Below are positions 1-64,000 of a stretch of 64,000 nucleotides of DNA, in pieces; within the stretch, counting starts at the first letter, position 1; each line of letters starts with the position of its first letter. The position numbers were made by a program, and so were the translations under genes. The notes under the pieces are model-generated. The model had not been told where the DNA came from and ran no database searches. It saw only the letters and a list, made by a program, of their open reading frames with translations. The DNA comes from Gammaproteobacteria bacterium (lineage in GTDB: Bacteria; Pseudomonadota; Gammaproteobacteria; Steroidobacterales; GCA-2729495). The stretch is taken from assembly GCA_028285245.1 (NCBI GenBank), contig JANQPY010000016.1, forward strand, positions 124,001-188,000, in the 5' to 3' direction.

Positions 1-440
1 AGATTTATACCTTCGAGGGTTTCGGCAGCGACGGCATGACTCGGCCGGGTCTTACGGTCTACGGCGCAACCAAGCGCGCAGTTCGCTACCTGACTGAAGG
101 ATTAGCCAAGGAGTATGCCGACAGCGGTGTGCTAATTGGATCGCTCAGCCCGGGAATGGTGCCTACAGATCTACTGATTTACTCGTCGCGTAGCGAAGAC
201 CCTGAGCGCTGGAAGAAGTCGAAGCGCATCATGAACATGCTGGGTGACAAGGTGGAGACGGTAACCCCCTGGCTGGCCGAGCAGGCCCTGGCGAATACGC
301 GGCAGGGTGCACGGATTGCCTGGCTTACACCGCAGAAGGCGTTTGTGCGTTTTTTGCTGCCCAGCTACCGCCGGCGCAGCATCGTTGATGAATACGAGCA
401 GGGTCTGGATCATGAGCCCGGCCCGCAGGTGCGTTCATGA
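1..440 (+). CDS. SDR-family oxidoreductase, C-terminal part (5' end outside window)
   Basis: This is the C-terminal half of a short-chain dehydrogenase/reductase. The frame is open from the first bases of the window, so the start lies upstream. The catalytic YxxxK is visible as VYGATKRAVRYLTEGLAKE, followed by the usual S-PG-V-T segment (LSPGMVPTDLL) that closes the cofactor site. The Rossmann Gly motif is missing because it lies before the window. The last 40 residues are basic and Arg-rich (LLPSYRRRS), a tail seen in some membrane-associated SDRs. The stop overlaps the start of glnS (ATGA at 437-440), so the two genes are probably translationally coupled. The substrate cannot be told from this fragment. 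Confidence 0.85.
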   Translation, partial: IYTFEGFGSDGMTRPGLTVYGATKRAVRYLTEGLAKEYADSGVLIGSLSPGMVPTDLLIYSSRSEDPERWKKSKRIMNMLGDKVETVTPWLAEQALANTRQGARIAWLTPQKAFVRFLLPSYRRRSIVDEYEQGLDHEPGPQVRS

Positions 441-2140
441 CCGATGAGTCGGCGGCGCCGGGCCGCGACTTCGTCCGCCAGAGAATTGCCGACGAGCTGG
501 CGGCCGGCCAGCACCCGACCGGTGTCGTCACGCGCTTCCCGCCGGAGCCGAATGGCTACCTGCACATCGGCCATGCCAAGTCGATATGCCTCAACTTCAG
601 CGTAGCAGAGGAGCACGGTGGCCGCTGCTACTTGCGCTTCGACGACACAAATCCGCTGAAGGAGGATCAGGATTTCGCCGATGCTATCGAGCGGGACGTT
701 CGCTGGCTTGGCTTTAGCTGGGAAGACCGGCTCACGCATGCCTCGGACTACTACGATCGCTTCTATGCGTTGGCTGTGCAGCTCATTGAGGCTGGCAAAG
801 CCTATGTCGACAGCCTGTCGGCCGAGGAGATCCGCGAGTTTCGGGGCACGTTGACTGAACCCGGCAAGCCCAGCCCATACCGCGAGCGCAGCGTCGAGGA
901 GAACCTCGATCTGTTCACCCGCATGCGTGCTGGCGAGTTTGCCGACGGCGAACATGTGTTGCGCGCCAAGATCGATATGGCATCGCCGAATATGAATCTG
1001 CGCGATCCGACGCTGTATCGCATTCGTCGCATTGCGCACCAGCGCACGGGTAGCGATTGGTGCGTCTATCCAATGTACGATTTTGCCCACACCGTCTCGG
1101 ATGCACTCGAGGGCATTACGCATTCGTTGTGCACTTTGGAGTTCGAAGATCACCGGCCGCTGTACGACTGGATACTGGATCAGTTAGGGCTGCCGCATCG
1201 CCCGCGCCAGATCGAGTTTTCCCGGCTCAATGTCGCCTACATGATCACTAGCAAGCGCAAGCTGGCGCAGCTTATTGAGCATGGCGACGTCACGGGCTGG
1301 GACGACCCGCGCATGCCCACGCTGGCGGGCCTAAGGCGCCGCGGCTACCCGCCGGAAGCGCTGCGCGAGTTTTGCCGGCGCATTGGCGTTACCAAGAAAG
1401 ACCATGTCATCGAGATGGGGCTACTGGAAAGCACCGTCCGGGAAACGCTCAACGAGACGGCAACGCGCGCCATGGCTGTGGTGAATCCCATCAAGGTGGT
1501 TCTGACTAACTACCCGGACGGCCAGAGCGAAATGATGGCTGCGTCGAATCATCCGAATCGGCCAGACCTCGGCGAGCGGGAATTGCCCTTTGGCCGGGAA
1601 CTTTGGATTGAGCGGGATGACTTTATGGAAGACCCGCCCCGAAAGTTTTTCCGGCTTAAGCCCGGGGGCGAGGTCCGGCTGCGCTACGCGTACATCATTA
1701 AGTGTGAAGCCGTGATCAAAAACGACGCCGGCGAAATCGTTGAACTTCACTGCAGCTACGACCCGGACACGCGCAGCGGTAGACCGGGTGCGGAGCGCAA
1801 GGTGAAGGGCACCATTCACTGGGTTGCTGCCGCGCAGTCTGTGCCGGCCAAGGTTCGGCTATACGACCGGTTGTTTAGTGAGCCGCGGCCTGATGCGGAT
1901 CCTCAGGGCCGCGACTTCAGAGCGTTGCTCAACCCGGAGTCTCTGCAGACTGTTGAACACGCGCAGCTTGAACCGTCGCTGGCCGACTATGCGCCAGGGG
2001 ATTGCTGTCAGTTTGAACGTCTGGGTTACTTCGTCGCGGACGCGGTGGACAGTCAACCAGGTGCGCCGGTATTTAACCGCGTGGTGACGCTGCGGGATTC
2101 GTGGGCTAAGGCTGAGAAGGCCGCCTTAGCCGACCTCTAG
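437..2140 (+). CDS. glnS: Glutaminyl-tRNA synthetase (GlnRS)
   Basis: Charges tRNA-Gln with glutamine in the cytoplasm (class I aminoacyl-tRNA synthetase). The HIGH motif lies in PPEPNGYLHIGHAKSI, near residue 35. The downstream GWDDPRMPTLAGLRRRGY block and the C-terminal anticodon-binding beta-barrels (KVKGTIHWV, RLYDRLFSEP) match the E. coli enzyme by eye. Length of 567 aa is typical. The KMSKS-loop equivalent reads MITSKRKL where E. coli has VMSKRKL, so the Met before SKR is Thr; this is probably tolerated. The ATG overlaps the upstream SDR stop. Having GlnRS rather than only the GatCAB route fits Gammaproteobacteria. Confidence 0.97.
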   Translation: MTDESAAPGRDFVRQRIADELAAGQHPTGVVTRFPPEPNGYLHIGHAKSICLNFSVAEEHGGRCYLRFDDTNPLKEDQDFADAIERDVRWLGFSWEDRLTHASDYYDRFYALAVQLIEAGKAYVDSLSAEEIREFRGTLTEPGKPSPYRERSVEENLDLFTRMRAGEFADGEHVLRAKIDMASPNMNLRDPTLYRIRRIAHQRTGSDWCVYPMYDFAHTVSDALEGITHSLCTLEFEDHRPLYDWILDQLGLPHRPRQIEFSRLNVAYMITSKRKLAQLIEHGDVTGWDDPRMPTLAGLRRRGYPPEALREFCRRIGVTKKDHVIEMGLLESTVRETLNETATRAMAVVNPIKVVLTNYPDGQSEMMAASNHPNRPDLGERELPFGRELWIERDDFMEDPPRKFFRLKPGGEVRLRYAYIIKCEAVIKNDAGEIVELHCSYDPDTRSGRPGAERKVKGTIHWVAAAQSVPAKVRLYDRLFSEPRPDADPQGRDFRALLNPESLQTVEHAQLEPSLADYAPGDCCQFERLGYFVADAVDSQPGAPVFNRVVTLRDSWAKAEKAALADL

Positions 2141-2168
2141 TGCCCCCGGATCTTCCAAGGTCCCGATA

Positions 2169-2963
2169 TCAGCGCGAAGTTGAAGTCACCACCACCGGTG
2201 CGCCGCGGCCCAGGCCGAGTCGGTCGGCTGCATTGCCTTCTGCACAGGCTAGCTCCAGGACCCCGAACGAGTTAATCAGTGCCAGGTTGTCTCCCGGACG
2301 CGTGCGTCCGTAAGTATCGAGCAAGGGGAGCTGCTGCCCGGCTGCCAGAACGCGCGGCTGATCGAGTCGGGCCAGGCTGTCCGCCTCGATGTTCGTGATC
2401 AGGTTGCCGAAGTGATCGATAGTGATAACCGTGCCGCGCACTTCATTGTCGTAGATCGCCGGCGGCTCCAGCAGCGATGGCACGATGTCTGTCGCGGCGG
2501 GTCCTATATCGGCGGGCTGTATACGACCCGAGAGCAAGTCAGCCGCTAGAGGTGCGAAGATGTCGCGGCCGTGAAACGTGCTGCTGGGTTCGGGCCAGCC
2601 CTGTTCGCGGCGCCACGAGTCGTTCAGGCGATAAACCGCCGCGTCACCGGTTTCGCCGAAGATCTGCGCGAGCAATCCGTTGTCCGGGGCCAGAAACACA
2701 TGTTCGTCGTAACACGCGGCGATAATGTCCCGGCTCGTGCCGACGCCCGGGTCAACCACCGCGACGTGAATGCTGCCGGGGGGAAAGTACCTGTACGCAC
2801 GCGCCAGCCAGAAGCCGGCTTCAGCGGGCCAGTGGACGAGAATCTCGTGCGTCAGATCAACCACTCGCGCGTCGGGGTTGCGGCCCAGGATCACGCCGCG
2901 CATGACGGCAACGAACGGCCCCTTATGGCCGAAATCTGTGGTTAAAGTGATAAGGCCGGACAT
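2169..2963 (-). CDS. SAM hydrolase / SAM-hydroxide adenosyltransferase, DUF62 family
   Basis: A 264-aa protein of the DUF62 (SAM-dependent halogenase/hydroxide adenosyltransferase) family. Known members of the non-halogenase branch split S-adenosylmethionine into adenosine and methionine using water. The N-terminal TLTTDFGHKGPFVAVMRG and the following D-L-T-H segment form the SAM site. VVDPGVGT and APDNGLL are family signatures, and a C-terminal beta-barrel carries ITIDHFGNLITNI. Nothing marks it as a fluorinase or chlorinase; the fluorinase-specific loop insertion is not seen. It converges on glnS with 28 bases between the stops, and lies downstream of the RND operon on the same strand with a 43-base gap, so it could be read from that operon. 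Confidence 0.9.
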   Translation of the reverse strand: MSGLITLTTDFGHKGPFVAVMRGVILGRNPDARVVDLTHEILVHWPAEAGFWLARAYRYFPPGSIHVAVVDPGVGTSRDIIAACYDEHVFLAPDNGLLAQIFGETGDAAVYRLNDSWRREQGWPEPSSTFHGRDIFAPLAADLLSGRIQPADIGPAATDIVPSLLEPPAIYDNEVRGTVITIDHFGNLITNIEADSLARLDQPRVLAAGQQLPLLDTYGRTRPGDNLALINSFGVLELACAEGNAADRLGLGRGAPVVVTSTSR

Positions 2964-3006
2964 GAGGGGCCGCTCAGTGGGTCGACGCAGGCCACGGGTT
3001 TAGCCG

Positions 3007-6000
3007 CTAGCCTTGCGCGTCTGGTACTGGTTCGGACTCGCTCCGCAAACCGCGCCGCTCCCGCCACTTGCGCTCGATGTTGGCTTGAATCATCAGCAGC
3101 GCGGGCGTTAGCAGCAAAGTCAGCAGCGTGGCGAACACTAGCCCGCCGGCGATTGCTGAGGCCATTTGCCGCCACCATTGCGTGCCCGGGCCGCCGACGA
3201 AAATCTCGCGATTGATGAAATCGATGTTGATTGCCATGGCCATCGGCAGCAAGCCGAGCACGGTCGTAACCGTTGTGAGCAGAACGGGACGGAGCCGTTG
3301 TGCGCAGGTGCGCACGATGGCCTCGCGCGCCTCGATACCGGCCGATTTGATTCGGTTAAACGTATCGATCAACACGATGTTGTTGTTCACAACAATGCCC
3401 GCCAGGGCTATGCCCCCAATGCCGCAATTAACAAGACTGAACGACTGGCCCGTCACTAGCAGCCCGAGCATGACGCCGCCGGTGGAGAACACAACGGCAG
3501 TCAGAATCAACAGGGCTTGAAAAATACTGTTGAACTGTGTGACCAGGATCATGGCCATAAGCGCCATAGCCAGCGCGAAGGCGCGGCTTAAGAATTCAAT
3601 TGTCTCTTCCTGGTCGCGTGCGCCGCCCTTAAAGTCCAGCGTGACGCTCGGGTCCAGGTCGAGGTCGGGAATCCGCTCTTTCAGTGTGCTTAGAATTGTC
3701 GAGATCTGTGCACCCTTATCGAGATCGGCCTGCACCAGCATGGTTCGGCGCCCGTCCGTGCGCATGATGTTGCGCGTTGCCGGGGCGGGTTCCCGCGTCA
3801 CGAAGGTGGCAATTGGGATGTTGCCCGACGGCGTGGGTATGCGGAGTTCGCCCAGGCGATCCAGGCTGCGCTTGTCGTACGGGAAGCGCACGCGGATATC
3901 GATTTCCTCGTCGGCGTCATCGGGGCGATAGTCGCCGAGGCGGATGCCGGTCGTAACTAGCTGAATGATGTTCCCCACAAGGGAAACGTCGGCACCGAAC
4001 TTGGCTGCCTCCGCCCGGTCGACTTCCAGCCGCCACTCGATACCAGGCACCGGGCGAGTGTCTTCGGCATTAATCACGCCCGGTATGGTTGCGAGCTCCT
4101 CGCGGATCTTGACGACGGCATCGCCGAGGGCCGCCAGGTTGGGGGCGGACGCTTCAATGTCGATGGGTTTGCCGTCAGCGGGCCCTTCTTCCGGCAGCCG
4201 GGTTTCGATAATCAGCCCAGCGATGTCGGCTGTCCGTTTGCGTATGTCCGCCACGATTTCAGAGGCCGGCCTGCGCGTCCGCCAGTCAGAGAAATTGAGG
4301 CGAATTGAGCCGATCTGGTCGGGCGCGGCCCCCAGGTTGCCGGCCCCGGAACGGACATAAATGTTGTCCACGCCATCGATGCCGTAAACGCGTTCCTCGA
4401 CAGTGCGGACCAGCCGGTCCTTTTCGTTGGTCGATAAATCGCCCAACGCCCGGATATCTACACTGCCCTGCTGTGGCTCAACTTCGGGCCACATAGTAAT
4501 GCCCTTGCCAAAAGTGAAGTACGCCACATAGAGACTCACCAGCAAGAACGTGACGACGCCAACCACTCGCCAGGGTGTGCGCATGGCGGCGCTCACGATG
4601 CTGATGTACCAGCCAGTACCGCCGGTGATCGTCTTCAGATCACCCGTTTCCGCGGCCAGTAGTTCCCGCCGGCTCTGTTCGCTGAAGTGGCCCGGCCGCC
4701 CGATAACGGAGCCCAAGGCAGGCACGAAAACCAGCGCCATGACCAGCGATGCGCTCAGCACGCAGATGAGCGTCACAGGGAAGAACAGCATGAAGTTGCC
4801 GATCAGACCTGGCCAGAACACCAGCGGCAGAAACGCGGCGAGCGTGGTGGCGGTGGAGGCAATAATTGGCCAGGCCATGCGTTTGGCCGCGCCGGCATAG
4901 GCTCGCTTGCGCTCCATGCCCTCGGCCATGCGGCGGTCCGCCAGCTCTGTCACGACGATCGCGCCGTCCACCAGCAGTCCCACGGCAACGATGGACGCAA
5001 ACAGCACCACCATGTTGATGGTGTAACCAAGCGCGTTGAGCATAAAGAATGCGGCGCAAAACGAACCGGGAATTGCCAGACCAACCAGCAGCGCATTCTG
5101 AAAACCGAGAATGCCGATCAGAACGATAAACACCAGCACGATCGCGGCTGCAACATTGTTAGTCAGGTTATTGATGTTCTTCTTGACCCACACCGACTTG
5201 TCGCGGGTGTAGTTCAACACGACGCCTGGTGGCCACACGGTTGACGAGGCACTTACGATTTCACGTACTTCCTCGACAGCCTCAATCATGTTCGCGCCAC
5301 CGCGCTGCACGACCTCGATCGCGAGAGAGGGATCGCCGTTCAGCCGGGCATAGCTCTCAGCATCCTTAAACGTTCGACGTACGCTGGCGATGTCCCTGAA
5401 GTGCACAACGCGCTCGCCGTCCACCTTGATCGGCAGCGACAGCACGTCCGCCGGTGACTCGATAACGCCGGGCACCTTGATCGCGAACCGGCCCTGATCA
5501 GACTGCAGCGCGCCTGCTGCAACCAGGCGGTTGTTGCGTTCGACAAACCCGAGCACGTCTGCCGGCGACAGGCCGTAGCTCTCCATCAACAGCGGATCGA
5601 CGATAACCTCCAGCACTTCTTCGCGGGCGCCGACGATGTTGACTTCCAGCACGCCGGACAGGCCTTCGAGCTTGTCCTGGAGGTCGAGTGCGATAGCAAC
5701 CAACGCCCTCTCGGCAACGGGGCCGCCAAGGGTCATGACCAGCATCGGATCGAAGCGAGAAAACTTGACCTCATTGACGCGCGGCTCTTCCGCATCCTGC
5801 GGTAGCTCTGCCTGAGCCAGGTCGACCCGTTCGCGGACTTCCTGCAGAGCAAAGTCAACGTCGACCTCGGGCTCAAACTCGAGGCTTACAGTGGCGCGCC
5901 CCTCCGCGCCGGAACCCACCATTTCTTTGAGTCCGCTTAGCGTGCGCAGCTCCTGCTCAAGGGGGCGGACCAGCAATCGCTCTGAATCCTCGGGAGATAC

Positions 6001-6159
6001 CCCCTCGAGCGTGACGACCACGTTAATGAAGGGAAAAGAAATATCCGGCTCGTTTTCTTTCGGCATGCTCTGATAAGAGGCGATGCCGGCCAGCACGATG
6101 ACCGCATAAGCGATAATTATGGTGCGGCTACGGCTAATGGCGGCTTCTATTGGCGACAT
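3007..6159 (-). CDS. RND efflux permease (inner membrane, AcrB/NolG-like)
   Basis: A 1050-aa resistance-nodulation-division transporter: N-terminal TM1, a large periplasmic loop, TM2-6, a second large loop, and TM8-12. It would pump small hydrophobic compounds or detergents from periplasm or membrane to outside, using the proton gradient, together with the adaptor encoded just upstream (25-base gap). In AcrB the TM4 proton relay is a D-D pair; here the segment is GLLVDGAIVVTE, with the second Asp replaced by Gly. The TM10 Lys position reads GIVVNNNIVLID, so Lys is Asn. Such substitutions occur in non-AcrB RND branches. No outer-membrane channel gene is present nearby, so a TolC-type partner must be encoded elsewhere. 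Transcribed after padR and the adaptor gene. Confidence 0.93.
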   Translation of the reverse strand: MSPIEAAISRSRTIIIAYAVIVLAGIASYQSMPKENEPDISFPFINVVVTLEGVSPEDSERLLVRPLEQELRTLSGLKEMVGSGAEGRATVSLEFEPEVDVDFALQEVRERVDLAQAELPQDAEEPRVNEVKFSRFDPMLVMTLGGPVAERALVAIALDLQDKLEGLSGVLEVNIVGAREEVLEVIVDPLLMESYGLSPADVLGFVERNNRLVAAGALQSDQGRFAIKVPGVIESPADVLSLPIKVDGERVVHFRDIASVRRTFKDAESYARLNGDPSLAIEVVQRGGANMIEAVEEVREIVSASSTVWPPGVVLNYTRDKSVWVKKNINNLTNNVAAAIVLVFIVLIGILGFQNALLVGLAIPGSFCAAFFMLNALGYTINMVVLFASIVAVGLLVDGAIVVTELADRRMAEGMERKRAYAGAAKRMAWPIIASTATTLAAFLPLVFWPGLIGNFMLFFPVTLICVLSASLVMALVFVPALGSVIGRPGHFSEQSRRELLAAETGDLKTITGGTGWYISIVSAAMRTPWRVVGVVTFLLVSLYVAYFTFGKGITMWPEVEPQQGSVDIRALGDLSTNEKDRLVRTVEERVYGIDGVDNIYVRSGAGNLGAAPDQIGSIRLNFSDWRTRRPASEIVADIRKRTADIAGLIIETRLPEEGPADGKPIDIEASAPNLAALGDAVVKIREELATIPGVINAEDTRPVPGIEWRLEVDRAEAAKFGADVSLVGNIIQLVTTGIRLGDYRPDDADEEIDIRVRFPYDKRSLDRLGELRIPTPSGNIPIATFVTREPAPATRNIMRTDGRRTMLVQADLDKGAQISTILSTLKERIPDLDLDPSVTLDFKGGARDQEETIEFLSRAFALAMALMAMILVTQFNSIFQALLILTAVVFSTGGVMLGLLVTGQSFSLVNCGIGGIALAGIVVNNNIVLIDTFNRIKSAGIEAREAIVRTCAQRLRPVLLTTVTTVLGLLPMAMAINIDFINREIFVGGPGTQWWRQMASAIAGGLVFATLLTLLLTPALLMIQANIERKWRERRGLRSESEPVPDAQG

Positions 6160-6184
6160 CGTTAGTCAGTCCCTTGGCACTTTC

Positions 6185-7306
6185 TTAAGGGTTGGACTCT
6201 GCAGCCAGCGCCGTGTCTGCCTCGGCAAACACCGGGTCGACCTCGACGCCTACATCAACGTAGCCCTGCCCGACCGTAATCACTGTGGCGTTCTCGGGCA
6301 GGCCGGTGACCCACACGCCATCGGGCTCTGACCGCGCGATCTCGACGTCGGCGAAGGCAACGCGGTTATAGGCATCGACAATCTTTAGCCCGATTGCGCC
6401 GTTGTCATCCAGCGTAAGCAGTGACGGTGCGACTTTCTGCGCCATCAACCGTCCACCAGGTATCAGCATCTGCGCGGTGACGCCAGCCGGCAGTTTGCCT
6501 TCGGGATTCTTAATCTCAAGTTCAACCGTAAACGTACGTGTTGATTCGTCTGCAACTGGTGCGACATACCGCACACGACCCTCAGCCTGCTGACCGGTGA
6601 CGAGTCTTGCCTGAGCGACGATGTCTTTTGACACATATCCGGCGTCCTGCTCGGCAATACTGCCGGTAACAATAATCCGCGTGTTGTCAACGAAGCTGAC
6701 GACGGTATCGCCGCGGCCAACAAAGTCACCCAGCTCAACCTCACGCTCCTGAATCACGCCGTCAAAAGGCGCGCGAATTTGCATGTACTGCAGATCGAGT
6801 TCGGCACGCGTTAGCTCGGCGCGCGCCGACTCGAGGCGCGCTAATGTTTCGGCCAGCTGGGTATCGGAAACATAGCCGGACGTCTTGAGTTCCAGCTGCG
6901 CTTCATAAGCCGTTTGATGCTCGACGACGCCTGCGCGAGCCTCTTCTAAACGCGCCTGCCGGTCGCGCAGATCCAGGCTCACGATCAGGTCACCGCGTCG
7001 CACCTGCTGGCCGCGGCGTGCGTGCAACTCGGTCACGCGGCCGTCGGTCTCGGCGCGAATTTCTACGCTGCGCGCGGGGGCTGTGCGCCCGTTAATGTTG
7101 ATTAGACGGTCGATTGGGGTGGCCGCAACGCTGCGCACCTGGACGCGCGCCGCGACATCAGCCGAACCCACATCGCTGGCTGCCTGCATCGGCGATGCGG
7201 GCCGGTCGCCAGTCAGGCTGCCTGAAAGTATCCAGGTAACGACCAGCAGAAAAACCAGTACGGCCAGTATCCATGGCCGGTCAGAGATAACTTGGCGAAT
7301 GCTCAT
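6185..7306 (-). CDS. RND periplasmic adaptor (membrane fusion protein)
   Basis: A 373-aa HlyD/AcrA-type adaptor linking the RND permease to an outer-membrane channel. The chosen ATG gives MSIRQVISDRPWILAVLVFLLVV, an N-terminal membrane anchor. A longer in-frame ATG at 7453 would run through most of the padR 3' end in a Cys/Arg-rich stretch with no family likeness, so it is rejected. Barrel-sandwich halves surround a central alpha hairpin (GRVTELHARRGQQVRRGDLIV ... QIRAPFDGVIQEREVELGDFV), followed by a beta-barrel and a membrane-proximal domain. There is no lipobox. It sits between padR and the permease and is expected to be co-transcribed. Confidence 0.92.
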   Translation of the reverse strand: MSIRQVISDRPWILAVLVFLLVVTWILSGSLTGDRPASPMQAASDVGSADVAARVQVRSVAATPIDRLININGRTAPARSVEIRAETDGRVTELHARRGQQVRRGDLIVSLDLRDRQARLEEARAGVVEHQTAYEAQLELKTSGYVSDTQLAETLARLESARAELTRAELDLQYMQIRAPFDGVIQEREVELGDFVGRGDTVVSFVDNTRIIVTGSIAEQDAGYVSKDIVAQARLVTGQQAEGRVRYVAPVADESTRTFTVELEIKNPEGKLPAGVTAQMLIPGGRLMAQKVAPSLLTLDDNGAIGLKIVDAYNRVAFADVEIARSEPDGVWVTGLPENATVITVGQGYVDVGVEVDPVFAEADTALAAESNP

Positions 7307-7334
7307 TGTGCCTGTCGTCTTCTCGCTTGAAAGG

Positions 7335-7880
7335 CTAGGCCGTGGCCTGCCGCTTGATCGATGGCTGCTCAAACAGCAGCGACTCGTGTTGTTCGATATA
7401 GCGTGTGGCTGCTGCTGCCAGCGCTGCGCCAAACCCCGCCACGAAATGTGCACCGCCCGACATCTGCTGCCCCTGGGCCTTTACGATTGCATCAATGTCT
7501 TCGACGGTCTCACGCATCTCGATGACGCGCTGCTCAAGCAGTTCCTGCAGTCTTTCTGGTTCCATCAGGTCGGCGAAGTAAAGGGTGGCGAGAAACTCCG
7601 AACGCAGCCGGTGCCGGGGGCTCGATTGTCGAAGAGCCTGCTCGAACGCGTGCATGCCAGCAGGCGTGATTCGATAGAGCTTTCGGTCTGGGCGGCCCCG
7701 CTGCTCGATACACTCGCATTCGACCAGCTTGGCTGCCGCAAGATCCGCCAGCGCCGGATATATGGAGCCATAGCCCGCCGGAAAGAAGTGCTTGAACAGA
7801 CCCTCGAATTCCTTCTTCAGGTCATAGCCGCTGGCGGGTCGGGCGCTCAGCAGTCCGAGGCACAGGGTCTTTACGTCCAT
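7335..7880 (-). CDS. PadR-family transcriptional regulator
   Basis: A 181-aa PadR regulator. The N-terminal winged helix is seen in CLGLLSARPASGYDLKKEFE and the wing in CIEQRGRPDRKLYRITPAG, followed by a long C-terminal dimerisation helix region (ELLEQRVIEMRETVEDIDAIV). PadR proteins typically repress adjacent phenolic-acid or drug-efflux genes and are released by ligand. It is first in a minus-strand unit with the adaptor and RND permease, 28 bases upstream of the adaptor, so local repressor of this efflux pump is the likely role. The start ATG at 7880 lies inside a tandem repeat that may be its own operator (see 7873-7895). Confidence 0.92.
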   Translation of the reverse strand: MDVKTLCLGLLSARPASGYDLKKEFEGLFKHFFPAGYGSIYPALADLAAAKLVECECIEQRGRPDRKLYRITPAGMHAFEQALRQSSPRHRLRSEFLATLYFADLMEPERLQELLEQRVIEMRETVEDIDAIVKAQGQQMSGGAHFVAGFGAALAAAATRYIEQHESLLFEQPSIKRQATA

Positions 7881-7895
7881 GGTTTAACGTCCATG
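7873..7895. repeat. 9-bp direct repeat at 14-bp spacing over the padR start
   Basis: ACGTCCATG occurs at 7873-7881 and again at 7887-7895, so the padR start codon is duplicated 14 bases upstream (CATGGACGT twice on the minus strand). The upstream ATG is out of frame with padR. It may be a small tandem duplication or part of a PadR operator; the sequence does not decide. Confidence 0.6.
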
Positions 7896-8183
7896 TGGCC
7901 GGTACAGGGGAGGGTCAGTGCGACCCCTATATCAAGCTGATGTGGGTTGCGGGGCGCTCACTCTAGCCGGGCGCGGGACCGCTAATCTACAGAACCACCC
8001 AACAGGGCCGGGCCGCCATGGCTGTCTGCCGCAAGAGAATGCCAAAAAGATTATAAAAAACAAAAATATATGGGGGCTCTTTCGCTCTCGACGGGGTGTA
8101 ACTTTTTGTAACCGGGGCATTCTGCCCGGTGGGTGCCAAGCCATCTGCGCGGCTGTCACGCTGCATTAGTAGCGCAAGCACTG

Positions 8184-8231
8184 TGCTGCAGCATGATTGA
8201 CTCGAACACTCTGACGTGTGCTGCTGCAGCA
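8184..8231. promoter_or_regulatory. Pair of TGCTGCAGCA palindromes upstream of the TPR gene
   Basis: The perfect palindrome TGCTGCAGCA is present at 8184-8193 and 8222-8231, 38 bases apart (between three and four helical turns). The second copy sits about where a -35 box would be for the TATAAT at 8253. This is the geometry of a two-site operator, but no regulator can be assigned. Confidence 0.45.
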
Positions 8232-8252
8232 TTTTGCCACTCGGATCGAAGC

Positions 8253-8258
8253 TATAAT
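8253..8258 (+). promoter_or_regulatory. Consensus -10 box for the TPR gene
   Basis: A perfect TATAAT 34 bases before the ATG at 8292. No good -35 lies at 16-18 bases; TTGCCA at 8234-8239 is only 13 bases upstream. The promoter may therefore depend on an activator or be weak. Confidence 0.45.
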
Positions 8259-8291
8259 CGCTGCAACGCGCGTGTTTAAAGGGATGCAAAC

Positions 8292-8798
8292 ATGTTGATG
8301 AGGTTTTCAGCATTGGCGGCGACGGCAGCCTGCTTGGGTCTCGTGAGTGCTCAGCCCGCGTTAGCCGACAACTCGCTCATTGTGGGGACCGATCCGGATC
8401 TTCAGGCCGGTGCGAGCGCCCTCAGGGCCCGCAGTTTCCAGGATGGCGTGCAGCTCACCGAACGTGGTCTTGAGACCACGGTTTCAGTCTCCAATCGCGC
8501 CGCCGGCCTGAGCAATTTGTGCGCCGGGTACACGGGACTCGGAAAATACGAAGAGGCGATCGACGCGTGCAGCGAGTCGCTCCGGATCAAGCCGCGCAAC
8601 TGGCGCAGCTTCAATAACCGGGCGCTGGCGTATCTGTTCAAGGGCGCTTTGATTCAGGCGCGGCGCGACGTGGATGCCGGCCTGGCGATCAACCCCAACG
8701 CCGACACGCTCAACAAGGTCGACCTGATGATTCGGGAAGAGGAAGCGCGGCGGGAAATGCTCGCGGCTGTTTCCGGGCCGGCTGCCGGCAGGCTGTAA
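8292..8798 (+). CDS. Exported tetratricopeptide-repeat protein
   Basis: A 168-aa protein with a clear Sec signal peptide (MLMRFSALAATAACLGLVSA ... cleavage near ALA-DN, residue 25). At least two TPR-like helix pairs follow: LCAGYTGLGKYEEAIDACSES and FNNRALAYLFKGALIQARRD. TPRs mediate protein-protein contacts, here in the periplasm. It has no enzymatic motif and I cannot name it. The next gene on the strand is the HiPIP, 103 bases downstream; co-transcription is possible but not shown. Confidence 0.75.
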   Translation: MLMRFSALAATAACLGLVSAQPALADNSLIVGTDPDLQAGASALRARSFQDGVQLTERGLETTVSVSNRAAGLSNLCAGYTGLGKYEEAIDACSESLRIKPRNWRSFNNRALAYLFKGALIQARRDVDAGLAINPNADTLNKVDLMIREEEARREMLAAVSGPAAGRL

Positions 8799-8901
8799 CT
8801 CCTGTCGCTTGAAGTCTCCTGCTAAGGCTGTAATCTGGCTTTTGTTCAGCTTCAGTTCAGGCACACCACCCTATTCTGACTCCAGCTAGAGGACTATCGC
8901 C

Positions 8902-9234
8902 ATGCGTGACAAAGAAGTAACTCGACGCCAGTTTCTCGGACAGTTGGCCGCCGTGCCGGCCGGTGTAGCAGTGCTGCAGTCCGCGGCAATGGCTGAAGAG
9001 TTGCCGCGTGTCGACGAGGCTGATCCGGCAGCCAAAGCGCTGTTGTATGTCCATGATGTAGCCAACGTGGACACGGCCAATCCCATGGCGGCCCGCTTTG
9101 AGGCAAGCCAAAACTGCGCCAACTGTCTGCAGATTCAGGGTAACGAAGGCGATACGTGGCGCCCCTGCGCCATCTTTCCAGGCAAGTCCGTCAACGTGAA
9201 CGGCTGGTGCAGCGCCTGGATTGCCAAGCCCTAG
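8902..9234 (+). CDS. High-potential iron-sulfur protein (HiPIP), Tat-exported
   Basis: A 110-aa periplasmic electron carrier with one [4Fe-4S] cluster working between the 2+ and 3+ states. The N-terminus has a twin-arginine signal (VTRRQFLGQLAAVPAGVAV). The four HiPIP cysteines are present with family spacing: C72 and C75 (NCANC), C89 (RPCAIFPG) and C103 (GWCSAW), plus the aromatic residues that shield the cluster. HiPIPs pass electrons from quinol-oxidising complexes to reaction centres, oxidases or nitrite/nitric oxide reductases. A partner here could be the PQQ dehydrogenase at 11769, but this is inference from position only. It converges on moeA. Confidence 0.93.
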   Translation: MRDKEVTRRQFLGQLAAVPAGVAVLQSAAMAEELPRVDEADPAAKALLYVHDVANVDTANPMAARFEASQNCANCLQIQGNEGDTWRPCAIFPGKSVNVNGWCSAWIAKP

Positions 9235-9242
9235 ATCTGTCG

Positions 9243-9266
9243 AACCAGATCCACCCAACCAGATCC
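9243..9266. repeat. Short tandem AACCAGATCC repeat
   Basis: AACCAGATCC occurs at 9243-9252 and 9257-9266 in the 80-base gap between the converging HiPIP and moeA genes. There is no T-tract or strong hairpin, so it is not a clear terminator. Function unknown. Confidence 0.4.
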
Positions 9267-9314
9267 GCGCCGTCCCAGGTCGGCCAGGCCTCAGGCAGCT
9301 CTGCCAGCCGCCGG

Positions 9315-10562
9315 TTAGCTGACGAGGTTACCGTCAGGGAACAGCGGGGTTACCCGGACGCGGTCTCCTGCGTCTACTTCAGCGACCTCGTCGTCAATGA
9401 CAATCCAGCAGTTCGCCTCGGTCAGCGGTTTGATGCGAAATGATTCCTGGCCGGGTAACAGAGCTGCTGTCATTTGACCTGACTGGCCTGTTTCCAGCCG
9501 CGCCTTGCCAAAGAACGTGAACTCCGCTCGCTTTCTCATTGGTTCTCGTGCCAGCGCATAGCACGCCTTTTCCGGTGCCAGTCCGGTGAGCTGACGCAGC
9601 AGCGGAACGCCAAAGAAACGCAGGCCCGCGGCAACCGCCACCGGATTGCCGGGCAGGGAGAGGATCGTCGGCCCCTGGGTGACCTTAGCCAGCAAGACTG
9701 GCTTGCCTGGCCGCACCGCAACTTTGTGAAAAATGATGTGCCCGCCGGCAGCTTCCACCGCAGCCGGCACATAGTCATATTCCCCGGCTGATACGCCCCC
9801 TGTCGTGATGATCACGTCGGCGTCCGCACCGAGTTCGCTGAGCTGCCGGGCGATATCCTCGATGCTGTCATTGGCGTAACCCTGACGAGTGAGCGAACCG
9901 CCCGCCAGCGCGCAGGCGCTGGCCAGGTACGGACCGTTGCTGTCGCGGATGAGACCGGATCCGCTTGGCGCGCCCGATGACGTCAGCTCAGCCCCGGTAA
10001 CCAGCACGGCCACCCTGGGTATTGGTCGAACATCGAGTTCATCAACGCCGCCCGCTGCCAGTGCCATGAGATGCTGAGGTTGAAGAACGGTTCCACCAGC
10101 GACAAGTTGTGCATCGCGCCTGAAATCCTCTCCGGTTCTGCGGATGTTTCGATTGGCAACAACAGGCGCGGTCAGCTCGATGGCGCTGACTGCGCCCTTG
10201 TCGTCAGTGAGGGTTTGCACGGCTTCAATTGGCACGATGGTGTCGGCGCCAGCAGGAACTGGCGCACCGGTCATGATTCTCACGGCGGTGCCGGCAGAAC
10301 AAGATTGATTTGTGGCGTCTCCCGCGGCGGACTCGCCGTGCACCGCCAGACGCACTGGCGCGGCGGGTGACCCCTTTTCCGTATCTCTGGCCCGCACGGC
10401 AAAGCCGTCCATAGCCGAGTTGTCGAAGTCCGGCACATTGAGTTCGCTGCACACCGCGCTGACAGTTGTGCAGCCCGCCGCGTCCTTCAGTCTTTTAGTC
10501 CCCGGGGGCAGCGGCTTGATGGCAGCGTTTATTGCTTCGAGCGCCTGCGCGTAGCGAATCAT
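9315..10562 (-). CDS. moeA: Molybdopterin molybdenumtransferase MoeA
   Basis: Inserts molybdate into adenylated molybdopterin in the last step of Mo-cofactor synthesis (cytoplasm). The 415-aa length is typical. Family signatures include NVPDFDNSAMDGFAVRA near residue 45, IMTGAPVPAGADTIVPIE, the MoCF-domain TTGGVSAGEYDYV, and SLPGNPVA. It is transcribed opposite to the transhydroxylase-like operon, with a 172-base gap to the VOC gene. Its presence 3.4 kb from a bis-MGD-type enzyme and a TorD-like chaperone fits a local molybdoenzyme supply function, though moeA is also a housekeeping gene. Confidence 0.95.
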   Translation of the reverse strand: MIRYAQALEAINAAIKPLPPGTKRLKDAAGCTTVSAVCSELNVPDFDNSAMDGFAVRARDTEKGSPAAPVRLAVHGESAAGDATNQSCSAGTAVRIMTGAPVPAGADTIVPIEAVQTLTDDKGAVSAIELTAPVVANRNIRRTGEDFRRDAQLVAGGTVLQPQHLMALAAGGVDELDVRPIPRVAVLVTGAELTSSGAPSGSGLIRDSNGPYLASACALAGGSLTRQGYANDSIEDIARQLSELGADADVIITTGGVSAGEYDYVPAAVEAAGGHIIFHKVAVRPGKPVLLAKVTQGPTILSLPGNPVAVAAGLRFFGVPLLRQLTGLAPEKACYALAREPMRKRAEFTFFGKARLETGQSGQMTAALLPGQESFRIKPLTEANCWIVIDDEVAEVDAGDRVRVTPLFPDGNLVS

Positions 10563-10734
10563 CGGTGTCCTGTTCAGGTTTGCTGGGTTGACGAGTGTAA
10601 GCGACGGCGCTTACCGCCCGCGAGGCACACTCGTTGGCTGCGCCCCTTATAGATTGGCCCGGCCCCTGCGCAACTCTTTGTCTGTAGAATTCGACTCCTT
10701 GCTACCTTCGCAACTGGTTTCCGGGATATCCACA

Positions 10735-11730
10735 ATGAATGACACTGCAAAGTCCACCAGCGCGCCGGTCAGCGTCGTCGTAATAGGCGTTGAAAGTCTC
10801 GCTAAGTCTTTAGATTTTTACGCCGGCACGCTTGGCCTGGAAGTGACTGAATCCCGCGTTTGGCAGGGGAGGGACTTTGAGCAGTACTGGCAGCTTCCGT
10901 CTGGTGCCTCTGCGCAGTGCGCGTTTCTGGCTCATGGCGCCGACCCGGTGGGTCGCATTCAGCTCATGGAGTTTTCGGAGCCTGAGCGGAAACTAGTCCG
11001 GGAGCCCGAGATTCGCCGCGCGACAGGCCTGTTCAATCTGAATATCTACGCCAGTGATATGGCGCGCGACTACGAGCAGCTGAAGTCGCAGGGCTTTAAT
11101 TTCTGGAGTGAACCGGCGCATAACAATTTCGGCCCGGCAGTTGGCGAGACGCTGGAGGCAGCCTTTGATGGCCCGGATGGCGTCGTCATTAACCTGATCC
11201 AGCTGCTGAGCGACGATCCCAAGACCGTCATCGGCCATATCATCGAATTTATTGGTGAGTATGGCCGCACGCCAAAGGGCTACACGTCGGTCGTTACAAC
11301 GGCCCACGGTGTCAGGGATATGGAAAAGGCGGTTGAGTTTTACTACGGCCCGCTGAACATGACGCTGTTTATTGAGTCGGTGCTGGAGGGGCCGGAGACC
11401 AACCGAGCTTTGTGTTTGCCTGAGCATTGCCGCACGCAAAGCGTGATCGTCCAGGGCAGTCATGAGTACGGCAAGATCGCTTTGGCAACGCCTATGAACT
11501 ATGAGGTACCGGACCTGACCCCGGTGGCTGTGCCGCCAAACATTGGCTATCTGGCCCAATCATTTGCAGTGGATGACATCGATATGGCGGCGAAGGCTTG
11601 CGCGGCCCTCGGCGCGGAGGTCTTTGCCGGGCCGATGCAGCTCGCGCTACCGGGTCGCGGCGATTGCCGCTCCATTATTGTGCGCAATCCCGGTAGCGGC
11701 GCCCTTCAGGAGCTGTTTCAACCCTGCTAA
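10735..11730 (+). CDS. Two-domain VOC (glyoxalase/extradiol-dioxygenase fold) protein
   Basis: A 331-aa protein with two tandem VOC modules, roughly residues 10-155 and 180-328. Each begins with a beta strand and the S-L-D-FY or A-VEFY helix (VESLAKSLDFYAGTLGLEV; MEKAVEFYYGPLNM). The ATG at 10735 is chosen over an upstream in-frame start at 10588 because the extra 49 residues are Arg-rich and unlike the family. VOC proteins include extradiol dioxygenases, glyoxalases and epimerases. The first-strand His metal ligand is missing in domain 1 (VVVIGVES) and displaced in domain 2 (TTAHGV); a C-terminal Glu (LQELFQ) remains. Catalysis is therefore uncertain. The PQQ dehydrogenase follows 38 bases later on the same strand. 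Confidence 0.8.
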   Translation: MNDTAKSTSAPVSVVVIGVESLAKSLDFYAGTLGLEVTESRVWQGRDFEQYWQLPSGASAQCAFLAHGADPVGRIQLMEFSEPERKLVREPEIRRATGLFNLNIYASDMARDYEQLKSQGFNFWSEPAHNNFGPAVGETLEAAFDGPDGVVINLIQLLSDDPKTVIGHIIEFIGEYGRTPKGYTSVVTTAHGVRDMEKAVEFYYGPLNMTLFIESVLEGPETNRALCLPEHCRTQSVIVQGSHEYGKIALATPMNYEVPDLTPVAVPPNIGYLAQSFAVDDIDMAAKACAALGAEVFAGPMQLALPGRGDCRSIIVRNPGSGALQELFQPC

Positions 11731-11768
11731 GGCTGGCAAGGTAACCCGGATCGATGAACTAGTCAGGC

Positions 11769-13757
11769 GTGATCAGGTTTGTGAGCCACTGCCTTGGGCG
11801 CCTGTCGGTTCTTACGCTTGGACTGCTTGTCCTAGGGGTTAGCCTGGCTAACGACCCTGGCTGGCTGCACTACGGTGGCTCGCCCGGTGGCGCGCAGTAC
11901 TCATCGCTCGCGCAAATCAATCGCGAAAACGTGCACGCGCTCGAGCCTGCCTGGGCTTACCAGACGGGCGATCTTGAGCGGCATCCCCAACACAAACGCC
12001 TGGCCGCACTGAACGTTACACCAATCATCCTGCCACCCGACGCTGGCGCATCCCTGGTGTTCTGCTCAGCGATGAATCGCGTGATCGCTTTGGATCCGGT
12101 AACCGGGCAGGAGCGTTGGGTCTATGATCCAGAGATTATTCTGGGGCCGGTCGGCAATAAGTTTTTATGCCGCGGGGTCGCCTATTGGGAAGATCCCGAC
12201 ATCGCTGCTGGTGCTGTCTGCCAGCATCGGATATTCACGGCGACCAAAGACCTTCGGCTAATAGGTCTCGACGCCCGGACCGGTGAGCCGTGCACGGAGT
12301 TCGGTGAAAGCGGTCAGGTTGACGTGCGGCCAGAAATTTACCGCGGGACACCCGATCTGGCAGAGGGCGATGTCCAGTTTTCCGCACCACCCGTAGCGCT
12401 TGAGGATTTAGTGATCGTTGGTATGGCCGACAACACCAAGTTCTGGCGTGCTGACAGTCCGCCTGGCCTGGTGCGCGCCTATGACGCGCGGACCGGTGAG
12501 CCGCGGTGGCAGTTCGATCCTTTACCGCGAGGCGCTGACCAGGCCGCTGATGCCCGTTCACCAGACGCTTTCCAGACAGTGACCCGAGGCGCGAACGTTT
12601 GGTCCATGATGTCCGTGGATGTCGAGCGTGGTCTGGTGTTTTTACCGACAGCAACCGCCGCGCCCAACAACTACGGCGGTTTGCGGCCCGGAGACAACCG
12701 TTATGCCAATTCGGTGGTTGCGCTCGACGTTGAGGACGGCAGCCTGGTTTGGCACTACCAAATCGTGCATCACGACGTTTGGGATCTGGATCTGCCGGCG
12801 CAGCCAATTCTGGTTGATCTTCAGCGAGACGGTGAAGCTGTTCCGGTTGTCATACAGCTCACCAAGCAGGGGTTGATCTTCGTGCTGCATCGGGAAACGG
12901 GCGAGCCGGTATTTCCGGTAGAGGAGCGCCCCGTGCCGACCGATGGCGTGCCGGGAGAGGTGCTTTCTCCAACCCAGCCTTTTCCCGTCCGGCCGGCGCC
13001 GCTGGGCCGCTTTCGGTTCACGCCCGACGATGCCTGGGGGCTAACGTTCTTTGACCGCAATGCCTGTCGGCGAAAACTTGGGTCCTTCGGTCGCAGCGGC
13101 CTGTATGAGCCGCCGGGTTTTGCGGGCACGCTGGGTGTAGCTTCGGCGAGTAACTGGGGTGGTGGTGCCTACGACCCGAAGCGATCGCTGCTGATTGTGC
13201 CCGTGTCCCAGGCACCGACCTATACTCGGCTTAAGCGCACGAGTGACGTCACAGAAGAAGAGCTCAATCAGCCGCGCATGGGTCCCATCGGTCCACCCAC
13301 ACCAATGGCGGGCACGCCATACTCTTTTCAGTTCGGACCGGTCCTGTCCCCGTTGTTTGCCCCTTGCACGAAGCCGCCGTGGGGAGAGCTTGTTGCGGTC
13401 GATTTGTCGGGCGAAACGTCTACCCGTTGGCGACTAACGCTGGGCACGCTCGAAAAACTCATGCCCGTGCCTTTGCCTCTGCCGTTCGGTACGCCGCTCG
13501 CAGGCGGGGCAATTGTGACAGGCGGTGATCTAGTGTTCATCGGGGCGAGCGCCGATGAGAAGTTCCGCGCATTCGACGTGGAAACCGGGAGCAAGCTCTG
13601 GGAAGTGAGCACGCCAGCCTCCGCAATGGCGACCCCCATGACGTATTCGGCAGGCGGCAGGCAGTACATCGTCGTCGCCGCCGGCGGACACATTGTGGCC
13701 GGGTTCAGAAATATTTCCGACTATCTTCTGGCCTTCGCATTGCCTGATGCCCCCTGA
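11769..13757 (+). CDS. PQQ-dependent dehydrogenase (quinoprotein glucose/quinate dehydrogenase type)
   Basis: A 662-aa eight-bladed propeller quinoprotein that would oxidise a sugar or alcohol in the periplasm and pass electrons to the respiratory chain. The GTG start gives a signal peptide (FVSHCLGRLSVLTLGLLVLG ... ending near LAND). Family features include WLHYGGSPGGAQYSSLAQIN at the mature N-terminus, repeated DARTGEP / DVETGSKLWE blade motifs, IVHHDVWDLDLPAQPIL and the C-terminal GGRQYIVVAAGGH. It lacks the five N-terminal TM helices of E. coli Gcd and has no cytochrome c domain, so it is predicted to be soluble or peripherally bound. PQQ synthesis genes are not in the window. The substrate is unknown; neighbours suggest an aromatic or alicyclic polyol, which is inference. 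Confidence 0.9.
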   Translation: MIRFVSHCLGRLSVLTLGLLVLGVSLANDPGWLHYGGSPGGAQYSSLAQINRENVHALEPAWAYQTGDLERHPQHKRLAALNVTPIILPPDAGASLVFCSAMNRVIALDPVTGQERWVYDPEIILGPVGNKFLCRGVAYWEDPDIAAGAVCQHRIFTATKDLRLIGLDARTGEPCTEFGESGQVDVRPEIYRGTPDLAEGDVQFSAPPVALEDLVIVGMADNTKFWRADSPPGLVRAYDARTGEPRWQFDPLPRGADQAADARSPDAFQTVTRGANVWSMMSVDVERGLVFLPTATAAPNNYGGLRPGDNRYANSVVALDVEDGSLVWHYQIVHHDVWDLDLPAQPILVDLQRDGEAVPVVIQLTKQGLIFVLHRETGEPVFPVEERPVPTDGVPGEVLSPTQPFPVRPAPLGRFRFTPDDAWGLTFFDRNACRRKLGSFGRSGLYEPPGFAGTLGVASASNWGGGAYDPKRSLLIVPVSQAPTYTRLKRTSDVTEEELNQPRMGPIGPPTPMAGTPYSFQFGPVLSPLFAPCTKPPWGELVAVDLSGETSTRWRLTLGTLEKLMPVPLPLPFGTPLAGGAIVTGGDLVFIGASADEKFRAFDVETGSKLWEVSTPASAMATPMTYSAGGRQYIVVAAGGHIVAGFRNISDYLLAFALPDAP

Positions 13758-13916
13758 CAGCGCCTGGCGGCACCAGTCGGGGCTTGATATTTGCTAAATT
13801 CGCAGGCTTGGCCGCCACGTAAAATGAACCATTAAGTAGCGGCGGTCCCTGACGCGCACTAGCGCCCGGTCAAGAACGCCAGGCCAGGCCGCTCTCACCA
13901 AGCCCAGGAGTCAGCA

Positions 13917-16877
13917 ATGAAGCTAGCGATCATATTTTGGGGTATTCCGCAGGCAATGCGGCTGTGCGCCAGATTGTTTCCCAAATTTGCCGAGCGCCTC
14001 AAAGAGCGGGATGTCATTGCTCAGTTTCAGCTGCGCGACAAGCCCATGGGCCGCTGGATTCAGCTTCAGGACGGCAGGCTCACGACGGGCAGTGGCATTC
14101 ATCATCAGCCTGACTTCACCATTTTCTTCAAGAACGAAAAGATTGCCGCCAGCTTTTTGACCCCACCGTTCGATCATCTCGAACGCATTGACGCTGCAAA
14201 AAATTTCAAGCTCACCATGCAGGGTCCGGACGATCTCATCGTGTGGTTCATGCACCTCCTGGCCAGCATGGAGTCCTACACCTGGACGATTGGCACGGAT
14301 GTGGGGAACGGCATCACCCGCTACACGAATGGCACCAACGGTGGTCCAATTTTCGTGTACGTCAAGAACGGCAAGATTCTGCGCACGACGCCCATGGATC
14401 TGGATGCCAGCGATGCCGATTCCTACACGATCAGGGCGCGTGGCAAGGAATTCAGACCGCCTCGTAAGACCACCCTGGCGGCGCATGGCCAGTGCCAGAA
14501 GTCGATGGTGTATTCGAAGAACAGAATTCTAAAGCCCCTTAAGCGAGTGGACTTTGATCCCGACGGCGAACGCAACATACAAAACCGCGGCAAGTCTGAG
14601 TTTGTCGAGATCAGCTGGGAAGAAGCGCTCGACATTGTCTCCGGCGAGATCAAGCGCTGTAAGCGTGCGGGTCCCGGCGCGATTGCGGTCGCCAACGGTT
14701 CGCACCATCAGTGGGGCAATCTTGGGCACTATCTGTCCGCGTTTAACCGGTTCTGGAACCTGATCGGCGTCACCAAGCTGATGCACTCGCCCGATAGCTG
14801 GGAAGGCTGGTTCTGGGGCGCTCAGCATCACTGGGGCAACAGCATGCGTTTAGGCGCAGCAGAGCCCTATGGAACGGTTGAGGATTGTCTCAAAGAAGCG
14901 GAGCTCATGGTGTTCTGGTCCAGCGATCCCGACGCCACATACGGCTTCGAGGGCACCCATCGCCGCCAGTGGGCCAAGGAGCTTGGCATCAAGATGGTGC
15001 ATATCGACCCGTATCTGAACCACACGGCTGCACATCTTGGCGGCAAATGGATTTCGCCCAAGCCTGGGACAGACACGGCATTTGCACAGGCGCTGACTTA
15101 CGTGTGGATTACCGAGGACACGTACGACAAGCAGTTCGTCGAGCAGCGAACCACTGGTTTCGATGAATGGAAGGCCCATGTGCTGGGTGAAGATGACGGC
15201 GTTCCCAAGACACCGGAGTGGCAGGAACAGGAAACCGGTATCCCGGCGCGTGATTGCCGGGCGCTCGCGCGCGAATGGGCGAGCAGGAAAACTTACCTCG
15301 GCGCCGGCGGGTGGGGTTGCGGCCTGGGCGGCGCCTGCCGCGGACCCACCGGTGCGCAGTGGGCGCGGATGATGACCATCCTGGCCGCCATGCAGGGTAT
15401 CGGCAAGCCGGGGTCCAATCTCGGCAACCTGCAGTTCGGCGCACCCGTGGATATGAACTTCTACTTTCCGGGCTATGCCGAGGGCAGCATGTCCGGCGAT
15501 CTCGCGTACAGCGCCAATTCGACCAACAATTATCAGCGCATGCCCCACATCGTTACGATGAATTCGGTCAAGCAGGTGATCCCGCGCATGTGGCTGCCGG
15601 AGGCCATTATGGGTACGCCGAAGCTCGGCTACGTCACCGCGGTGGACTCCGTCGTCGGTCAGTTCTTTCCGATTGGTTATCCCTCTCCAGGGCATGTTCC
15701 TGTGGAGATGATCTACAAGTACGGCAGTTCATCGCTCGGCACGCAGGTGGATTCCAACCGGTGGATCAACATGTACCAGCATGAGAATCTCAAGTTTGTG
15801 GTCAATCAGTCGGTGTGGATGGAGGGCGAAACGCGGTTTGCGGATGTGATTCTTCCGGCGTGTACGGTTTTCGAGCGCTGGGATCTTGGCGAGTGGTACA
15901 ACGTCGGCCCGGGTTATGTGCACCATATGTACTCGATGAACAATCACCGCGTGATCTCACTCCAGCACAAGTGCATCGAGCCGCTGGGTGAGTCAAAGTC
16001 TGACTACGATATATTTCTGGCCATCGCCGAGCGTTTGGATCTTGGGGCCGTTTACTCTGAGGGCGGCAATTCAGAGCTCGAATGGTGCCGTCGTGCCTAC
16101 GAATCTTCGGACGCTGCCAAGGACATGTCATGGCGGAAGTTTCTCAAGAAGGGCTACTACGTTGTGCCACCTGAGCCCGAAGGCTCGCGCGCGCCGACAG
16201 GGCTGCGCTGGTTCTACGAAGGCCGCAAGAAGGACGTGCCCGAGCCATATCCGCTGCCGTCCGACTTCGTCGAAAAGTATGCCGAGGGTCTGCAGACTCC
16301 ATCTGGCAAATACGAGTTCGTGCCTACCACGCTAAAGCGCTTCGAGGATCCTGAGCGTCCGGCCGTCAACAAGTATCTGCGGACGTTTGAGAATCGGGAG
16401 AACGAACCCGAAATCGCCGCCAAGTATCCGCTGCAGTTGCTGACGCCACATTCGCGCTACCCATTTCACCTGATGGGCGACGACGAGGGATGTTTTCTGC
16501 GGGATATTCGCGAGCACCGCGTGAAGGTGGGTGACCATTACTACCTCACGGCCAGGCTTAGCCGCGAAGACGCGGATGAACGAAACATCCAGGACGATGA
16601 TCTTATCCGGTTGTGGAATGACCGGGGTTCTGTGGTTTGTGCCGCTCAGGTCACCGATCGACTGCGGCCCGGCGTGATCAGCGCACCAACCGCCTCGGCG
16701 GAGTATCGCCCGGCGGGCGAGCCGGGCAAGTCCACCGATCTTGGCGGCTGCGTCAATATTCTGAACCCGAGCAAGCCGATTACGACCAAGAGCCACGGTA
16801 TTCGCCCGAACACGACTCTTATTCAGGTGGAAAAATGGACCGGTGAAGACACCTGGCAGCCTGTGGAGGCGGCGTAA
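13917..16877 (+). CDS. Molybdopterin oxidoreductase, transhydroxylase (AthL-like) large subunit with N-terminal SCP2-like domain
   Basis: A 986-aa DMSO-reductase-family catalytic subunit. From about residue 130 it follows the large subunit of pyrogallol-phloroglucinol transhydroxylase (P. acidigallici AthL): TNGGPIFVYVKNGKILR, SPDSWEGW (S294 matching the Mo-ligand serine), FWSSDPDATYGFEG, FYFPGYAEG (Y520), VISLQHKCIEPLGES and NDRGSVVCAAQVT. Like AthL it has no Fe-S motif in this subunit and no Tat signal, so it is cytoplasmic. Residues 1-130 are extra and look like an SCP2 fold: FQLRDKPMGRWIQLQDGRL, PDFTIFF, then a helix-rich end. AGGAG lies 7 bases before the ATG. The stop overlaps the small-subunit start (TAATG). 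The AthL reaction moves a hydroxyl between aromatic rings without net redox change; whether this enzyme does so is inference. Confidence 0.92.
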   Translation: MKLAIIFWGIPQAMRLCARLFPKFAERLKERDVIAQFQLRDKPMGRWIQLQDGRLTTGSGIHHQPDFTIFFKNEKIAASFLTPPFDHLERIDAAKNFKLTMQGPDDLIVWFMHLLASMESYTWTIGTDVGNGITRYTNGTNGGPIFVYVKNGKILRTTPMDLDASDADSYTIRARGKEFRPPRKTTLAAHGQCQKSMVYSKNRILKPLKRVDFDPDGERNIQNRGKSEFVEISWEEALDIVSGEIKRCKRAGPGAIAVANGSHHQWGNLGHYLSAFNRFWNLIGVTKLMHSPDSWEGWFWGAQHHWGNSMRLGAAEPYGTVEDCLKEAELMVFWSSDPDATYGFEGTHRRQWAKELGIKMVHIDPYLNHTAAHLGGKWISPKPGTDTAFAQALTYVWITEDTYDKQFVEQRTTGFDEWKAHVLGEDDGVPKTPEWQEQETGIPARDCRALAREWASRKTYLGAGGWGCGLGGACRGPTGAQWARMMTILAAMQGIGKPGSNLGNLQFGAPVDMNFYFPGYAEGSMSGDLAYSANSTNNYQRMPHIVTMNSVKQVIPRMWLPEAIMGTPKLGYVTAVDSVVGQFFPIGYPSPGHVPVEMIYKYGSSSLGTQVDSNRWINMYQHENLKFVVNQSVWMEGETRFADVILPACTVFERWDLGEWYNVGPGYVHHMYSMNNHRVISLQHKCIEPLGESKSDYDIFLAIAERLDLGAVYSEGGNSELEWCRRAYESSDAAKDMSWRKFLKKGYYVVPPEPEGSRAPTGLRWFYEGRKKDVPEPYPLPSDFVEKYAEGLQTPSGKYEFVPTTLKRFEDPERPAVNKYLRTFENRENEPEIAAKYPLQLLTPHSRYPFHLMGDDEGCFLRDIREHRVKVGDHYYLTARLSREDADERNIQDDDLIRLWNDRGSVVCAAQVTDRLRPGVISAPTASAEYRPAGEPGKSTDLGGCVNILNPSKPITTKSHGIRPNTTLIQVEKWTGEDTWQPVEAA

Positions 16878-17713
16878 TGACTGACAAATGGAACATGATC
16901 GTCGATGTCGAGCGCTGCAATAACTGCCGGGCGTGCTTTCTGGCGGTAAAGGACGAGCATACGGGTAATGAGTTTCCTGGCTATGCTGCTGAACAGCCGG
17001 CGATGGGCCACAACTGGCTGGACATCGAGCGTAAGGAACGGGGTACGTATCCGATCGTTGACGCGCATTTCATGCCAGTCATGTGCAATCACTGCGATGA
17101 CGCCCCGTGCATTAAGGCCGCGAAGAACGGTGCCGTGCGCAAGCGCGACGATGGTATCGTCATCATCGACCCCATCAAGTCGAAAGGTCAAAAGGAAATC
17201 GTCGATGCCTGCCCCTATGGCGCCGTGTCATGGAATGAGGAGAAGCAGATTCCGCAGGCCTGGATTTTCGATGCTCACTTGCTGGACGAGGGCTGGGAAC
17301 AAACCCGGGCGGAGCAATGTTGCCCGACGGGCGTATTCCGCTCGCTTAAGGTAGATGACGGGGAGATGCAGCGCCTTCAAAAAGCTGAATCGCTGGAGGT
17401 TTTGCAGCCCGAGCTGGGAACTCGCCCACGCGTTTACTACAAGAACCTCCACCTGATGACCCACTGTTTCGTCGGCGGCAGCGTCGTTACAGTAAGGGAC
17501 GGCGTCGAGGAGTGTGCCGAGGGCGCTGCTGTCGTGCTCACGCAGAATGGCAATGAGATAGCACGCGCGACCACCGACACCTTCGGCGAATTCAAGCTGG
17601 ACAAGCTGCCCGCCAACAGCGGCGCCTATCAGATTGAAGTGAATGGCCAGGCATCAGCCAGCTTCGATCTCGCTGAGGAGAGCATCTACCTTGGCGTGCT
17701 GAAGCTGGCGTAG
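16877..17713 (+). CDS. Transhydroxylase-type iron-sulfur small subunit (AthS-like), with one cluster's ligands lost
   Basis: A 278-aa partner of the upstream molybdoenzyme. It follows AthS through its whole length: ferredoxin-like part, ERKERGTYPIVD, EDGIVLID-like DDGIVIIDPIK, ELGTRPRVYYKNL, and a C-terminal Cna-B/transthyretin-like beta domain (residues about 198-278, TTDTFGEFKLDKLP). AthS has 12 Cys ligands for three [4Fe-4S] clusters. Present here are C14/C17/C20, C70/C73/C78, C112 (CPYGAV) and C148/C149. The fourth Cys of motif I is V24, and the CxxC before AHLLD is W129/D132. Two clusters therefore look intact and one looks lost. GGAGG precedes the ATG. The tight junction argues for a stoichiometric complex with the large subunit. 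Confidence 0.92.
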   Translation: MTDKWNMIVDVERCNNCRACFLAVKDEHTGNEFPGYAAEQPAMGHNWLDIERKERGTYPIVDAHFMPVMCNHCDDAPCIKAAKNGAVRKRDDGIVIIDPIKSKGQKEIVDACPYGAVSWNEEKQIPQAWIFDAHLLDEGWEQTRAEQCCPTGVFRSLKVDDGEMQRLQKAESLEVLQPELGTRPRVYYKNLHLMTHCFVGGSVVTVRDGVEECAEGAAVVLTQNGNEIARATTDTFGEFKLDKLPANSGAYQIEVNGQASASFDLAEESIYLGVLKLA

Positions 17714-17789
17714 TCTTGAGCGTCACCACTTAACATCCCGCGCTGCGCAGGCAGGGTCCGCGGATATACACATTGACTGGAGAGTTGAA

Positions 17790-18641
17790 ATGATTTTTTT
17801 GACCGGCGCCACAGGCAAGATCGGCGGGGAGACCGCCCGTCAGCTCATTGAGAAGGGCGCCAGCCTGCGCGCTCTGGTGCGCGATGAGTCTAAGGCGGCT
17901 GACTTGAAGGCCGCCGGGGTCGAGCTGGTGGTCGGCGACATTGCCGATGCCGAGACGCTGCGCACGGGATTATCCGGCGCGCAACGCGCTTTCCTTCTTT
18001 TGCCGAATGGCGAGCATCAGGAGGCGAATGAGAAACAGTTTACTGACCTTTGTCGTGAGTTGGGCGTCAAGCATCTTGTGAAGATGTCTTCAATGGAAGC
18101 CGTCGCCCATGCTGAGACTCCCATTCCGCGGGCTCATTGGGCAGTTGAGGAGTACATTCGCGGATCAGGCCTGGACTGGACCATGGTCAAGCCGAACTTT
18201 TTCATGCAGAACCTGATGGCGAGCGCCGCCCTCATCAAGGAGAAACGCATGTTCTCGCTGCCCATGGGCGACGGCACGACGGGTATGGCCGACGCCCGCG
18301 ACATCGGCGCCGTTTGCGCGGAGGTGCTGACGGCGGATGGGCACGCAGGTCAAAGTTATGAGATCACGGGGCCTGAGGTCATCACATTCCATGAGGCTGC
18401 GCAGCGATTCAGTGAGGTTTTGGGTGAGCCGGTCAAGTATGTACCTATGCCCATGGACAAGTTTCGTGAGCGCATGACCGGCGTGTTGCAGCCATGGCAT
18501 CTGAACGCAGTTTGCGAACTGTTTCGAGAAATCGCTGAGATCGGTATCGACCACACTACTGACACGTTCAAGCGGCTGATCGGACGCGATCCGATCTCGC
18601 TGCGTCAGTTCGTCGGGGATCACCTGGCGTTGTTCAAGTAG
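17790..18641 (+). CDS. NmrA-like NAD(P)-binding oxidoreductase
   Basis: A 283-aa atypical SDR. The Rossmann motif is at the very start (FLTGATGKIGGETARQL, residues 4-20), followed by ALVRDESKAADLKAAGVELVVGDIAD, the NmrA/NAD(P)H-azoreductase pattern. The third segment, MVKPNFFMQNLM, also fits. The canonical YxxxK is not obvious; RAHWAVEEYIRGSGLDW occupies the place, as in the QOR2/NmrA group. GGAGAG lies 5 bases upstream of the ATG. It lies 76 bases after the small-subunit gene and before the TorD-like gene, so it probably belongs to the same operon. It could reduce a product or quinone of the pathway, or sense redox state; the sequence alone does not say. Confidence 0.82.
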   Translation: MIFLTGATGKIGGETARQLIEKGASLRALVRDESKAADLKAAGVELVVGDIADAETLRTGLSGAQRAFLLLPNGEHQEANEKQFTDLCRELGVKHLVKMSSMEAVAHAETPIPRAHWAVEEYIRGSGLDWTMVKPNFFMQNLMASAALIKEKRMFSLPMGDGTTGMADARDIGAVCAEVLTADGHAGQSYEITGPEVITFHEAAQRFSEVLGEPVKYVPMPMDKFRERMTGVLQPWHLNAVCELFREIAEIGIDHTTDTFKRLIGRDPISLRQFVGDHLALFK

Positions 18642-18680
18642 CGCTTCGGTCATCAGCGTCCCAACAAACCCTTCAATCGT

Positions 18681-19343
18681 ATGAGCGTTGACGCGTCGCG
18701 GTCTGATGCGGTTCGCAAAGTGCAGGGCCGTGCTGTCGAGTCGACCGCCTCTGTGCGCTGCGCGTGCTATGCGGCCTGGTCGGAGCTTTGCGCATCGCCG
18801 CATGACCTGGATCCGCGGCCCGGGTTGCGTGAGCGTGTCGGCAGTTGGGGCTCTATCGGCTACGCAAGCTCGATGGATGCCTTAATTGGCGACTATGTTG
18901 ATGTCCCGTTGGAAGACCTGAAGCGCCAGTTCAGCGGTCTGTTTGAGATTGGCAGCGATGGGCCGGTTGTGCCGATTCGCGAGGATTTGCAGACCGGTCA
19001 GCGAGCCGGAACACGCGAAAGTCTCGTGCGGTTTTACGAGCACTTTGGTTATCAGCTTGCGCAAGGGTTTGCCTGGGCACCCGATCACCTGTCTGTAGAG
19101 CTGGAGTTCATGCATTTCCTTTGCTACGGGGAGGCGACCGCGGACAGTGATGCTTCCTCGCAGCAGCTTGCTCAAATCGACTTTACCGAGCGGCATTTGC
19201 TGCGCTGGGTTCCTGATCTGGCAAGGCAGGTAGAGAAAGAGTCTGCCGGCAGTCTGTATGCGCGAGTAATCGCTGAGCTTGCCCAGTTTGTTGCCGCAGA
19301 TCGCGAGTGGCAGGCGGGGACTATTGTTGCCACGACGGTGTAG
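18681..19343 (+). CDS. TorD/DmsD-family molybdoenzyme chaperone
   Basis: A 220-aa all-helical chaperone of the TorD family, which protects apo-molybdoenzymes and helps insert the bis-MGD cofactor in the cytoplasm. Recognition rests on the R-F-S-G-L-F-E-I-G-S-D-G-P motif followed by the P-I-R-E-D-L segment, the VRFYEHFGYQL helix, and the conserved PDHLSVELEFMHFLCYGEA near residue 140. Its position, 39 bases after the NmrA-like gene and just after the large and small subunits, makes the AthL-like protein the likely client. Because that client has no Tat signal, the job here would be cofactor insertion rather than export proofreading. Confidence 0.85.
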   Translation: MSVDASRSDAVRKVQGRAVESTASVRCACYAAWSELCASPHDLDPRPGLRERVGSWGSIGYASSMDALIGDYVDVPLEDLKRQFSGLFEIGSDGPVVPIREDLQTGQRAGTRESLVRFYEHFGYQLAQGFAWAPDHLSVELEFMHFLCYGEATADSDASSQQLAQIDFTERHLLRWVPDLARQVEKESAGSLYARVIAELAQFVAADREWQAGTIVATTV

Positions 19344-19420
19344 CCTGGCGAAGTCGTGGAGGTTTTACCGTAGCCTGGGTGCCAGGCACTCATCCACCTG
19401 CCAACGGGAAGAGTAAGTCG

Positions 19421-20773
19421 CTAGATTTGCTGGCGCTCAACCGTTTCACGGAACGGTTTCAGTGTCGCCCACAAGATGAGTCCGCCCGCGATCACCGATG
19501 CAACATTGACCAGCGTAATGGTGTCGCCAATACGCAGCGGATCCTGGAAGAAGGTGTCGTTGATCCAGCCCACCGCCGTCGGCCCCAGGCCCGCAGTAAT
19601 GATGTTTAGGAATAGCATCCAGGCAGCACCAATCTGGGCGCGCAGCCGGTTCGGTGTGACCAGCTGCAGGGCGGCGGGGGCCAGGCCCATGGAGATACTC
19701 GCGCCAAACGCAAATGGGATCATCCAGGCCAAGGCGGTGCCAGCGTCTGACACGCTGGTTGCCACAAAGCTTACGGGCACCATGAAAATTGCGGCGAGCA
19801 CAGCCACGCGCAGCGGCGCGTCCTGGTAGCCGCGCTTAAACAACATGTCCGACAGTGCGCCTCCGCCGATAACGCCGATTGGAGAGGCGATCAGCACAAT
19901 GAGGCCAAGCTGCAGGCCTATCTCTGGGGGAGGCATGCCGATTACCCGCCCGAAGTAGGTTGGCACCCACGTAGCGAGCGTCGTCATCGGCAGCGCCAAT
20001 AGCGCAAACCCAGTGTAGTGGGCGATAAACACGCGCCAGCGCTGGAAGGCAAACTGAAAGGTTTGGCCAAGACTAATGTCATCATCTTCCGCCGAGCTAA
20101 TGCCTTTGCGGATCGGCTCTTTCACGAGCAGCATGAGTCCCGCGACCAGCACGCCGGGCAAGCCAACAACAATAAACGCCAGCTGCCACGGTTTGAGCGT
20201 GCCCACGAGTGGCATCACAATGTCGTCTGCGCCCTTGGCGAATTGAATTGCCAGGCCGCCGAATATGAAAGCTAGGCCGACGCCAAAGAAAGCACCAGAC
20301 TGGTAGACACCAATCGCGCGTCCTAGTTTGTCCTTTGGAAACAGGTCCGCGATCATGGAATAAGCCGCTGGCGACAGCGTGGCCTCACCCACGGCCACGC
20401 CCACGCGCGCCAGAAACAGCTGAGCAAAGCTGCGTGCCAGGCCGCACAGCGCCGTCATAATGCTCCAGAGGAAAATACCCACCGCGATAATCATGCGCCG
20501 GCTGTACTTGTCGGCCAGGCGGCCGATGGGCAGGCCCATGAGTGCATAGAAGATGGCAAAGGCAAAGCCCATCAGGAAGCCCATAGCGGTATCGCTGACC
20601 TGGAGGTCCGCCTTGATTGGATCAACTAGCAGGCTGATGATGATCCGGTCTGCGATGTTGAACACGAAAGCCAGCACCAGCACGCCCACGGCGAACCAGG
20701 CAACCGCAGGTCTCGGCCATGCGTTCTGGTCGTCAGTGGTGCCGGCCGTGGATTCAGCTACGGTTTCTTGCAT
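19421..20773 (-). CDS. MFS transporter (spinster/hexuronate-like)
   Basis: A 450-aa major facilitator with 12 predicted TM helices. The MFS signature after TM2 is GLPIGRLADKYSRRMIIAVG, TM1 contains FNIADRIIISLLV, and TM4 contains ARVGVAVGEATLSPAAYSMI. The D-R in TM1 and the GEA in TM4 are typical of the spinster/aromatic-acid-related group common beside catabolic genes. It converges with the TorD-like gene (77-base gap) and lies downstream of the aldo-keto reductase on the minus strand. The substrate is unknown; a solute of the neighbouring catabolic block is plausible. Confidence 0.87.
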   Translation of the reverse strand: MQETVAESTAGTTDDQNAWPRPAVAWFAVGVLVLAFVFNIADRIIISLLVDPIKADLQVSDTAMGFLMGFAFAIFYALMGLPIGRLADKYSRRMIIAVGIFLWSIMTALCGLARSFAQLFLARVGVAVGEATLSPAAYSMIADLFPKDKLGRAIGVYQSGAFFGVGLAFIFGGLAIQFAKGADDIVMPLVGTLKPWQLAFIVVGLPGVLVAGLMLLVKEPIRKGISSAEDDDISLGQTFQFAFQRWRVFIAHYTGFALLALPMTTLATWVPTYFGRVIGMPPPEIGLQLGLIVLIASPIGVIGGGALSDMLFKRGYQDAPLRVAVLAAIFMVPVSFVATSVSDAGTALAWMIPFAFGASISMGLAPAALQLVTPNRLRAQIGAAWMLFLNIITAGLGPTAVGWINDTFFQDPLRIGDTITLVNVASVIAGGLILWATLKPFRETVERQQI

Positions 20774-20911
20774 CGCTTTGCCTTGCTCTTGGGTTGCGGT
20801 TTCTCTGGGGGGCGGAAGCTTCGCCTATTCTGCAGCACGTAACAAACTGGTTGTGCCATCGACTCGCTGGCAGACCGCCGGGAGGTCGCACGCGCCGCGG
20901 ACAACAGCCAA

Positions 20912-21850
20912 CTACAGGCTGGCCAGCGCGGCAATTTCTTTGCGCTCAGCTTCGCCTATGTCGCAGTTGCCAGCGGCAGAATTGCTCACTACCTGCTCGG
21001 GTTTGGTCACGCCCGCAATAACGCTGAGAACGTGGGGCTGAGATGTGAGCCAGCCCATCGCCAGATCCAGCACGCTGAGGCCGCGTTGTTCGCCGTAGCT
21101 GGCCAGCGACTCGACAATCTCTAGTCGCTCCGCCGAGTTGAAGACGCCACCGCCACCCCACTTTGCAAAGCGGCTTTCTTCTGGCAGCGATTCGCCCGCT
21201 CGATATTTGCCCGTTAACAGGCCGCTCTCCAGCGGGAAGTAGGGCAAAATGCCTACGCCTTGCTCGTTCGCAGCGGGCACCAGGTCTTTCTCAATATCGC
21301 GCGTCAGCAGACTGTATCGGTTCTGGGCAGTTAAGAAGCGGTGCAAGCCCTGCTCGGCGGCGATCTCGCCAGCCACCCGCAGCAGGCCGCCGGTGTAATT
21401 CGAACAGCCGATGCAGCGCACCTTGCCACTGCGCACCAGGTCATCTAGCGCGCGCAGCGTTTCCTCAAGATCCGTATCGGCGTCGGGAAAGTGATGCTGG
21501 TACAAATCAATATAGTCGGTACCAAGCAGCTTAAGACTGCGTTCAATCGCGGCAGTGATGTATTGGCGGGATCCCCCACCGGGTGCGGCACCGCCGCCGC
21601 CCGCCCCAAACTTGGTCGCGACGATCACATCAGAGCGCTTGCTGCCCAGGGCTTTGCCCAGCAATGCCTCGGACTTTCCGCCAGGTCCTCCGTAAATGTC
21701 CGCTGTGTCGAAAAAATTGATGCCCGCGTCAATCGCCGCACCGACGATCGCATCCGTGGCCTTTTGATCGCACATCAGGCCAAACATCATGCAGCCGATG
21801 CCGACGCGGGACACGTCTAAGCCCGTATCCCCGAGAGGCTTCTTATTCAT
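20912..21850 (-). CDS. Aldo/keto reductase
   Basis: A 312-aa NADPH-dependent (alpha/beta)8 oxidoreductase. Tetrad residues are visible: D48 and Y53 in FFDTADIYGG, K80 in VATKFGAG, and the His in DLYQHHFPD near residue 119. The C-terminal cofactor loop reads VIAGVTKPEQVVSN. It resembles the YghZ/Tas-type group that reduces aldehydes and ketones or acts on sugar-like substrates. A Gly/Ala/Pro-rich loop at GAGGGGAAPGGGSRQ after the Lys is long and flexible. It lies between the amidase-like gene (26-base gap) and the MFS gene on the same strand, suggesting one catabolic transcript. Confidence 0.9.
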   Translation of the reverse strand: MNKKPLGDTGLDVSRVGIGCMMFGLMCDQKATDAIVGAAIDAGINFFDTADIYGGPGGKSEALLGKALGSKRSDVIVATKFGAGGGGAAPGGGSRQYITAAIERSLKLLGTDYIDLYQHHFPDADTDLEETLRALDDLVRSGKVRCIGCSNYTGGLLRVAGEIAAEQGLHRFLTAQNRYSLLTRDIEKDLVPAANEQGVGILPYFPLESGLLTGKYRAGESLPEESRFAKWGGGGVFNSAERLEIVESLASYGEQRGLSVLDLAMGWLTSQPHVLSVIAGVTKPEQVVSNSAAGNCDIGEAERKEIAALASL

Positions 21851-21876
21851 TGCTGGTTCTCAATCCGAGCGCCTCG

Positions 21877-22938
21877 TTACCAGTAGTGCGTCCATCTGGA
21901 CTTTTCCTGGAAGACGCGAAAGGCATCGCGTTTGTCCTTCGGCAGATACTCAAGGTAGCCGCTGTGGTCATAGCGCTCCCGATACTGCTCAAGGACCGGC
22001 CGATAGAGCGCCATGTGGACATCCGGGATGCGATGGCGCTGCCGAAACTCGGCCATTGGCAGCATCGCGGTCTTGCGCGATTCAAACAGGCCGCATTCTG
22101 CAAGGGTCACTCCGCGTGGCCCGAAAATCGCTGACCGTCCGGGGCCGCCGTAGTTTTCGTCTTCAAAGAAGCCCGGTGTGCGACCGTGTGTGCTGACCGA
22201 ATTATTGGTAATCATTGTGTACAGGCTGTTGTGATACGACGTCAGTCGCATGTCTTCGTATTCGAACCCACCGGTGGCGACGCGACATATGATCTCCGCA
22301 CCTTTGAGCGCCATACAGCGAAAGAGTTCAGGTTCGAACTGAACTGCGGACATGGCGATGTTGCCGATATCGGTTTGTACAACAGGTACTACTGCATCGA
22401 GCCCGTATAGCTCAACGAAGCGGTCGTACACGTCGTAGATCGAGCTGGTGTATTGCTCGCTGCCAGGAAACATGCCACGCACGTTGCGCTGTTTCCAGTG
22501 TTTCGCAATAACGTCCCCGCTGGGGCCGACCATCACCATTAGGTGCAGGATGTGGCCCGGCCAGTCTTCGAGGTCCTTGGCGTAGGTGCCAAATACGATG
22601 TAGCAGCCGTACTGTTTGGCTTTTTTTCCTACCGCTTCAACCTCAGGGCCGGGGACCTCGATGGCGAGCTCATAGTGCTGTTCCCGCGTCCAATTGCTAA
22701 AGCCTGTGATCGGGAACTCATGAAACAGCAGCAAATCGTTTGGCGGTCCGAAGCCCTGCGCGATATCAATGCACTCCAGGAAGTAATCAAGGTTGCGGCG
22801 CAGGTCAGGTTTGGGGTTTTCTCCGTTGACGCCACCCACGCGGGTTTGCACCACCGCCGTGGCAACCGTGTCTCGTCTGAGGTCGACGGTTGCATAGCCG
22901 CCATCTTCTTGCACCATTTCGCTGTTATTGTGATCCAT
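21877..22938 (-). CDS. Aliphatic-amidase-like CN-hydrolase superfamily protein with Ser in place of catalytic Cys
   Basis: A 353-aa member of the nitrilase superfamily, closest by eye to AmiE/formamidase (KGAEIICRV, SAIFGPRGVTLAECG). The family needs a Glu-Lys-Cys triad. E74 (LLLFHEFPITGF) and K149 (AKHWKQRNV) are present. At the nucleophile the AmiE pattern ICDDGNYPEIWR is matched by MSAVQFEPELFR, so Cys is Ser197 (codon at 22348-22350). It is either an inactive homologue or has changed chemistry. The start at 22938 is chosen because the longer frame would run into the divergent patatin gene and gives a Ser/Pro-rich leader. AAGAG lies about 7 bases before it. Confidence 0.83.
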   Translation of the reverse strand: MDHNNSEMVQEDGGYATVDLRRDTVATAVVQTRVGGVNGENPKPDLRRNLDYFLECIDIAQGFGPPNDLLLFHEFPITGFSNWTREQHYELAIEVPGPEVEAVGKKAKQYGCYIVFGTYAKDLEDWPGHILHLMVMVGPSGDVIAKHWKQRNVRGMFPGSEQYTSSIYDVYDRFVELYGLDAVVPVVQTDIGNIAMSAVQFEPELFRCMALKGAEIICRVATGGFEYEDMRLTSYHNSLYTMITNNSVSTHGRTPGFFEDENYGGPGRSAIFGPRGVTLAECGLFESRKTAMLPMAEFRQRHRIPDVHMALYRPVLEQYRERYDHSGYLEYLPKDKRDAFRVFQEKSRWTHYW

Positions 22939-22978
22939 GTGAGGCTCTTGGTGATGGTTGTTTTGGAGGTCCCCGCCG

Positions 22979-23977
22979 ATGGTAACGCAATCATTGGATG
23001 AGGCGAGCCTGTTGGACGAGGCGCCAAGCGTTTCGCTGGTGCTCGGCAGCGGCGGTGCCCGCGGGCTTGCCCACATCGGCGTGATCGAGGTGCTCACGGA
23101 GCGCGGCTATCGCATCGAGTCGATTGTGGGGTGCTCTATGGGTGCCCTGATAGGCGGCGTGTATGCGACAGGGCAACTGGGTACCTATCGCGACTGGGTT
23201 TGCGCTCTGGAGCGAGTGGATGTGTTGCGGATGCTGGATGTGTCCTTTGGCAGCATGGGCCTGATTCGCGGCGATAAGCTTCTGGAGGTGCTTCGCGAGT
23301 TGATCGGCGAGACCCAGATCGATGACTTGCCAGTGAAGTACACGGCGGTCGCCACAGATATCGACACCCGGAAAGAGGTGTGGCTGGACCAAGGCCACCT
23401 GTTCGATGCTATCCGAGCTTCGATCGCCATCCCGGCGGTGTTCGCGCCTGTCCGGCGAGATGGCCGCACGCTCGTGGATGGCGGCTTGCTAAACCCAGTA
23501 CCGGTGACGCCCACGGTGCGAGACTCCACCCAGCTGACTATCGCAGTGGATCTGTCGGGTCCCTACGAAGAATCCATCGAGAAGCGCATCAGTGAGGCAG
23601 CCTCAAGCAAACGGCGCGACGCGGACAAGAAGCGCACTGCAATCGATAAGTTCGTTGGCGGTGCCATCGATAAGATTGCTGAGGCGGTGTCTCCAGACCG
23701 GAGCGAGCGCAACAAGAGTTTGCTGGATGTAGTAAGCCGCTCGTTTGACGTCATGCAGGGAACACTATCTCGCCATAAGCTCGCCTCGAACCCGCCGGAT
23801 TTGATGATTAGCGTGCCACGCAACAGCTGTCAGATCTTCGATTTTCACAAGGCCTCCGCTCTAATTGACGTTGGGAGAGCGCGCGCTACGAAGGCTTTAG
23901 AGAGCCTGCCTAAACAGGAGGCTGAAATCGGGGCTGATGCCGGCGCCAACAGAGACGGCAGCGACTCTGGCGGTTAG
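22979..23977 (+). CDS. Patatin-like phospholipase (RssA type)
   Basis: A 332-aa patatin-fold serine hydrolase. The oxyanion Gly loop is LVLGSGGARGLAHIG (residues 21-35), the nucleophile elbow GCSMG (S53), and the catalytic Asp is in LVDGG (D167). It would cleave acyl chains from lipids or thioesters in the cytoplasm or at the membrane. The central region after residue 200 is charged and helical (KRISEAASSKRRDADKKR). GGAGG lies 9 bases before the ATG, which decides the start over an upstream in-frame codon. The gene diverges from the amidase-like gene with a 40-base gap, and its stop overlaps the DUF1330 stop by 4 bases. Confidence 0.9.
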   Translation: MVTQSLDEASLLDEAPSVSLVLGSGGARGLAHIGVIEVLTERGYRIESIVGCSMGALIGGVYATGQLGTYRDWVCALERVDVLRMLDVSFGSMGLIRGDKLLEVLRELIGETQIDDLPVKYTAVATDIDTRKEVWLDQGHLFDAIRASIAIPAVFAPVRRDGRTLVDGGLLNPVPVTPTVRDSTQLTIAVDLSGPYEESIEKRISEAASSKRRDADKKRTAIDKFVGGAIDKIAEAVSPDRSERNKSLLDVVSRSFDVMQGTLSRHKLASNPPDLMISVPRNSCQIFDFHKASALIDVGRARATKALESLPKQEAEIGADAGANRDGSDSGG

Positions 23978-24291
23978 CCGTCCGTTATAGGCGGCGAGTC
24001 GATCAGCATGACTTGAAAACGTCCCACCCCTTCGCGGAGCCTCTTGGCTTCTGCGTACTCGTCAGAGTGCCAAAAACGCAGCGCCGTGGCGCGATCTGGC
24101 CATTCCGACACGAGCGCGCTGGGATGTTCGCACCAAGCTTCCTCGATAAACTGGCCGCCTGCGCCTTTCAGTACATAGCGGCCACCAAACTGTTCCACAA
24201 GCGCCGGCACAACACTCGCATAACCGGAGAGAAACCGGTCGCGATCATAGATGTCACCGATGATGATCATGTAGCACTTGGTGGTGGTCAT
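23974..24291 (-). CDS. DUF1330-family small protein
   Basis: A 105-aa dimeric alpha-beta-barrel (ferredoxin-like) protein of the DUF1330 family. Conserved points are YMIIIGDIYDRDRFLSGYASVVPALVEQFGGRYV, the middle strand (LVSEWPDRATALRFWHS) and DEYAEAKRLREG. The family often sits beside catabolic genes and has no agreed activity. The ATG at 24291 is preferred to a longer frame starting at 24375, whose extra 28 residues are Arg/Glu-rich and unlike the family. It lies 31 bases downstream of the peptide ABC transporter genes' last start-to-stop unit in the opposite sense of patatin. Confidence 0.85.
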   Translation of the reverse strand: MTTTKCYMIIIGDIYDRDRFLSGYASVVPALVEQFGGRYVLKGAGGQFIEEAWCEHPSALVSEWPDRATALRFWHSDEYAEAKRLREGVGRFQVMLIDSPPITDG

Positions 24292-24322
24292 TGGGTGTGT
24301 CTCTTCACGGCGCCGTCGTTCG

Positions 24323-25306
24323 TCATTCTTCCGGATGATGGCAGGCGACCAGGTGTCGGTCGCCGCGCCGCTCAAGCGGTGGTGCTTGGCTCACGCATAT
24401 CGGCGTTGATTTTGGACAGCGTGTGCGGAAGACGCATCCGGATGGCGGGTCCAGGGGGGAGGGCAGGTCGCCGCTAAGGGCGTCCGGGTAGTCATTAAGT
24501 GGCATGGCGGGATCTGGCACAGGCACCGAGCGGATGAGTGCCTGGCTGTAAGGATGTAGTGGTTTCGTAAACAGCTCGTCACGCGGCGCCAACTCCATGA
24601 TTCGGCCCAGATACATCACGAGTATTCGCTGTGCCATGTATCTGACCACGCTCAAATCGTGGCTAATGAACAGCAGCGCGATGCCCGTTTCTCGCTGCAG
24701 CTCGCGCAGCAGATTGCAGATCTGCGCCTGCACTGACACGTCCAGCGCGCTCACCGGCTCGTCGCAAACCACAACCTTAGGTTCGACGATCATTGCGCGG
24801 GCAATGCTCACGCGCTGGCATTGACCGCCGCTAAACTCGTTGGGGTAGCGCAGCGCCATTTCAGGTCGCAGACCCACCCGCTCCAACATGGCAATTGCCC
24901 GCTGCTCCCGTTCGCGCGCACTCAGTTCAGGTGCATGGATCAATAGGGGCTCGGCGACGATTTCACCTACACACAGACGAGGGTTCAGGCTGGACAGGGG
25001 GTCCTGAAAAATGATCTGCAGGTCTTTGCGTAGTGGTCGTAGTGACTTTCGAGTGAGTCCGCACAAGTCCCTGTTGTTCCAGATCACGCGCCCGGCGGAA
25101 GGCTTTACGAGCTGCAGGATCGCCTTACCGAGTGACGACTTACCGCACCCGGTCTCGCCAACTACTCCCAGGGTTTCGCCTGCCTGTAACGAAAAGCTGA
25201 CGTCGTTGACGGCCTGCAATGAGCGCATACCGCCGCCCAGCAGCCCGTCCCCCGGTATCGAGTAGCTAACCGACAGACCGTCGACTTCAAGTATCGCGGT
25301 GGTCAT
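24323..25306 (-). CDS. Peptide/nickel-type ABC transporter ATP-binding protein (OppF/DppF type)
   Basis: A 327-aa ATPase energising the import complex. Walker A is GETGCGKSSLGKAI, the signature is FSGGQCQRVSIARAM, Walker B is KVVVCDEPVSALD, and the H-loop is LLFISHDLSV. The C-terminal Opp/Dpp extension has Cys residues (CVFRTRCPKSTPIC ... ACHHPEE). The start overlaps the stop of the upstream OppD-like gene in ATGA, which fixes it at 25306 rather than 25378. Last gene of a four-gene minus-strand operon. Confidence 0.93.
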   Translation of the reverse strand: MTTAILEVDGLSVSYSIPGDGLLGGGMRSLQAVNDVSFSLQAGETLGVVGETGCGKSSLGKAILQLVKPSAGRVIWNNRDLCGLTRKSLRPLRKDLQIIFQDPLSSLNPRLCVGEIVAEPLLIHAPELSAREREQRAIAMLERVGLRPEMALRYPNEFSGGQCQRVSIARAMIVEPKVVVCDEPVSALDVSVQAQICNLLRELQRETGIALLFISHDLSVVRYMAQRILVMYLGRIMELAPRDELFTKPLHPYSQALIRSVPVPDPAMPLNDYPDALSGDLPSPLDPPSGCVFRTRCPKSTPICVSQAPPLERRGDRHLVACHHPEE

Positions 25307-26268
25307 GCACTGACGAGGTGACAGGCGACCTGCTGGCTGCCGCCCACCTGGCGCAGCTGCGGGCGTTCTTCCCGGCACCGTTCTTCAGCCAGCGCGCAGC
25401 GCTCCGCGAAGGCGCAGCCAGGCGGCGGTTTGCGCATGTCTGGTGGCTGGCCGGCGATGACCGGCAGGTCGGCAGCCGGATCGTTGCGCAGCGTCGGCAT
25501 CGATTTCAACAGGCCAATTGTGTACGGATGGCACGGCCGATCGAACAGCGTGGCAGTGGGTGCCATCTCCACTGGCCGACCCGCGTACATGATCATCACC
25601 CGGTCGCAAAGGCCGGCGACGACAGCCAAGTCGTGCGTGATCATTACCAGAGCTGTTTCAGTGTGCCGCCGGAAGCCGTCCAACAGGCGCAGGATCTGGG
25701 CCTGGACGGTGACATCCAGAGCGGTAGTCGGCTCGTCGGCAATTACGACGTCGGGACGGCAGATCATCGCCATGGCGATCATGATGCGTTGACGCTGGCC
25801 GCCGGACAGCTCAAACGGATAGGCACTAAAGCGGTTGGCCGCGTCAGGAATGTTGACTATTTCCATCATCTCAATGGCGCGCGCCCTCGCCTGAGCTGAA
25901 TCGACGGCTTCGTGGCAACGCAGCGCTTCGGCTAATTGCTCACCTACGCGCATGGTTGGTGTGAGGCCTGATAAAGCGTCCTGAAAAATGATGGCAAGTC
26001 GGCTGCCGCGCAGCTCGTTCAGGCGCCTGCGATTCGCTGCAAGTATTTCCTCGCCACGAAATTTTACGCTGCCGCTCGCACGTCCATTGCGGGCAAGCAG
26101 ACCGAGCATGGCGAGAAAACTCTGGCTCTTGCCAGAACCGGACTCGCCCACCACGCCCAGGCACTCACCGGAGGAGAGAGTCAGTGAGAGATCTTGTACT
26201 GCGTTGATCTGGCCTTGATCGATATCGAACGTGACCGCCAGGTTTTCGCACTCAAGCAGAACCGTCAT
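25303..26268 (-). CDS. Peptide/nickel-type ABC transporter ATP-binding protein (OppD/DppD type)
   Basis: A 321-aa ATPase. Walker A is GESGSGKSQSFLAML, the signature is [15 protein letters not shown], Walker B is DVVIADEPTTALD, and the H-loop is LVMITHDLAV. The C-terminal Cys-containing oligopeptide/dipeptide transporter tail is CAFAERCALAEERC. The start at 26268 overlaps the permease stop by ATGA, so the longer frame to 26367 is not used. It pairs with the OppF-like protein as a heterodimeric motor. Confidence 0.93.
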   Translation of the reverse strand: MTVLLECENLAVTFDIDQGQINAVQDLSLTLSSGECLGVVGESGSGKSQSFLAMLGLLARNGRASGSVKFRGEEILAANRRRLNELRGSRLAIIFQDALSGLTPTMRVGEQLAEALRCHEAVDSAQARARAIEMMEIVNIPDAANRFSAYPFELSGGQRQRIMIAMAMICRPDVVIADEPTTALDVTVQAQILRLLDGFRRHTETALVMITHDLAVVAGLCDRVMIMYAGRPVEMAPTATLFDRPCHPYTIGLLKSMPTLRNDPAADLPVIAGQPPDMRKPPPGCAFAERCALAEERCREERPQLRQVGGSQQVACHLVSA

Positions 26269-27173
26269 CGCTGCCGAGGGTCCAGCGCGTCGCGTAGACC
26301 ATCCCCGATGAAATTGAAGCTGAACATCGTGATAGCCAGAAAGGTCGCGGGAAAAAACAACATCCACGGTGCCGAGTCGAGCTGTCCTGCACCTTGCGAG
26401 ATCAGCAGACCCCAGCTCGTCAGCGGCTCCTGGACGCCCAGGCCTATGAAGCTCAGGTAGCTTTCGATCAGGATATTCGTCGGGATCAGCAGAGTGACGT
26501 ACACGACCACCGGGCCGAGCACGTTGGGCACGATGTAGCGCCTCAGGATCATGGGCCGCGTCATACCGATGGCTTCAGCTGACTCGACATACTCCTGATT
26601 CTTTATGCTCAGCGTTTGGCCGCGCACGATGCGCGCCATGGTTAGCCACTCCACAGCACCGATGGCGAGAAACACCAAGAAGATATTACGCCCGAAAACA
26701 GTCACCAGAATGATGATGAAAAAGAGCAGCGGCAGTGAGTACATGACGTCTACGAAACGCATCATGAAGCCATCGGTGCGGCCACCGATGAACCCGGCTA
26801 CCGATCCGTAAGTGACGCCGATACACAGCGCAACTAACGTTGTCAGCAGGCCGATGCTCAACGAGACCCGCCCGCCGTAAAAGACGCGCACCAACAGGTC
26901 TCTGCCGTTGGCATCTGTGCCGAACCAGTGCCAGGCCTCCAGTGATGGTGCGGTGCCAATGTATTCCCAGGACGCGTCTTCGATACCGTGCGGCCAGAAC
27001 ATCGGCACAAAGATCGAGGCCAGGCCGATAACAACCAGGGTATAGCAGCTAAACATCGCGGCCTTGTTGCGCGCGAAGCGCCGCGCGGCCTGTCGCCATA
27101 GGGACTCGGAGACTTCACCGCGCGCCGCTTTGGCTATTTGTGCGGAGCGCAGGATGTTGCTACGGGCATTCAT
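26265..27173 (-). CDS. Peptide-type ABC transporter permease (OppC/DppC type)
   Basis: A 302-aa inner-membrane permease with an N-terminal TM helix (AMFSCYTLVVIGLASIFV) and five more in the BPD_transp_1 domain. The EAA-type coupling loop is EYVESAEAIGMTRPMILRRY, and the C-terminus ends FSFNFIGDGLRDALDPR, standard for OppC/DppC. ATGA overlap with the upstream OppB-like gene. The transported compound is not defined by sequence; the family imports peptides, nickel, opines or glycosides. Confidence 0.93.
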   Translation of the reverse strand: MNARSNILRSAQIAKAARGEVSESLWRQAARRFARNKAAMFSCYTLVVIGLASIFVPMFWPHGIEDASWEYIGTAPSLEAWHWFGTDANGRDLLVRVFYGGRVSLSIGLLTTLVALCIGVTYGSVAGFIGGRTDGFMMRFVDVMYSLPLLFFIIILVTVFGRNIFLVFLAIGAVEWLTMARIVRGQTLSIKNQEYVESAEAIGMTRPMILRRYIVPNVLGPVVVYVTLLIPTNILIESYLSFIGLGVQEPLTSWGLLISQGAGQLDSAPWMLFFPATFLAITMFSFNFIGDGLRDALDPRQR

Positions 27174-28099
27174 CGGTAGCTCTTGCGCACTCTTGGGTCC
27201 AGTCCGGCATAAGCGAGATCGGACAGCAGATTCAGAAAAATAATCAGGGCCGCATAAATGATGACCACTCCCAGCACCAGCGGATAGTCGCGATTCAGCG
27301 CGCCCTGCACGAAGTAGCGGCCAATCCCTGGCAGATTAAAAATCAGCTCGATCACCAGCGAGCCCGTCATGATGCCGGCCAGCGCCGGACCCAGATAGCC
27401 GACCAGTGGGACCAGAGCAGGCCGCAAGACGTGTTTGCAGATAACTCGAGTTTCATTCAGCCCCTTGGCGCGGGCAGTGCGGACAAAGTTTGATTGCAGT
27501 ATCTCCAGCATGCCGCCGCGCATGAGTCTGGCAATGATCGCGACCTGCGGCAGCGCGAGCGCAATGACCGGCAGAATCATGTTTTGCCAGGCGCCGTCGT
27601 TCCAACCGGCCACAGGCAGCAGACTGAGATACAGGCCGAAGAACAACGCCAGCAGTGGCGCGACTACAAAGCTCGGCACCGCGATCCCGGTCATTGCCAT
27701 GGCCATGATGGCGTGGTCGATGAACCGGTTTTGGCGGAGCGCGGCAACAATCCCGGCGGCTACGCCAACCAGCAGCGCCAATAGCATCGCCGTAAAGCCC
27801 AGCTTGGCGCTGACCGGCAGGCCAATGGCCACCAGCTCCGTAACACTAAAGTCCTTGTAGACCAGTGACGGGCCAAAGTCGCCCTGCAGCGCCTTGCCCA
27901 GGTAGATCACGAACTGCTCCATGAGCGGTTTATCGAGGTCATATGCCGCGCGGATGTTTTCCAGCACCTGTGGTTCGAGATCAGCTTCGTTATCAAACGG
28001 TCCGCCGGGCGCCGCGCGCATCAGAAAAAAAGACGCGGTGCCAATCAGGAACAAGGTGGGGACGGCGATGAGCAATCGCCTCAGCGTGAAATTTAGCAT
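27170..28099 (-). CDS. Peptide-type ABC transporter permease (OppB/DppB type)
   Basis: A 309-aa inner-membrane permease. N-terminal LRRLLIAVPTLFLIGTASFFLMRAAPGGPFD is the OppB/DppB signature, and the EAA loop reads NFVRTARAKGLNETRVICKHVLRPAL. First gene of the operon OppB-C-D-F. No substrate-binding protein gene lies upstream (the next gene, at 28285, is on the other strand) or downstream. The binding protein must be encoded elsewhere, or this system uses an unlinked one. Confidence 0.93.
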   Translation of the reverse strand: MLNFTLRRLLIAVPTLFLIGTASFFLMRAAPGGPFDNEADLEPQVLENIRAAYDLDKPLMEQFVIYLGKALQGDFGPSLVYKDFSVTELVAIGLPVSAKLGFTAMLLALLVGVAAGIVAALRQNRFIDHAIMAMAMTGIAVPSFVVAPLLALFFGLYLSLLPVAGWNDGAWQNMILPVIALALPQVAIIARLMRGGMLEILQSNFVRTARAKGLNETRVICKHVLRPALVPLVGYLGPALAGIMTGSLVIELIFNLPGIGRYFVQGALNRDYPLVLGVVIIYAALIIFLNLLSDLAYAGLDPRVRKSYR

Positions 28100-28284
28100 C
28101 CGCTCGGGCTGTTAGATCTCTTCCGGTGGCCGTGCGTCATGAGCATACACGCACGGGCGTTTGGGCTCCTTCACAGGAGATTGCCGAACGCCGGGTCGAG
28201 GCGGTTGGTCCCGACGGACAGCAGCCAGATGGTAGAATGCACGATTTGGCCGACGTCGTGCGGCCGCGTATCGGATACCTCCTA

Positions 28285-29838
28285 ATGGCAATCAATGCAC
28301 AAGACGCGCCACCGGCGCCTACTTCCATCACTACCGGCGAACAGTACATCGACAGCCTGAGAGGCAGGGGCCTGAAGGTCTACTTGTTCGGCGAGCTCGT
28401 GGACGAGCCGGTTGATCACCCGGTTATTCGCCCGTCGGTGAATGCGGTCGCCGAGACCTATGATCTGGCAGTCCGCAGTCCTGAGCTGGGCACAGCCGAG
28501 TCTCCCTATACGGGCACGCGGATTAATCGTTTCCTGCACGTGGCCACCAGCCCCGAAGACCTGGTGAACCAGAACAAGATGCAGCGGCGGCTGGGTCAGT
28601 TGACCGGCACCTGCTTTCAGCGCTGCGTTGGTATGGATGCCATCAACGCGCTGCACTCGGTCACGCATGAGATTGACTCGGCACACCACACGTCATACCA
28701 CCAACGCTTTATCGAGTTTGTCACCTACGCGCAGTCACGCGGGTTGGTGATCGGTGGCGCCATGACCGACGTAAAGGGTGATCGCGGCAAGGCGCCGCAT
28801 CAGCAGTCTGATCCTGATATGTACCTGCACATCACCCGTCGCACCGACGAGGGTGTTTACGTGACGGGCGCAAAGGCGCATCAAACCGGCTGTCTCAACT
28901 CTCATTGGCTGCTGGTGATGCCGACCATCCGGCTGGGTGAAGGTGATCGTGACTACGCGGTCGTGGGTGCAATCCCGGTCGATGCGGATGGCATCACCTA
29001 TATCTATGGCCGTCAGTCTTGCGATACGCGTGCGATGGACGGCGATCTGGATGCCGGCAATGCGAAGTTTGCCGGGCAGGAAGCCATGATCGTCTTTGAC
29101 GACGTGTTCATTCCGCATGAGCGGTTGTTTATGGACGGAGAGTATGAGTTCGCCTCCATGCTGGTGGAGCGCTTTACCTGCTATCACCGGCGCAGCTATG
29201 TGTGTAAATCAGGCGTCGGCGATGTGCTGATCGGCGCTGCAGCGACGGTCGCTGACTACAACGGCGTCGCCAAGGCGTCGCACATTCGTGACAAGTTAGT
29301 TGAGATGACCCACCTCAACGAAACGATTTACAGCACAGGTATTGCCTCAAGCTACCAGGCCAGCGAGATGTCGTCGGGCGTGTATCTGAATGACGACATG
29401 ATTGCGAATGTTTGTAAGCATCATGTAACCAAGATGCCCTATGAGATAGGCCGTCTTGCGCAGGATCTGGCTGGCGGGCTGATGGTGACGTTGCCCTCGC
29501 AGAAAGAGCTCGAGCACCCTGAGGTTGGCGAGATCGTTAAAAAGTATCTGCAGGGCAGACCAGAGATCAGCACCGAAGACCGCATGCGTATTCTCAGGCT
29601 GATCGAGAACATGACCCTCGGTCGTAACGCAGTCGGTTATCTGACTGAGTCCATGCACGGCGCGGGCTCGCCGCAGGCACAGCGCATTCAGATTGCCCGG
29701 CAGGCGCAGCTTGAGTTTAAGAAGCAGTTGGCAATGGTGCTGGCGGGAATCGCGCCAGAATCTGCCGCGGAGATCGCTGAAGACGTGAGCAGCTACATGG
29801 ACCGAGTGTTCCAGCCCGCTGAGGCCGCAACGTCCTAG
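28285..29838 (+). CDS. 4-hydroxybutyryl-CoA dehydratase / vinylacetyl-CoA isomerase family protein
   Basis: A 517-aa FAD and [4Fe-4S] enzyme homologous to Clostridium AbfD, which dehydrates 4-hydroxybutyryl-CoA to crotonyl-CoA by a radical route. Cluster ligands C110 and C114 (TCFQRCVGMDA), H301 and C307 (YHRRSYVCKSG) are present, as are T201 (AKAHQTG) and E455 (TESMHGAGSPQAQR), which match catalytic residues of AbfD. The His-to-Cys spacing is one residue shorter than in AbfD (HRQSYGGC). The ATG at 28285 gives a start close to the family N-terminus (TGEQYIDSLR); an in-frame ATG at 28237 is possible. It diverges from the Opp operon. Substrate could be another beta/gamma-hydroxyacyl-CoA. Confidence 0.87.
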   Translation: MAINAQDAPPAPTSITTGEQYIDSLRGRGLKVYLFGELVDEPVDHPVIRPSVNAVAETYDLAVRSPELGTAESPYTGTRINRFLHVATSPEDLVNQNKMQRRLGQLTGTCFQRCVGMDAINALHSVTHEIDSAHHTSYHQRFIEFVTYAQSRGLVIGGAMTDVKGDRGKAPHQQSDPDMYLHITRRTDEGVYVTGAKAHQTGCLNSHWLLVMPTIRLGEGDRDYAVVGAIPVDADGITYIYGRQSCDTRAMDGDLDAGNAKFAGQEAMIVFDDVFIPHERLFMDGEYEFASMLVERFTCYHRRSYVCKSGVGDVLIGAAATVADYNGVAKASHIRDKLVEMTHLNETIYSTGIASSYQASEMSSGVYLNDDMIANVCKHHVTKMPYEIGRLAQDLAGGLMVTLPSQKELEHPEVGEIVKKYLQGRPEISTEDRMRILRLIENMTLGRNAVGYLTESMHGAGSPQAQRIQIARQAQLEFKKQLAMVLAGIAPESAAEIAEDVSSYMDRVFQPAEAATS

Positions 29839-29841
29839 CCG

Positions 29842-30585
29842 GTGATTTCCGGCCGTTTCGCGCTTCGTCTCGTTGTCACGCTCGGCGCGTGGCTGGCGCC
29901 GCTGCTCGCCCATGCTATCGTCCACGGCAAAGCGGTTCGTCAGGCCGATTTTGCCAGTGACTACCCTTGGGCCGTCGCAATTGAGAATCCACTGACGGGC
30001 GGTGTGTGTGCGGGGGTGGTGATCTCGCCGACCTATGTGCTCACCGCGGCTCACTGCACGTCAGCCAGCAAGCGAGTGCGCTATGGACATACAGCGCGGA
30101 GTCGGGCGCGCACGGCGACGATTGCTGAGGCGATACGCCACCCGTTCCACGACGTGGAGACTCAGCAGTTTGATGTGGGCCTGCTCAGGCTGGAGTCACC
30201 ACTCGAGATTCCGCCGCTGACACTGATTAGCCTCGGCGAGTATCTACTGCTGGTGAAACATGACGCAGACGCTGAGGTTATGGGGTGGGGCAAACGGCCC
30301 GGTAGCGATTTTTCGGATCGGCTGGTGCGCGCGCCGATCAAGCTGGCTCGGCTGCTCATCCGGGGTACCTACCTTTACTATGACGACCGGGGTGGCCCCT
30401 GCGGCGGCGATAGCGGCGGGCCTCTGGTTATGGCCGGCCTGGACGGCAAGCCTGTGTTGGTCGGGGTGGCAAGCACCACCGATGGCAATCTTTGCGCGAC
30501 CGGCGGTGGTATCGCGGGGTACACCAACCTCGTCGCTGTAATGAACTTTGTGGAAGAGCATGTCAGTGACTTGCCTCCGGGCTAG
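29842..30585 (+). CDS. Secreted trypsin-like serine protease (S1 family)
   Basis: A 247-aa chymotrypsin-fold protease with GTG start. The signal peptide (residues 1-25, LRLVVTLGAWLAPLLAHA) is followed directly by IVHGK. The triad is H71 (LTAAHC), D111 (FDVGLL) and S191 (CGGDSGGP), with D190 available to bind the new N-terminus. In trypsins the free Ile of IVGG activates the enzyme; here signal-peptidase cleavage after AHA would itself expose Ile26, so no propeptide is seen. Primary specificity residue is not assigned by eye. It begins 3 bases after the dehydratase homologue's stop, so the two are probably co-transcribed despite unrelated functions. Confidence 0.88.
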   Translation: MISGRFALRLVVTLGAWLAPLLAHAIVHGKAVRQADFASDYPWAVAIENPLTGGVCAGVVISPTYVLTAAHCTSASKRVRYGHTARSRARTATIAEAIRHPFHDVETQQFDVGLLRLESPLEIPPLTLISLGEYLLLVKHDADAEVMGWGKRPGSDFSDRLVRAPIKLARLLIRGTYLYYDDRGGPCGGDSGGPLVMAGLDGKPVLVGVASTTDGNLCATGGGIAGYTNLVAVMNFVEEHVSDLPPG

Positions 30586-30671
30586 CCAAACGAGTGGCCA
30601 GACGACAAGCGGCGCTTGACCACTATGCCTGGCAGGTCCGAACATCGGCACAGAGCTGCAACTGCTGAGCC

Positions 30672-32096
30672 ATGAGTATTTCATCGAACCACGCCCAAGT
30701 CGTACCGGACGCGCCGCTTAATCCGCTGCGCAATCGCGAATTCGCCAGGCTGTTTGCTGCGCAGGTGATCGCACTGGTTGGCACAGGACTCGCCACCGTT
30801 GCGCTTACGCTGCTGGCCTACGACCTGGTCGGCGGCAACGCCGCGGCTGTATTGGGCACGGCACTCGCTTGCAAGATGGTCGCCTACGTCTTTTTTGCCC
30901 CGGTCGTGGGCGGGCTGGCACATCGCTTTGCGCGCAAGCCATTCCTGATCGGCATGGACATCGCGCGCGCAATGATCGTGCTGGCGATGCCATTCGTCAC
31001 GGAAGTCTGGCAGATCTATGTGCTGATATTCGTATTGAATTTGTTCTCGGCTGGCTTCAAGCCGGTGTTCGCTGCGACCATTCCAGACATCATTACGAAC
31101 GAGCGCAGCTACACCCGCGCGCTGTCCATGAGCCGTCTCGCTTATGATCTCGAAAGTTTGCTGAGTCCGACGCTCGCCGGCATCGCGCTGCTGTTCATGA
31201 CCTACACTGGTCTGTTTGTATCCAACTCCGTGGCGTTCTTGATTTCAGCGGCGTTAATTGCGCTCACGGCGCTGCCGCGGGGTCAGCGGGTAGCTCGTCT
31301 GGGCAACGTCTGGCAAGACATTTCTTTCGGGACGATCGCTTACTTCAAGACGCCCCGGCTGCGAGGCTTGCTGGCGCTCTATCTGGGCGTGGCCTCCGCC
31401 AGCGCCATGGTCATAGTTAATACCGTGATCTACGTGAAGGATGTGCTCGGACTGGCTTCCAGCGACGTTGCAATTGCGCTCGCGGCGGCCGGAGGCGGTT
31501 CTATGCTGGTGGCTTTATCACTGCCACGCGTCCTGGACCGGGTGCCCGACCGGCCGGTCATGCTGGCCGGCGGCGGAATCATGGCTGCTGGCGTTGGGCT
31601 TATCGCGACCGGGCCGTCTTTTTCTCAGATGCTGCCGATCTGGTTCCTCATCGGTGTTGGTCTGTCGCTGGTGCAAACACCGGCCGGAAAAGTCGTCAAC
31701 CGGTCCGCTGCGGCCGCCGACCGTTCGGCATTCTTTTCTGCCCAGTTCGCTTTGTCGCACGCCTGCTGGCTGGTCTTTTACCTGGTCGCAGGGCAGCTCG
31801 CCACACGTCTCGGCGTTGAGCCAACAGCAGTGTCGCTCGCCGCCGGCATTGTTCTGTTTACGCTAAGTGCCGCTGTGCTGTGGCCGCACAACGACCCGCT
31901 GGATCTGGAGCACGAGCATGACCCGATCGCCCATGATCACCCGCACCGCCACGGTGAACATCATCAGCACACGCACACTGGTATCGAAGTCGAAGAGCTT
32001 GAGGACGGTTTACACCGGCATAGGCACCAGCATGCATCAATTCGGCATCGGCACGCCTTTGTCATTGACGATCATCATGTGGGCTGGCCGGCCTGA
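30672..32096 (+). CDS. MFS exporter with histidine-rich C-terminal tail (NreB-like architecture)
   Basis: A 474-aa major facilitator (DHA3-like: N-terminal LRNREFARLFAAQVIALVGTG, then 12 TM helices). After the last helix (residue about 410) comes a tail of some 65 residues with about 19 histidines, including DHPHRHGEHHQHTHTG and HRHRHQH. The nickel exporter NreB has an MFS core with a His-rich C-terminus, so metal export or sensing (Ni, Co, Zn) is the best guess. Acidic residues alternate with His (EHEHDP, EVEELED), which would help bind divalent ions. No metal-responsive regulator lies next to it. The stop is 14 bases from the stop of the convergent metalloprotease gene. Confidence 0.85.
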   Translation: MSISSNHAQVVPDAPLNPLRNREFARLFAAQVIALVGTGLATVALTLLAYDLVGGNAAAVLGTALACKMVAYVFFAPVVGGLAHRFARKPFLIGMDIARAMIVLAMPFVTEVWQIYVLIFVLNLFSAGFKPVFAATIPDIITNERSYTRALSMSRLAYDLESLLSPTLAGIALLFMTYTGLFVSNSVAFLISAALIALTALPRGQRVARLGNVWQDISFGTIAYFKTPRLRGLLALYLGVASASAMVIVNTVIYVKDVLGLASSDVAIALAAAGGGSMLVALSLPRVLDRVPDRPVMLAGGGIMAAGVGLIATGPSFSQMLPIWFLIGVGLSLVQTPAGKVVNRSAAAADRSAFFSAQFALSHACWLVFYLVAGQLATRLGVEPTAVSLAAGIVLFTLSAAVLWPHNDPLDLEHEHDPIAHDHPHRHGEHHQHTHTGIEVEELEDGLHRHRHQHASIRHRHAFVIDDHHVGWPA

Positions 32097-32109
32097 TCCG
32101 TCGTCCCGG

Positions 32110-33393
32110 TCAGATAGTGTTTCCCGCGGGTCGGCGGCGCAGCGCAAGAATCAGTAGCAGCGATAGACTGAAAAAGCTCACCGCGCTGCTGCCCTTGTCA
32201 TCGCTGGTTTGCTGCGTGGACGTATTAGCCTGAACCACACCGCTGATACACGCCGCCGCTGCCGGTCGGGCAAGAAAGCGCTCCATCGTATCCAGGCTGC
32301 ATTGGGAGAACTGATCAGTGCCCGTGATTGTGTTCTCCATTAAGAAACCGGGTGGTGCGAACTCACAGGGGTTAGGGATTCTGCCGTCTGGGTCGGGACT
32401 GCCTTCGTTATCGTGAAAGGCCCCCAGGTTATGGCCAATTTCATGGGCTGTGGTTAGCGCGCTAATCCAGGGGTCGGCAACTTGCTGGCTGATGGCGACG
32501 CCGAACGCATCACTGCAGGCCGCCCCCAGGAATGCAATGCCGCGCGTGGTTCCGTCCAGGTCGCGACCTGTCAAGAGGTGGGTTGGGCCATACTGAATTC
32601 CGCGAGCGAGACGGAAGTTGCTAACTTCGTCGAGCAGCATTTCGGCATCGGATGCCTGAAACGGATCTCCCGCCGTATTGAAGATCGTCATCTCGCGTAT
32701 ATTGATATCAACGCCGAGCTGAGCGGCAAAAATGCCATCCACCATATTGATTCGCGACATCAGCTCCGCTTCTGAGCCAGCGCCGTAGGTTGAGAAGAAC
32801 TCGAAGTCAGCAATGACGTCTACATTCAGGTCGAGCGGGCTATCTGCATTCAGGCGAATGGGCTGATTGAGTTCTAGCGCAAGTCCGGCAAGCGCTTGCT
32901 CGCCGGTGACCGATTCACCGGCGGTTAGCAGAGCGCAGCCCGAGGCATCGGCGGGCAATACCAGATCAGACATACGGAAAATGATATTCGTGGTCGTGCC
33001 ACCGTCGGGATGAAGCATGCGGGGGCGCGCACTTTCTCGCGGCTCAATGCCGAACTGCTCTTCACCGTCAAATACTATCCCTCGGAGCTCGTCGCCGCGG
33101 CGAGTTATTCTGGCCCATGATCCAGCGCGGCCGTTTACTGTGCCCCGATAGAGTCCGATACCCGGAACAGTCCGCCGCCGCTCAAGCCGGGTATTTGCCA
33201 CGAGCGCAATATCAAACCGCTGACCGAACGCAAAGAACGACAGTGTGCTCGTCTCACCCGGGGTGACTAGGTCCACGGCTTCCTGGTAGAGAATCTGGCT
33301 GGCCGGGTTGTCTGCGCTGACGGCCACCGACAGATTACCGGCCAGGGCGAGAAATACCGCCGTCCGTAGCCACATGGAGAGTCCTTTCTTCAT
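32110..33393 (-). CDS. Secreted zinc metalloprotease (M12/reprolysin-like) with C-terminal TM-RRR tail
   Basis: A 427-aa exported protease. Signal peptide MKKGLSMWLRTAVFLALAGN ... SVAVSA. The catalytic zinc motif is HEIGHNLGAFHD (HExxHxxGxxHD), with a Met-turn candidate at GFLMEN. The N-terminal half is a propeptide-like beta domain. The C-terminus has a low-complexity linker (TSTQQTSDDKGSS), one hydrophobic helix (FFSLSLLLILAL) and RRR, the layout of a sorting tag such as GlyGly-CTERM (rhombosortase) although the GG is not clear. It would then be anchored in the inner membrane and later released. Diverges from the bio operon. Confidence 0.87.
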   Translation of the reverse strand: MKKGLSMWLRTAVFLALAGNLSVAVSADNPASQILYQEAVDLVTPGETSTLSFFAFGQRFDIALVANTRLERRRTVPGIGLYRGTVNGRAGSWARITRRGDELRGIVFDGEEQFGIEPRESARPRMLHPDGGTTTNIIFRMSDLVLPADASGCALLTAGESVTGEQALAGLALELNQPIRLNADSPLDLNVDVIADFEFFSTYGAGSEAELMSRINMVDGIFAAQLGVDINIREMTIFNTAGDPFQASDAEMLLDEVSNFRLARGIQYGPTHLLTGRDLDGTTRGIAFLGAACSDAFGVAISQQVADPWISALTTAHEIGHNLGAFHDNEGSPDPDGRIPNPCEFAPPGFLMENTITGTDQFSQCSLDTMERFLARPAAAACISGVVQANTSTQQTSDDKGSSAVSFFSLSLLLILALRRRPAGNTI

Positions 33394-33483
33394 CCGGCAA
33401 TGTTAGCTCAGCCCGGGGGCGGAACCGCGACCGGTTTCGCGTTATGGCAAATCATGGCGGACAGGGTGGCTGAGTTCAGGCCG

Positions 33484-33489
33484 TATAAT
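33484..33489 (+). promoter_or_regulatory. TATAAT -10 candidate for the bio operon
   Basis: A perfect TATAAT ends 28 bases before the bioF GTG. No good TTGACA lies at normal spacing (CGGACA at 33458-33463 is 20 bases away). No BirA-type operator was recognised. Confidence 0.4.
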
Positions 33490-33517
33490 CCCGCCCGTCT
33501 TGGGGAAGAGTTGCGAA

Positions 33518-34699
33518 GTGAGCGGATTCTCGGATTTGCGCTTAAGCCTGGCAGAGTTGGAGGCTCGCCAGCTATACCGGCACCGGCGCGTTGTCGAAAG
33601 CCCGCAGGGCCGGGAAGTTCGTCTGAGCTCCGGCCGATGCCTGAACTTCTGCAGCAATGACTATCTTGGCCTGGCCGCGGATCCCCGCATCGCAGCGGCC
33701 GCCCGGGCGGCGATCGACAGATGGGGCGTCGGCGCGGGCGCCTCACATCTCATCACCGGCCACACCGCTGCCCATCAGGCCTTGGAGGAAGCGCTCGCCG
33801 ACTTCACCCAACGCCCCGCAGTGCTGGTTTTCGGCAGCGGGTACGCAGCCAACCTGGGCACGATTAACGCCTTGCTATCGGCCGGTGATCAGGTGTTTGA
33901 GGATCGCCTCAATCACGCCTCACTGATCGATGGCGGACGGATCAGTCGGGCGGACTACCATTGGTACCGGCACCTCGATACTGAACACCTCAAGCGCAAG
34001 CTGTCTGCCAATGCGGGAACGGCTTGCCGGCGATTGATCGTCACGGACGGTACGTTCTCCATGGACGGTGATCGGTGCAAGCTTGATGAGCTTATTGCTT
34101 GCGCTCATGAGGCGGACGCGTGGTTAATGGTTGATGATGCGCATGGAATTGGTGTGCACGGGCCGCGTGGATGCGGCGAAGTCGATCCAGGGCAACATGG
34201 CTGCAATGACGTGCAAGTACTCATGGGCACCCTGGGTAAAGCGTTCGGTGTTGCCGGCGCATTCGTCGCCGGTTCAACAGACCTGATCGAAACGCTTGTG
34301 CATCGTGCCCGCAACTACATATACACAACGGCGATGCCAGCGGCACTGGCGGCTGCCGTTTTGGCCAGTATTGAAATCGTCATCAACGAAGATTGGCGGC
34401 GGGCGCATCTGCACAACCTGATTGCTCGCTTCCGGCAAGGTGCCGCGGAGCTGGGCCTGGAGCTGATGCCCTCCGCAACACCAATTCAGCCCGTGCTGCT
34501 AGGCGCGCCGGCCCGCGCGCTCGCCTGGAGCGAGGCCCTGGAACAGCAGGGCGTGCTGGCGCTGGCGATTCGTCCGCCAACGGTTCCGCGCGACACCAGC
34601 CGGCTGCGCATCACGCTGACCGCAGCGCACACGGAGCAGGATGTTGATCAGCTGCTGGCGGCGCTGGACAATGCGGCGCAAACCGTCGTTGCTGCGTGA
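33518..34699 (+). CDS. bioF: 8-amino-7-oxononanoate synthase (BioF)
   Basis: PLP enzyme joining pimeloyl-ACP (or -CoA) and L-alanine to 8-amino-7-oxononanoate in biotin synthesis. 393 aa from a GTG at 33518 with GGGGAAG about 9 bases before; a TTG at 33500 is a less likely alternative. Signatures include CSNDYLGLAADPRI, GWGAGASHLITGHTAAHQALE-type sequence (VGAGASHLITGHT), DDAHGIGVHGPRG and the PLP lysine in MGTLGKAFGVAG. The stop overlaps the bioD start in GTGA. First gene of bioF-bioD-bioA; the product feeds BioA, then BioD. Biotin made here would serve PccA at 53752. Confidence 0.96.
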   Translation: MSGFSDLRLSLAELEARQLYRHRRVVESPQGREVRLSSGRCLNFCSNDYLGLAADPRIAAAARAAIDRWGVGAGASHLITGHTAAHQALEEALADFTQRPAVLVFGSGYAANLGTINALLSAGDQVFEDRLNHASLIDGGRISRADYHWYRHLDTEHLKRKLSANAGTACRRLIVTDGTFSMDGDRCKLDELIACAHEADAWLMVDDAHGIGVHGPRGCGEVDPGQHGCNDVQVLMGTLGKAFGVAGAFVAGSTDLIETLVHRARNYIYTTAMPAALAAAVLASIEIVINEDWRRAHLHNLIARFRQGAAELGLELMPSATPIQPVLLGAPARALAWSEALEQQGVLALAIRPPTVPRDTSRLRITLTAAHTEQDVDQLLAALDNAAQTVVAA

Positions 34700-35385
34700 G
34701 CCATCACTACTTCGTTGCCGGCACTGACACCGGCGTTGGCAAGACGCTTGTCGCTGCTGCGTTGCTACACGCAGGGTCCGAACGAGGCTGGTCAACCTTG
34801 GGGCTAAAGCCGGTGGCAGCAGGCTGTGAACGATCCGGCTCACAGTGGGTAAATGACGATGCCCTGGCGTTAGCTGACATCGCGACCGTGCAGCTTGAAT
34901 ACTCTGCAGTCAATCCGGCCGCCTTTGAGTCCGCCATCGCGCCACACATTGCCGCCGAGGATGCCAGCGTACGTCTCGATGCGGGTGAGCTCAGCCGGCA
35001 CTGCGGGGAATTGCTTGTGGCACATCGACCCGACCTGGCGGTTGTCGAAGGTGCGGGTGGTTGGGCCGTTCCATTGAACGACACTGAATCCATGGCCACG
35101 CTGGCTGGTCTGCTCGGGCTGCCGGTCGTACTCGTGGTTGGCATGCGTCTCGGCTGCCTGAATCACGCACTGCTAACGGCCGATGCCGTGGAGAACTGCG
35201 GCTTGCGCCTGGCGGGTTGGGTAGCGAATTTTGTGGCCCCAATGGAACGCGCTGCAGCCAATGTCAGTGCGCTGCGCGCGCGCCTCAATGCACCGTGCCT
35301 GGCTTGCATTCCCGCACTTGGCGAGTCGCCCGCGCCGCAGCTGGCGGCGCAGCATCTGGACCTGGATGTGTTGGCTGATGGCTGA
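34696..35385 (+). CDS. bioD: Dethiobiotin synthetase (BioD)
   Basis: ATP-dependent carboxylase closing the ureido ring of dethiobiotin. 229 aa from a GTG start overlapping the bioF stop. The P-loop is VAGTDTGVGKTLVAAALL, followed by LKPVAAGCE and VVEGAGGWAVPLND, all family signatures. Length is normal. The stop lies 8 bases inside bioA, giving tight coupling. Confidence 0.96.
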   Translation: MSHHYFVAGTDTGVGKTLVAAALLHAGSERGWSTLGLKPVAAGCERSGSQWVNDDALALADIATVQLEYSAVNPAAFESAIAPHIAAEDASVRLDAGELSRHCGELLVAHRPDLAVVEGAGGWAVPLNDTESMATLAGLLGLPVVLVVGMRLGCLNHALLTADAVENCGLRLAGWVANFVAPMERAAANVSALRARLNAPCLACIPALGESPAPQLAAQHLDLDVLADG

Positions 35386-36661
35386 TCTTGCCGAGTTCGA
35401 CCGGCTGCACCTGTGGCATCCCTACACGTCGGTCGTTGAGCCGTTGCCGGCTTATCCGGTGGCCTCTGCTCGCGGCGTGCGTCTCAAGCTTGATGATGGA
35501 CGGGAATTAATCGACGGGATGGCATCCTGGTGGTGCGCAATCCACGGCTACAATCATGCGGCGCTTAACGCGGCGGCTACTGATCAGCTCGCCAGGATGG
35601 CGCATGTCATGTTTGGCGGCCTGACGCACGCACCCGCAGTGGGCCTGGCGGAAGACTTGCTCAACATCGCGCCGAACGGGCTTGAGCATGTGTTTTTGGC
35701 GGATTCCGGGTCGGTTGCGGTTGAGGTGGCCTTGAAGATGGCCATTCAATACTGGGTCGGTCAGGGGCGGCCGGAGAAGCACCGCATGCTGGCTTTGCGC
35801 GGCGGCTATCACGGCGACACCCTGGGCGCTATGTCGGTATGCGATCCGGTGACTGGCATGCATCGAAAATTTGCTCGTGTGCTGCCTGAACAACTCTTTG
35901 CCCCGCGCCCGGCGTCGCGATTCGGAGAGCCGCTGCGCGATGATGAGGCGGCCGCATTGGAGTCGCTGTTTGAGCAACATCACGCTGAGCTGGCCGCAGT
36001 CATTCTTGAGCCCATCGTGCAGGGCGCGGGAGGGATGTGGTTCTACTCGGCGGACTATCTTGCGCGAATCGCGGACCTGTGCCGGGAATACAATGTGTTG
36101 TTGATCGCCGACGAGATCGCCACGGCCTTCGGCCGCGCTGGCCGTCTGTTCGCCTGCGATTACGCCCAGGTCACACCTGACATTCTGTGCGTGGGTAAGG
36201 CACTGACCGGAGGCTACATGACGCTCGCCGCGACGCTTGCAACCCGGCGGGTAGCGGAAGGCGTCTCTGCTGACGGTGGCGTGTTAATGCATGGGCCAAC
36301 GTTCATGGGTAATCCTCTTGCCTGCGCCGTCGCGCGAGCCAGTCTTGCGCTCCTCGCGTCCATGGACTGGAGCCAGCAGGTTCGCCGCATCGAGGCCCAG
36401 CTTAAGGATGATCTCGCGCAGTATGCAGGTCACTCGCTGGTCGCAGACGTACGCGTGTTAGGCGCAATTGGTGTCGTTGAGCTGGTCGGGCAAGTTGATG
36501 TAGCGGCAGTTCAGGCACGCTTTGTTGAGGCAGGCGTGTGGATTCGGCCATTCGGACGGCTGGTCTACCTGATGCCACCGTATGTCATTAAGAGTGAAGA
36601 TCTGCGGCGCCTCACCGGTGCCATCGAGCTCGCGCTTGAGCCTGCCGTTGTCACCGGGTAG
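35378..36661 (+). CDS. bioA: Adenosylmethionine-8-amino-7-oxononanoate aminotransferase (BioA)
   Basis: PLP aminotransferase using SAM as amino donor to make 7,8-diaminononanoate. 427 aa. Family marks include DRLHLWHPYTSVVEPLPAYP, GMASWWCAIHGYNH, RGGYHGDTLGAMS, IADEIATAFGRAGRLFACD and the PLP lysine in CVGKALTGGYMT. The ATG at 35378 overlaps bioD by 8 bases; a longer in-frame start within bioD lacks family likeness. bioB and bioC/H are not in the window. Confidence 0.96.
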   Translation: MADLAEFDRLHLWHPYTSVVEPLPAYPVASARGVRLKLDDGRELIDGMASWWCAIHGYNHAALNAAATDQLARMAHVMFGGLTHAPAVGLAEDLLNIAPNGLEHVFLADSGSVAVEVALKMAIQYWVGQGRPEKHRMLALRGGYHGDTLGAMSVCDPVTGMHRKFARVLPEQLFAPRPASRFGEPLRDDEAAALESLFEQHHAELAAVILEPIVQGAGGMWFYSADYLARIADLCREYNVLLIADEIATAFGRAGRLFACDYAQVTPDILCVGKALTGGYMTLAATLATRRVAEGVSADGGVLMHGPTFMGNPLACAVARASLALLASMDWSQQVRRIEAQLKDDLAQYAGHSLVADVRVLGAIGVVELVGQVDVAAVQARFVEAGVWIRPFGRLVYLMPPYVIKSEDLRRLTGAIELALEPAVVTG

Positions 36662-36797
36662 TCGTGCTGCTAGTTGTAAAGGAGCCAGACACTTCTATCT
36701 GGTGAACAGGCGGGGTAGCTGCTTAGACTTTAGCCGTTTGTCAGTACAAGCTGTGACGCTTCTCTGGCCATGCACGGCACGCTTTTGAGGGTCCCCT

Positions 36798-38219
36798 ATG
36801 TACACCAACGTTTGGTACGTTGCCGCCTTTGGCCAGGATCTAACCGATGCGCCCGTTTTGGTGCGCATGCTCGGCGCGGACTTCGTGCTGTTTCGGGATG
36901 CGGACGGCAAGGTGCAATGTGTCAGCAATGTCTGCCCACATCGCGGCGCTAGCCTGGCAGATGGCACATTACTGAAGGACGGCAGTCTGGCCTGCCCGTT
37001 TCACGGCTGGAGGTTTGATGGCGCCGGGGCCTGTACGCTGATTCCTTCCCGGCGCGACCATGAGGTGCAGGCGGTTGCGCCGGGCACGCGCGTTGATGCG
37101 TATGCCGCCCAGGAGCGCTACGGTCTCGTCTGGGTATGCGTTGGCGATGATCCTGAAGCAGCGTCGCCTATCCCCGAGATCCCAGAGTGGGATGGCGACG
37201 AGTTTCGGTTTACGCAGCACGAGGAGGTGTGGGAGGCAAACTACCACACGGCCAAGTTCACCAACCTCGACTATGTGCACCTGCCCGTAGTGCACGGAAT
37301 TCCCTTCCGTAATCAGCAGAATCCAACTCAGGCGCCAGCGCACCAGGTGACTGTTACAGAATATGGCTTCACTTCGGTGATGCAGACCGTGCCGAAAGCG
37401 AGCGAAGGCGTCTGGTCTACGCTGCGCGATGAAGACCGAAAAGTGGAATCGGTAATGAAGTTTTTTGTCGCCGGCATGACGCTGCGCGGCCAGGTAGAGA
37501 TCGGCGGAGTGGGGTCCGGCGTCTTCAACATGTTCTACGAGTTCTCCACGCCTATCGACGCGGAGACCACCATGATGCGGTATTACTTTCTCCGCAACTA
37601 CAAGCGCGAGGAAGCGTTTGATACTGAGCACACGCGGCGAAACCTGCAGAACATTCATCAGGACAAGGCCATCGCCGAGGCGCAACGCCCAAAGGCTGCT
37701 CCTGTTGGCCCGAACCCCCGTGGCATTTACACGCACGACGAAGACAAAATCATGCTGGCGTACTGGAGCCTGATGGAACGGATGCGCGAGCGCGGATGGC
37801 AGATCGACCGAGATGCCATGATCACGGCTGAGCATCGCGGTGAGCTGAGGGTCATCCCGTCGCCAGCGCGGCGTCATGCTCCTGACGGCTGGGTTTACGC
37901 GGAAATGCCGCGCTACACTGGCCGCCCGGCAAGTGCGGCCGCCATAAGCGAGCTAAGCTATGTTGATGTCGATGCGCTGACGCCGACTCGCCCTGCCGAC
38001 TACGGTAGTGTCGAACCGGTCAGGCCTGAGGATCCCAAGAGCAACGCGACGCTTGAATGGGAGTCAGCAGCGCTTAAGGTGGTCGAGCAGGCGCCGACTT
38101 TCGTGCAGCCGATGATTATCGAGAATGCCGAAAAGGCTGCGCGGCAGCGGGGCACGAACATGGTAACCGCGGCACTGCTGCAGGAACTGCAGGCGCAGCA
38201 GAGCGCAGGCCGCGGGTAG
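36798..38219 (+). CDS. Rieske-type aromatic-ring-hydroxylating oxygenase, large subunit
   Basis: A 473-aa Rieske non-haem iron oxygenase of the VanA/Pob-like type. The Rieske [2Fe-2S] ligands are C46/H48 (CPHRGA) and C66/H69 (CPFHGW). The mononuclear iron ligands appear in TNLDYVHLPVVHG (H161, H166, with D158 bridging electron flow). N-terminal MYTNVWYVAAFGQDL is typical of monooxygenases that demethylate or hydroxylate aromatic and steroid-like substrates. The C-terminal 90 residues are longer than in VanA. No reductase or ferredoxin gene is adjacent, so electrons must come from an unlinked partner. Substrate unknown. Confidence 0.9.
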   Translation: MYTNVWYVAAFGQDLTDAPVLVRMLGADFVLFRDADGKVQCVSNVCPHRGASLADGTLLKDGSLACPFHGWRFDGAGACTLIPSRRDHEVQAVAPGTRVDAYAAQERYGLVWVCVGDDPEAASPIPEIPEWDGDEFRFTQHEEVWEANYHTAKFTNLDYVHLPVVHGIPFRNQQNPTQAPAHQVTVTEYGFTSVMQTVPKASEGVWSTLRDEDRKVESVMKFFVAGMTLRGQVEIGGVGSGVFNMFYEFSTPIDAETTMMRYYFLRNYKREEAFDTEHTRRNLQNIHQDKAIAEAQRPKAAPVGPNPRGIYTHDEDKIMLAYWSLMERMRERGWQIDRDAMITAEHRGELRVIPSPARRHAPDGWVYAEMPRYTGRPASAAAISELSYVDVDALTPTRPADYGSVEPVRPEDPKSNATLEWESAALKVVEQAPTFVQPMIIENAEKAARQRGTNMVTAALLQELQAQQSAGRG

Positions 38220-38270
38220 GCCGTCCTCTGGATAGCGTTGGTTTTGCATTAATTGGGGGTGGTTTCAGGC

Positions 38271-39023
38271 ATGCTGTCACTAATCTTTCTGCTCTTCGCT
38301 GCGGCTCATCTGGCGATCTGGCTGTGGGGCTGGAGCGCCTGGGCCAAAGCCGGTCGTCCGCGCGCTCTTTTTCTGGTGCTGTTCAGTGGGACGCTGCTCT
38401 GGTTCGACAACGTTCGGATTGGCACCGGCCGGTGGATCGGGGAGGGCGAACTACTCGAGGGGATGACGCGGCTGGCGTTTATTTGGCACTGGACGATGTT
38501 GCCGCTGCTCGTCATTGCCGCGGGCATCATTGCGCGCACGGCGGGGCTGAAGTGGGCGCAGAGCCGCTTTGCCATAGGCGCCTTCTGTCTCGTGGCCACG
38601 GCGTTGATTGCGCTGGATGTACCCAAGGTTCTGGATTTTGATTTCAATCTGTACGTAGCCTGTGTGGCCGACACGGTGCGCTATACGACCAACGTACCGG
38701 AAACCGCGTTGTGCAATCCGGGTGATCCGGTAGTGAGCGGCGGCCTGGACGCAGCCCTTGTAGCCATCCTGACCAATGTGATCGTGCTGGCCGTGGGCAT
38801 CGCTGTATGGATTCAGCGCCGCTGGCCGTGGATGGCCCTGGGCGCTGGTTTCATGTTCATCGCGGCCGGTGCATTTGGGTCTTCGCCTTGGTCTTTGCCA
38901 ATCGCCAACTTCGGCGAGATCTTTATCACGCTTGGCCTGGTTATCACCGCGTTGCGCTTTGCACCGGGACGGCCGCTGGCGGCTAGTGCGGCGCCGCGAG
39001 CCGCTGCGAGCGCGTCAGGCTGA
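38271..39023 (+). CDS. Uncharacterised multi-spanning membrane protein
   Basis: A 250-aa integral membrane protein with six or seven predicted TM helices, beginning LIFLLFAAAHLAIWLWGW. Conserved-looking polar residues lie in LLWFDNVRIGTGRWIGEG, between TM2 and TM3, and in LAFIWHWTMLPLLV. I recognise no family. The ATG at 38271 is preferred to a TTG at 38253 because the protein then starts at the first helix. It follows the Rieske gene by 51 bases on the same strand and may be co-transcribed with it. The stop overlaps the convergent glycosylase gene by 9 bases. Confidence 0.65.
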   Translation: MLSLIFLLFAAAHLAIWLWGWSAWAKAGRPRALFLVLFSGTLLWFDNVRIGTGRWIGEGELLEGMTRLAFIWHWTMLPLLVIAAGIIARTAGLKWAQSRFAIGAFCLVATALIALDVPKVLDFDFNLYVACVADTVRYTTNVPETALCNPGDPVVSGGLDAALVAILTNVIVLAVGIAVWIQRRWPWMALGAGFMFIAAGAFGSSPWSLPIANFGEIFITLGLVITALRFAPGRPLAASAAPRAAASASG

Positions 39024-39575
39024 ACTTTCCGCGATTGCCGACCAGGCTTTGAGCTTCTCGGCAAACGGTAGCGTATACGCCGGGCTGGTGGATGGCAGTG
39101 CCGCATGCACTGCGTAGGGCGCTAGCATGCCAACCTCTGCCAGCAGGAGTCTCCGGTAGAGCCTGGCTGCCGTGCCGCCATTAAAGTAGACACGCCGGAT
39201 GCTCCGGTGACGTTTCAGGAGTCCGGCCACGTTGTTGGCCTCTGGCTGACGAATATTGCTGTCAAGGCTGCCGGGGCGCTCGCAACTCGCCAGTACGTCC
39301 CACAAAGCAATACCTTTCGCTCGCAAGCGGGCTAACCGCTCTTGATAGGGTAGCTCGGGATCGACGCCGAAGAGCTCGCCCATGATGGGCCAGAATGCAT
39401 TGCGGGGGTGTCCGTAGTACTGCCGGGCTTGCAGCGAGGCCACCCCCGGCATGGATCCGAGAATCAACAGGCGAGGGTGCCGGCCCACGACCGGGCGCAG
39501 ACAACTCAGGCGCGCGCTGCCAGGGGATGATTTAGCTGCCGACTTGCTGCCCAAGATCTCTGGCCCGGTGGCCAC
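39015..39575 (-). CDS. Hypoxanthine-DNA-glycosylase-like protein (uracil-DNA glycosylase superfamily)
   Basis: A UDG-fold protein of the family that removes deaminated bases (hypoxanthine) from DNA. LLILGSMPGVASLQARQYY and HPRNAFWPIMGELFG are the active-site signatures, followed by LWDVLASCERPGSLDSNI and the C-terminal LPSTSPAY, all matching this group. The start is uncertain: no ATG lies between the upstream gene and the first motif, so a GTG at 39575 is proposed (186 aa); a TTG at 39554 is possible. It starts 10 bases after the MacB-type permease stop and may be read from that operon. Confidence 0.82.
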   Translation of the reverse strand: MATGPEILGSKSAAKSSPGSARLSCLRPVVGRHPRLLILGSMPGVASLQARQYYGHPRNAFWPIMGELFGVDPELPYQERLARLRAKGIALWDVLASCERPGSLDSNIRQPEANNVAGLLKRHRSIRRVYFNGGTAARLYRRLLLAEVGMLAPYAVHAALPSTSPAYTLPFAEKLKAWSAIAESSA

Positions 39576-39585
39576 GGGTTGTTGC

Positions 39586-40794
39586 CTACTCGTATCTGAG
39601 GGCGTCGATGGGATTGAGGCTGGCCGCTTTTTTGGCGGGCCAGATGCCGAAGAACAAGCCAACGCCCGCGCTAAAGGCAAAGGCGATGACAATAGCCAGC
39701 GGCGAAACAATCGTTTGCCAGCCCGCGAACTGCGCAATGGCGGCAGAGATCCCGACGCCAAGCATGATCCCCACAGCGCCACCCAGCATGCAGAGAATCA
39801 GCGCCTCCACCAGAAACTGCATCAGGATGTTCAGACGCGTGGCGCCCAAGGCTTTGCGGATGCCGACTTCCCGGGTTCGCTCCGTTACGGTCACCAGCAT
39901 GATGTTCATGATGCCGATACCGCCGACGATCAGGCTAATGCTGGCAATACCAGCGAGCAGAAACGCGAATACGTTGGTAGCGGCAGCACGCACGTTAAAG
40001 AACTGCGTTGGACTGCCTATGCTGAAGTCGTTGTCTTTACCGGGAAGAATTTTGTGTTCGCGGCGCAGCACGCGTTCGATGTCGATGGTGGCTTCGTCCT
40101 CCGTGTACCCAGGCGCGATTTGCGCGTTGATTCGTTCCAGCCGGTCGGTCCCGAACAGCCGATACTGACCGGTTTGCAACGGCACCCAGACTTGTTCATC
40201 GACATTGCGCCAGCCAACCTGCCCCACGGCCTGCAGCACGCCAACAACCTCAAAGGCAATGCCTTGTATGTAGAGCGTCTCGCCCACTAGTCCGTCGCTG
40301 GTGGTTTCAAACTTCCCGGCGATGCCATCGCCCACCACGGCAACGCGCCGTTTGGCGGCTTCATCGGCTTGAGTGAAGGCCCGGCCATAGCTGACTGTGT
40401 AGCGGTTTACCGGCAGGAAATTCGGTGTGGTACCCACGATGCGCAGGTTCTGGTTCAGGCTGCCCAGCTTGACCTGAGAGCGACTGGAATTTTCCGGGAT
40501 GACCGCGGCGACTGCTTCGGCGTCGGCGGCAATCGCCTCCGCGTCGGTGATCGTCAGGTTGCTGGCGTCTCTCGCCACACCCCGCGAGAAACCACTGCCG
40601 GCACTGACTGAAAGAATATTCGCGCCCAGCGCCTCGATCTGCTCGTCGATGGCTCGCTGCGCGCCCGTCCCTAGAGACACCATGGTAATGACGGAGGCTA
40701 CGCCGATAATGATGCCGAGCATCGTCAGGAACCCGCGGAACAGGTTGGCTCGAATCGACTGCAGGGCCACGACGACCATCTCTCCAAACAGCAT
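39586..40794 (-). CDS. MacB-type ABC transporter permease (FtsX-like)
   Basis: A 402-aa mechanotransmission permease with TM1 near the N-terminus (FLTMLGIIIGVASVITMVSLGTGAQ), a periplasmic MacB_PCD domain, and three C-terminal TM helices. The typical TERTREVGIRKALGAT coupling segment and the terminal FFGIWPAKKAASLNPIDALR are present. The ATPase is encoded separately (42041), unlike E. coli MacB where they are fused. It would act with the adaptor and a TolC-type channel to push peptides, lipoproteins or macrolide-like compounds from the periplasm. Confidence 0.92.
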   Translation of the reverse strand: MLFGEMVVVALQSIRANLFRGFLTMLGIIIGVASVITMVSLGTGAQRAIDEQIEALGANILSVSAGSGFSRGVARDASNLTITDAEAIAADAEAVAAVIPENSSRSQVKLGSLNQNLRIVGTTPNFLPVNRYTVSYGRAFTQADEAAKRRVAVVGDGIAGKFETTSDGLVGETLYIQGIAFEVVGVLQAVGQVGWRNVDEQVWVPLQTGQYRLFGTDRLERINAQIAPGYTEDEATIDIERVLRREHKILPGKDNDFSIGSPTQFFNVRAAATNVFAFLLAGIASISLIVGGIGIMNIMLVTVTERTREVGIRKALGATRLNILMQFLVEALILCMLGGAVGIMLGVGISAAIAQFAGWQTIVSPLAIVIAFAFSAGVGLFFGIWPAKKAASLNPIDALRYE

Positions 40795-40796
40795 GA

Positions 40797-42044
40797 CTAG
40801 CGACTGCTCTGGTTGTTGCTGCGACTCATGCCGGGCAGGCTGGTGAAGCGCCGTATCCGATCCTGCATCCGCTGCTGCGATTGAACGAGGCCTGAGCTCG
40901 GCAGCAGCACGACGCTGTCTCCCGCACTCAAGCCCTGACGTACCTCGCTGTAGTCAAGATCGGTGAGTCCGGTTTCCACGTTGACCGGCACCAGCTCGTC
41001 TCCCCGCTCGACGAAGACCCAGTACCAGTTGGCAAACTGATAGTTGCCGGCGCCGCCTCCGGCATCCCGCTCAGGTGCCGTTCGCGCGAGCTCCGTATTG
41101 ACTTGTTCGCCGGTAAATCCAACCAGCTCTGCGGCGACAGGTATATCTCGTCGCGTGCGCAGCGCTGCGGTGGGAACGGAAACGACGCCCAGGCTCTCGG
41201 CTACGCGGATGTCTACGTCAGCGTTCATGCCGGGCTTTAGCAAGCCGCCGGCATTATCGAGAGTGATCAGTACCGAAAACGTGGTTACGGTCTGGTCTTC
41301 CATCGCCTGCGGCTCAACCTTTAGCACTTCGCCTGCGAAGGGCTGATTCGGATACGACGTGACCGTGACCATGACGGGTTGACGCGGCTGGATCTTGCCA
41401 ATATCCGTCTCATTGACCAGCGCCTTGATCTGCACTGAGCTTAAGTCAGCCATCTTCAGCATCAGTGTGCCGCCACCCACGTCTGAGGTTGGCGATGAGA
41501 TCACCTGGCCCTTTTCCACCAGCTTCTCGATGATCGTGCCGGTGATCGGTGCCTTTACATCGGCGTCATCCAGCGCAATCCGCGCGTTTTCGACGGCCAC
41601 TTGAGAGGTGACAACCTCTGCCTTGGCATTTGCCAGCTCCAACACGCTTTGCTCGTAGTCGACATCATTAATGGTGCGGGATTCGAGCAAAGACTTCGCG
41701 CGTTTTTCCTGAGTCTCAGCAATTTTTCGGCGGGCCCGGGCGGCTTCTAAACGCGCCTGCGCTTGAGCCAGGTCATTGCGCGGCACGCGCTTCTCAATTC
41801 TTGCCAGCAGCGTGCCCTCTTCAACGAAGTCTCCGGTTTCTCCTGCGATGCTCAGGATCTCGCCCGAGGCCTTCGATTTCACTTCAACGGTCAAGAACGG
41901 TTCAACGACGCCGGCAGCCTCTACTGCCACGACAATATCCTTGGTCGTGACCTCGCCAGTGCGATAGGTAAACGATTCCTCAGTGCGCTCGCAACCGGTG
42001 GCAGCCAGCGCCAGGGCGCAGAGCGTGAGCAGCCGAGTCTTCAA
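40797..42044 (-). CDS. MacA-type periplasmic adaptor lipoprotein
   Basis: A 415-aa HlyD-family adaptor. The signal peptide ends in a lipobox ([11 protein letters not shown], Cys18), so it is probably lipid-anchored. The lipoyl-like halves read [20 protein letters not shown] and [19 protein letters not shown] around a coiled-coil hairpin ([26 protein letters not shown]). The C-terminal part has a Gly-rich insertion ([12 protein letters not shown]). Start overlaps the ATPase stop (ATGA); the permease starts 2 bases after its stop. Confidence 0.92.
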
Positions 42045-42805
42045 TGCCGGATGTTCCTCGAGTCGGATTCAATGCTGCCATCAAGCATGCGCACGACTCG
42101 ACTGGCATGGTCGGCAATCGACGCATCATGTGTGACGAGAATCAGTGTGTTGCCGGCAGCGTTGAGTTCTGCGAAAAGCTCAAGAATTTCGCGTGCCGTG
42201 CTTGAATCCAGATTGCCCGTTGGCTCATCTGCCAACAGGATACTGGGTTCCGTGACCAGGGCACGCGCAACCGCAACGCGTTGCCGTTGACCGCCGGAGA
42301 GCTCGCTCGGTTGGTGCGTCAGACGCTCGCCAAGGCCGACCTGATGCAGCGCGGCTTGCGCGCGCACCCGCCGTTCTTGTTTGGCGATACCTGCGTAGAT
42401 CAGTGGTATCTCGACATTGTGCAGGGCGGTCGCACGCTGCAGCAGATTGAAGGTTTGGAAGACGAAGCCAATCTCCCGATTCCTGATACGGGCAAGCTCG
42501 CGGTCTGGGAGGGCGGACACGTTTTCGCCATTGAGCACGTAGTCACCTGAATCCGGCTGATCCAGGCAGCCCAACACGTTCATCAGCGTCGATTTCCCGG
42601 ACCCGGATGGGCCCATGATCGCTACGTAGTCGCCCTGTTCGATGCTCAAGTTCACACCATCCAGCGCGTTGATGGTCGTGCCGCCCATGTCGTACCGGCG
42701 GCGGAGTCGTTTTGCCTCAATAACGTTGGCCCCGCGGGCGGTCTGGCTGGCTCCGTTGGCTGACGACTCGGCGTCAGATGGCGAGACGGCTATAGAGTCG
42801 TTCAT
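42041..42805 (-). CDS. MacB/LolD-type ABC transporter ATPase
   Basis: A 254-aa ATPase. Walker A is [15 protein letters not shown], the signature is [15 protein letters not shown], Walker B is [13 protein letters not shown], and the H-loop is [11 protein letters not shown]. The N-terminal 30 residues ([18 protein letters not shown]) are a hydrophilic extension beyond the usual start; later in-frame starts are possible. First gene of ATPase-adaptor-permease, all coupled by overlaps. Confidence 0.93.
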
Positions 42806-42879
42806 GCGCTCAGTTTATCCATATACCGCCGCCGGTGAGCGAATTGTGCGTAACAAGTTGTAACGATGCCGGGCGCCCC

Positions 42880-44343
42880 TCAGCCGAGGCGCCAGGCGTG
42901 AAAACGCCGCGCCAGTCCAAGCAGGCGTTCGGGTAGGCGCTGCTTCTGCCATTCGCCCGCCGCGAACTTATTCGCTTCTGCCAGCGTTGGATAGCTGTGA
43001 ATCGTGCTGAGCAGTTTGCGCATGCCGAGGCCGTGCCGCATTGCCGTTACATATTCTGTCAGCAGGTCGCCTGCATGGTGACCAACAATCGTCGCACCGA
43101 CCACCCGATCCGATCCGGGCGAGGTTAGTACTTTGACAAAGCCGTGGTCTTCGCCGTCGGTGATCGCGCGATCCAGATCGTCGATGCCGTAGCGAGTGAT
43201 CTCGACAGGCCGGTTCGCAGCACGGGCTTCATCTTCGCTCATGCCCACCCGGGCAACTTCGGGGTCAGTGAAGGTTGTCCAGGGAATAACCGAGTAATCC
43301 ACCTTGAACTTCTTGATGCCGCCGAATAAAGCGTTCATTGCGCAATACCAGGCCTGATGTGCGGCGGCATGTGTGAGCTGATAGGGCCCTGCGACATCTC
43401 CGCAAGCGTAGATGCTCGGGCATGACGACTGCAGGTACTGGTTGACCGAAACGGTGCCGTTCTTGTTGAGAGCTACGCCGACTTGCTCCAGGCCCAGGTC
43501 CTGCGTGTTCGCACGGCGCCCCACCGCTACGAGTACCTCGTCGAAGGTAAGTTGGAGTGTTTCGCCTTCGCCTTCGCAAGTAACCTGCTTCTGGCCAGCC
43601 GCAACACTAAAGCCAGACGCCTTGTAGCCGGTCATGATATTCACGCCGTCCGCCTTGAGACTGGCGTGGACCAGGTCTGCGGCATCCTGGTCTTCCTTCG
43701 TGAGCAGCCGGGGCAGCATCTCAACGAGCGTGACCTGACTGCCGAGCCTGGCAAAAGACTGGGCGAGCTCGCAGCCGATGGGTCCGCCGCCGAGCACCAG
43801 CAGGCGACTTGGGAGGGACTCGAGTTCCCAAACATTCTCAGAGGTCAGCGGGCGGACCTCATCCAGCCCGGGAATCGGGGGCACAGCGGGCCGACCGCCC
43901 GAAGCGATAATGATGCTGCGGGCAGTCAGCGTGCGTCCGTTCACAGCTACTGACCAGGGGGACGTGATGGTGGCTTCGCCCTGAACGCAGTCCACACCGA
44001 GATTGGTATAGCGCTCTACTGAGTCGTGTGGCTCGATTCTCCTTATGACTTCGCGGACGCGCTCCATCACGCGCGGAAAGTCAACGCGCACATCGCCCGC
44101 GTGTACGCCAAACTCCGCACCGCGGCGCATGCCCGCCGCAACCGCCGCGGACTTGATCAGGGCTTTACTGGGGACGCAGCCGGTGTTCAGGCAGTCGCCG
44201 CCCATCTTCTCCCGCTCGATAAGCGTCACCCTGGCCTTGGCTGAGGCGGCGATATAGGCGCTCACGAGACCCGCCGAACCAGCGCCCACAACCACGAGGT
44301 TGGTATCAAACTTGCGGGGCCGATCGCTAGGCGGAGCGGACAT
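42880..44343 (-). CDS. FAD-dependent pyridine nucleotide-disulfide oxidoreductase (MerA-like, no HMA domain)
   Basis: A 487-aa flavoprotein. The FAD motif is VVVGAGSAGLVSAYIAA, the redox disulfide GGDCLNTGCVPSKALIKSA, the NAD(P) motif LVLGGGPIGCELAQSFARLG, and the dimerisation end ATIVGHHAGDLLTEYV. It resembles mercuric reductases but lacks the N-terminal HMA domain and the C-terminal Cys pair that bind Hg(II), so mercury reduction is not supported. This type is often encoded next to a TVP38-like membrane protein, as here. The ATG at 44343 has GAGG 8 bases before it and overlaps that upstream gene by 17 bases. The natural electron acceptor is unknown. Confidence 0.88.
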   Translation of the reverse strand: MSAPPSDRPRKFDTNLVVVGAGSAGLVSAYIAASAKARVTLIEREKMGGDCLNTGCVPSKALIKSAAVAAGMRRGAEFGVHAGDVRVDFPRVMERVREVIRRIEPHDSVERYTNLGVDCVQGEATITSPWSVAVNGRTLTARSIIIASGGRPAVPPIPGLDEVRPLTSENVWELESLPSRLLVLGGGPIGCELAQSFARLGSQVTLVEMLPRLLTKEDQDAADLVHASLKADGVNIMTGYKASGFSVAAGQKQVTCEGEGETLQLTFDEVLVAVGRRANTQDLGLEQVGVALNKNGTVSVNQYLQSSCPSIYACGDVAGPYQLTHAAAHQAWYCAMNALFGGIKKFKVDYSVIPWTTFTDPEVARVGMSEDEARAANRPVEITRYGIDDLDRAITDGEDHGFVKVLTSPGSDRVVGATIVGHHAGDLLTEYVTAMRHGLGMRKLLSTIHSYPTLAEANKFAAGEWQKQRLPERLLGLARRFHAWRLG

Positions 44344-45010
44344 TGCGCAGTACCTCAACAGCTTTGCGGGCGAGCAGGGGGAATACGCCCAGCAATGCGA
44401 ACGACCCGATTAGAGTGGGCGACAAGATATCACTGGTACCGCTGACCTGCCCTAGCTGCGTACCGGCATTCACGAACACAACTGTCCCAGGCAGCATGCC
44501 GAGCTGGCTTACCCAATAGAAGGTCACGGCATTGAGTCGTGTTACGCCCATCGCGAGATTAATCACGAAGAACGGAAACAGTGGCACCAGACGCAGAGTG
44601 AACAAGTAATAACCGCCCTCGGTTTGCACACCCTGGTTGATCTTCTTGGTTGCGGTGCTGAACTTTCCCTCAACGTAGTCTCGCAGCAGGAATCGCGAGA
44701 TTAGAAAGGCGAGGGTCGCACCAATGCTGCTTGCAAACGAAACCAACAGAGTGCCGGCCAGCAGACCGAAAACGGCGCCGGCCGCGAGCGTCATTACAGC
44801 GGCACCCGGAATACTGAGCGCCGTCACCATGACATACAAAACGAAAAACGCGCCGGCTGCGAGAGTGAAGTTCTGCGCGACGAAATTGGCAAGCTCTGCC
44901 TGCCGATCGCGCAGCGTCTCGAGCGAGAGCAGGCTGCCGACGTCAAAGAGGAAAAACGCAATAGTGGCGCTCAGCAGGGCGGCGATGAGTACCAGCTTCT
45001 TTTTGTTCAA
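44327..45010 (-). CDS. TVP38/TMEM64 (VTT-domain, DedA-related) membrane protein
   Basis: A 227-aa inner-membrane protein with an N-terminal TM helix (LVLIAALLSATIAFFLF) and a VTT domain. The conserved segment is GAAVMTLAAGAVFGLLAGTLLVSFASSIGATLAF, followed by FFVINLAMGVTRLNAVTFYWVSQLGMLPGTVVFVNAGTQL. VTT/DedA proteins are implicated in lipid scrambling and membrane homeostasis. It is transcribed with the flavoprotein gene (17-base overlap). C-terminal helix FALLGVFPLLARKAVEVLR. Confidence 0.88.
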   Translation of the reverse strand: MNKKKLVLIAALLSATIAFFLFDVGSLLSLETLRDRQAELANFVAQNFTLAAGAFFVLYVMVTALSIPGAAVMTLAAGAVFGLLAGTLLVSFASSIGATLAFLISRFLLRDYVEGKFSTATKKINQGVQTEGGYYLFTLRLVPLFPFFVINLAMGVTRLNAVTFYWVSQLGMLPGTVVFVNAGTQLGQVSGTSDILSPTLIGSFALLGVFPLLARKAVEVLRNVRSA

Positions 45011-45394
45011 GTATCTCTCGCTACCGGGCTACTGATCGCCCAGTCTGACAGCTCCTGCAGCGTCGAGTTCATCGGCTGGTAAGCAACCGCAAGAGCCAGA
45101 AAGAGCAAGGCCGACGCTAGCGCCGGCCCAGCCGATGGTGCGATCCCTGCCCCGGCAGGTCCCACCGATCACCCCTATGTGGTGAAGCCGCAACAGCGAA
45201 CTTCTCAGATGACCAGCAATGTAGCAGGCTGACGACGCCAGCATGGTCCACGTGGTTTCCGGCGCCACTTAGCGGACAGGCACCGTCCGGGCGCGTCCAG
45301 GGTCAATTCCAGGCTGGCACACGACGATGATTAGGGTCCGCGGCCGCGGGCCGCACTTGTAACTGCGGGAGTCGGCCTGAACAATTCCCGACCG
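45011..45394. other. 384-bp intergenic region between TVP38-like and avtA genes
   Basis: This divergent region holds no convincing gene; a 79-codon minus-strand frame at 45029-45268 has no recognisable motif. A perfect 6-bp hairpin GCGGCC-GCG-GGCCGC lies at 45340-45354, 40 bases before avtA, without a T-tract. Promoter boxes were not clear. Confidence 0.5.
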
Positions 45395-46645
45395 ATGGAA
45401 TTTTCTACGTTCGGCAAACGGTATGCGCGGCGCACAGGGGCGCGCGAGCTAATGGATGATCTCGGCGCTGCCATGGCGAGCGAGGCTGACGTCATGATGC
45501 TCGGCGGCGGCAATCCCGCGCACATTCCAGAAATACAGGCACTGCTGGCCGATCGGCTGCGTGCGCTCTCAAATGATGCTCGGGAACTCCGGCGCATGCT
45601 GGGCGACTATGCCTCGCCAGCGGGAGAGCTTCAGTTTCGACAGTCGCTGGCGACCCTGCTGAGATCGACCTATGGCTGGCCTTTAGATGCGGACAATATT
45701 GCCCTGACCTCTGGTAGCCAAAGTGGGTTTTTTCAGCTGTTCAATCTCCTTGCGGGACAGTTTGATGATGGATCTACCCGGAGGATCCTGTTTCCGCTGA
45801 CGCCAGAATATGCAGGCTATAACGACCTGGGTATTTCCAACGATATGTTCGTGGCCAGGCAGCCTAGCATCGAGCAGCTTGGCGGCCGGCTGTTTAAGTA
45901 CCACGTAGACTTTGACAATCTGGTGATCGATAACAGCATCGCTGCATTGTGTGTATCTCGTCCCTGCAACCCGACGGGCAACGTCCTGACTGACGCGGAG
46001 ATGCAGGGTCTTGGCGAGCTGGCACGCGCGCACGGTGTGCCGCTAATCGTGGACAGCGCCTATGGTTTGCCGTTCCCTCAGATCGTGTTCAGAGATTGCG
46101 AGCCCTATTGGGATGACAATGTCATCCTGACCATGAGCCTGTCGAAGCTTGGATTGCCTGCCGTGCGCAACGGCATCGTCATCGCCCGGCCGGAGATTAT
46201 CGACGCACTAGCTGGAATGAACGCGGTTATCAGTCTGGCAGTCGGCAGTGTGGGTGCCGTACTGATGCGTGAGCTTGTCGATAGCGGAGATGTAATTGAC
46301 ATTAGTAGGAAAGTAATCCGCCCTTACTACGAGTCTCGGATGCGCGCGGCGCTGGAGTCAGTCCACAGCTCGCTCAAAGGCCGGAACTATTTTGTGCATC
46401 GTCCCGAAGGCGCATTCTTTTTGTGGCTGTGGCTACCCGATCTGCCGATCAGCAGCGCTGAGCTTTATCAGCGGCTAAAGGCGCGCGACGTAATCGTCTT
46501 GCCCGGCGAGCATTTCTTTCCTGGACTTGGCGAGGATTGGCCGCACAAGCGCCAGTGTCTGCGACTGAGCTATGCGCAGGATGCCGCGGCGGTCGAGCGC
46601 GGCATTGCCGCGCTGGGCGAGGAGTTGCACGCCTTGGGCGCTTAG
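45395..46645 (+). CDS. avtA: Valine-pyruvate aminotransferase (AvtA-like)
   Basis: A 416-aa fold-type I PLP aminotransferase. N-terminal MEFSTFGKRYARRTGARELMDDLG and MLGGGNPAHIPE are AvtA signatures. LTSGSQSGFFQLFNLLAGQ, SRPCNPTGNVLTD and the PLP lysine segment MSLSKLGLPAVRNGIVIA follow, and SYAQDAAAVERGIAALGEE ends the protein. It exchanges amino groups between valine, alanine and their keto acids. Monocistronic; it converges with oxyR (30-base gap). Confidence 0.92.
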   Translation: MEFSTFGKRYARRTGARELMDDLGAAMASEADVMMLGGGNPAHIPEIQALLADRLRALSNDARELRRMLGDYASPAGELQFRQSLATLLRSTYGWPLDADNIALTSGSQSGFFQLFNLLAGQFDDGSTRRILFPLTPEYAGYNDLGISNDMFVARQPSIEQLGGRLFKYHVDFDNLVIDNSIAALCVSRPCNPTGNVLTDAEMQGLGELARAHGVPLIVDSAYGLPFPQIVFRDCEPYWDDNVILTMSLSKLGLPAVRNGIVIARPEIIDALAGMNAVISLAVGSVGAVLMRELVDSGDVIDISRKVIRPYYESRMRAALESVHSSLKGRNYFVHRPEGAFFLWLWLPDLPISSAELYQRLKARDVIVLPGEHFFPGLGEDWPHKRQCLRLSYAQDAAAVERGIAALGEELHALGA

Positions 46646-46675
46646 GGCCCACGACGCTGCCCGCGCTGCTTTAGC

Positions 46676-47584
46676 CTATGTCCGCAGCGTTTCGCGAATA
46701 ACGTTGCCAAGTCGTTGGAAGTCCTGCTCGTCGCTTGAGGACTTCCGCCACGCCAGCACGATGTCCCTGCTACCGGAGTCGGGCAGCGGCCTGGTTTCGA
46801 TCCGCGTTTGATGCAAGAGACTCGAGCCGATGGCCAACTCTGGCAGGAAAGTGATCCCTAAGTCGCTGTCTACCATCTCTATCAACGTGAGCAGACTGGA
46901 GGCGGCAAAGTCATTGACGGGTTCCAGATCGCGCACCTTACATGCGGCCATTGCGTGTTCGCGCAGACAGTGACCATCTTCAAGCAGCAATACTGATGCC
47001 GCAGTAACGCGATTGACGGAAAATTTCCCAGGATCGATCAGGTTGGTACCTTTGCGGTAAGCAAGCAAGAAACGCTCGCGGAGCAACGGCATTGTGTTGA
47101 CATGCTCCAGCGGGTAGGGCAACGCCAGTACAACAACGTCCAGCTCGCCGTCAGCCAGGCGCTCGACCAACTCCGCGCTGCGGTCCTCGCGGATATACAG
47201 CTTGAGTTTGCTGAAGTGCTCCCGAACCGCTGGCAGACAGCGGGGCAGTAAGAAGGGTGCGACAGTCGGAATGACGCCGAGAGTTAGCGGGCCTTCGAGG
47301 ACAGACTGGCGCGCGGCAGCCAGCTCGGTGAGCTGGGCCAGGTCCCGCAGCACCAGGCGGGCCTGGTTTGCCAGGTCGCGCCCGGCGCGGGTCATGGTCA
47401 CCCGCCGATTGTTCCTGTCCACCAGGCTGACACCGAGCAGTGTCTCCAGTTCGCGGATGGCAACGCTAAAGGCCGGCTGCGAGATATGACAGCTAGCCGC
47501 CGCCCGGCCGAAATGCTGCTCTGCATCAAGCGCACTCAGGTACTGCAGTTGGCGGACGGTGGGCGGGCGAGGTGCCAGCGTCAT
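46676..47584 (-). CDS. oxyR: Hydrogen-peroxide sensor-regulator OxyR
   Basis: A 302-aa LysR-type activator. The winged helix is TVRQLQYLSALDAEQHFGRAA ... SQPAFSVAIRELE. The peroxide-sensing pair is C206 and C215 in LLEDGHCLREHAMAACKV, with the same eight-residue spacing as E. coli C199/C208. Disulfide formation would switch on defence genes. It is divergent from dps across an AT-rich 139-base region, the classic place for an OxyR site. The ATG at 47584 is chosen because the longer frame adds 13 residues before the family start. Confidence 0.93.
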   Translation of the reverse strand: MTLAPRPPTVRQLQYLSALDAEQHFGRAAASCHISQPAFSVAIRELETLLGVSLVDRNNRRVTMTRAGRDLANQARLVLRDLAQLTELAAARQSVLEGPLTLGVIPTVAPFLLPRCLPAVREHFSKLKLYIREDRSAELVERLADGELDVVVLALPYPLEHVNTMPLLRERFLLAYRKGTNLIDPGKFSVNRVTAASVLLLEDGHCLREHAMAACKVRDLEPVNDFAASSLLTLIEMVDSDLGITFLPELAIGSSLLHQTRIETRPLPDSGSRDIVLAWRKSSSDEQDFQRLGNVIRETLRT

Positions 47585-47723
47585 GGCAGGTGATTCTGAC
47601 GAATAATAAATTATAACTATCAAAATATTATTAATAATTCAATTTACAAATATTTAGGGTCTCGAGAAAATGCTCGCCATGCCCCACGTTCATGGGGCCA
47701 GGACTGCAACAGGGAGCAACGCA
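47585..47723. promoter_or_regulatory. AT-rich divergent oxyR-dps control region
   Basis: The stretch 47600-47656 is strikingly AT-rich against a GC-rich background. It contains a perfect 12-bp palindrome ATTATTAATAAT (47627-47638) and CTATC at 47618. OxyR binds long AT-rich dyads containing ATAG/CTAT elements, so an OxyR site here is likely, but the exact four-element pattern is not fully met by eye. Confidence 0.55.
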
Positions 47724-48197
47724 ATGAGCATTGATATCGGTATCAGTCAGCAGGACCGCGAGGCGATTGCAGAAGGGCTCGGGCGGTTGCTGGCCGATAG
47801 CTACACGCTATACCTGAAGACCCACAACTATCATTGGAATGTCACCGGTCCGCAGTTCAACACGCTGCACACGATGTTCGAGCAGCAGTACGTTGAGTTG
47901 GCGACAGCTGTCGACGAAATCGCCGAGCGTATTCGGGCCCTCGGTTTGCCCGCCCCGGGGAGCTACAGCGAGTTCGCCCGCCTGACCAGCATTGAAGAAG
48001 ATGAGACGGCCCCCACGGCCGAGAACATGCTGAGCAACCTGGTCAAGGCGCAGGAGACGGTGGTGCGCACTGCGCGATCAGTCTTCCCGCTGGTAGACGC
48101 TGCGCATGACGAACCGTCAGCCGACTTGCTGACGCAGCGCATGCAAATTCATGAAAAGAATGCCTGGATGCTGCGCAGTATGTTGGAGAAGGCCTAG
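47724..48197 (+). CDS. dps: Dps ferritin-like DNA-protection protein
   Basis: A 157-aa dodecameric mini-ferritin that oxidises Fe(II) with peroxide and shields DNA. Ferroxidase residues lie in [22 protein letters not shown] and [11 protein letters not shown] (H37, H49, E53, D64, E68). The N-terminus is short, with few Lys, so strong DNA binding is not obvious. The ATG at 47724 follows GGGAG by 6 bases; an upstream ATG at 47670 would add an unlike leader. Likely activated by the divergent OxyR. Confidence 0.93.
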
Positions 48198-48259
48198 AGG
48201 CAGGCTTCGGGAAGTCAATCAACCGTAAAGTTAGAAATCTACAGAGTAAGGAGCTCATC

Positions 48260-49006
48260 ATGCAGCTAGAGGACAAAGCCGGTCAGCAAGTACCGAGCAC
48301 GCAGTTCAGAACGCGCGCGGGCGCGGAATGGGTAGACGTAACAAGCGACGAGATTTTCGCAGGCCGTACGGTCGTCGTCTTCTCACTGCCGGGCGCGTTC
48401 ACACCAACCTGTTCTTCCAGTCACGTGCCGCGGTACGCAGAGCTTCTCGAGCAGTTCCGGGCCCACGGCGTTGACGAGGTCGCTTGTATTTCCGTGAACG
48501 ATGCCTTCGTGATGCACGAGTGGCAGCAACAGCAGCGCGCAGAGGGCATTCGCTTTCTACCCGATGGTTCCGGTCACTTCACGCGGGGCATGGGCATGCT
48601 GGTAGACCGCGATGATCTTGGTTTCGGCCCGCGATCCTGGCGCTACTCGATGCTGGTCCGCGACGGTGTGATTGAGAAGATGTTCATTGAGCCTGCGGAG
48701 CCCGGCGACCCGTTTCACGTGTCGGATGCTGACACCATGCTGAAATACCTCGCGCCCGGGCTTTCCCTGCCGCCTTCCATCGCGTTGCTTTCTCGGCCAG
48801 GGTGTCCGCATTGCGTGCGCGCCAAAGCGCGGCTTCAGGCGGCTGGACTTGCCTTTACGAACCTGGAACTCAATCGTGACTATCCGCACGCCGCTTTGCG
48901 GGCACTCTCCGGGCAAGACTCATACCCGCAGATTTTTGCCAATGGTCAGCACATCGGTGGCGCCGACGATCTGGAGGCGTGGCTTGATGCCCGCGAGGCG
49001 GCCTAG
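48260..49006 (+). CDS. Peroxiredoxin-glutaredoxin fusion (hybrid Prx5/Grx)
   Basis: A 248-aa glutathione-dependent peroxidase. Residues 1-165 form a Prx5-type domain with peroxidatic C51 ([12 protein letters not shown]), and residues 172-248 a glutaredoxin with C182/C185 (GCPHC) plus [14 protein letters not shown]. The fused glutaredoxin recycles the peroxiredoxin using glutathione, as in Haemophilus PGdx. AAGGAG lies 6 bases before the ATG. It follows dps by 62 bases, forming an OxyR-dps-PGdx peroxide-defence set. Confidence 0.95.
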
Positions 49007-49077
49007 CGCGCGGCTCGGTTGTTGAAACGCAGCGCGCGCCGTATGCTCCCGCGTCGGGCAATGCGGGGGGTTAGCTC

Positions 49078-50055
49078 ATGTCGGCGCACAGAGGAATGTT
49101 GGTTTTTCCTGGTCAGGGCAGCCAGTACCGCGGCATGGGCCGCGATATCCACGCCGAGTTTGAGGTTGTCCGACAAACCTACGCCGAAGCGAGCGACATT
49201 CTGGGATTTGACGTGGCCAGGCTGTCGTTCAATGACCCGGACGACGAGATCAGCCTGACGCGGAACACGCAGCCTGCCTTGTTGACTCACGAAATTGCTT
49301 GCCTGCGGGTCCTGGAGGAGCTGCTGGGCCAGAAGCTGCAGGCGCTGGTTACCGGTGGTCACAGCCTCGGTGAATACACGGCGTTGGTTGCGGCGGGCAG
49401 TCTGGATTTTGGCGCAGCGTTGAAGCTGGTCAGGCGTCGCGGCGAACTGATGGGCGAGCATGGTGAAGGCGGCATGTTGGCACTTACCCTGGATCCCACC
49501 ACGGCGCGCCAGGAGGGTGACCGCTTCTATTGTCAGATCGCAAGCCGCAACCTGCCGGAGCAGACCGTCGTTGGCGGCCGCCAACGGGACCTCGATGCTC
49601 TGGTCGCGCACATGGCAGAGTACTTCCCGCGCAAGAAGGCAGTGCCCCTGGCCACCGAGGGGGCGTTCCACACTTATTACATGGTTACGGCCGCGCGCCT
49701 GTTCAGAGAGGTGCTGGAGGAAGTGGAGTTCACGCCACCGCGGTGTGCGGTACTGTCCAATTACACGGGCCGCGTTCACGAACAGAGCGCCGAGTCTATC
49801 CGCAGCCGGCTGTTCTTTCAGCTGTTCAATCCGGTAGATTGGGTTGGCTGCATATGGACCGCCCTCGCAATGGGCCTGGACACCATCATCGAATTGGGTG
49901 GCGGTTTAGGCGGCGGCGAGGATCCCGCTGCCAAGCGGCCGAATCTGCAAAGCATCATCAAGAAGATCGTGAAGCAGCGCAGTGTGGATGCGCAGTACCT
50001 GCCAGGCATCAACGTGGACACCTTGCGGGCCACGGCTGAGGCATTGTCGAGCTAG
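49078..50055 (+). CDS. FabD-like acyl-carrier-protein malonyltransferase (stand-alone paralogue)
   Basis: A 325-aa acyltransferase. Early motif VFPGQGSQYRGMG, nucleophile elbow GHSLGEY (S96), the Arg that selects a carboxylated acyl group in LVRRRGELM, and catalytic His in GAFHTYYM (H198). The C-terminus (IIELGGGLGG ... IIKKIVKQRSVDA) is longer than that of housekeeping FabD. No fabH/fabG/acpP lies near, so this is not the fab cluster gene; a role in polyketide, polyunsaturated-fatty-acid or other specialised acyl synthesis is possible. It lies 71 bases after the hybrid peroxiredoxin gene. Confidence 0.87.
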   Translation: MSAHRGMLVFPGQGSQYRGMGRDIHAEFEVVRQTYAEASDILGFDVARLSFNDPDDEISLTRNTQPALLTHEIACLRVLEELLGQKLQALVTGGHSLGEYTALVAAGSLDFGAALKLVRRRGELMGEHGEGGMLALTLDPTTARQEGDRFYCQIASRNLPEQTVVGGRQRDLDALVAHMAEYFPRKKAVPLATEGAFHTYYMVTAARLFREVLEEVEFTPPRCAVLSNYTGRVHEQSAESIRSRLFFQLFNPVDWVGCIWTALAMGLDTIIELGGGLGGGEDPAAKRPNLQSIIKKIVKQRSVDAQYLPGINVDTLRATAEALSS

Positions 50056-50092
50056 CGTGCCGCGCCTCTCCGGCGCTACAGCAGCAACGCAG

Positions 50093-51274
50093 TCAGCTCG
50101 CCTCGCGGTCGGCGAGCGCTTTGAAGCTGCCCGACTTCTCCCCAAACACTGTCTCGGCAAACTTATCGTCCAAGTCTTCAAGACGCATCATGCCGGTCGC
50201 GCTGGTGTCATCGGGGTTCATCTCGGGCACGCCCGCCGGCGGGGCAGGCGGCTGTGCCTCAGCGGCCTGCGTAGCATCATTGCCGGCTTCCTCAATCTTC
50301 AGATCTGCCCCGATCAGAGCTGCAGTCAGGTCGCTTGCCGCGTGGGACGGCTTGCTTTCGGCTGGCGCTGCGGGCGGGGCGCTAGCGCTGGCTGCCTCAA
50401 GCGAGCTGGTCTGCGGTGCTGGTTTCGAGACCGCGACGGGCCTGGCTGGTGGTTTCGCGCCCTGGCCCATTTGCCGCCAGCCGAGCAGCTTGGCCACGTC
50501 CTGCACGCATTCGGCGTCAAGCTGGTCAAGTCCGCGGGCCGCAGCCTCGGTAAGCGCTGCTTCCATCAGAGTGTTTATTAATCGAGGTACGCCGGCTACA
50601 TAGCTGTAGACCAGCTTTGGTATGCCGGACGCAAGCACGCGCTCCGGATCACCGTCCGCAGCTCTAATTCGTTCGGCCAGATACTGGCCGGTCTCAACGT
50701 CGGATAGTGGGCGAATTCGATACCGCAGTGTTACCCGCTGGCGGATGTGAATGAGACCGGGTACGTCAAGCAGCTTGTGCAGCGTATGCGGGCCCATCAA
50801 TACCGTGTTGAGCTGAAATCCTGGTTCACCGGCCAGGTTGACCAGCCGCAGTAATCGCCGCGCGCGTTCGGCAGTGATCCCGGTCAGGTCAATTGCTGCG
50901 GTGACTTGCCGCCCTGAGGCATTGTGTTCTTTCAACAGGCGACGCAGTTCGCGAGCAGCCGCTGGCCCACTTCCATCTGCAGGCTCGCCACCCAGGCTGA
51001 TGATCAGCAGATCAAAAAGTTGCTCTGGCTCCGCCTGGCGCATGTCTGCCCAGGCAATCACGGCATCATTGCCCAGCCCCGTGCGCGCGTACTCGAGCAG
51101 CGACGTTTTGCCAACCCCCGGACCACCGCTAATTATGGCGGCAGCATTGTCCGAGGTGAGCACCTCCTGTAGGTGGGCAGCGGCCTTGCTTACCCCGTCA
51201 TTCGGGGGCAGAAACTGCTGGCCGGTGCCTGCCCCGAACGGCCGGGCGCTCAGGCCGAAGTGCTGTGCGTACAT
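50093..51274 (-). CDS. ExeA/MshM-like AAA ATPase with degenerate Walker B
   Basis: A 393-aa ATPase of the ExeA group (type II secretion, MSHA pilus and exosortase-associated ATPases). It begins MYAQHFGLSARPF, the group signature, with Walker A IISGGPGVGKTSLLEY (residues 48-63). Where ExeA has a D-E-A-(H/Q) Walker B, this protein reads VTAAIDLTGI, so the catalytic Glu is missing. RYRIRPLSDVETGQYLAERI and VAGVPRLINTLMEAAL are conserved lid parts. The C-terminal 120 residues are Ala/Pro-rich and acidic, with no peptidoglycan-binding domain or TM helix. It probably binds ATP; hydrolysis is doubtful. Converges on the FabD-like gene. Confidence 0.83.
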   Translation of the reverse strand: MYAQHFGLSARPFGAGTGQQFLPPNDGVSKAAAHLQEVLTSDNAAAIISGGPGVGKTSLLEYARTGLGNDAVIAWADMRQAEPEQLFDLLIISLGGEPADGSGPAAARELRRLLKEHNASGRQVTAAIDLTGITAERARRLLRLVNLAGEPGFQLNTVLMGPHTLHKLLDVPGLIHIRQRVTLRYRIRPLSDVETGQYLAERIRAADGDPERVLASGIPKLVYSYVAGVPRLINTLMEAALTEAAARGLDQLDAECVQDVAKLLGWRQMGQGAKPPARPVAVSKPAPQTSSLEAASASAPPAAPAESKPSHAASDLTAALIGADLKIEEAGNDATQAAEAQPPAPPAGVPEMNPDDTSATGMMRLEDLDDKFAETVFGEKSGSFKALADREAS

Positions 51275-51436
51275 ATCGATATCCTGCTGTCAGATATAAG
51301 GATCTTCCTCGAATCTGGCGGCACTTCGCGACGATCGGGGTCACATAATTCCCCTCACCGGGGGGCATTGGCGGCTTGTCGGGCAGGCGGCCGGCAGGCA
51401 TGATCTTGAGCCGCAAAGCGAGTTGGAGAGCCGGGC

Positions 51437-52285
51437 ATGAGCATCTGGACGGTAGGGCTGGCCGTTGCCCTGGCAGCGACAAATGCGTCCATAGAAGCGA
51501 CAGGGACCTCGGCCAACATGCCGACCGTGCTGATTACCGGGTCAAACCGGGGTATCGGCCTGGAGTTTGCGCGTCAGTACGCAGAGCGCGGCTGGCGTGT
51601 GATCGCGACCTGCCGGAATCCGGCGAAGGCCGCCGAGCTTAACGCCCTGGCGCGAGCGCGCGATAACCTGATAATTGAGCCGCTCGACATTGCCAGCGAG
51701 CAAAGCGTCGCCGACCTCGCGGAACGCTACCGCGGCCAGCCCATCGATGTCCTGATTAACAATGCCGCCTTGCTGGGTCAGCCCGCCCAGCAGCAGTTTC
51801 CGGATTTGGATTTCGCGCTCTTCGAGCAGGTCTGGTCGGTGAACGCGATGGGCACTTTACGCGTCATCATCGCGTTTCAAGAAAGCGTTGCCTTAGGTAA
51901 GCAGAAAAAAATTGTCGCGCTCGGAAGTTCATCCGGTTCCGTTAGTCAGATTAGTGCCGCACCCAATTCGTATCTGCCCTACCGAGCCAGCAAGGCCGGC
52001 TTGCACTTGCTGATTCGCAATCTTTCTTATCATCTGGCACCGGGCGGCATTCGTGTTGCGTTGTTAAACCCGGGCCTGGTCGATACGCGTGGTGTTCTTG
52101 ATCGCAAGCCCGGCGATCCGGTACCTGAGGAGTTTCAACCCATCATGCCGCTGATCGAGCAGGGTGTAATTGAGCTTGATCGGCCGGCCGATGCCGTGGC
52201 TGATCTGCTGCTGCGGATTGATGAGATGGATACTCAGGAACCCGGTCAGTTCCTGAATGCCGACGGCACGCCTTTACCCTGGTGA
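51437..52285 (+). CDS. SDR-family oxidoreductase (C-factor-like), possible N-terminal signal
   Basis: A 282-aa short-chain dehydrogenase. Cofactor motif TGSNRGIG (residues 34-41), NNAALLG, the Ser strand ALGSSSGSVSQI, and catalytic YRASK (Y and K of YxxxK) with NPGLVDT after it. This resembles the CsgA/C-factor group. The first 27 residues (MSIWTVGLAVALAATNASIE ...) look like a weak signal peptide or anchor; an alternative ATG at 51518 gives the usual SDR start (PTVLITGSNRG). GGAG lies 8 bases before the first ATG, favouring it slightly. Cofactor use outside the cytoplasm would be odd, so the shorter start remains quite possible. Confidence 0.85.
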   Translation: MSIWTVGLAVALAATNASIEATGTSANMPTVLITGSNRGIGLEFARQYAERGWRVIATCRNPAKAAELNALARARDNLIIEPLDIASEQSVADLAERYRGQPIDVLINNAALLGQPAQQQFPDLDFALFEQVWSVNAMGTLRVIIAFQESVALGKQKKIVALGSSSGSVSQISAAPNSYLPYRASKAGLHLLIRNLSYHLAPGGIRVALLNPGLVDTRGVLDRKPGDPVPEEFQPIMPLIEQGVIELDRPADAVADLLLRIDEMDTQEPGQFLNADGTPLPW

Positions 52286-52312
52286 GCGGTTATTGACGAC
52301 CGGTGGCGGTGG

Positions 52313-52717
52313 TTAGACCTGCTCGAGCTCAACCAGCGTGCCGCAGAAATCTTTCGGGTGAAGGAATAGGACCGGCTTGCCGTGCGCGCCGGTTCGCGGC
52401 TCGCCATTGCCCAGCACCCTGGCGCCCCGGGCTTTCAGATGGTCGCGAGCGGCGATAATGTCATCTACCTCGTAGCACACGTGATGCATGCCGCCCGACG
52501 GGTGGGCAGCCAGAAACTTCTGTATCGGGGAGTCGGCGCCAAGCGGATGGAGCAGCTCGATCTTGGTGTTGGGGAGGTTCACGAATACTGTCGTGACACC
52601 GTGCTCGGGTAGGTCTTCCGGGGCGGAGACATCGGCACCCAAACTGTCGCGATAAACGGCTGCAGCGGCTGCAAGATCCGGCACGACAATCGCCACGTGG
52701 TTGAGTTTACCAATCAT
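52313..52717 (-). CDS. mce: Methylmalonyl-CoA epimerase
   Basis: A 134-aa VOC-fold enzyme converting (S)- to (R)-methylmalonyl-CoA. It begins IGKLNHVAIVVPDLAAAAAVY; metal ligands are the His in LNHVAIVV, the His in GGMHHVCYEV and the Glu in GTLVELEQV. Length is normal. Its start overlaps the meaB stop by one base, and it is the last gene of the propionate operon. Confidence 0.94.
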   Translation of the reverse strand: MIGKLNHVAIVVPDLAAAAAVYRDSLGADVSAPEDLPEHGVTTVFVNLPNTKIELLHPLGADSPIQKFLAAHPSGGMHHVCYEVDDIIAARDHLKARGARVLGNGEPRTGAHGKPVLFLHPKDFCGTLVELEQV

Positions 52718-53721
52718 CAGTCGCCTCGCTCGTTAGTGGCAAAGTGGTCTACAACTCGGCGAGCTGCCACTCTGGGTGACTGCACGCCTTGGGAAACTGC
52801 ATCTTCAAGCGCTTCGATTAGCTGCCCAACGGCGGGTGACTCCTTGGCGAGAGCCACGAGGTTCGCGGCGATTTCATCCCAAAGCCAGGCTTTGGCCTGC
52901 CGGGCACGGGCTTGCGCAAGTTCGCCGCTGTCCGTCATGTGATGTCGATACTCATTGACGGTCTTCCAGATCTCGTCGATGCCCTCATCGTGCAGCGCAG
53001 AGCAGGTCATCACAGGTACTTCCCAGCCGGCATGACGCGGATGCAAAAAGCGCAGCGCGTTGCGGTAGTCACTCGCGGCACGCCCGGCTGCCGCCTTCAG
53101 GTCGCCGTCGGCTTTGTTGACCACCACCAGATCGGCTAGCTCAACGATGCCACGCTTGATGCCCTGCAGTTCGTCGCCGCCTCCAGGCAACAGCAGAAGC
53201 ATGAACATGTCGGTCATTTCGGCGACCGCTGTCTCGGATTGTCCGACGCCGACGGTTTCGATCAACACGACATCGTAGCCTGCGGCTTCGACCAATAGCA
53301 TCGTCTCGCGGGTATGCCGCGTGACGCCCCCAAGGGTTCGTCCGGCCGGCGACGGCCTGATGAACGCCTCAGTCCGCTGCGATAGCTTCTCCATACGGGT
53401 TTTGTCGCCAAGTATGGAGCCGCCGGTCAAAGCGGATGAGGGGTCAACGGCCAATACGGCGATGCGATGGCCCTCGGCGATCAGGTGGTTGCCAAGGCTC
53501 TCGATAAAAGTGGATTTGCCGACGCCCGGCACGCCCGAGATCCCAACGCGCAGCGCCTTGCCGGAAAGCGGCGCGATCTTTTCAAGCAGGAGATCTCCGG
53601 CGTCCTGATCTTCGGCTCGAGTTGATTCCAGCAGCGTGATGGCGCGCGCCAGCGCGCGGCGGTCGCCCCGCGGCAGCGCTTCTGCCAGCTGTTCTACCTG
53701 CTCTTTGCTGGCGGTAGACAT
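52717..53721 (-). CDS. meaB: Methylmalonyl-CoA mutase-associated GTPase MeaB
   Basis: A 334-aa G3E-type GTPase that guards methylmalonyl-CoA mutase and gates adenosylcobalamin loading. The P-loop is [18 protein letters not shown], switch regions include [21 protein letters not shown] and [15 protein letters not shown], and the base-specificity motif is VVNKADGD. The C-terminal dimerisation arm is helical. It lies between pccA (30-base gap) and mce in the operon. Confidence 0.95.
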
Positions 53722-53751
53722 TTGATGAGAAACACTGCAGAGATTCCGCAG

Positions 53752-55737
53752 CTACTCGAATTCCAGAATTGCCTGATCTACGGTCAGGCTGTCGCCTTCC
53801 TGCGCGAGGACTTTTGCGATAACCACGTCATCATTAGCGCGCAGGCTGTTCTCCATCTTCATCGCTTCCACGACGGCGAGTTCCTCGCCCGCCTTCACCT
53901 CTTCGCCTTCCGCGACCGACAGGCGTACCAAGAGTCCGGGCATCGGGGAGAGGAGAAACTTGGATAAATCCGGTGGCTCTTTTTTGAGCATGTGCGAGGC
54001 CAGCTCAGCGGTTCTTTCGCTCACCACCAGCGCGAGCAGTTCGCTGCCCCGGTGTGTCACGCGGAAATAGAGCCCGACCCGGTCTATCTGGAAGCAGCGC
54101 TGCTCGCCATTGATGCTGACAAGCATCAATGGCTGGCCCAGCCGCCAGTTTGTCGCGATCGCATACTGGCTGCCTTCGACTTCGACGGCATAGTTGTCGC
54201 CGTCGGTGGAAATTGTGACAGGGTGATGTGCTTCGTTGGCAAGCACCACAAAGTCATTGCCCACAGATTTCTCATGGCTGGGGAGCTGGCCGGACAAACG
54301 TGCAGCCCGATTCATCAGCGCTTTGTGGGCGACGGCCGCTATGGCGATGCTCATATTGGGGTCGTCGAGCGGCACGTCGCTGGCCTGAAAGCCGTCGGGG
54401 TACTCTTCAGCGATGAAGTTGGTGGTGAGCTTGCCGGCGCGGAACCGCGGATGGGCAAGCAGCGCGTTCAGGAAACTGATGTTGTGCGACACGCCGCGAA
54501 TGAAATATGCGTCCAGCGCATCGTTCATGCGGAGAATGGCTTCGTCCCGATCTTTGCCGTAGGTCACCAGTTTCGCAATCATCGGATCGTAAAACATGGA
54601 GACTTCGCTGCCTTCCTGGATGCCCGTATCGACGCGCACGAACTCAGTCTCGGCCGGCGGTTGGTAGTGCCCCAGGCGCCCAATGGAAGGCAGGAAGTTT
54701 CTGAACGGGTCTTCAGCGTAAACGCGAGCCTCCATGGCCCAGCCGGTCAGCTTCACGTCTTGTTGCTTGAGCGGGAGCTTTTCTCCGTTGGCCACGCGAA
54801 TCATTAGTTCTACAAGATCTTGCCCGGTAATGAACTCGGTAACCGGATGTTCGACTTGCAGTCGCGTATTCATTTCCAGGAAATAGAAGTTTTTGTCCTT
54901 ATCGACAATAAATTCCACGGTGCCGGCGGAGCGGTAGTCGACCGCCCTGGCCAGGGCCACCGCCTGCTCGCCCATGGCCTTGCGCGTTGCTTCATCGAGG
55001 AATGGCGAGGGCGCCTCCTCGATAACTTTCTGGTGGCGCCTTTGAATAGAGCATTCCCGCTCGCCAAGGTAGATGACGTTGCCATGCGTGTCGGCGAGCA
55101 CCTGAATTTCAATATGCCTGGGTTCCTCGATAAACTTTTCCGCAAAGACCCGGCCATCGCCAAAGCTCGATACGGCCTCGTTTGTCGCGCGCTCGAAACC
55201 GTCGCGGCATTCCTCGTCATCCCAAACGACTCGCATGCCCTTGCCGCCGCCGCCAGCGCTGGCCTTAAGCATCACGGGGTAACCAATATCGCGGGCTATG
55301 CTGACGGCATGGTCGGCGTCATCAATGATGCCGGTGTAGCCGGGAACTGTGCTCACGCCCGCTTCGGCGGCAAGTTTCTTTGACGTGATCTTGTCGCCCA
55401 TGCTGGTGATCGCATGTTCACCCGGGCCGATGAAGGTGATGCCCGCCTTGTCCAGCGCCTCAGTAAACTTTGCGTTCTCTGACAGGAAACCGTAGCCGGG
55501 GTGGACAGCCTCGGCGCCGGTTGAGCGACAGGCCTCAATAATTCGGTCCATGACCAAATAACTTTCTGCGGAAGGCGGCGGCCCTATATGCACTGCCTCG
55601 TCGGCCATCTGTACGTGCAGAGCTTCGCGGTCTGCATCGGAGTACACCGCCACCGTAGCGATACCCATCTTGCGGGCAGTCTTGATGACGCGGCAGGCAA
55701 TTTCGCCGCGATTGGCAATCAAAATCTTTTTGAACAT
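53752..55737 (-). CDS. pccA: Propionyl/acetyl-CoA carboxylase, biotin carboxylase and carrier subunit (PccA)
   Basis: A 661-aa biotin-dependent subunit. N-terminal FKKILIANRGEIACRVIKTA, ATP-grasp loop KASAGGGGKGMRVV, GERECSIQRRHQKVIEEAPS and EMNTRLQVEHPVTE define the carboxylase. The biotinyl domain has the modified lysine in VEAMKMENSL close to the C-terminus. The ATG at 55737 is chosen because the longer frame adds 86 unlike residues across the intergenic region. It forms ATP-dependent carboxylation of propionyl-CoA with PccB (58 bases upstream). Biotin may be supplied by the bio genes at 33.5 kb. Confidence 0.95.
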   Translation of the reverse strand: MFKKILIANRGEIACRVIKTARKMGIATVAVYSDADREALHVQMADEAVHIGPPPSAESYLVMDRIIEACRSTGAEAVHPGYGFLSENAKFTEALDKAGITFIGPGEHAITSMGDKITSKKLAAEAGVSTVPGYTGIIDDADHAVSIARDIGYPVMLKASAGGGGKGMRVVWDDEECRDGFERATNEAVSSFGDGRVFAEKFIEEPRHIEIQVLADTHGNVIYLGERECSIQRRHQKVIEEAPSPFLDEATRKAMGEQAVALARAVDYRSAGTVEFIVDKDKNFYFLEMNTRLQVEHPVTEFITGQDLVELMIRVANGEKLPLKQQDVKLTGWAMEARVYAEDPFRNFLPSIGRLGHYQPPAETEFVRVDTGIQEGSEVSMFYDPMIAKLVTYGKDRDEAILRMNDALDAYFIRGVSHNISFLNALLAHPRFRAGKLTTNFIAEEYPDGFQASDVPLDDPNMSIAIAAVAHKALMNRAARLSGQLPSHEKSVGNDFVVLANEAHHPVTISTDGDNYAVEVEGSQYAIATNWRLGQPLMLVSINGEQRCFQIDRVGLYFRVTHRGSELLALVVSERTAELASHMLKKEPPDLSKFLLSPMPGLLVRLSVAEGEEVKAGEELAVVEAMKMENSLRANDDVVIAKVLAQEGDSLTVDQAILEFE

Positions 55738-55795
55738 GACGTCGCGATTCGTGTTGTTGATCGTTGGTCCTGGAGCGTGGTTTCTCAGCGCTGTC

Positions 55796-57328
55796 CTAGA
55801 GTGGAACGTTGCCGTGCTTGCGCCACGGATTCTCGAGCTTCTTATCCCGCAACATGGCGAATGACCGGCACACCCGAACCCGCGTATCTCGCGGCATGAT
55901 GACGTCGTCGATAAAGCCACGGCTGCCCGCGATAAACGGATTGGCGAACTTGCGGCGATAGTCCTCGGTGCGTCGTGCAATTTTGTCCTCGTCACCTATG
56001 TCCTGGCGGAAGATAATCTCCACGGCGCCCTTTGGCCCCATTACTGCGATTTCCGCACTGGGCCACGCAAAATTCACATCGCCACGGAGATGCTTTGAGG
56101 CCATAACGTCGTAGGCTCCGCCGTAGGCCTTGCGAGTGATTAGCGTGACCTTGGGTACGGTGGCCTCAGCGTACGCGTACAGCAGCTTGGCGCCGTGCTT
56201 AATGATTCCGCCGTATTCCTGAGTGGTTCCCGGCATAAATCCGGGAACATCGACCAGCGTCAGGATGGGAATATTGAAGGCATCGCAAAAGCGCACGAAG
56301 CGCCCGCCTTTGCGTGAGGAATCGATATCAAGGCAACCAGCGAGGACCGTTGGCTGATTCGCCACCACGCCGATCACGTGGCCCTGAAGCCGTATCAGGC
56401 CAATGACGATGTTTTGAGCATAGCCAGGCTGCAGTTCGAAAAAATCACCTTCGTCTGCCAGCTTAACGATCAGCTCCTTGATGTCATAAGGTTTCGCCGG
56501 GTCATCGGGAACCAGGCTATCCAGCGAGGACACGACGCGGCTTGCCGGATCCTCGGTGGGCCAGACCGGTGGTTTCTCGCGATTATTGGCTGGCAGGAAG
56601 TTGAAGAAGCGCCGCGTCGCCAGCAGGGCTTCCACATCGTTGTCGAGCGCCAGGTCGGCCACGCCGGACTTGGAAGTATGCGTCAGCGCGCCGCCAAGCT
56701 CCTCGGCCGTAACCACTTCGTGAGTCACGGTCTTCACGACATCCGGCCCCGTGACGAACATGTAGGAGGTGTCCTTTACCATGAAGATGAAATCCGTCAT
56801 GGCGGGCGAATACACGGCACCGCCGGCGCAGGGGCCCATGATGACTGACAGTTGCGGCACGACGCCTGAGGCCAGCACGTTTTTCTGGAATACGTCAGCA
56901 TAGCCGCCCAGTGAAGCCACGCCTTCCTGAATCCGCGCCCCTCCTGAGTCGTTCAGGCCAATCACCGGCGCGCCCACCTTCATTGCTTGATCCATGATCT
57001 TGCAGATCTTCTCGGCATGTGTCTCTGACAGCGAGCCGCCAAACACCGTGAAGTCTTGGCTGAATACAAACACGAGACGGCCGTTAATTGTGCCGTAGCC
57101 GGTAACCACGCCATCGCCGGGAACCTTGTTATCGGCCATGTCGAAATCGGTGCAGCGATGCTCGACAAACATATCCCACTCTTCGAAGCTGCCTTCGTCG
57201 AGCAGCAGTTCAATCCGCTCCCGTGCGGTTAGCTTGCCTTTCTTGTGCTGGGCATCAATGCGGCGCTGCCCGCCGCCATTCTTCGCGGCCGTTCGCTTTT
57301 CGTTGAGCTGCTGGATTATTTCCTGCAT
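55796..57328 (-). CDS. pccB: Propionyl-CoA carboxylase, carboxyltransferase subunit (PccB)
   Basis: A 510-aa crotonase-fold carboxyltransferase transferring carboxyl from biotin to propionyl-CoA. Family segments include [70 protein letters not shown]-type ([19 protein letters not shown]) and [18 protein letters not shown]. The ATG is preceded on its strand by a purine-rich site (GGAGAAC). Between the mutase and pccA genes in the same operon. Confidence 0.96.
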
Positions 57329-57375
57329 GAAAGATTGTTCTCCTGGATAGTCATGGAGTCCGGTGCCCAGATCAT

Positions 57376-59529
57376 TCAGGCGGCGAGCCGCCGTTCCCGT
57401 ATGAGGTCTATGACCTGTCCCGCGGCAGCGGGAATATTGGTACCTGGACCGAAGACTGCTGCGACACCGGCTGCCTCAAGTTCCGCATAGTCTTTTGGTG
57501 GGATGACGCCGCCGCAGATCACGATGATTTCCGCTGCACCCTGTTCGCGCAGCGACTCAATGAGCTGCGGGACCAGCGTCTTGTGGCCCGCCGCCTGGGA
57601 TGACACACCGACGACGTGCACGTCATTTTCAATGGCGTGGCGGGCAGCCTCGTCAGGTGTCTGAAAGAGCGGTCCGATGTCGACGTCGAAGCCAATGTCG
57701 GCGAAGGCGGTAGCAATGACCTTCGCCCCTCTGTCATGTCCGTCCTGGCCGAGTTTGACCACCAGAATCCTGGGACGCCGGCCCTCGTCACGGGCAAATC
57801 GCTCCACGTCCGCCTGAATCTTGCCGAAAGCCTCGTCGCCTTCGTAGGCTGAACCGTACACGCCACTAATCGATTGGATCACCGCCTTGTGCCTCCCGAA
57901 TTTACGCTCCATGGCATCGGAAATTTCACCGACGCTGGCGCGGGCACGAGCCGCATCGATAGCGAGTTCCAGCAAGTTGCCTGCGCCGCTTGCCGAGGCC
58001 TCGGCGAGCCTGTCCAGCGCGGCCTCGCAGGCCCCTGCATCGCGTTCGTCGCGCACCTTCTTCAGCCGCCTGACCTGCGACTCCCTTACCGCGGAGTTGT
58101 CGATATCCAGTACTTCAACGTCTGGCTCATCATCGCGCACATACTTGTTGACTCCGACGATAACTTCTTCACCGCGATCGATTCGTGCCTGGCGCAGCGC
58201 GGCCGCCTGCTCGATCCGCAGTTTGGGCATGCCCGACTCAACCGCCCTGGTCATGCCGCCCATGTCCTCTACCTCTTTGATGAGCTTGCGGGCTTCTGCT
58301 GCCAGTGATGCGGTCAGCGACTCTACATAGTAGGAACCGGCCAGGGGGTCAACGACCTGGGTGATGCCCGCTTCTTCCTGCAGGATGAGCTGAGTGTTGC
58401 GAGCGATATGCGCAGAAAAAGGAGTTGGCAGAGCAAGCGCCTCGTCGAATGAGTTTGTATGCAGCGACTGCGTGCCGCCGAGCGCAGCCGCCAGCGCTTC
58501 GATCGTTGTGCGGATGATGTTGTTGTATGGATCCTGGCTCGTGAGGCTTACGCCGGAGGTCTGGCAATGCGTTCGCAACATCAGGGAACGAGCATCTTCG
58601 GGGCTGAATAGCTCGGCCATGAGTTCAGACCACAACAGCCTGGCGGCGCGCAGCTTTGCGGCTTCCATGAACAGATTCATGCCAATCGCAAAAAAGAACG
58701 ATAGTCGCGGGGCAAACTGATCGACCTTCAGGCCGCTGGCCAAAGCCGCGCGAACGTACTCAATCCCATCGGCGATTGTGAAGCCGAGTTCCTGCACGCA
58801 GGTCGCGCCGGCTTCCTGCATGTGGTAGCCCGAAATCGAAATGGAGTTGAAACGCGGCATGTTGCGCGCTGTGTAACCAATGATGTCTGCAACAATGCGC
58901 ATCGACGGCTCGGGCGGATAAATATATGTGTTGCGGACCATGAACTCTTTCAGGATGTCGTTCTGCAGAGTCCCGGCCAGCTTCTCCGGCGCGACGCCTT
59001 GTTCTTCCGCCGCCACGATGTACATTGCCATCACCGGTATCACGGCGCCGTTCATCGTCATTGACACGGACATCTGGTCGAGGGGTATTCCGTTGAACAG
59101 AATCTTCATGTCTTCCACGGTGTCGATAGCCACACCGGCTTTGCCGACGTCGCCAACGACGCGAGGGTGATCAGAGTCGTAGCCACGGTGCGTGGCCAGA
59201 TCGAAAGCGACAGACAGTCCCGTCTGGCCGGCCGCCAGGTTCTTGCGGTAAAACGCATTAGATTCTTCTGCGGTTGAGAAGCCGGCGTACTGGCGCACGG
59301 TCCAGGGCCGTCCGGTGTACATCGTTGCCCGCGGTCCGCGGACAAAGGGTGCAAATCCTGGCAAGCTGTCCAGGTGCTCCATGCCCGCCAGGTCGGTCGC
59401 CGTATACAGCGGTTTTACCGAGATGCCTTCCGGGGTCAGCCAGTTCAGTTCCTCGGGGTCCCGGCCTTTACCTTCTTTGGTTGCCAGTTCTGTCCAGTCA
59501 TTCAGGCCTGGTTGCTTGTTCTTGGCCAT
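57376..59529 (-). CDS. Methylmalonyl-CoA mutase (single-chain, B12-dependent)
   Basis: A 717-aa adenosylcobalamin enzyme interconverting (R)-methylmalonyl-CoA and succinyl-CoA. The TIM-barrel part has [21 protein letters not shown] and [20 protein letters not shown], plus [19 protein letters not shown]. The C-terminal cobalamin domain has the DxHxxG base-off motif in [16 protein letters not shown] and [14 protein letters not shown]. It is the fused single-chain (alpha/ScpA) form. GAGGAA lies 8 bases before the ATG at 59529. The gene begins 11 bases after the CoA-ester lyase stop. Confidence 0.96.
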
Positions 59530-59540
59530 GCTGTACTTCC

Positions 59541-60413
59541 TCAACTACGCCGGACGATCAGTTCGCCCAGCGCCAGCAGCCGGCGCGCTTCATCGGCATG
59601 CAATTGTTCAATCATTTGACCGTCTGACACGGCGATGCCTTTGCCAGACGCTGCAGCGCTTTCCCAGGCAGCCACGATCTGTCGCGCCCGCTCGATCTCG
59701 GCTGGTGGGATACCGAAAACCTCATTGGCGGTCGCGATTTGCCCGGGATGAATCAGCGTCTTGCCATCGAACCCCAGTTTCTTACCCTGCTGGCAAGACG
59801 CCCTGAAACCGGCATCGTCGGTGAGATCCCCGAAAACGCCGTCCAGTATATCAAGCCCGTGGGCGCGGGCCGCCAGGACACTGTGAGCAAGCGCTGCCTG
59901 CAGGCCAGTCCGGCCCGGATCAGGCGGCAGGCGCATAGCCTTGCTCAGGTCTGAGGTACCCATGACGATGACCCGCAGCAAGTCCGATGCGCTGGCAATC
60001 GCACCACTATTCAAAATGCCTTGGGGTGTCTCCGCCATCGCCCACAGCGCAAGGCTATCCGGTGCACCTGCGGACGCAAGCGCCGCTGATGCAGCTTGAA
60101 TAGCTGCCGGATCGTCAACCTTGGGCAGCAGCACAGCGTCGGCGCCGCTGCCGGCCGCTGCGCGCAAATCGTCCGCGTGCCAGGGCGTGCCCGCCGGGTT
60201 AATTCGCAGTACGCGTTCCTGGTGTCCGCTCCTGCTGGCCGACAGCGCCCCGACCGCGGCTGCCCGGGCTGCGCTCTTGGCGGCCGGGGCGACCGCGTCT
60301 TCAAGGTCGATGATCACCGCGTCGCAGTTCAGCGTGCGGGACTTTTCCAGCGCGCGCGTGTTACTGGCGGGGACGAACAACACGCTGCGACGCAGCGTTA
60401 GCGATGATGACAT
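59541..60413 (-). CDS. CoA-ester lyase (HpcH/HpaI aldolase, CitE/malyl-CoA lyase-like)
   Basis: A 290-aa TIM-barrel, Mg-dependent lyase or thioesterase. Key parts: [30 protein letters not shown] (Mg/acid residues), [41 protein letters not shown] and [13 protein letters not shown]. Members cleave malyl-, methylmalyl-, citramalyl- or citryl-CoA. As first gene of a methylmalonyl-CoA operon it may handle a C4/C5 hydroxy-dicarboxyl-CoA linked to propionyl-CoA, such as methylmalyl- or citramalyl-CoA; this is inference. Its start defines the operon promoter region at 60414-60703. Confidence 0.88.
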
Positions 60414-60703
60414 GAAACAGGAACCGTTTTTTTTGTGGGTTTGCTGTAAATACTAGTCTATAAGTCTTAGATTTACCTACTTTTTCAGGCTGGCCTTCTC
60501 CGGCTGGCCCTGGCGTCGAGCCCGCGAGCACTCTCCGCATGACGAAAATTTCACGCGGTCCCACTTTGCGGAGCGGGCGCGGGTTGGCTAGAGTGTCCAG
60601 CACGACTAGACCCGATGACGCAATCAAGACGGTCCTCGTCGAGCAAATAAAACTCAAAGTCTGGCGGGATGCGCCAGATGCAGCCGTTCCTGGAGGATCG
60701 GAC
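60414..60703. other. Divergent intergenic region, CoA-ester lyase / PEP-CTERM gene
   Basis: 290 bases with an A/T-rich part at 60429-60485 that includes an inverted repeat GTAAAT (60446-60451) and ATTTAC (60471-60476). The promoters for both directions must lie here. No gene, tRNA or known riboswitch was recognised; the plus-strand frame continues upstream of the chosen PEP-CTERM start but is not protein-like. Confidence 0.4.
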
Positions 60704-61438
60704 ATGGGGAAGAACCGTTTTCTGAGCGGGCTCGTTTGCTTTGGCCTGCTGTTGTCAGCTGCGCCCGCAGTGAATGCCGCCCTTATCACTTATGACCTGG
60801 CCAGCCACCCCGCCGGACAAGTCTCACCGCCACCCTACGGTTTGCGGCTGGACGGTTTGTACGGCACCGGTGGCAGCACGGAGTGGACTTTTGATTTCGA
60901 TCACCCGTCCTCCAGCATGCAGGCCACTCTGGATACCAACACGAATGAGTTCCGGATTTTCGGCACCGTGTTCGGTGGAGTCGATGCTGGCACCGCATAT
61001 GATCCGACCCTCTCTGGTGCATGGAGCGTTGACTTCACCTACCAGACGAATGGGTCGATCGTGCTGAACAATGGCACCGATCTCGAATACGAGGTCGTCC
61101 CTGAGGCGCCACTCGATAACAACGGTACTCTGACGCCCCTGTTTTCTGCCTCCAGCGGCAGCGTCAATATTGTTTCCGGTGTGCCCGTTGATCTTGAGCA
61201 GGAGAAGGAATTCTTCTTCAACAACACGGATGATCACCGGCTCGGCGGCAGCGGGCTATCTGGTCCGACAACGTTTGTCGGCTGGGGTTGGCTTAACCAT
61301 TCGTCGATTGATCACATCGTTGCCAGCGACTGGCTGTTCACAGCTACAGTCGTGCCGGTTCCCGCCGCGGTCTGGTTATTCGGCTCGGCGCTCGGCCTGC
61401 TGGGATTCGCGCGCAACCGACGTAGCCGTCGCACCTAA
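60704..61438 (+). CDS. Exported PEP-CTERM-type (VPVPAA) sorting-domain protein
   Basis: A 244-aa extracellular or surface protein. Signal peptide FLSGLVCFGLLLSAAPAVNA, then a beta-rich body with no recognised domain (DFDHPSSSMQATL, VDFTYQTNGSIVLNNG). The C-terminus is VPVPAAVWLFGSALGLLGFARNRRSRR: the PEP-CTERM variant with Pro-Ala-Ala-x-Trp-Leu, a TM helix and a basic end. Exosortase would cut near the P-A-A and anchor or release it. No exosortase gene is in the window. GGAGG lies 8 bases before the ATG at 60704. Followed by a strong terminator. Confidence 0.83.
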   Translation: MGKNRFLSGLVCFGLLLSAAPAVNAALITYDLASHPAGQVSPPPYGLRLDGLYGTGGSTEWTFDFDHPSSSMQATLDTNTNEFRIFGTVFGGVDAGTAYDPTLSGAWSVDFTYQTNGSIVLNNGTDLEYEVVPEAPLDNNGTLTPLFSASSGSVNIVSGVPVDLEQEKEFFFNNTDDHRLGGSGLSGPTTFVGWGWLNHSSIDHIVASDWLFTATVVPVPAAVWLFGSALGLLGFARNRRSRRT

Positions 61439-61462
61439 CGCACAAGCCAGAAACGCAAAAAA

Positions 61463-61492
61463 GGCCCCGCGGCAACGCGGGGCCTTTTTTTT
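61463..61492. terminator. Bidirectional intrinsic terminator
   Basis: A perfect 9-bp stem (GGCCCCGCG / CGCGGGGCC, 61463-61471 and 61476-61484) with a GCAA tetraloop is followed by eight T (61485-61492) and preceded by six A (61457-61462). It can therefore stop transcription from the PEP-CTERM gene on plus and from aceE on minus. Confidence 0.92.
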
Positions 61493-61545
61493 GGAAGTGC
61501 CAGGCGCCAGTCCTTGGCGTTAGCCGGTCCAGGTCGGCAGGAGAG

Positions 61546-64000
61546 TCAGTCTCGCAGGTCTGCTGGCCCCGAAAGCGCGGGGTCTGGTTTGTCGGGCCGG
61601 ATGCCCCAATCCCCCGACCAGCTCATGAGCTCCTTGGTCGTTACGCGACCATCTTCGGCGAGGGCGGCGGCTGCAGCGTAAGCAATGTACTCGCCACTTA
61701 CTTCGAACCAATCCCGCAGATCAGGGCGAGACTCGCTTAGTCCGTAACCGTCAGTGCCAAGCACAACATACGGCCCCGGCACCCAGCGCGCGATGCTGAG
61801 CGGCAGAGACTTCATGTAATCGGAGGCCGCGATAAATACCCCTTGCTCAGCGTCGAGCAATCGTCGCACGTAAGGCTGCTGGCGCTCGCCCGAAGCTCCC
61901 TCGAGCAGATTACGCCGCTCCGTGCGCAGCCCATCGCGATTGAGCTCGTTGTAGCTGGTGACGCTCCAGATGTCAGTCGTAATCCCTTTAGTCTCGAGCA
62001 GCGCCTGCGCGCGCTGCACCTCAGCCATGATGGCGCCGCTGCCAAACAAATGAGCTTTGCGCCCTGCCTTGACCGGGCTTGACGACCTCGCATAGCAATA
62101 CATGCCGCGAATGACGCCGTCTTCTACGCCATCAGGCATCGCCGGCATCACGTCGTTCTGGTTGTGTATCGTGATGTAGTAAAAAATATTTTCCTGGCGT
62201 TGATACATGCGCCGGATGCCTTCACGAATAATGACGGCGAGTTCGTAGGCAAAGGCCGGGTCATAGCTCATCAGGTTGGGTACGGTGTTTGCCACAACCT
62301 GTGAATGTCCGTCCTCGTGCTGCAGGCCCTCGCCGTTGAGAGTTGTGCGCCCAGACGTACCGCCGAGGAGAAATCCGCGGCAGAGCATGTCGCCGCAGGT
62401 CCAGATCATGTCGCCTACGCGCTGAAATCCGAAGATCGAGTAGAAGACGTAGAACGGGATCGTCGGCACGCCATGCACGGCATAAGCCGTTCCGGCCGAC
62501 AGAAACGATGCCATCGCTCCGGTCTCGCAGATGCCCTCTTGCAGAATCTGGCCGTTTTCTGCCTCGCGATAAGGCATGAGCGTGCTGCTGTCTACGGGGC
62601 GATACTTCTGCCCGTCGATCGAGAAAATGCCAGCCTTGCGAAACAGCGCCTCCATGCCGAAGGTGCGGGCTTCGTCCGGGACGATCGGCACGACATACTT
62701 GCCGAGTTCCTTGTGGTCCAGCAGCTTTGCCAGCATGCGGACGAAGGCCATGGTTGTAGAGAGCTCACGGTCGCCGGACCCCTTTAGTTGATCCGCAAAG
62801 CAGTCCAAATCGGGTGGCGGCAGAGACGGGCAGTCAACTTGTCTGCGAGGCCAGGCGCCGCCGAGCGCCTCGCGATGCTCGCGCAGGTATTGCAGCTCTT
62901 CGCTGTCGTCTGCCGGACGGTAGAACTTTGCCTGAGCTGCCGCTTCGTCATCTATGGGGATGCCCAGCCTGCGCGCGGTTTCGACGCGCTCTTCCGCGCT
63001 CAGGCTCTTCTTCTGATGCACGGCGTTCGATCCTTCATAACCCTGCATGCCGAAGCCTTTGATAGTTTTTATCAGCACGACCGTGGGCCGGGAGGACGGC
63101 GCCGCGGCTCGGGAGAACGCACTGTAGATCTTGCGGTGATCGTGGCCGCCGCGGCGAATCGCCCGCACTTCCTCGTCAGACAGGATTTTCATGAGCTCCG
63201 CCAGCTCGGCGTTATCGCCATTCCAGTGCGCCCGGACCTCTGGTCCGGTCGCTACCGAGTACATCTGATAGTCGCCGTCTACCGCTTCATCCATACGGCG
63301 CTGTAAAACACCGCGGTGATCAATGGCGAACAGCGGATCCCATTCCCCGCCCCAGATTACCTTGATGACCTGCCAACCGGCGCCGCGAAAGCTGCGCTCA
63401 AGTTCCTGGATGATTTTGCCGTTACCGCGCACTGGCCCATCCAGACGTTGCAGGTTGCAGTTCACCACCACGACCAGATTGTCGAGTTTCTCCCGCGCTG
63501 CGATATTAATCGTGCCCAACACCTCTGGTTCATCGGCTTCGCCGTCGCCAATGAAGTTCCAAACTTTGCCGCCGTTGGCCGGTTTCAGGCCGCGATTCTC
63601 GAGGTACTTGGCGAAACGCGCCTGATAGATAGCGCTCGGCGTTGAGAGTCCCATAGAGGCGCAGGGCATTTGCCAGAACGCCGGCATGTTGCGCGGGTGG
63701 GGGTATGACGAGAGCCCGCCGCCTGGCTGCAGTTCACGGCGAAAGTTATCTAGCTGCTCTGCCTCGAGACGTCCTTCGATAAAGGCGCGGGCATATATGC
63801 CTGGCGCGGCGTGCGCCTGCATACTCACCAGATCGCCGCCGTAGTCATCACTCTTGTTGCGAAAGAAGTGGTGTAGTCCGACCTCCATCATGGTGGCAGC
63901 CGAAGCATAGGTGCCAATGTGACCGCCGACGCCGGTGCCGCTGTCATAGGCGCGGAGTACCATCGCCATCGCGTTCCAGCGAAGAATATTCTCAATACGC
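61546..64000 (-). CDS. aceE: Pyruvate dehydrogenase E1 component AceE (5' end outside window)
   Basis: Homodimeric-type thiamine-diphosphate E1 of pyruvate dehydrogenase; about 817 residues from MAMVLRAYDSG onward are present, and the frame stays open to base 64000 (RIENILRWNA before it). Markers include TYASAATMMEVGLHHFFRN, the ThDP/Mg motif GDGEADEPEVLG ... NCNLQRLDGPV, and the C-terminal GTDGYGLSESRPDLRDWFEV. It decarboxylates pyruvate and passes acetyl groups to E2. No aceF follows: the gene ends 62 bases before the terminator at 61463-61492, so E2 must lie upstream outside the window or be unlinked. Confidence 0.96.
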   Translation of the reverse strand, partial: RIENILRWNAMAMVLRAYDSGTGVGGHIGTYASAATMMEVGLHHFFRNKSDDYGGDLVSMQAHAAPGIYARAFIEGRLEAEQLDNFRRELQPGGGLSSYPHPRNMPAFWQMPCASMGLSTPSAIYQARFAKYLENRGLKPANGGKVWNFIGDGEADEPEVLGTINIAAREKLDNLVVVVNCNLQRLDGPVRGNGKIIQELERSFRGAGWQVIKVIWGGEWDPLFAIDHRGVLQRRMDEAVDGDYQMYSVATGPEVRAHWNGDNAELAELMKILSDEEVRAIRRGGHDHRKIYSAFSRAAAPSSRPTVVLIKTIKGFGMQGYEGSNAVHQKKSLSAEERVETARRLGIPIDDEAAAQAKFYRPADDSEELQYLREHREALGGAWPRRQVDCPSLPPPDLDCFADQLKGSGDRELSTTMAFVRMLAKLLDHKELGKYVVPIVPDEARTFGMEALFRKAGIFSIDGQKYRPVDSSTLMPYREAENGQILQEGICETGAMASFLSAGTAYAVHGVPTIPFYVFYSIFGFQRVGDMIWTCGDMLCRGFLLGGTSGRTTLNGEGLQHEDGHSQVVANTVPNLMSYDPAFAYELAVIIREGIRRMYQRQENIFYYITIHNQNDVMPAMPDGVEDGVIRGMYCYARSSSPVKAGRKAHLFGSGAIMAEVQRAQALLETKGITTDIWSVTSYNELNRDGLRTERRNLLEGASGERQQPYVRRLLDAEQGVFIAASDYMKSLPLSIARWVPGPYVVLGTDGYGLSESRPDLRDWFEVSGEYIAYAAAAALAEDGRVTTKELMSWSGDWGIRPDKPDPALSGPADLRD

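Follow-up and report, generated by a model that had tools for sequence, protein, structure and literature searches.

The gene analysed here, in a 64,000-nucleotide stretch of a gammaproteobacterial contig (the window), probably encodes the large subunit of a molybdenum-dependent phenol hydroxylase or hydroxyltransferase of the AthLS kind with an early-fused, divergent SCP2 domain, a reading to which we assign a probability of about 0.6. Sequence comparisons and the tree derived from them suggest that this domain was fused once, and early, to the N-terminus of an AthL-type protein, and that it defines a sister subfamily, which we term SCP2-AthL. The computational analysis itself shows the domain architecture and its single origin, the SCP2 fold, the conservation of the molybdenum-ligand serine and of the AthL-type active-site positions, the Fe-S partner and the maturation chaperone.

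The open reading frame (13917-16877, forward strand) encodes 986 amino acids, in agreement with the frame and length of the initial annotation. The N-terminal extension is real coding sequence, given that an AGGAG motif lies 6-8 bases 5' of the ATG at 13917, that an in-frame stop (13858-13860) lies upstream of this ATG, and that dN/dS is low. For residues 1-130 the latter ratio is 0.04-0.11 against those close relatives for which it could be computed, and the domain is therefore under purifying selection, while evolving faster than the core (approximately 75% versus 90% amino-acid identity in close relatives).

The prediction that this extension has an SCP2 fold is solid, whereas its sequence-level membership in the Pfam family is not. 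Taken singly, the window protein matches the Pfam SCP2 model over residues 23-76 with an E-value of 0.22 and a score of 12.3 bits, which does not reach the curated cut-off of PF02036 (21.3 bits). The assignment, weak by single-sequence HMM, becomes convincing once homologues are included. A scan of our genome collection recovered homologues at 79 loci, and among the 71 N-domains that were aligned 26 are matched by Pfam SCP2, at a best E-value that is still weak (0.0015), and 9 by Alkyl_sulf_C, an SCP2-like domain. The AlphaFold2 model built with the 71-domain alignment has a mean pLDDT of 85.7 over residues 1-145, and a Foldseek search with this model returns SCP2-fold entries at every rank from 1 to 37 (E 1.3e-5 to 7e-3), with no other fold for the first 130 residues within those ranks. 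These entries include the alkylsulfatases Pisa1 and SdsA1, the C-terminal domain of which we take to be SCP2-like, UbiJ-SCP2, and rabbit, human, insect and archaeal SCP2 proteins. When the N-domain profile is compared with the PDB, the best matches are to mosquito SCP2-like 2 (E 0.11-0.31, weak if taken alone), the aligned part being the canonical A-x-K-x-x-K-[IL]-x-x-x-G segment. Compared locally, the N-domain profile runs colinear with that of UbiJ-type SCP2 domains from related genomes across the domain (P about 0.004), and comparison of the N-domain profile with single UbiJ or UbiT sequences gives no match. It is on the Pfam matches of the homologues, the PDB profile matches, the AlphaFold2 and Foldseek results and the UbiJ-type profile comparison that the fold assignment rests. 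The sequence segments which first led to the suggestion of an SCP2 fold for residues 1 to about 130 fall, in the model, on strands 33-39, 45-51, 67-71 and 99-102 and on the C-terminal helix (105-121), and that suggestion is borne out by both the predicted structure and the homologue matches. Six residues, Q36, R46, G53, K95, G103 and F111, are invariant in the 71-domain alignment. One subclade (L072, L073, L074, L152 and L153) shows an insertion of about 15-30 residues within the domain, placed between the strand block and the 'AAKNF' segment.

The SCP2 fold recurs in two kinds of known systems that invite comparison. The SdsA1/Pisa1 alkylsulfatases, which yield the best Foldseek E-values (1e-5), are likewise enzymes with a fused SCP2-like domain, but their catalytic domain is unrelated, the SCP2-like domain is C-terminal and their substrates are amphiphilic alkyl sulfates. 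UbiJ and UbiT share the SCP2 fold (UbiJ-SCP2, 6h6o, TM 0.53/0.62) and are tied to aromatic-ring hydroxylation; unlike the N-domain, with which they are at most about 15% identical, they are separate proteins of a biosynthetic pathway that are not fused to a hydroxylase.

The remainder of the protein forms the catalytic core, in which the AhtL-like first domain scores 88.8 bits against a Pfam cut-off of 27 and the molybdopterin domain 96.9 bits against 24. In a phmmer search of the PDB, residues 133-977 align with residues 4-870 of AthL (4v4c_A) with an E-value of 3.3e-267, and nothing N-terminal of residue 133 is matched in this alignment. The initial annotation had placed the start of the AthL match at about residue 130 and had held that AthL is devoid of the extra domain; both points stand, the latter for the Pelobacter acidigallici protein (4v4c_A), the one characterised enzyme that was compared for the presence of such an extension. 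To our knowledge, no enzyme other than AthL that uses molybdenum to exchange hydroxyls between phenols has been characterised structurally. A full-length model of the window protein superimposes on 4v4c_A with a TM-score of 0.87, at a mean pLDDT of 74, the local confidence being low near the active site. We take His144, Asp174, Ser175, Tyr404 and Tyr560 to be the active-site residues of AthL (4v4c numbering); the equivalents of the first four (His263, Asp293, Ser294 and Tyr520) are present in 53/53 sequences of our tree, and that of the last (Tyr667) in 48/53. The molybdenum-ligand serine is accordingly kept, Ser294 corresponding to Ser175. Two further positions, Arg153 and Phe468, presumably line the AthL pocket, and of these the first is tyrosine or tryptophan throughout the extended clade and the second mostly threonine. 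These replacements hint at a different substrate, and even the reaction type may differ.

On the whole, AthLS (PgtLS) of P. acidigallici and the window system are alike in the core (51% identity over 838 aligned positions), the AhtL-like first domain, the position of the serine ligand and the AthS-like partner. They are set apart by the altered pocket positions, by the placement of the window protein in a sister clade, and by the roughly 128 residues that precede the core of the window large subunit, whereas AthL begins directly with domain 1. Molybdenum is coordinated by serine in both PgtL and RhL (PMC10100899), and the RhLS resorcinol hydroxylase of Azoarcus anaerobius resembles the window enzyme in belonging to this serine-coordinating MopB branch and in phenol hydroxylation (PMC10100899).

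In a maximum-likelihood tree of 53 sequences, all 33 extended large subunits form one clade (support 100/100). Under the midpoint root, on which both this sister relation and the single gain depend, the extended clade is sister to a group uniting AthL with three unextended actinobacterial paralogues (support 99/96); the other 16 of the 20 unextended proteins fall outside both clades. The length of the N-terminal region before domain 1 is bimodal, being about 130-150 residues (a few open frames are longer) or about 3-90, and AthL-like proteins with the short version show no N-domain match. The extended clade spans at least 7 phyla, with members in Pseudomonadota, Acidobacteriota, Actinomycetota, Bacillota (Sporomusa), Chloroflexota, Zixibacteria and MAGs labelled Myxococcota, and is also encoded on plasmids of Burkholderia, Paraburkholderia, Ensifer and Salipiger. 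Within the family to which the window belongs, the AthL domain was detected in 37/40 genomes, the three exceptions being incomplete, while it is rare in the phylum sample, phylum- and class-wide surveys with PF21423 giving very few matches. A literature search, covering open-licence papers, found no paper on a fusion between SCP2 and a molybdoenzyme. An unusual expansion is seen in the actinobacterial MAG RBG_16_64_13 (G597; L067, L155-L161), where a 2.6 Mb assembly contains 11 matches to AthL domain 1; one of the 11 copies is extended and adjoins a convergent unextended paralogue.

The neighbourhood of the gene (table) includes an AthS-like small subunit, the start of which overlaps the large-subunit stop, and the two subunits adjoin each other in 51 loci. 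In 10 loci a TorD-type chaperone is encoded nearby. The VOC gene is the commonest upstream neighbour in the subclade of the window (17 loci, usually 0-264 bp upstream). The window VOC protein gives no alignment with the plasmid HpaD-like VOC proteins and only weak glyoxalase matches, and its identification as an extradiol dioxygenase is unsupported. The PQQ-dehydrogenase is devoid of the N-terminal membrane part of the glucose/quinate group model. Elsewhere in the window are a Rieske oxygenase (36798-38219, forward), in which a VanA-type C-terminal domain precedes a PCP_red domain, a type otherwise associated with protochlorophyllide reductase, and a reprolysin-like (M12B family) metalloprotease (32110-33393, reverse) with a signal-like N-terminus.

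Table. Features of the SCP2-AthL gene and its neighbourhood in the window
Feature	Position	Strand	Basis or remark
MoeA-like protein, molybdenum cofactor insertion	9315..10562	-	NCBIfam; near large subunit in 12 loci
VOC (glyoxalase-fold) protein, 331 aa from inner ATG	10735..11730	+	PF00903 at residues 15-153
PQQ-dehydrogenase, glucose/quinate group	11769-13757	+	Between VOC gene and molybdoenzyme
Start region: in-frame stop and AGGAG ribosome-binding motif	13858..13916	+	Sequence
SCP2-fold N-terminal domain, residues 1 to about 128	13917..14300	+	AlphaFold2, Foldseek, Pfam in homologues, dN/dS
AthL-type catalytic core, Mo-bisMGD	14301..16877	+	Pfam, identity to 4v4c_A, full-length model
Pfam domains of the core			AhtL-like_1st, residues 143-197; Molybdopterin, 203-706; Molydop_binding, 878-959
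AthS-like 4Fe-4S small subunit with C-terminal beta (CarboxypepD_reg-like) domain	16877..17713	+	Pfam, Fer4_11
NmrA-like NAD(P)-binding protein	17790..18641	+	PF05368; recurrent, 13 loci
TorD/DMSOR type II maturation chaperone	18681..19343	+	PF02613; TIGR03482 4e-32, below curated cut-off

The relatives place the extended large subunit in differing metabolic settings. In Clostridium scatologenes, the phloroglucinol pathway that has been characterised comprises PGR, an SDR; DPGC, of a cyclase family; TfD, of the 3-hydroxyacyl-CoA-dehydrogenase type; and TAL, a keto-acid cleavage enzyme (PMC10470551). Genes for a cyclase, a cupin, an SDR, a 3HCDH and a BKACE lie directly upstream of the extended AthL in two delta/myxobacterial MAGs (identified by HMM in L069 and by similarity in L061), and Sporomusa malonica DSM 5090 (L216) shows the five genes within about 12 kb. 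Four of these, the cyclase, SDR, 3HCDH and BKACE, are the gene types found in the C. scatologenes pathway. Two Pseudorhodoplanes MAGs have the cyclase, cupin and 3HCDH beside the extended AthL, with the SDR in one of the two and no BKACE nearby. The plasmid relatives are instead accompanied, in varying combinations, by an HpaD-like extradiol dioxygenase, an FAH hydrolase, an acyl-CoA synthetase and OmpW/FadL-type porins. Neither the genome nor the genus of the window contains a BKACE; the phloroglucinol route, as characterised, is therefore incomplete there, and the pathway is of neither the phloroglucinol nor the plasmid type as known. In G992 (L214/L218; same order as Sporomusa silvacetica), about 25-30 kb contain both an extended AthL and an AthL-like gene lacking the extension, together with a BKACE, a 3HCDH and a cyclase, a gene set that suggests sequential or different transhydroxylations in one pathway.

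With respect to mechanism, the MoeA-like and TorD-like neighbours would help load the molybdenum centre, which in turn would add a hydroxyl to a phenolic ring, or shift one on it, independently of O2. This would take place in the cytoplasm, no twin-arginine signal having been seen. The SCP2 domain may act as a capture or docking module with a putative apolar pocket beside the catalytic core, where it would hold an aromatic substrate, a co-substrate or a membrane component. Its range would include the small polyphenols of the phloroglucinol clusters, and some subclades probably use it for phenols that are more hydrophobic. Such a general role in capturing or docking an aromatic or membrane component is the one we favour, if tentatively and at somewhat less than even odds.

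The main rival is a chiefly structural or assembly role, in which an SCP2 fold that has ceased to bind ligands would form a subunit interface, mediate dimerisation or cap the funnel to the active site. The retention of the domain in 33/33 sampled members of the clade despite their differing metabolic contexts, its faster evolution relative to the core and its invariant polar residues (Q36, R46 and K95) are all consistent with this possibility. Against it, the canonical 'A-x-K-x-x-K-L-x-x-x-G' segment and an apolar C-terminal helix are retained, and AthL folds and works without any such domain. We regard the structural role as somewhat less likely than capture or docking. A bolder form of the capture reading, according to which this widespread subfamily of single origin would use a built-in lipid-carrier domain to capture an aromatic substrate or membrane quinone, and would thereby provide a means, conserved throughout one gammaproteobacterial family, of hydroxylating hydrophobic phenols independently of O2, appears rather doubtful.

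The initial annotation had proposed a hydrophobic or carrier-presented substrate, and a dedicated lipid-like carrier would accordingly present an alkylphenol, a resorcinolic lipid or a steroid-like phenol to the molybdenum, much as UbiJ does with ubiquinone intermediates. The structural proximity of the fold to UbiJ-SCP2 and the alkylsulfatase C-terminal domains is compatible with this proposal, as is the ability of UbiJ to bind hydrophobic intermediates (PMC6747719). The porins, acyl-CoA synthetase and ring-cleavage genes (HpaD-like dioxygenase, FAH hydrolase) of the plasmid relatives also lend it support, although that subclade is the only one in which gene context hints at apolar substrates. 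The same architecture is found in or beside phloroglucinol sets (Sporomusa malonica and MAGs), where substrates are small and polar, and no conserved lipid-metabolism partner accompanies the gene in the subclade of the window. Since the domain is kept in enzymes within phloroglucinol sets, it need not mean a fatty substrate and is not simply evidence of a lipid-like one. The proposal of a hydrophobic substrate is supported in part, and we regard a dedicated carrier as unlikely.

Quinone or membrane coupling is more improbable still. Here the domain would dock the enzyme to a membrane quinone, and the enzyme would be a net hydroxylase comparable to resorcinol hydroxylase, from which electrons exit via the Fe-S subunit, rather than a redox-neutral transhydroxylase. 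SCP2 domains do bind quinone precursors (PMC6747719), a 4Fe-4S subunit is encoded alongside, and RhL couples to anaerobic respiration (PMC10100899). However, AthL too has an Fe-S subunit and shows no respiratory coupling.

The least probable alternative, a one-protein analogue of UbiUV-UbiT in which the core hydroxylates the ubiquinone ring without O2, with the SCP2 domain as carrier of the prenylated intermediate, draws on the near-universality of the gene in the window's family and the rank of UbiJ-SCP2 among the best structural matches, but is strongly disfavoured because the genome encodes, elsewhere, two hydroxylases of the UbiH/I type as well as COQ7 and a separate SCP2 protein. Moreover, the Ubi-type hydroxylase family is matched in 40/40 genomes of the family (38 over the cut-off), no ubi genes were noticed adjoining the gene, and the gene is present in Sporomusa and Dehalococcoidales, neither of which is known to make ubiquinone. 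On the other side, UbiT, an SCP2 protein, works with the O2-independent hydroxylases UbiUV (PMC6747719). The Ubi sets vary within the window's family (f1; e.g. G467): some near-complete genomes have one strong Ubi-type hydroxylase and no COQ7, and others have two or three such hydroxylases together with COQ7.

A sister clade of AthL with a fixed SCP2 domain, represented in at least 7 phyla and, within one gammaproteobacterial family, almost universal, points to a second functional class of these enzymes, which appears to be undescribed in the open-licence literature searched. Cultured carriers of the extended AthL exist, such as Sporomusa malonica DSM 5090, and SCP2-AthL offers a direct, testable route to the role of SCP2 domains fused to redox enzymes.

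Follow-up and report, generated by a model that had tools for sequence, protein, structure and literature searches.

The window, i.e., the whole 64,000-nucleotide stretch analyzed here, contains two overlapping genes for the subunits of a putative molybdoenzyme. The first (13917..16877, + strand) encodes a large subunit of 986 aa, which by homology is of the AthL type with a Mo/W-bisPGD fold. The second, whose start overlaps the end of the first by 1 base, occupies 16877..17713 (+), an ORF of 278 aa with the same limits as in an earlier, sequence-only reading of this DNA. Based on the ORF, the alignment and an AlphaFold model, its product is an AthS-type small subunit with FS1 and FS3 [4Fe-4S] sites and a C-terminal Ig/CnaB-like domain: It matches AthS (PDB 4v4c_B) over its full length (E 5.7e-74), and the predicted model (pLDDT 96.7) aligns with 4v4c_B at Z 33.0 and rmsd 1.1 Å over 268 residues, the C-terminal Ig-like domain included. 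Full-length homology and fold place the protein in AthS; the three [4Fe-4S] ligand sets of AthS (12 Cys) do not, since the FS2 set is missing, and only eight of the 16 ligand positions that define four-cluster B subunits (16 Cys in four motifs) are Cys. An FS4 ligand set, sought in the small-subunit alignment, was absent.

The large subunit retains H144, D174, S175, W176, Y404 and Y560, which we take to be the catalytic residues of AthL (with the Ser as ligand), and in these features it is an AthL. In the substrate pocket, which presumably comprises Y152, R153, W354 and C557 of AthL, it departs from that protein, having H, Y, L and V, respectively. Given the differences at R153, W354 and C557, to which the window adds one at Y152, the enzyme may catalyze a reaction other than that of AthL. 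Pfam detected no Fe4S4 (FS0) domain in the large subunit.

The N-terminus of the large subunit (approximately residues 1–120; 13917..14276, +) forms an SCP2-type domain, a lipid-binding fold, in an AF2 model (pLDDT 85.4) that Foldseek matched to SCP2 entries, including UbiJ-SCP2 (6h6o; E 3.2e-5). The Pfam profile PF02036 did not match the window's own domain and gave weak matches in 10 of 45 members at E values up to 1 (best, 0.0018). Fusion to this domain was found in all 42 branch members (see below) in which it could be judged, the other four of the 46 (L038, L065, L077, L085) terminating at contig ends.

Gene neighbors and host genomes

Downstream of the pair lie an NmrA-like SDR (17790..18641, +), a neighbor conserved in several relatives, and a TorD/NarJ-type molybdoenzyme chaperone (Nitrate_red_del, PF02613; 18681..19343, +). 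Upstream are a two-domain protein of the VOC (glyoxalase/dioxygenase) superfamily (10588..11730, +), which adjoins the large subunit in several relatives, and, on the opposite strand (9315..10562, −), a gene kept as a neighbor in three relatives, whose product, judged by its sequence, is a putative MoeA-like molybdopterin biosynthesis protein. Extradiol-type (VOC) dioxygenases and FAA hydrolases neighbor the gene pair in branch loci. VOC neighbors occur in at least 11 of the 44 distinct branch genomes, a lower bound in that they were found by homology to proteins of the window, L084 and L075; the loci outside the branch, several of which have short flanks, yielded no VOC match.

Heme-copper oxidases were present in 28/28 and 16/16 of the tested genomes that carry the WxxD form described below, one genome being common to both tests, for 43 distinct genomes. 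The first test covered 50 of 60 listed genomes; none of the omitted ten belongs to the WxxD branch. The list did not include L074 and L077. Genomes without this form exceeded the cut-off in 4 of 24 tested (L057, L082, G139, G143), with L101 giving a weak match below it. Dioxygenase and FAA neighbors, along with the oxidases of the hosts, point to aerobic aromatic catabolism as the probable setting.

Ligand positions of the FS2 site

In the window protein, none of the four positions that would hold FS2 is Cys. V24 (codon 16946..16948, +), W129 (17261..17263, +) and D132 (17270..17272, +) align with AthS C23, C126 and C129, the former motif I Cys4 and motif IV Cys1 and Cys2, and A145 (17309..17311, +) aligns with AthS C145, the former motif IV Cys3. 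The sequence-only reading had named the first three of these substitutions, and correctly so, but had overlooked A145 as the third Cys lost from motif IV. The seven Cys that it listed as retained (C14/17/20, C70/73/78 and C112) each align with a Cys of AthS and, together with C149, make up the eight ligands of the two other clusters. Its Cys pair 148/149 needs dividing: C149 (motif IV Cys4, an FS1 ligand; 17321..17323, +) is an invariant ligand position, whereas C148 does not correspond to any ligand.

Homology identifies the missing cluster as FS2, which is medial and of low potential, and in the protein its site appears to be empty of a cluster. Several residues could be imagined as replacement ligands, and each was rejected: C197 is unconserved across the branch; AthS and many three-cluster relatives already have a Cys at the position of C213; C148, as a shifted ligand, is Cys in only 13/30 of the family and 7/46 of the branch; and D132 cannot hold a cluster alone.

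The alignment of 30 full-length family-level homologues, the window protein among them, shows no variation at W129, at D132 or at any of the eight retained Cys (30/30), whereas position 24 is V, T, N, D or A and position 145 is A, E, V or M. This contrast argues that the pattern did not arise by chance, and it is what the alignment of AthS homologues, proposed as a check on the original claim, has returned.

Spread and origin of the WxxD form

Motif IV CxxC is replaced by WxxD in 46 of 91 sampled homologues (44 distinct genomes after the duplicates L064 = G039 and L074 = G071), and W129 and D132 are invariant in all 46, which extend down to about 45% protein identity. The collection scan employed two peptide patterns, one of which includes the motif II Cys of FS3, such that any loss of FS3 would be under-sampled there, and the best 80 of 565 AthS matches were retained. 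F131 and H134 are likewise invariant in 46/46, H134 being present in 35 of 39 three-cluster relatives as well. Cys is retained at position 24 in 7 of the 46 and at position 145 in 22, and some of the seven bearing C24 also keep C145. The FS1 and FS3 ligands are intact throughout the branch except for C17S in three alphaproteobacterial sequences and a single fragment that lacks motif I.

On two large-subunit trees, the WxxD form makes up one side of a branch (SH-aLRT 97 and 95), and on this phylogenetic evidence the swap arose once, inside Pseudomonadota. The first tree omits nine of the 91 homologues for want of a usable large subunit (seven unpaired, two short), and the second comprised 57 rows, with duplicates and most deep rows left out. 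Judged by ligand sets, relatives outside the branch keep three clusters and deeper ones four. At strict cut-offs, a sample of 398 genomes from the phylum gave one match, the window's own genome, and a sample of 369 from the class gave two, so the WxxD form is patchy.

Mapping ligand changes onto the tree supports the ligand exchange that the sequence-only reading had taken as usual for this subunit family: Motif I Cys4 and motif IV Cys1, Cys2 and Cys3, the proposed FS2 set, changed six, one, one and four times, and the partner set, motif I Cys1–3 and motif IV Cys4, changed 0, 1, 0 and 0 times. Across all eight FS1 and FS3 ligand positions, seven show no change and the eighth shows one. Sequence, the clade-wide pattern and the single origin on the tree all favor the claim that one cluster has probably gone and two have been kept. 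CxxC to WxxD is the common step, but the loss was not all-or-none: at the two other FS2 positions, many relatives retain one Cys or both. The large subunit has no fixed change specific to the branch in 851 columns and its catalytic residues are kept; the chemistry therefore shows no visible change at the time FS2 was lost.

A probably dismantled electron relay and its alternatives

To our knowledge, the AthLS structure left open what purpose Fe-S clusters serve in a transhydroxylase whose reaction is redox-neutral. The AthLS-like family is thought to move hydroxyls between phenols, and here is a branch in which FS2 appears to have been replaced by a fixed Trp and Asp. Our preferred explanation, which we consider somewhat probable, is that the two genes specify an enzyme of aerobes that transfers hydroxyls without net redox change and has had its electron relay dismantled. 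The pair would be an AthLS-type hydroxytransferase with Mo (or W), probably cytoplasmic. Its large subunit would move a hydroxyl on a hydrophobic phenolic substrate bound or delivered by the fused SCP2 domain, and the product would go on to aerobic ring cleavage. No electrons have to be supplied or removed, as moving a hydroxyl from one phenol to another is redox-neutral overall. In related B subunits, FS2 lies 6.6 Å from FS1 and 5.4 Å from FS3, with a potential near −400 mV (PMC8840923), and since it sits between the two, its removal cuts the relay. Once motif IV CxxC had given way to WxxD at the base of the Pseudomonadota branch, FS2 would no longer be built, W129 and D132 would form a fixed plug in its place, positions 24 and 145 would be free to drift, and FS1 and FS3 would remain, probably as a link holding the two ferredoxin lobes together. 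The loss suggests that FS2 is unnecessary for the reaction. Of the two roles offered in the sequence-only reading, non-redox or external-electron, the former fits better, because with the medial cluster missing, the passage of an electron through the subunit is hardly conceivable.

FS2 could instead have been dropped for oxygen tolerance. On this view, being medial and of low potential, it would be the cluster most labile to O2 or the one leaking electrons to O2, and its removal would have allowed the enzyme to operate in aerobic cells, whatever reaction it catalyzes. This is possible, even if we doubt it: Heme-copper oxidases occur in 43/43 WxxD genomes against 4/24 of the others tested, and oxygenase genes adjoin the WxxD pair. 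However, with a single origin, the association with aerobic hosts comes down to one event, in which lineage and oxygen are inseparable, and FS1 and FS3, likewise [4Fe-4S], were retained. Moreover, three-cluster relatives reside in oxidase-bearing genomes (L057, L082, G143, and copies in G111, G154 and G175), in the last three beside a WxxD pair in the same genome; a rule that oxygen forces FS2 loss is rejected on this ground.

The complete invariance of both Trp and Asp exceeds what a plug for a useless cluster needs. Such constraint, with a Trp placed exactly at a former ligand in 46/46 and F131 alongside in all of them, could mean that W129 serves as an organic relay, passing an electron or hole from one of the clusters FS1 and FS3 to the other, or as a hole drain from the Mo site, so that the wire was rebuilt and not cut. 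We regard this as unlikely given that FS0 and FS4 are missing as well and that no membrane or cytochrome partner is among the window's annotated neighbors. The invariance of D132 and H134 would also be accounted for if they and other residues nearby bound a modified cluster or a different metal, and in the branch members that bear C24, some with C145, a cluster with D132 as ligand is conceivable. But the site of the window protein has zero Cys, positions 24 and 145 vary freely, and H134, present in most three-cluster relatives, is not a new ligand, making this improbable. That the small subunit is degenerating and has lost its function, as ligand loss and the C17S changes might imply, is barely credible and largely refuted by conservation: There are 97 invariant columns across 30 family members, the frames are open and overlap by the single base, the fold is confidently predicted, and W and D are fixed in proteins differing at about half of their positions.

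A broader version of the dismantled-relay reading, which we offer only tentatively and think rather unlikely as a whole, has a Mo hydroxytransferase passing from anaerobes to aerobic Pseudomonadota and exchanging its middle cluster for Trp/Asp, leaving an electron-isolated, oxygen-compatible enzyme whose SCP2 domain carries a greasy phenol between donor and acceptor half-reactions before extradiol cleavage, with W129 having an active duty (hole drain or relay) and not being mere filler.

The ferredoxin fold of the small subunit is shared with the B subunits of ethylbenzene dehydrogenase and of nitrate, perchlorate and polysulfide reductases, in which the order of Cys motifs is presumably the same. 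In contrast to the window protein, which lacks FS2 and FS4, the ethylbenzene dehydrogenase and NarGHI B subunits have a full relay, FS1–FS4 (PMC8840923). Resorcinol hydroxylase (RhLS) of Azoarcus anaerobius, which can be likened to the window pair by published description only, stands beside transhydroxylase in the Ser-ligated group, but differs in that its substrate donates electrons in anaerobic respiration (PMC10100899). Literature searches, mostly outside subscription journals, turned up no description of a transhydroxylase with SCP2 or in aerobes, or of a lost FS2.

The pyrogallol-phloroglucinol transhydroxylase AthLS of Pelobacter acidigallici (PDB 4v4c) transfers a hydroxyl from tetrahydroxybenzene to pyrogallol. 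It is homologous to the window pair end to end in both subunits and, like it, has the catalytic residues and lacks an FS4 ligand set; it differs in its three clusters against the two predicted for the window pair and in having no SCP2 domain on AthL. On the large-subunit tree, AthL is one of the closest outside relatives of the SCP2-fused clade. The fused molybdoenzyme of marine and soil aerobes is apparently uncharacterized. We also know of no characterization of its SCP2-fused three-cluster relatives (Sporomusa, Desulfofustis, Desulfobulbaceae, Desulfobacteraceae, a deltaproteobacterium, Lachnospiraceae and Eubacterium), which have the same fused domain and the same large-subunit core. From four clusters to three to two, a stepwise dismantling of the relay would have left a readable order of ligand loss. 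The enzymes form two sets, one nested in the other, that share the catalytic subunit and differ in whether FS2 is present, and they seem to amount to a natural test of the role of the relay in turnover. All seven of the SCP2-fused three-cluster relatives keep the four FS2 ligands, and one of their seven genomes has a heme-copper oxidase.

Ligand set of the small subunit

The AthS-type small subunit is encoded on the plus strand at 16877-17713 (278 residues), where the start of its open reading frame shares a single base with the end of the large-subunit frame (13917-16877). Residues 4-277 align to the small subunit (AthS; 4v4c_B) of the pyrogallol-phloroglucinol transhydroxylase of Pelobacter acidigallici with an E-value of 5.7e-74, and an AlphaFold model (pLDDT 96.7), for which 52 window and locus proteins were used, superposes on the same chain over 268 residues (Z 33.0, rmsd 1.1 Å).

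Alignment to AthS shows that Cys is retained at positions 14, 17, 20, 70, 73, 78, 112 and 149, and that four ligand Cys are replaced (C23 to V24, C126 to W129, C129 to D132 and C145 to A145). We take the ligand assignment from NarH-type structures to hold across this B-subunit family, i.e., FS1 is bound by motif I Cys1-3 and motif IV Cys4, FS2 (the medial cluster) by motif I Cys4 and motif IV Cys1-3, and FS3 by motif II Cys1-3 and motif III Cys4, with the remaining Cys belonging to FS4. Under this assignment, the pattern of kept and lost Cys leaves the FS1 and FS3 sets complete and FS2 with zero ligands; the FS4 set is already absent from AthS. The sequence-only reading had claimed that the ligand set of exactly one cluster was lost, and V24, W129, D132 and A145, with both other sets intact, bear this out. 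Judged from the sequences, the loss is real, old and fixed, and in the window protein it is complete.

Conservation and order of change

Within the organism's family, all 30 sequences share W129, D132 and the eight retained Cys; position 24 varies (22 V, 4 T, 2 N, 1 D, 1 A), as does position 145 (24 A, 3 E, 2 V, 1 M), and position 148 is Cys in 13 of the 30. When the comparison is widened to 91 homologues and AthS, 46 sequences have W/D at motif IV Cys1-2 (the WxxD form), 7 have all FS2 ligands and a large subunit fused to an N-terminal SCP2-type domain, 32 (AthS among them) likewise have every FS2 ligand but are unfused or unpaired, 6 have four clusters, and in a single actinobacterial protein D replaces motif I Cys4. 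Within the WxxD branch, not only W129 and D132 but also Q127, F131, A133, H134, L135 and D137 occur in 46/46; Cys is still present at position 24 in 7/46 and at position 145 in 22/46, and K128, invariant in 39/39 three-cluster sequences, is retained in 2/46. Strict new identity at 129 and 132, with release of 24, 145 and the adjacent Lys, is as expected from loss of a cluster whose site was re-used.

The same grouping appears in trees of the large subunit, whose data exclude the scored ligand columns. The WxxD form lies on one side of a branch both in a tree of 82 large subunits (41 rows, SH-aLRT 97) and in a mixture-model tree of 57 chosen rows with AthL, the Pelobacter large subunit, added (39 rows, SH-aLRT 95), these values coming from short searches without bootstrap. 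On the 82-row tree this branch falls inside the SCP2-fused clade (48 rows, SH-aLRT 100); its WxxD rows are all Pseudomonadota, and the fused three-cluster rows are from Bacillota, Thermodesulfobacteriota and one record titled Deltaproteobacteria. AthL groups with two unfused rows adjoining the fused clade on the 57-row tree, where FS2 ligands change once each at motif IV Cys1 and Cys2, six times at motif I Cys4 and four times at motif IV Cys3; FS1 and FS3 ligands change once at motif I Cys2 (Cys to Ser) and at every other position zero times.

Three alphaproteobacterial small subunits (loci L062, L068 and L070) have Ser at the second FS1 ligand, C17, which may mark either further dismantling of the relay or a cluster with a Ser ligand. 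The actinobacterial homologue (L061:5989-6831) keeps its other three FS2 ligands, which makes it a candidate for an Asp-ligated cluster.

Large subunit and gene neighbourhood

The large subunit (13917-16877) aligns to AthL from residue 133 onward (E 3.3e-267). Residues 1 to about 120 form the SCP2-type domain (AlphaFold pLDDT 85.4), for which Foldseek matches SCP2 proteins that include the ubiquinone-synthesis protein UbiJ (6h6o, E 3.2e-5) and alkylsulfatases (2cfu, E 1.4e-5). Sequence-level SCP2 matches are weak (10/45 members, best E 0.0018), and the window's own domain has none. Nearly every branch member retains the catalytic AthL residues H144, D174, S175, W176, Y404 and Y560; of the substrate-pocket residues, R153 is replaced by Tyr or Trp across the whole fused clade, and the W354 and C557 positions are variable. 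None of 851 large-subunit columns holds a residue fixed in the branch (at least 90%) yet absent outside it, and Pfam found no Fe4S4 domain in this subunit.

Near the pair in the window lie genes for a TorD-type chaperone, a MoeA-like protein, a VOC protein and an NmrA-like SDR. A PQQ-dependent dehydrogenase gene (11769-13757; PF01011, E 1.9e-207) separates the VOC gene from that of the large subunit, a placement seen only in the window, with no relatives in the other loci searched. VOC or extradiol-type genes neighbour the pair in the window and in L048, L050, L051, L059, L070, L075, L084, L085, L089 and L092, and FAA-hydrolase genes in L058, L075, L084 and L089; Glyoxalase (9) and then FAA_hydrolase (4) are the top Pfam families among 115 branch neighbour proteins. 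In L075 (SAR116 bacterium), the genes ahead of the large and small subunits encode, in order, an extradiol dioxygenase (resembling biphenyl-diol and HsaC enzymes), a VOC dioxygenase and an FAA hydrolase; after the pair come a cysteine-desulfurase-like gene and a 4-hydroxybenzoate 3-monooxygenase that scores above its cut-off.

Other arrangements occur among the homologues. In one Lachnospiraceae genome (L087:2873-10632) and one Eubacterium genome (L095:2981-12269), the two genes after the fused three-cluster pair are a small unknown one and one for a polyprenyl synthetase; further downstream, L087 has genes for a UbiE/MenG-type methyltransferase and an ETF-QO-like flavoprotein, and L095 has heterodisulfide-reductase-like genes. 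In these genomes the pair may contribute to the synthesis of a prenylated quinone or phenol. In L034 and L039 (genomes G111 and G175), and also L036 (G154), a fused WxxD pair divergently adjoins an unfused three-cluster pair, and these genomes additionally hold a four-cluster homologue. L033 has tandem large subunits (5104-7713 and 8076-10694), alike in the aligned part shown, beside one four-cluster small subunit.

Electron relay and host respiration

In ethylbenzene dehydrogenase, electrons are reported to pass from FS0 to FS4 in order, the distances from FS2 are 6.6 Å to FS1 and 5.4 Å to FS3, and FS2 is reduced only near -400 mV, its potential in DMS dehydrogenase and in selenate and nitrate reductases being -336 to -420 mV (PMC8840923). 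Without FS2, the gap between FS1 and FS3 would, on any of the usual estimates, be too long for tunnelling to be fast; and because FS0 and FS4 are absent too, the small subunit could no longer act as a wire. Most likely, the pair is a putative redox-neutral hydroxyl-transfer enzyme that has come to work in aerobic aromatic catabolism and no longer has a use for a through-wire.

Heme-copper oxidase genes, scored by PF00115, are present in 28/28 tested WxxD genomes, in 1/7 fused three-cluster genomes and, over the cut-off, in 1/15 unfused ones. Within the organism's order they occur in 18/18 genomes, 16 of which have the WxxD form.
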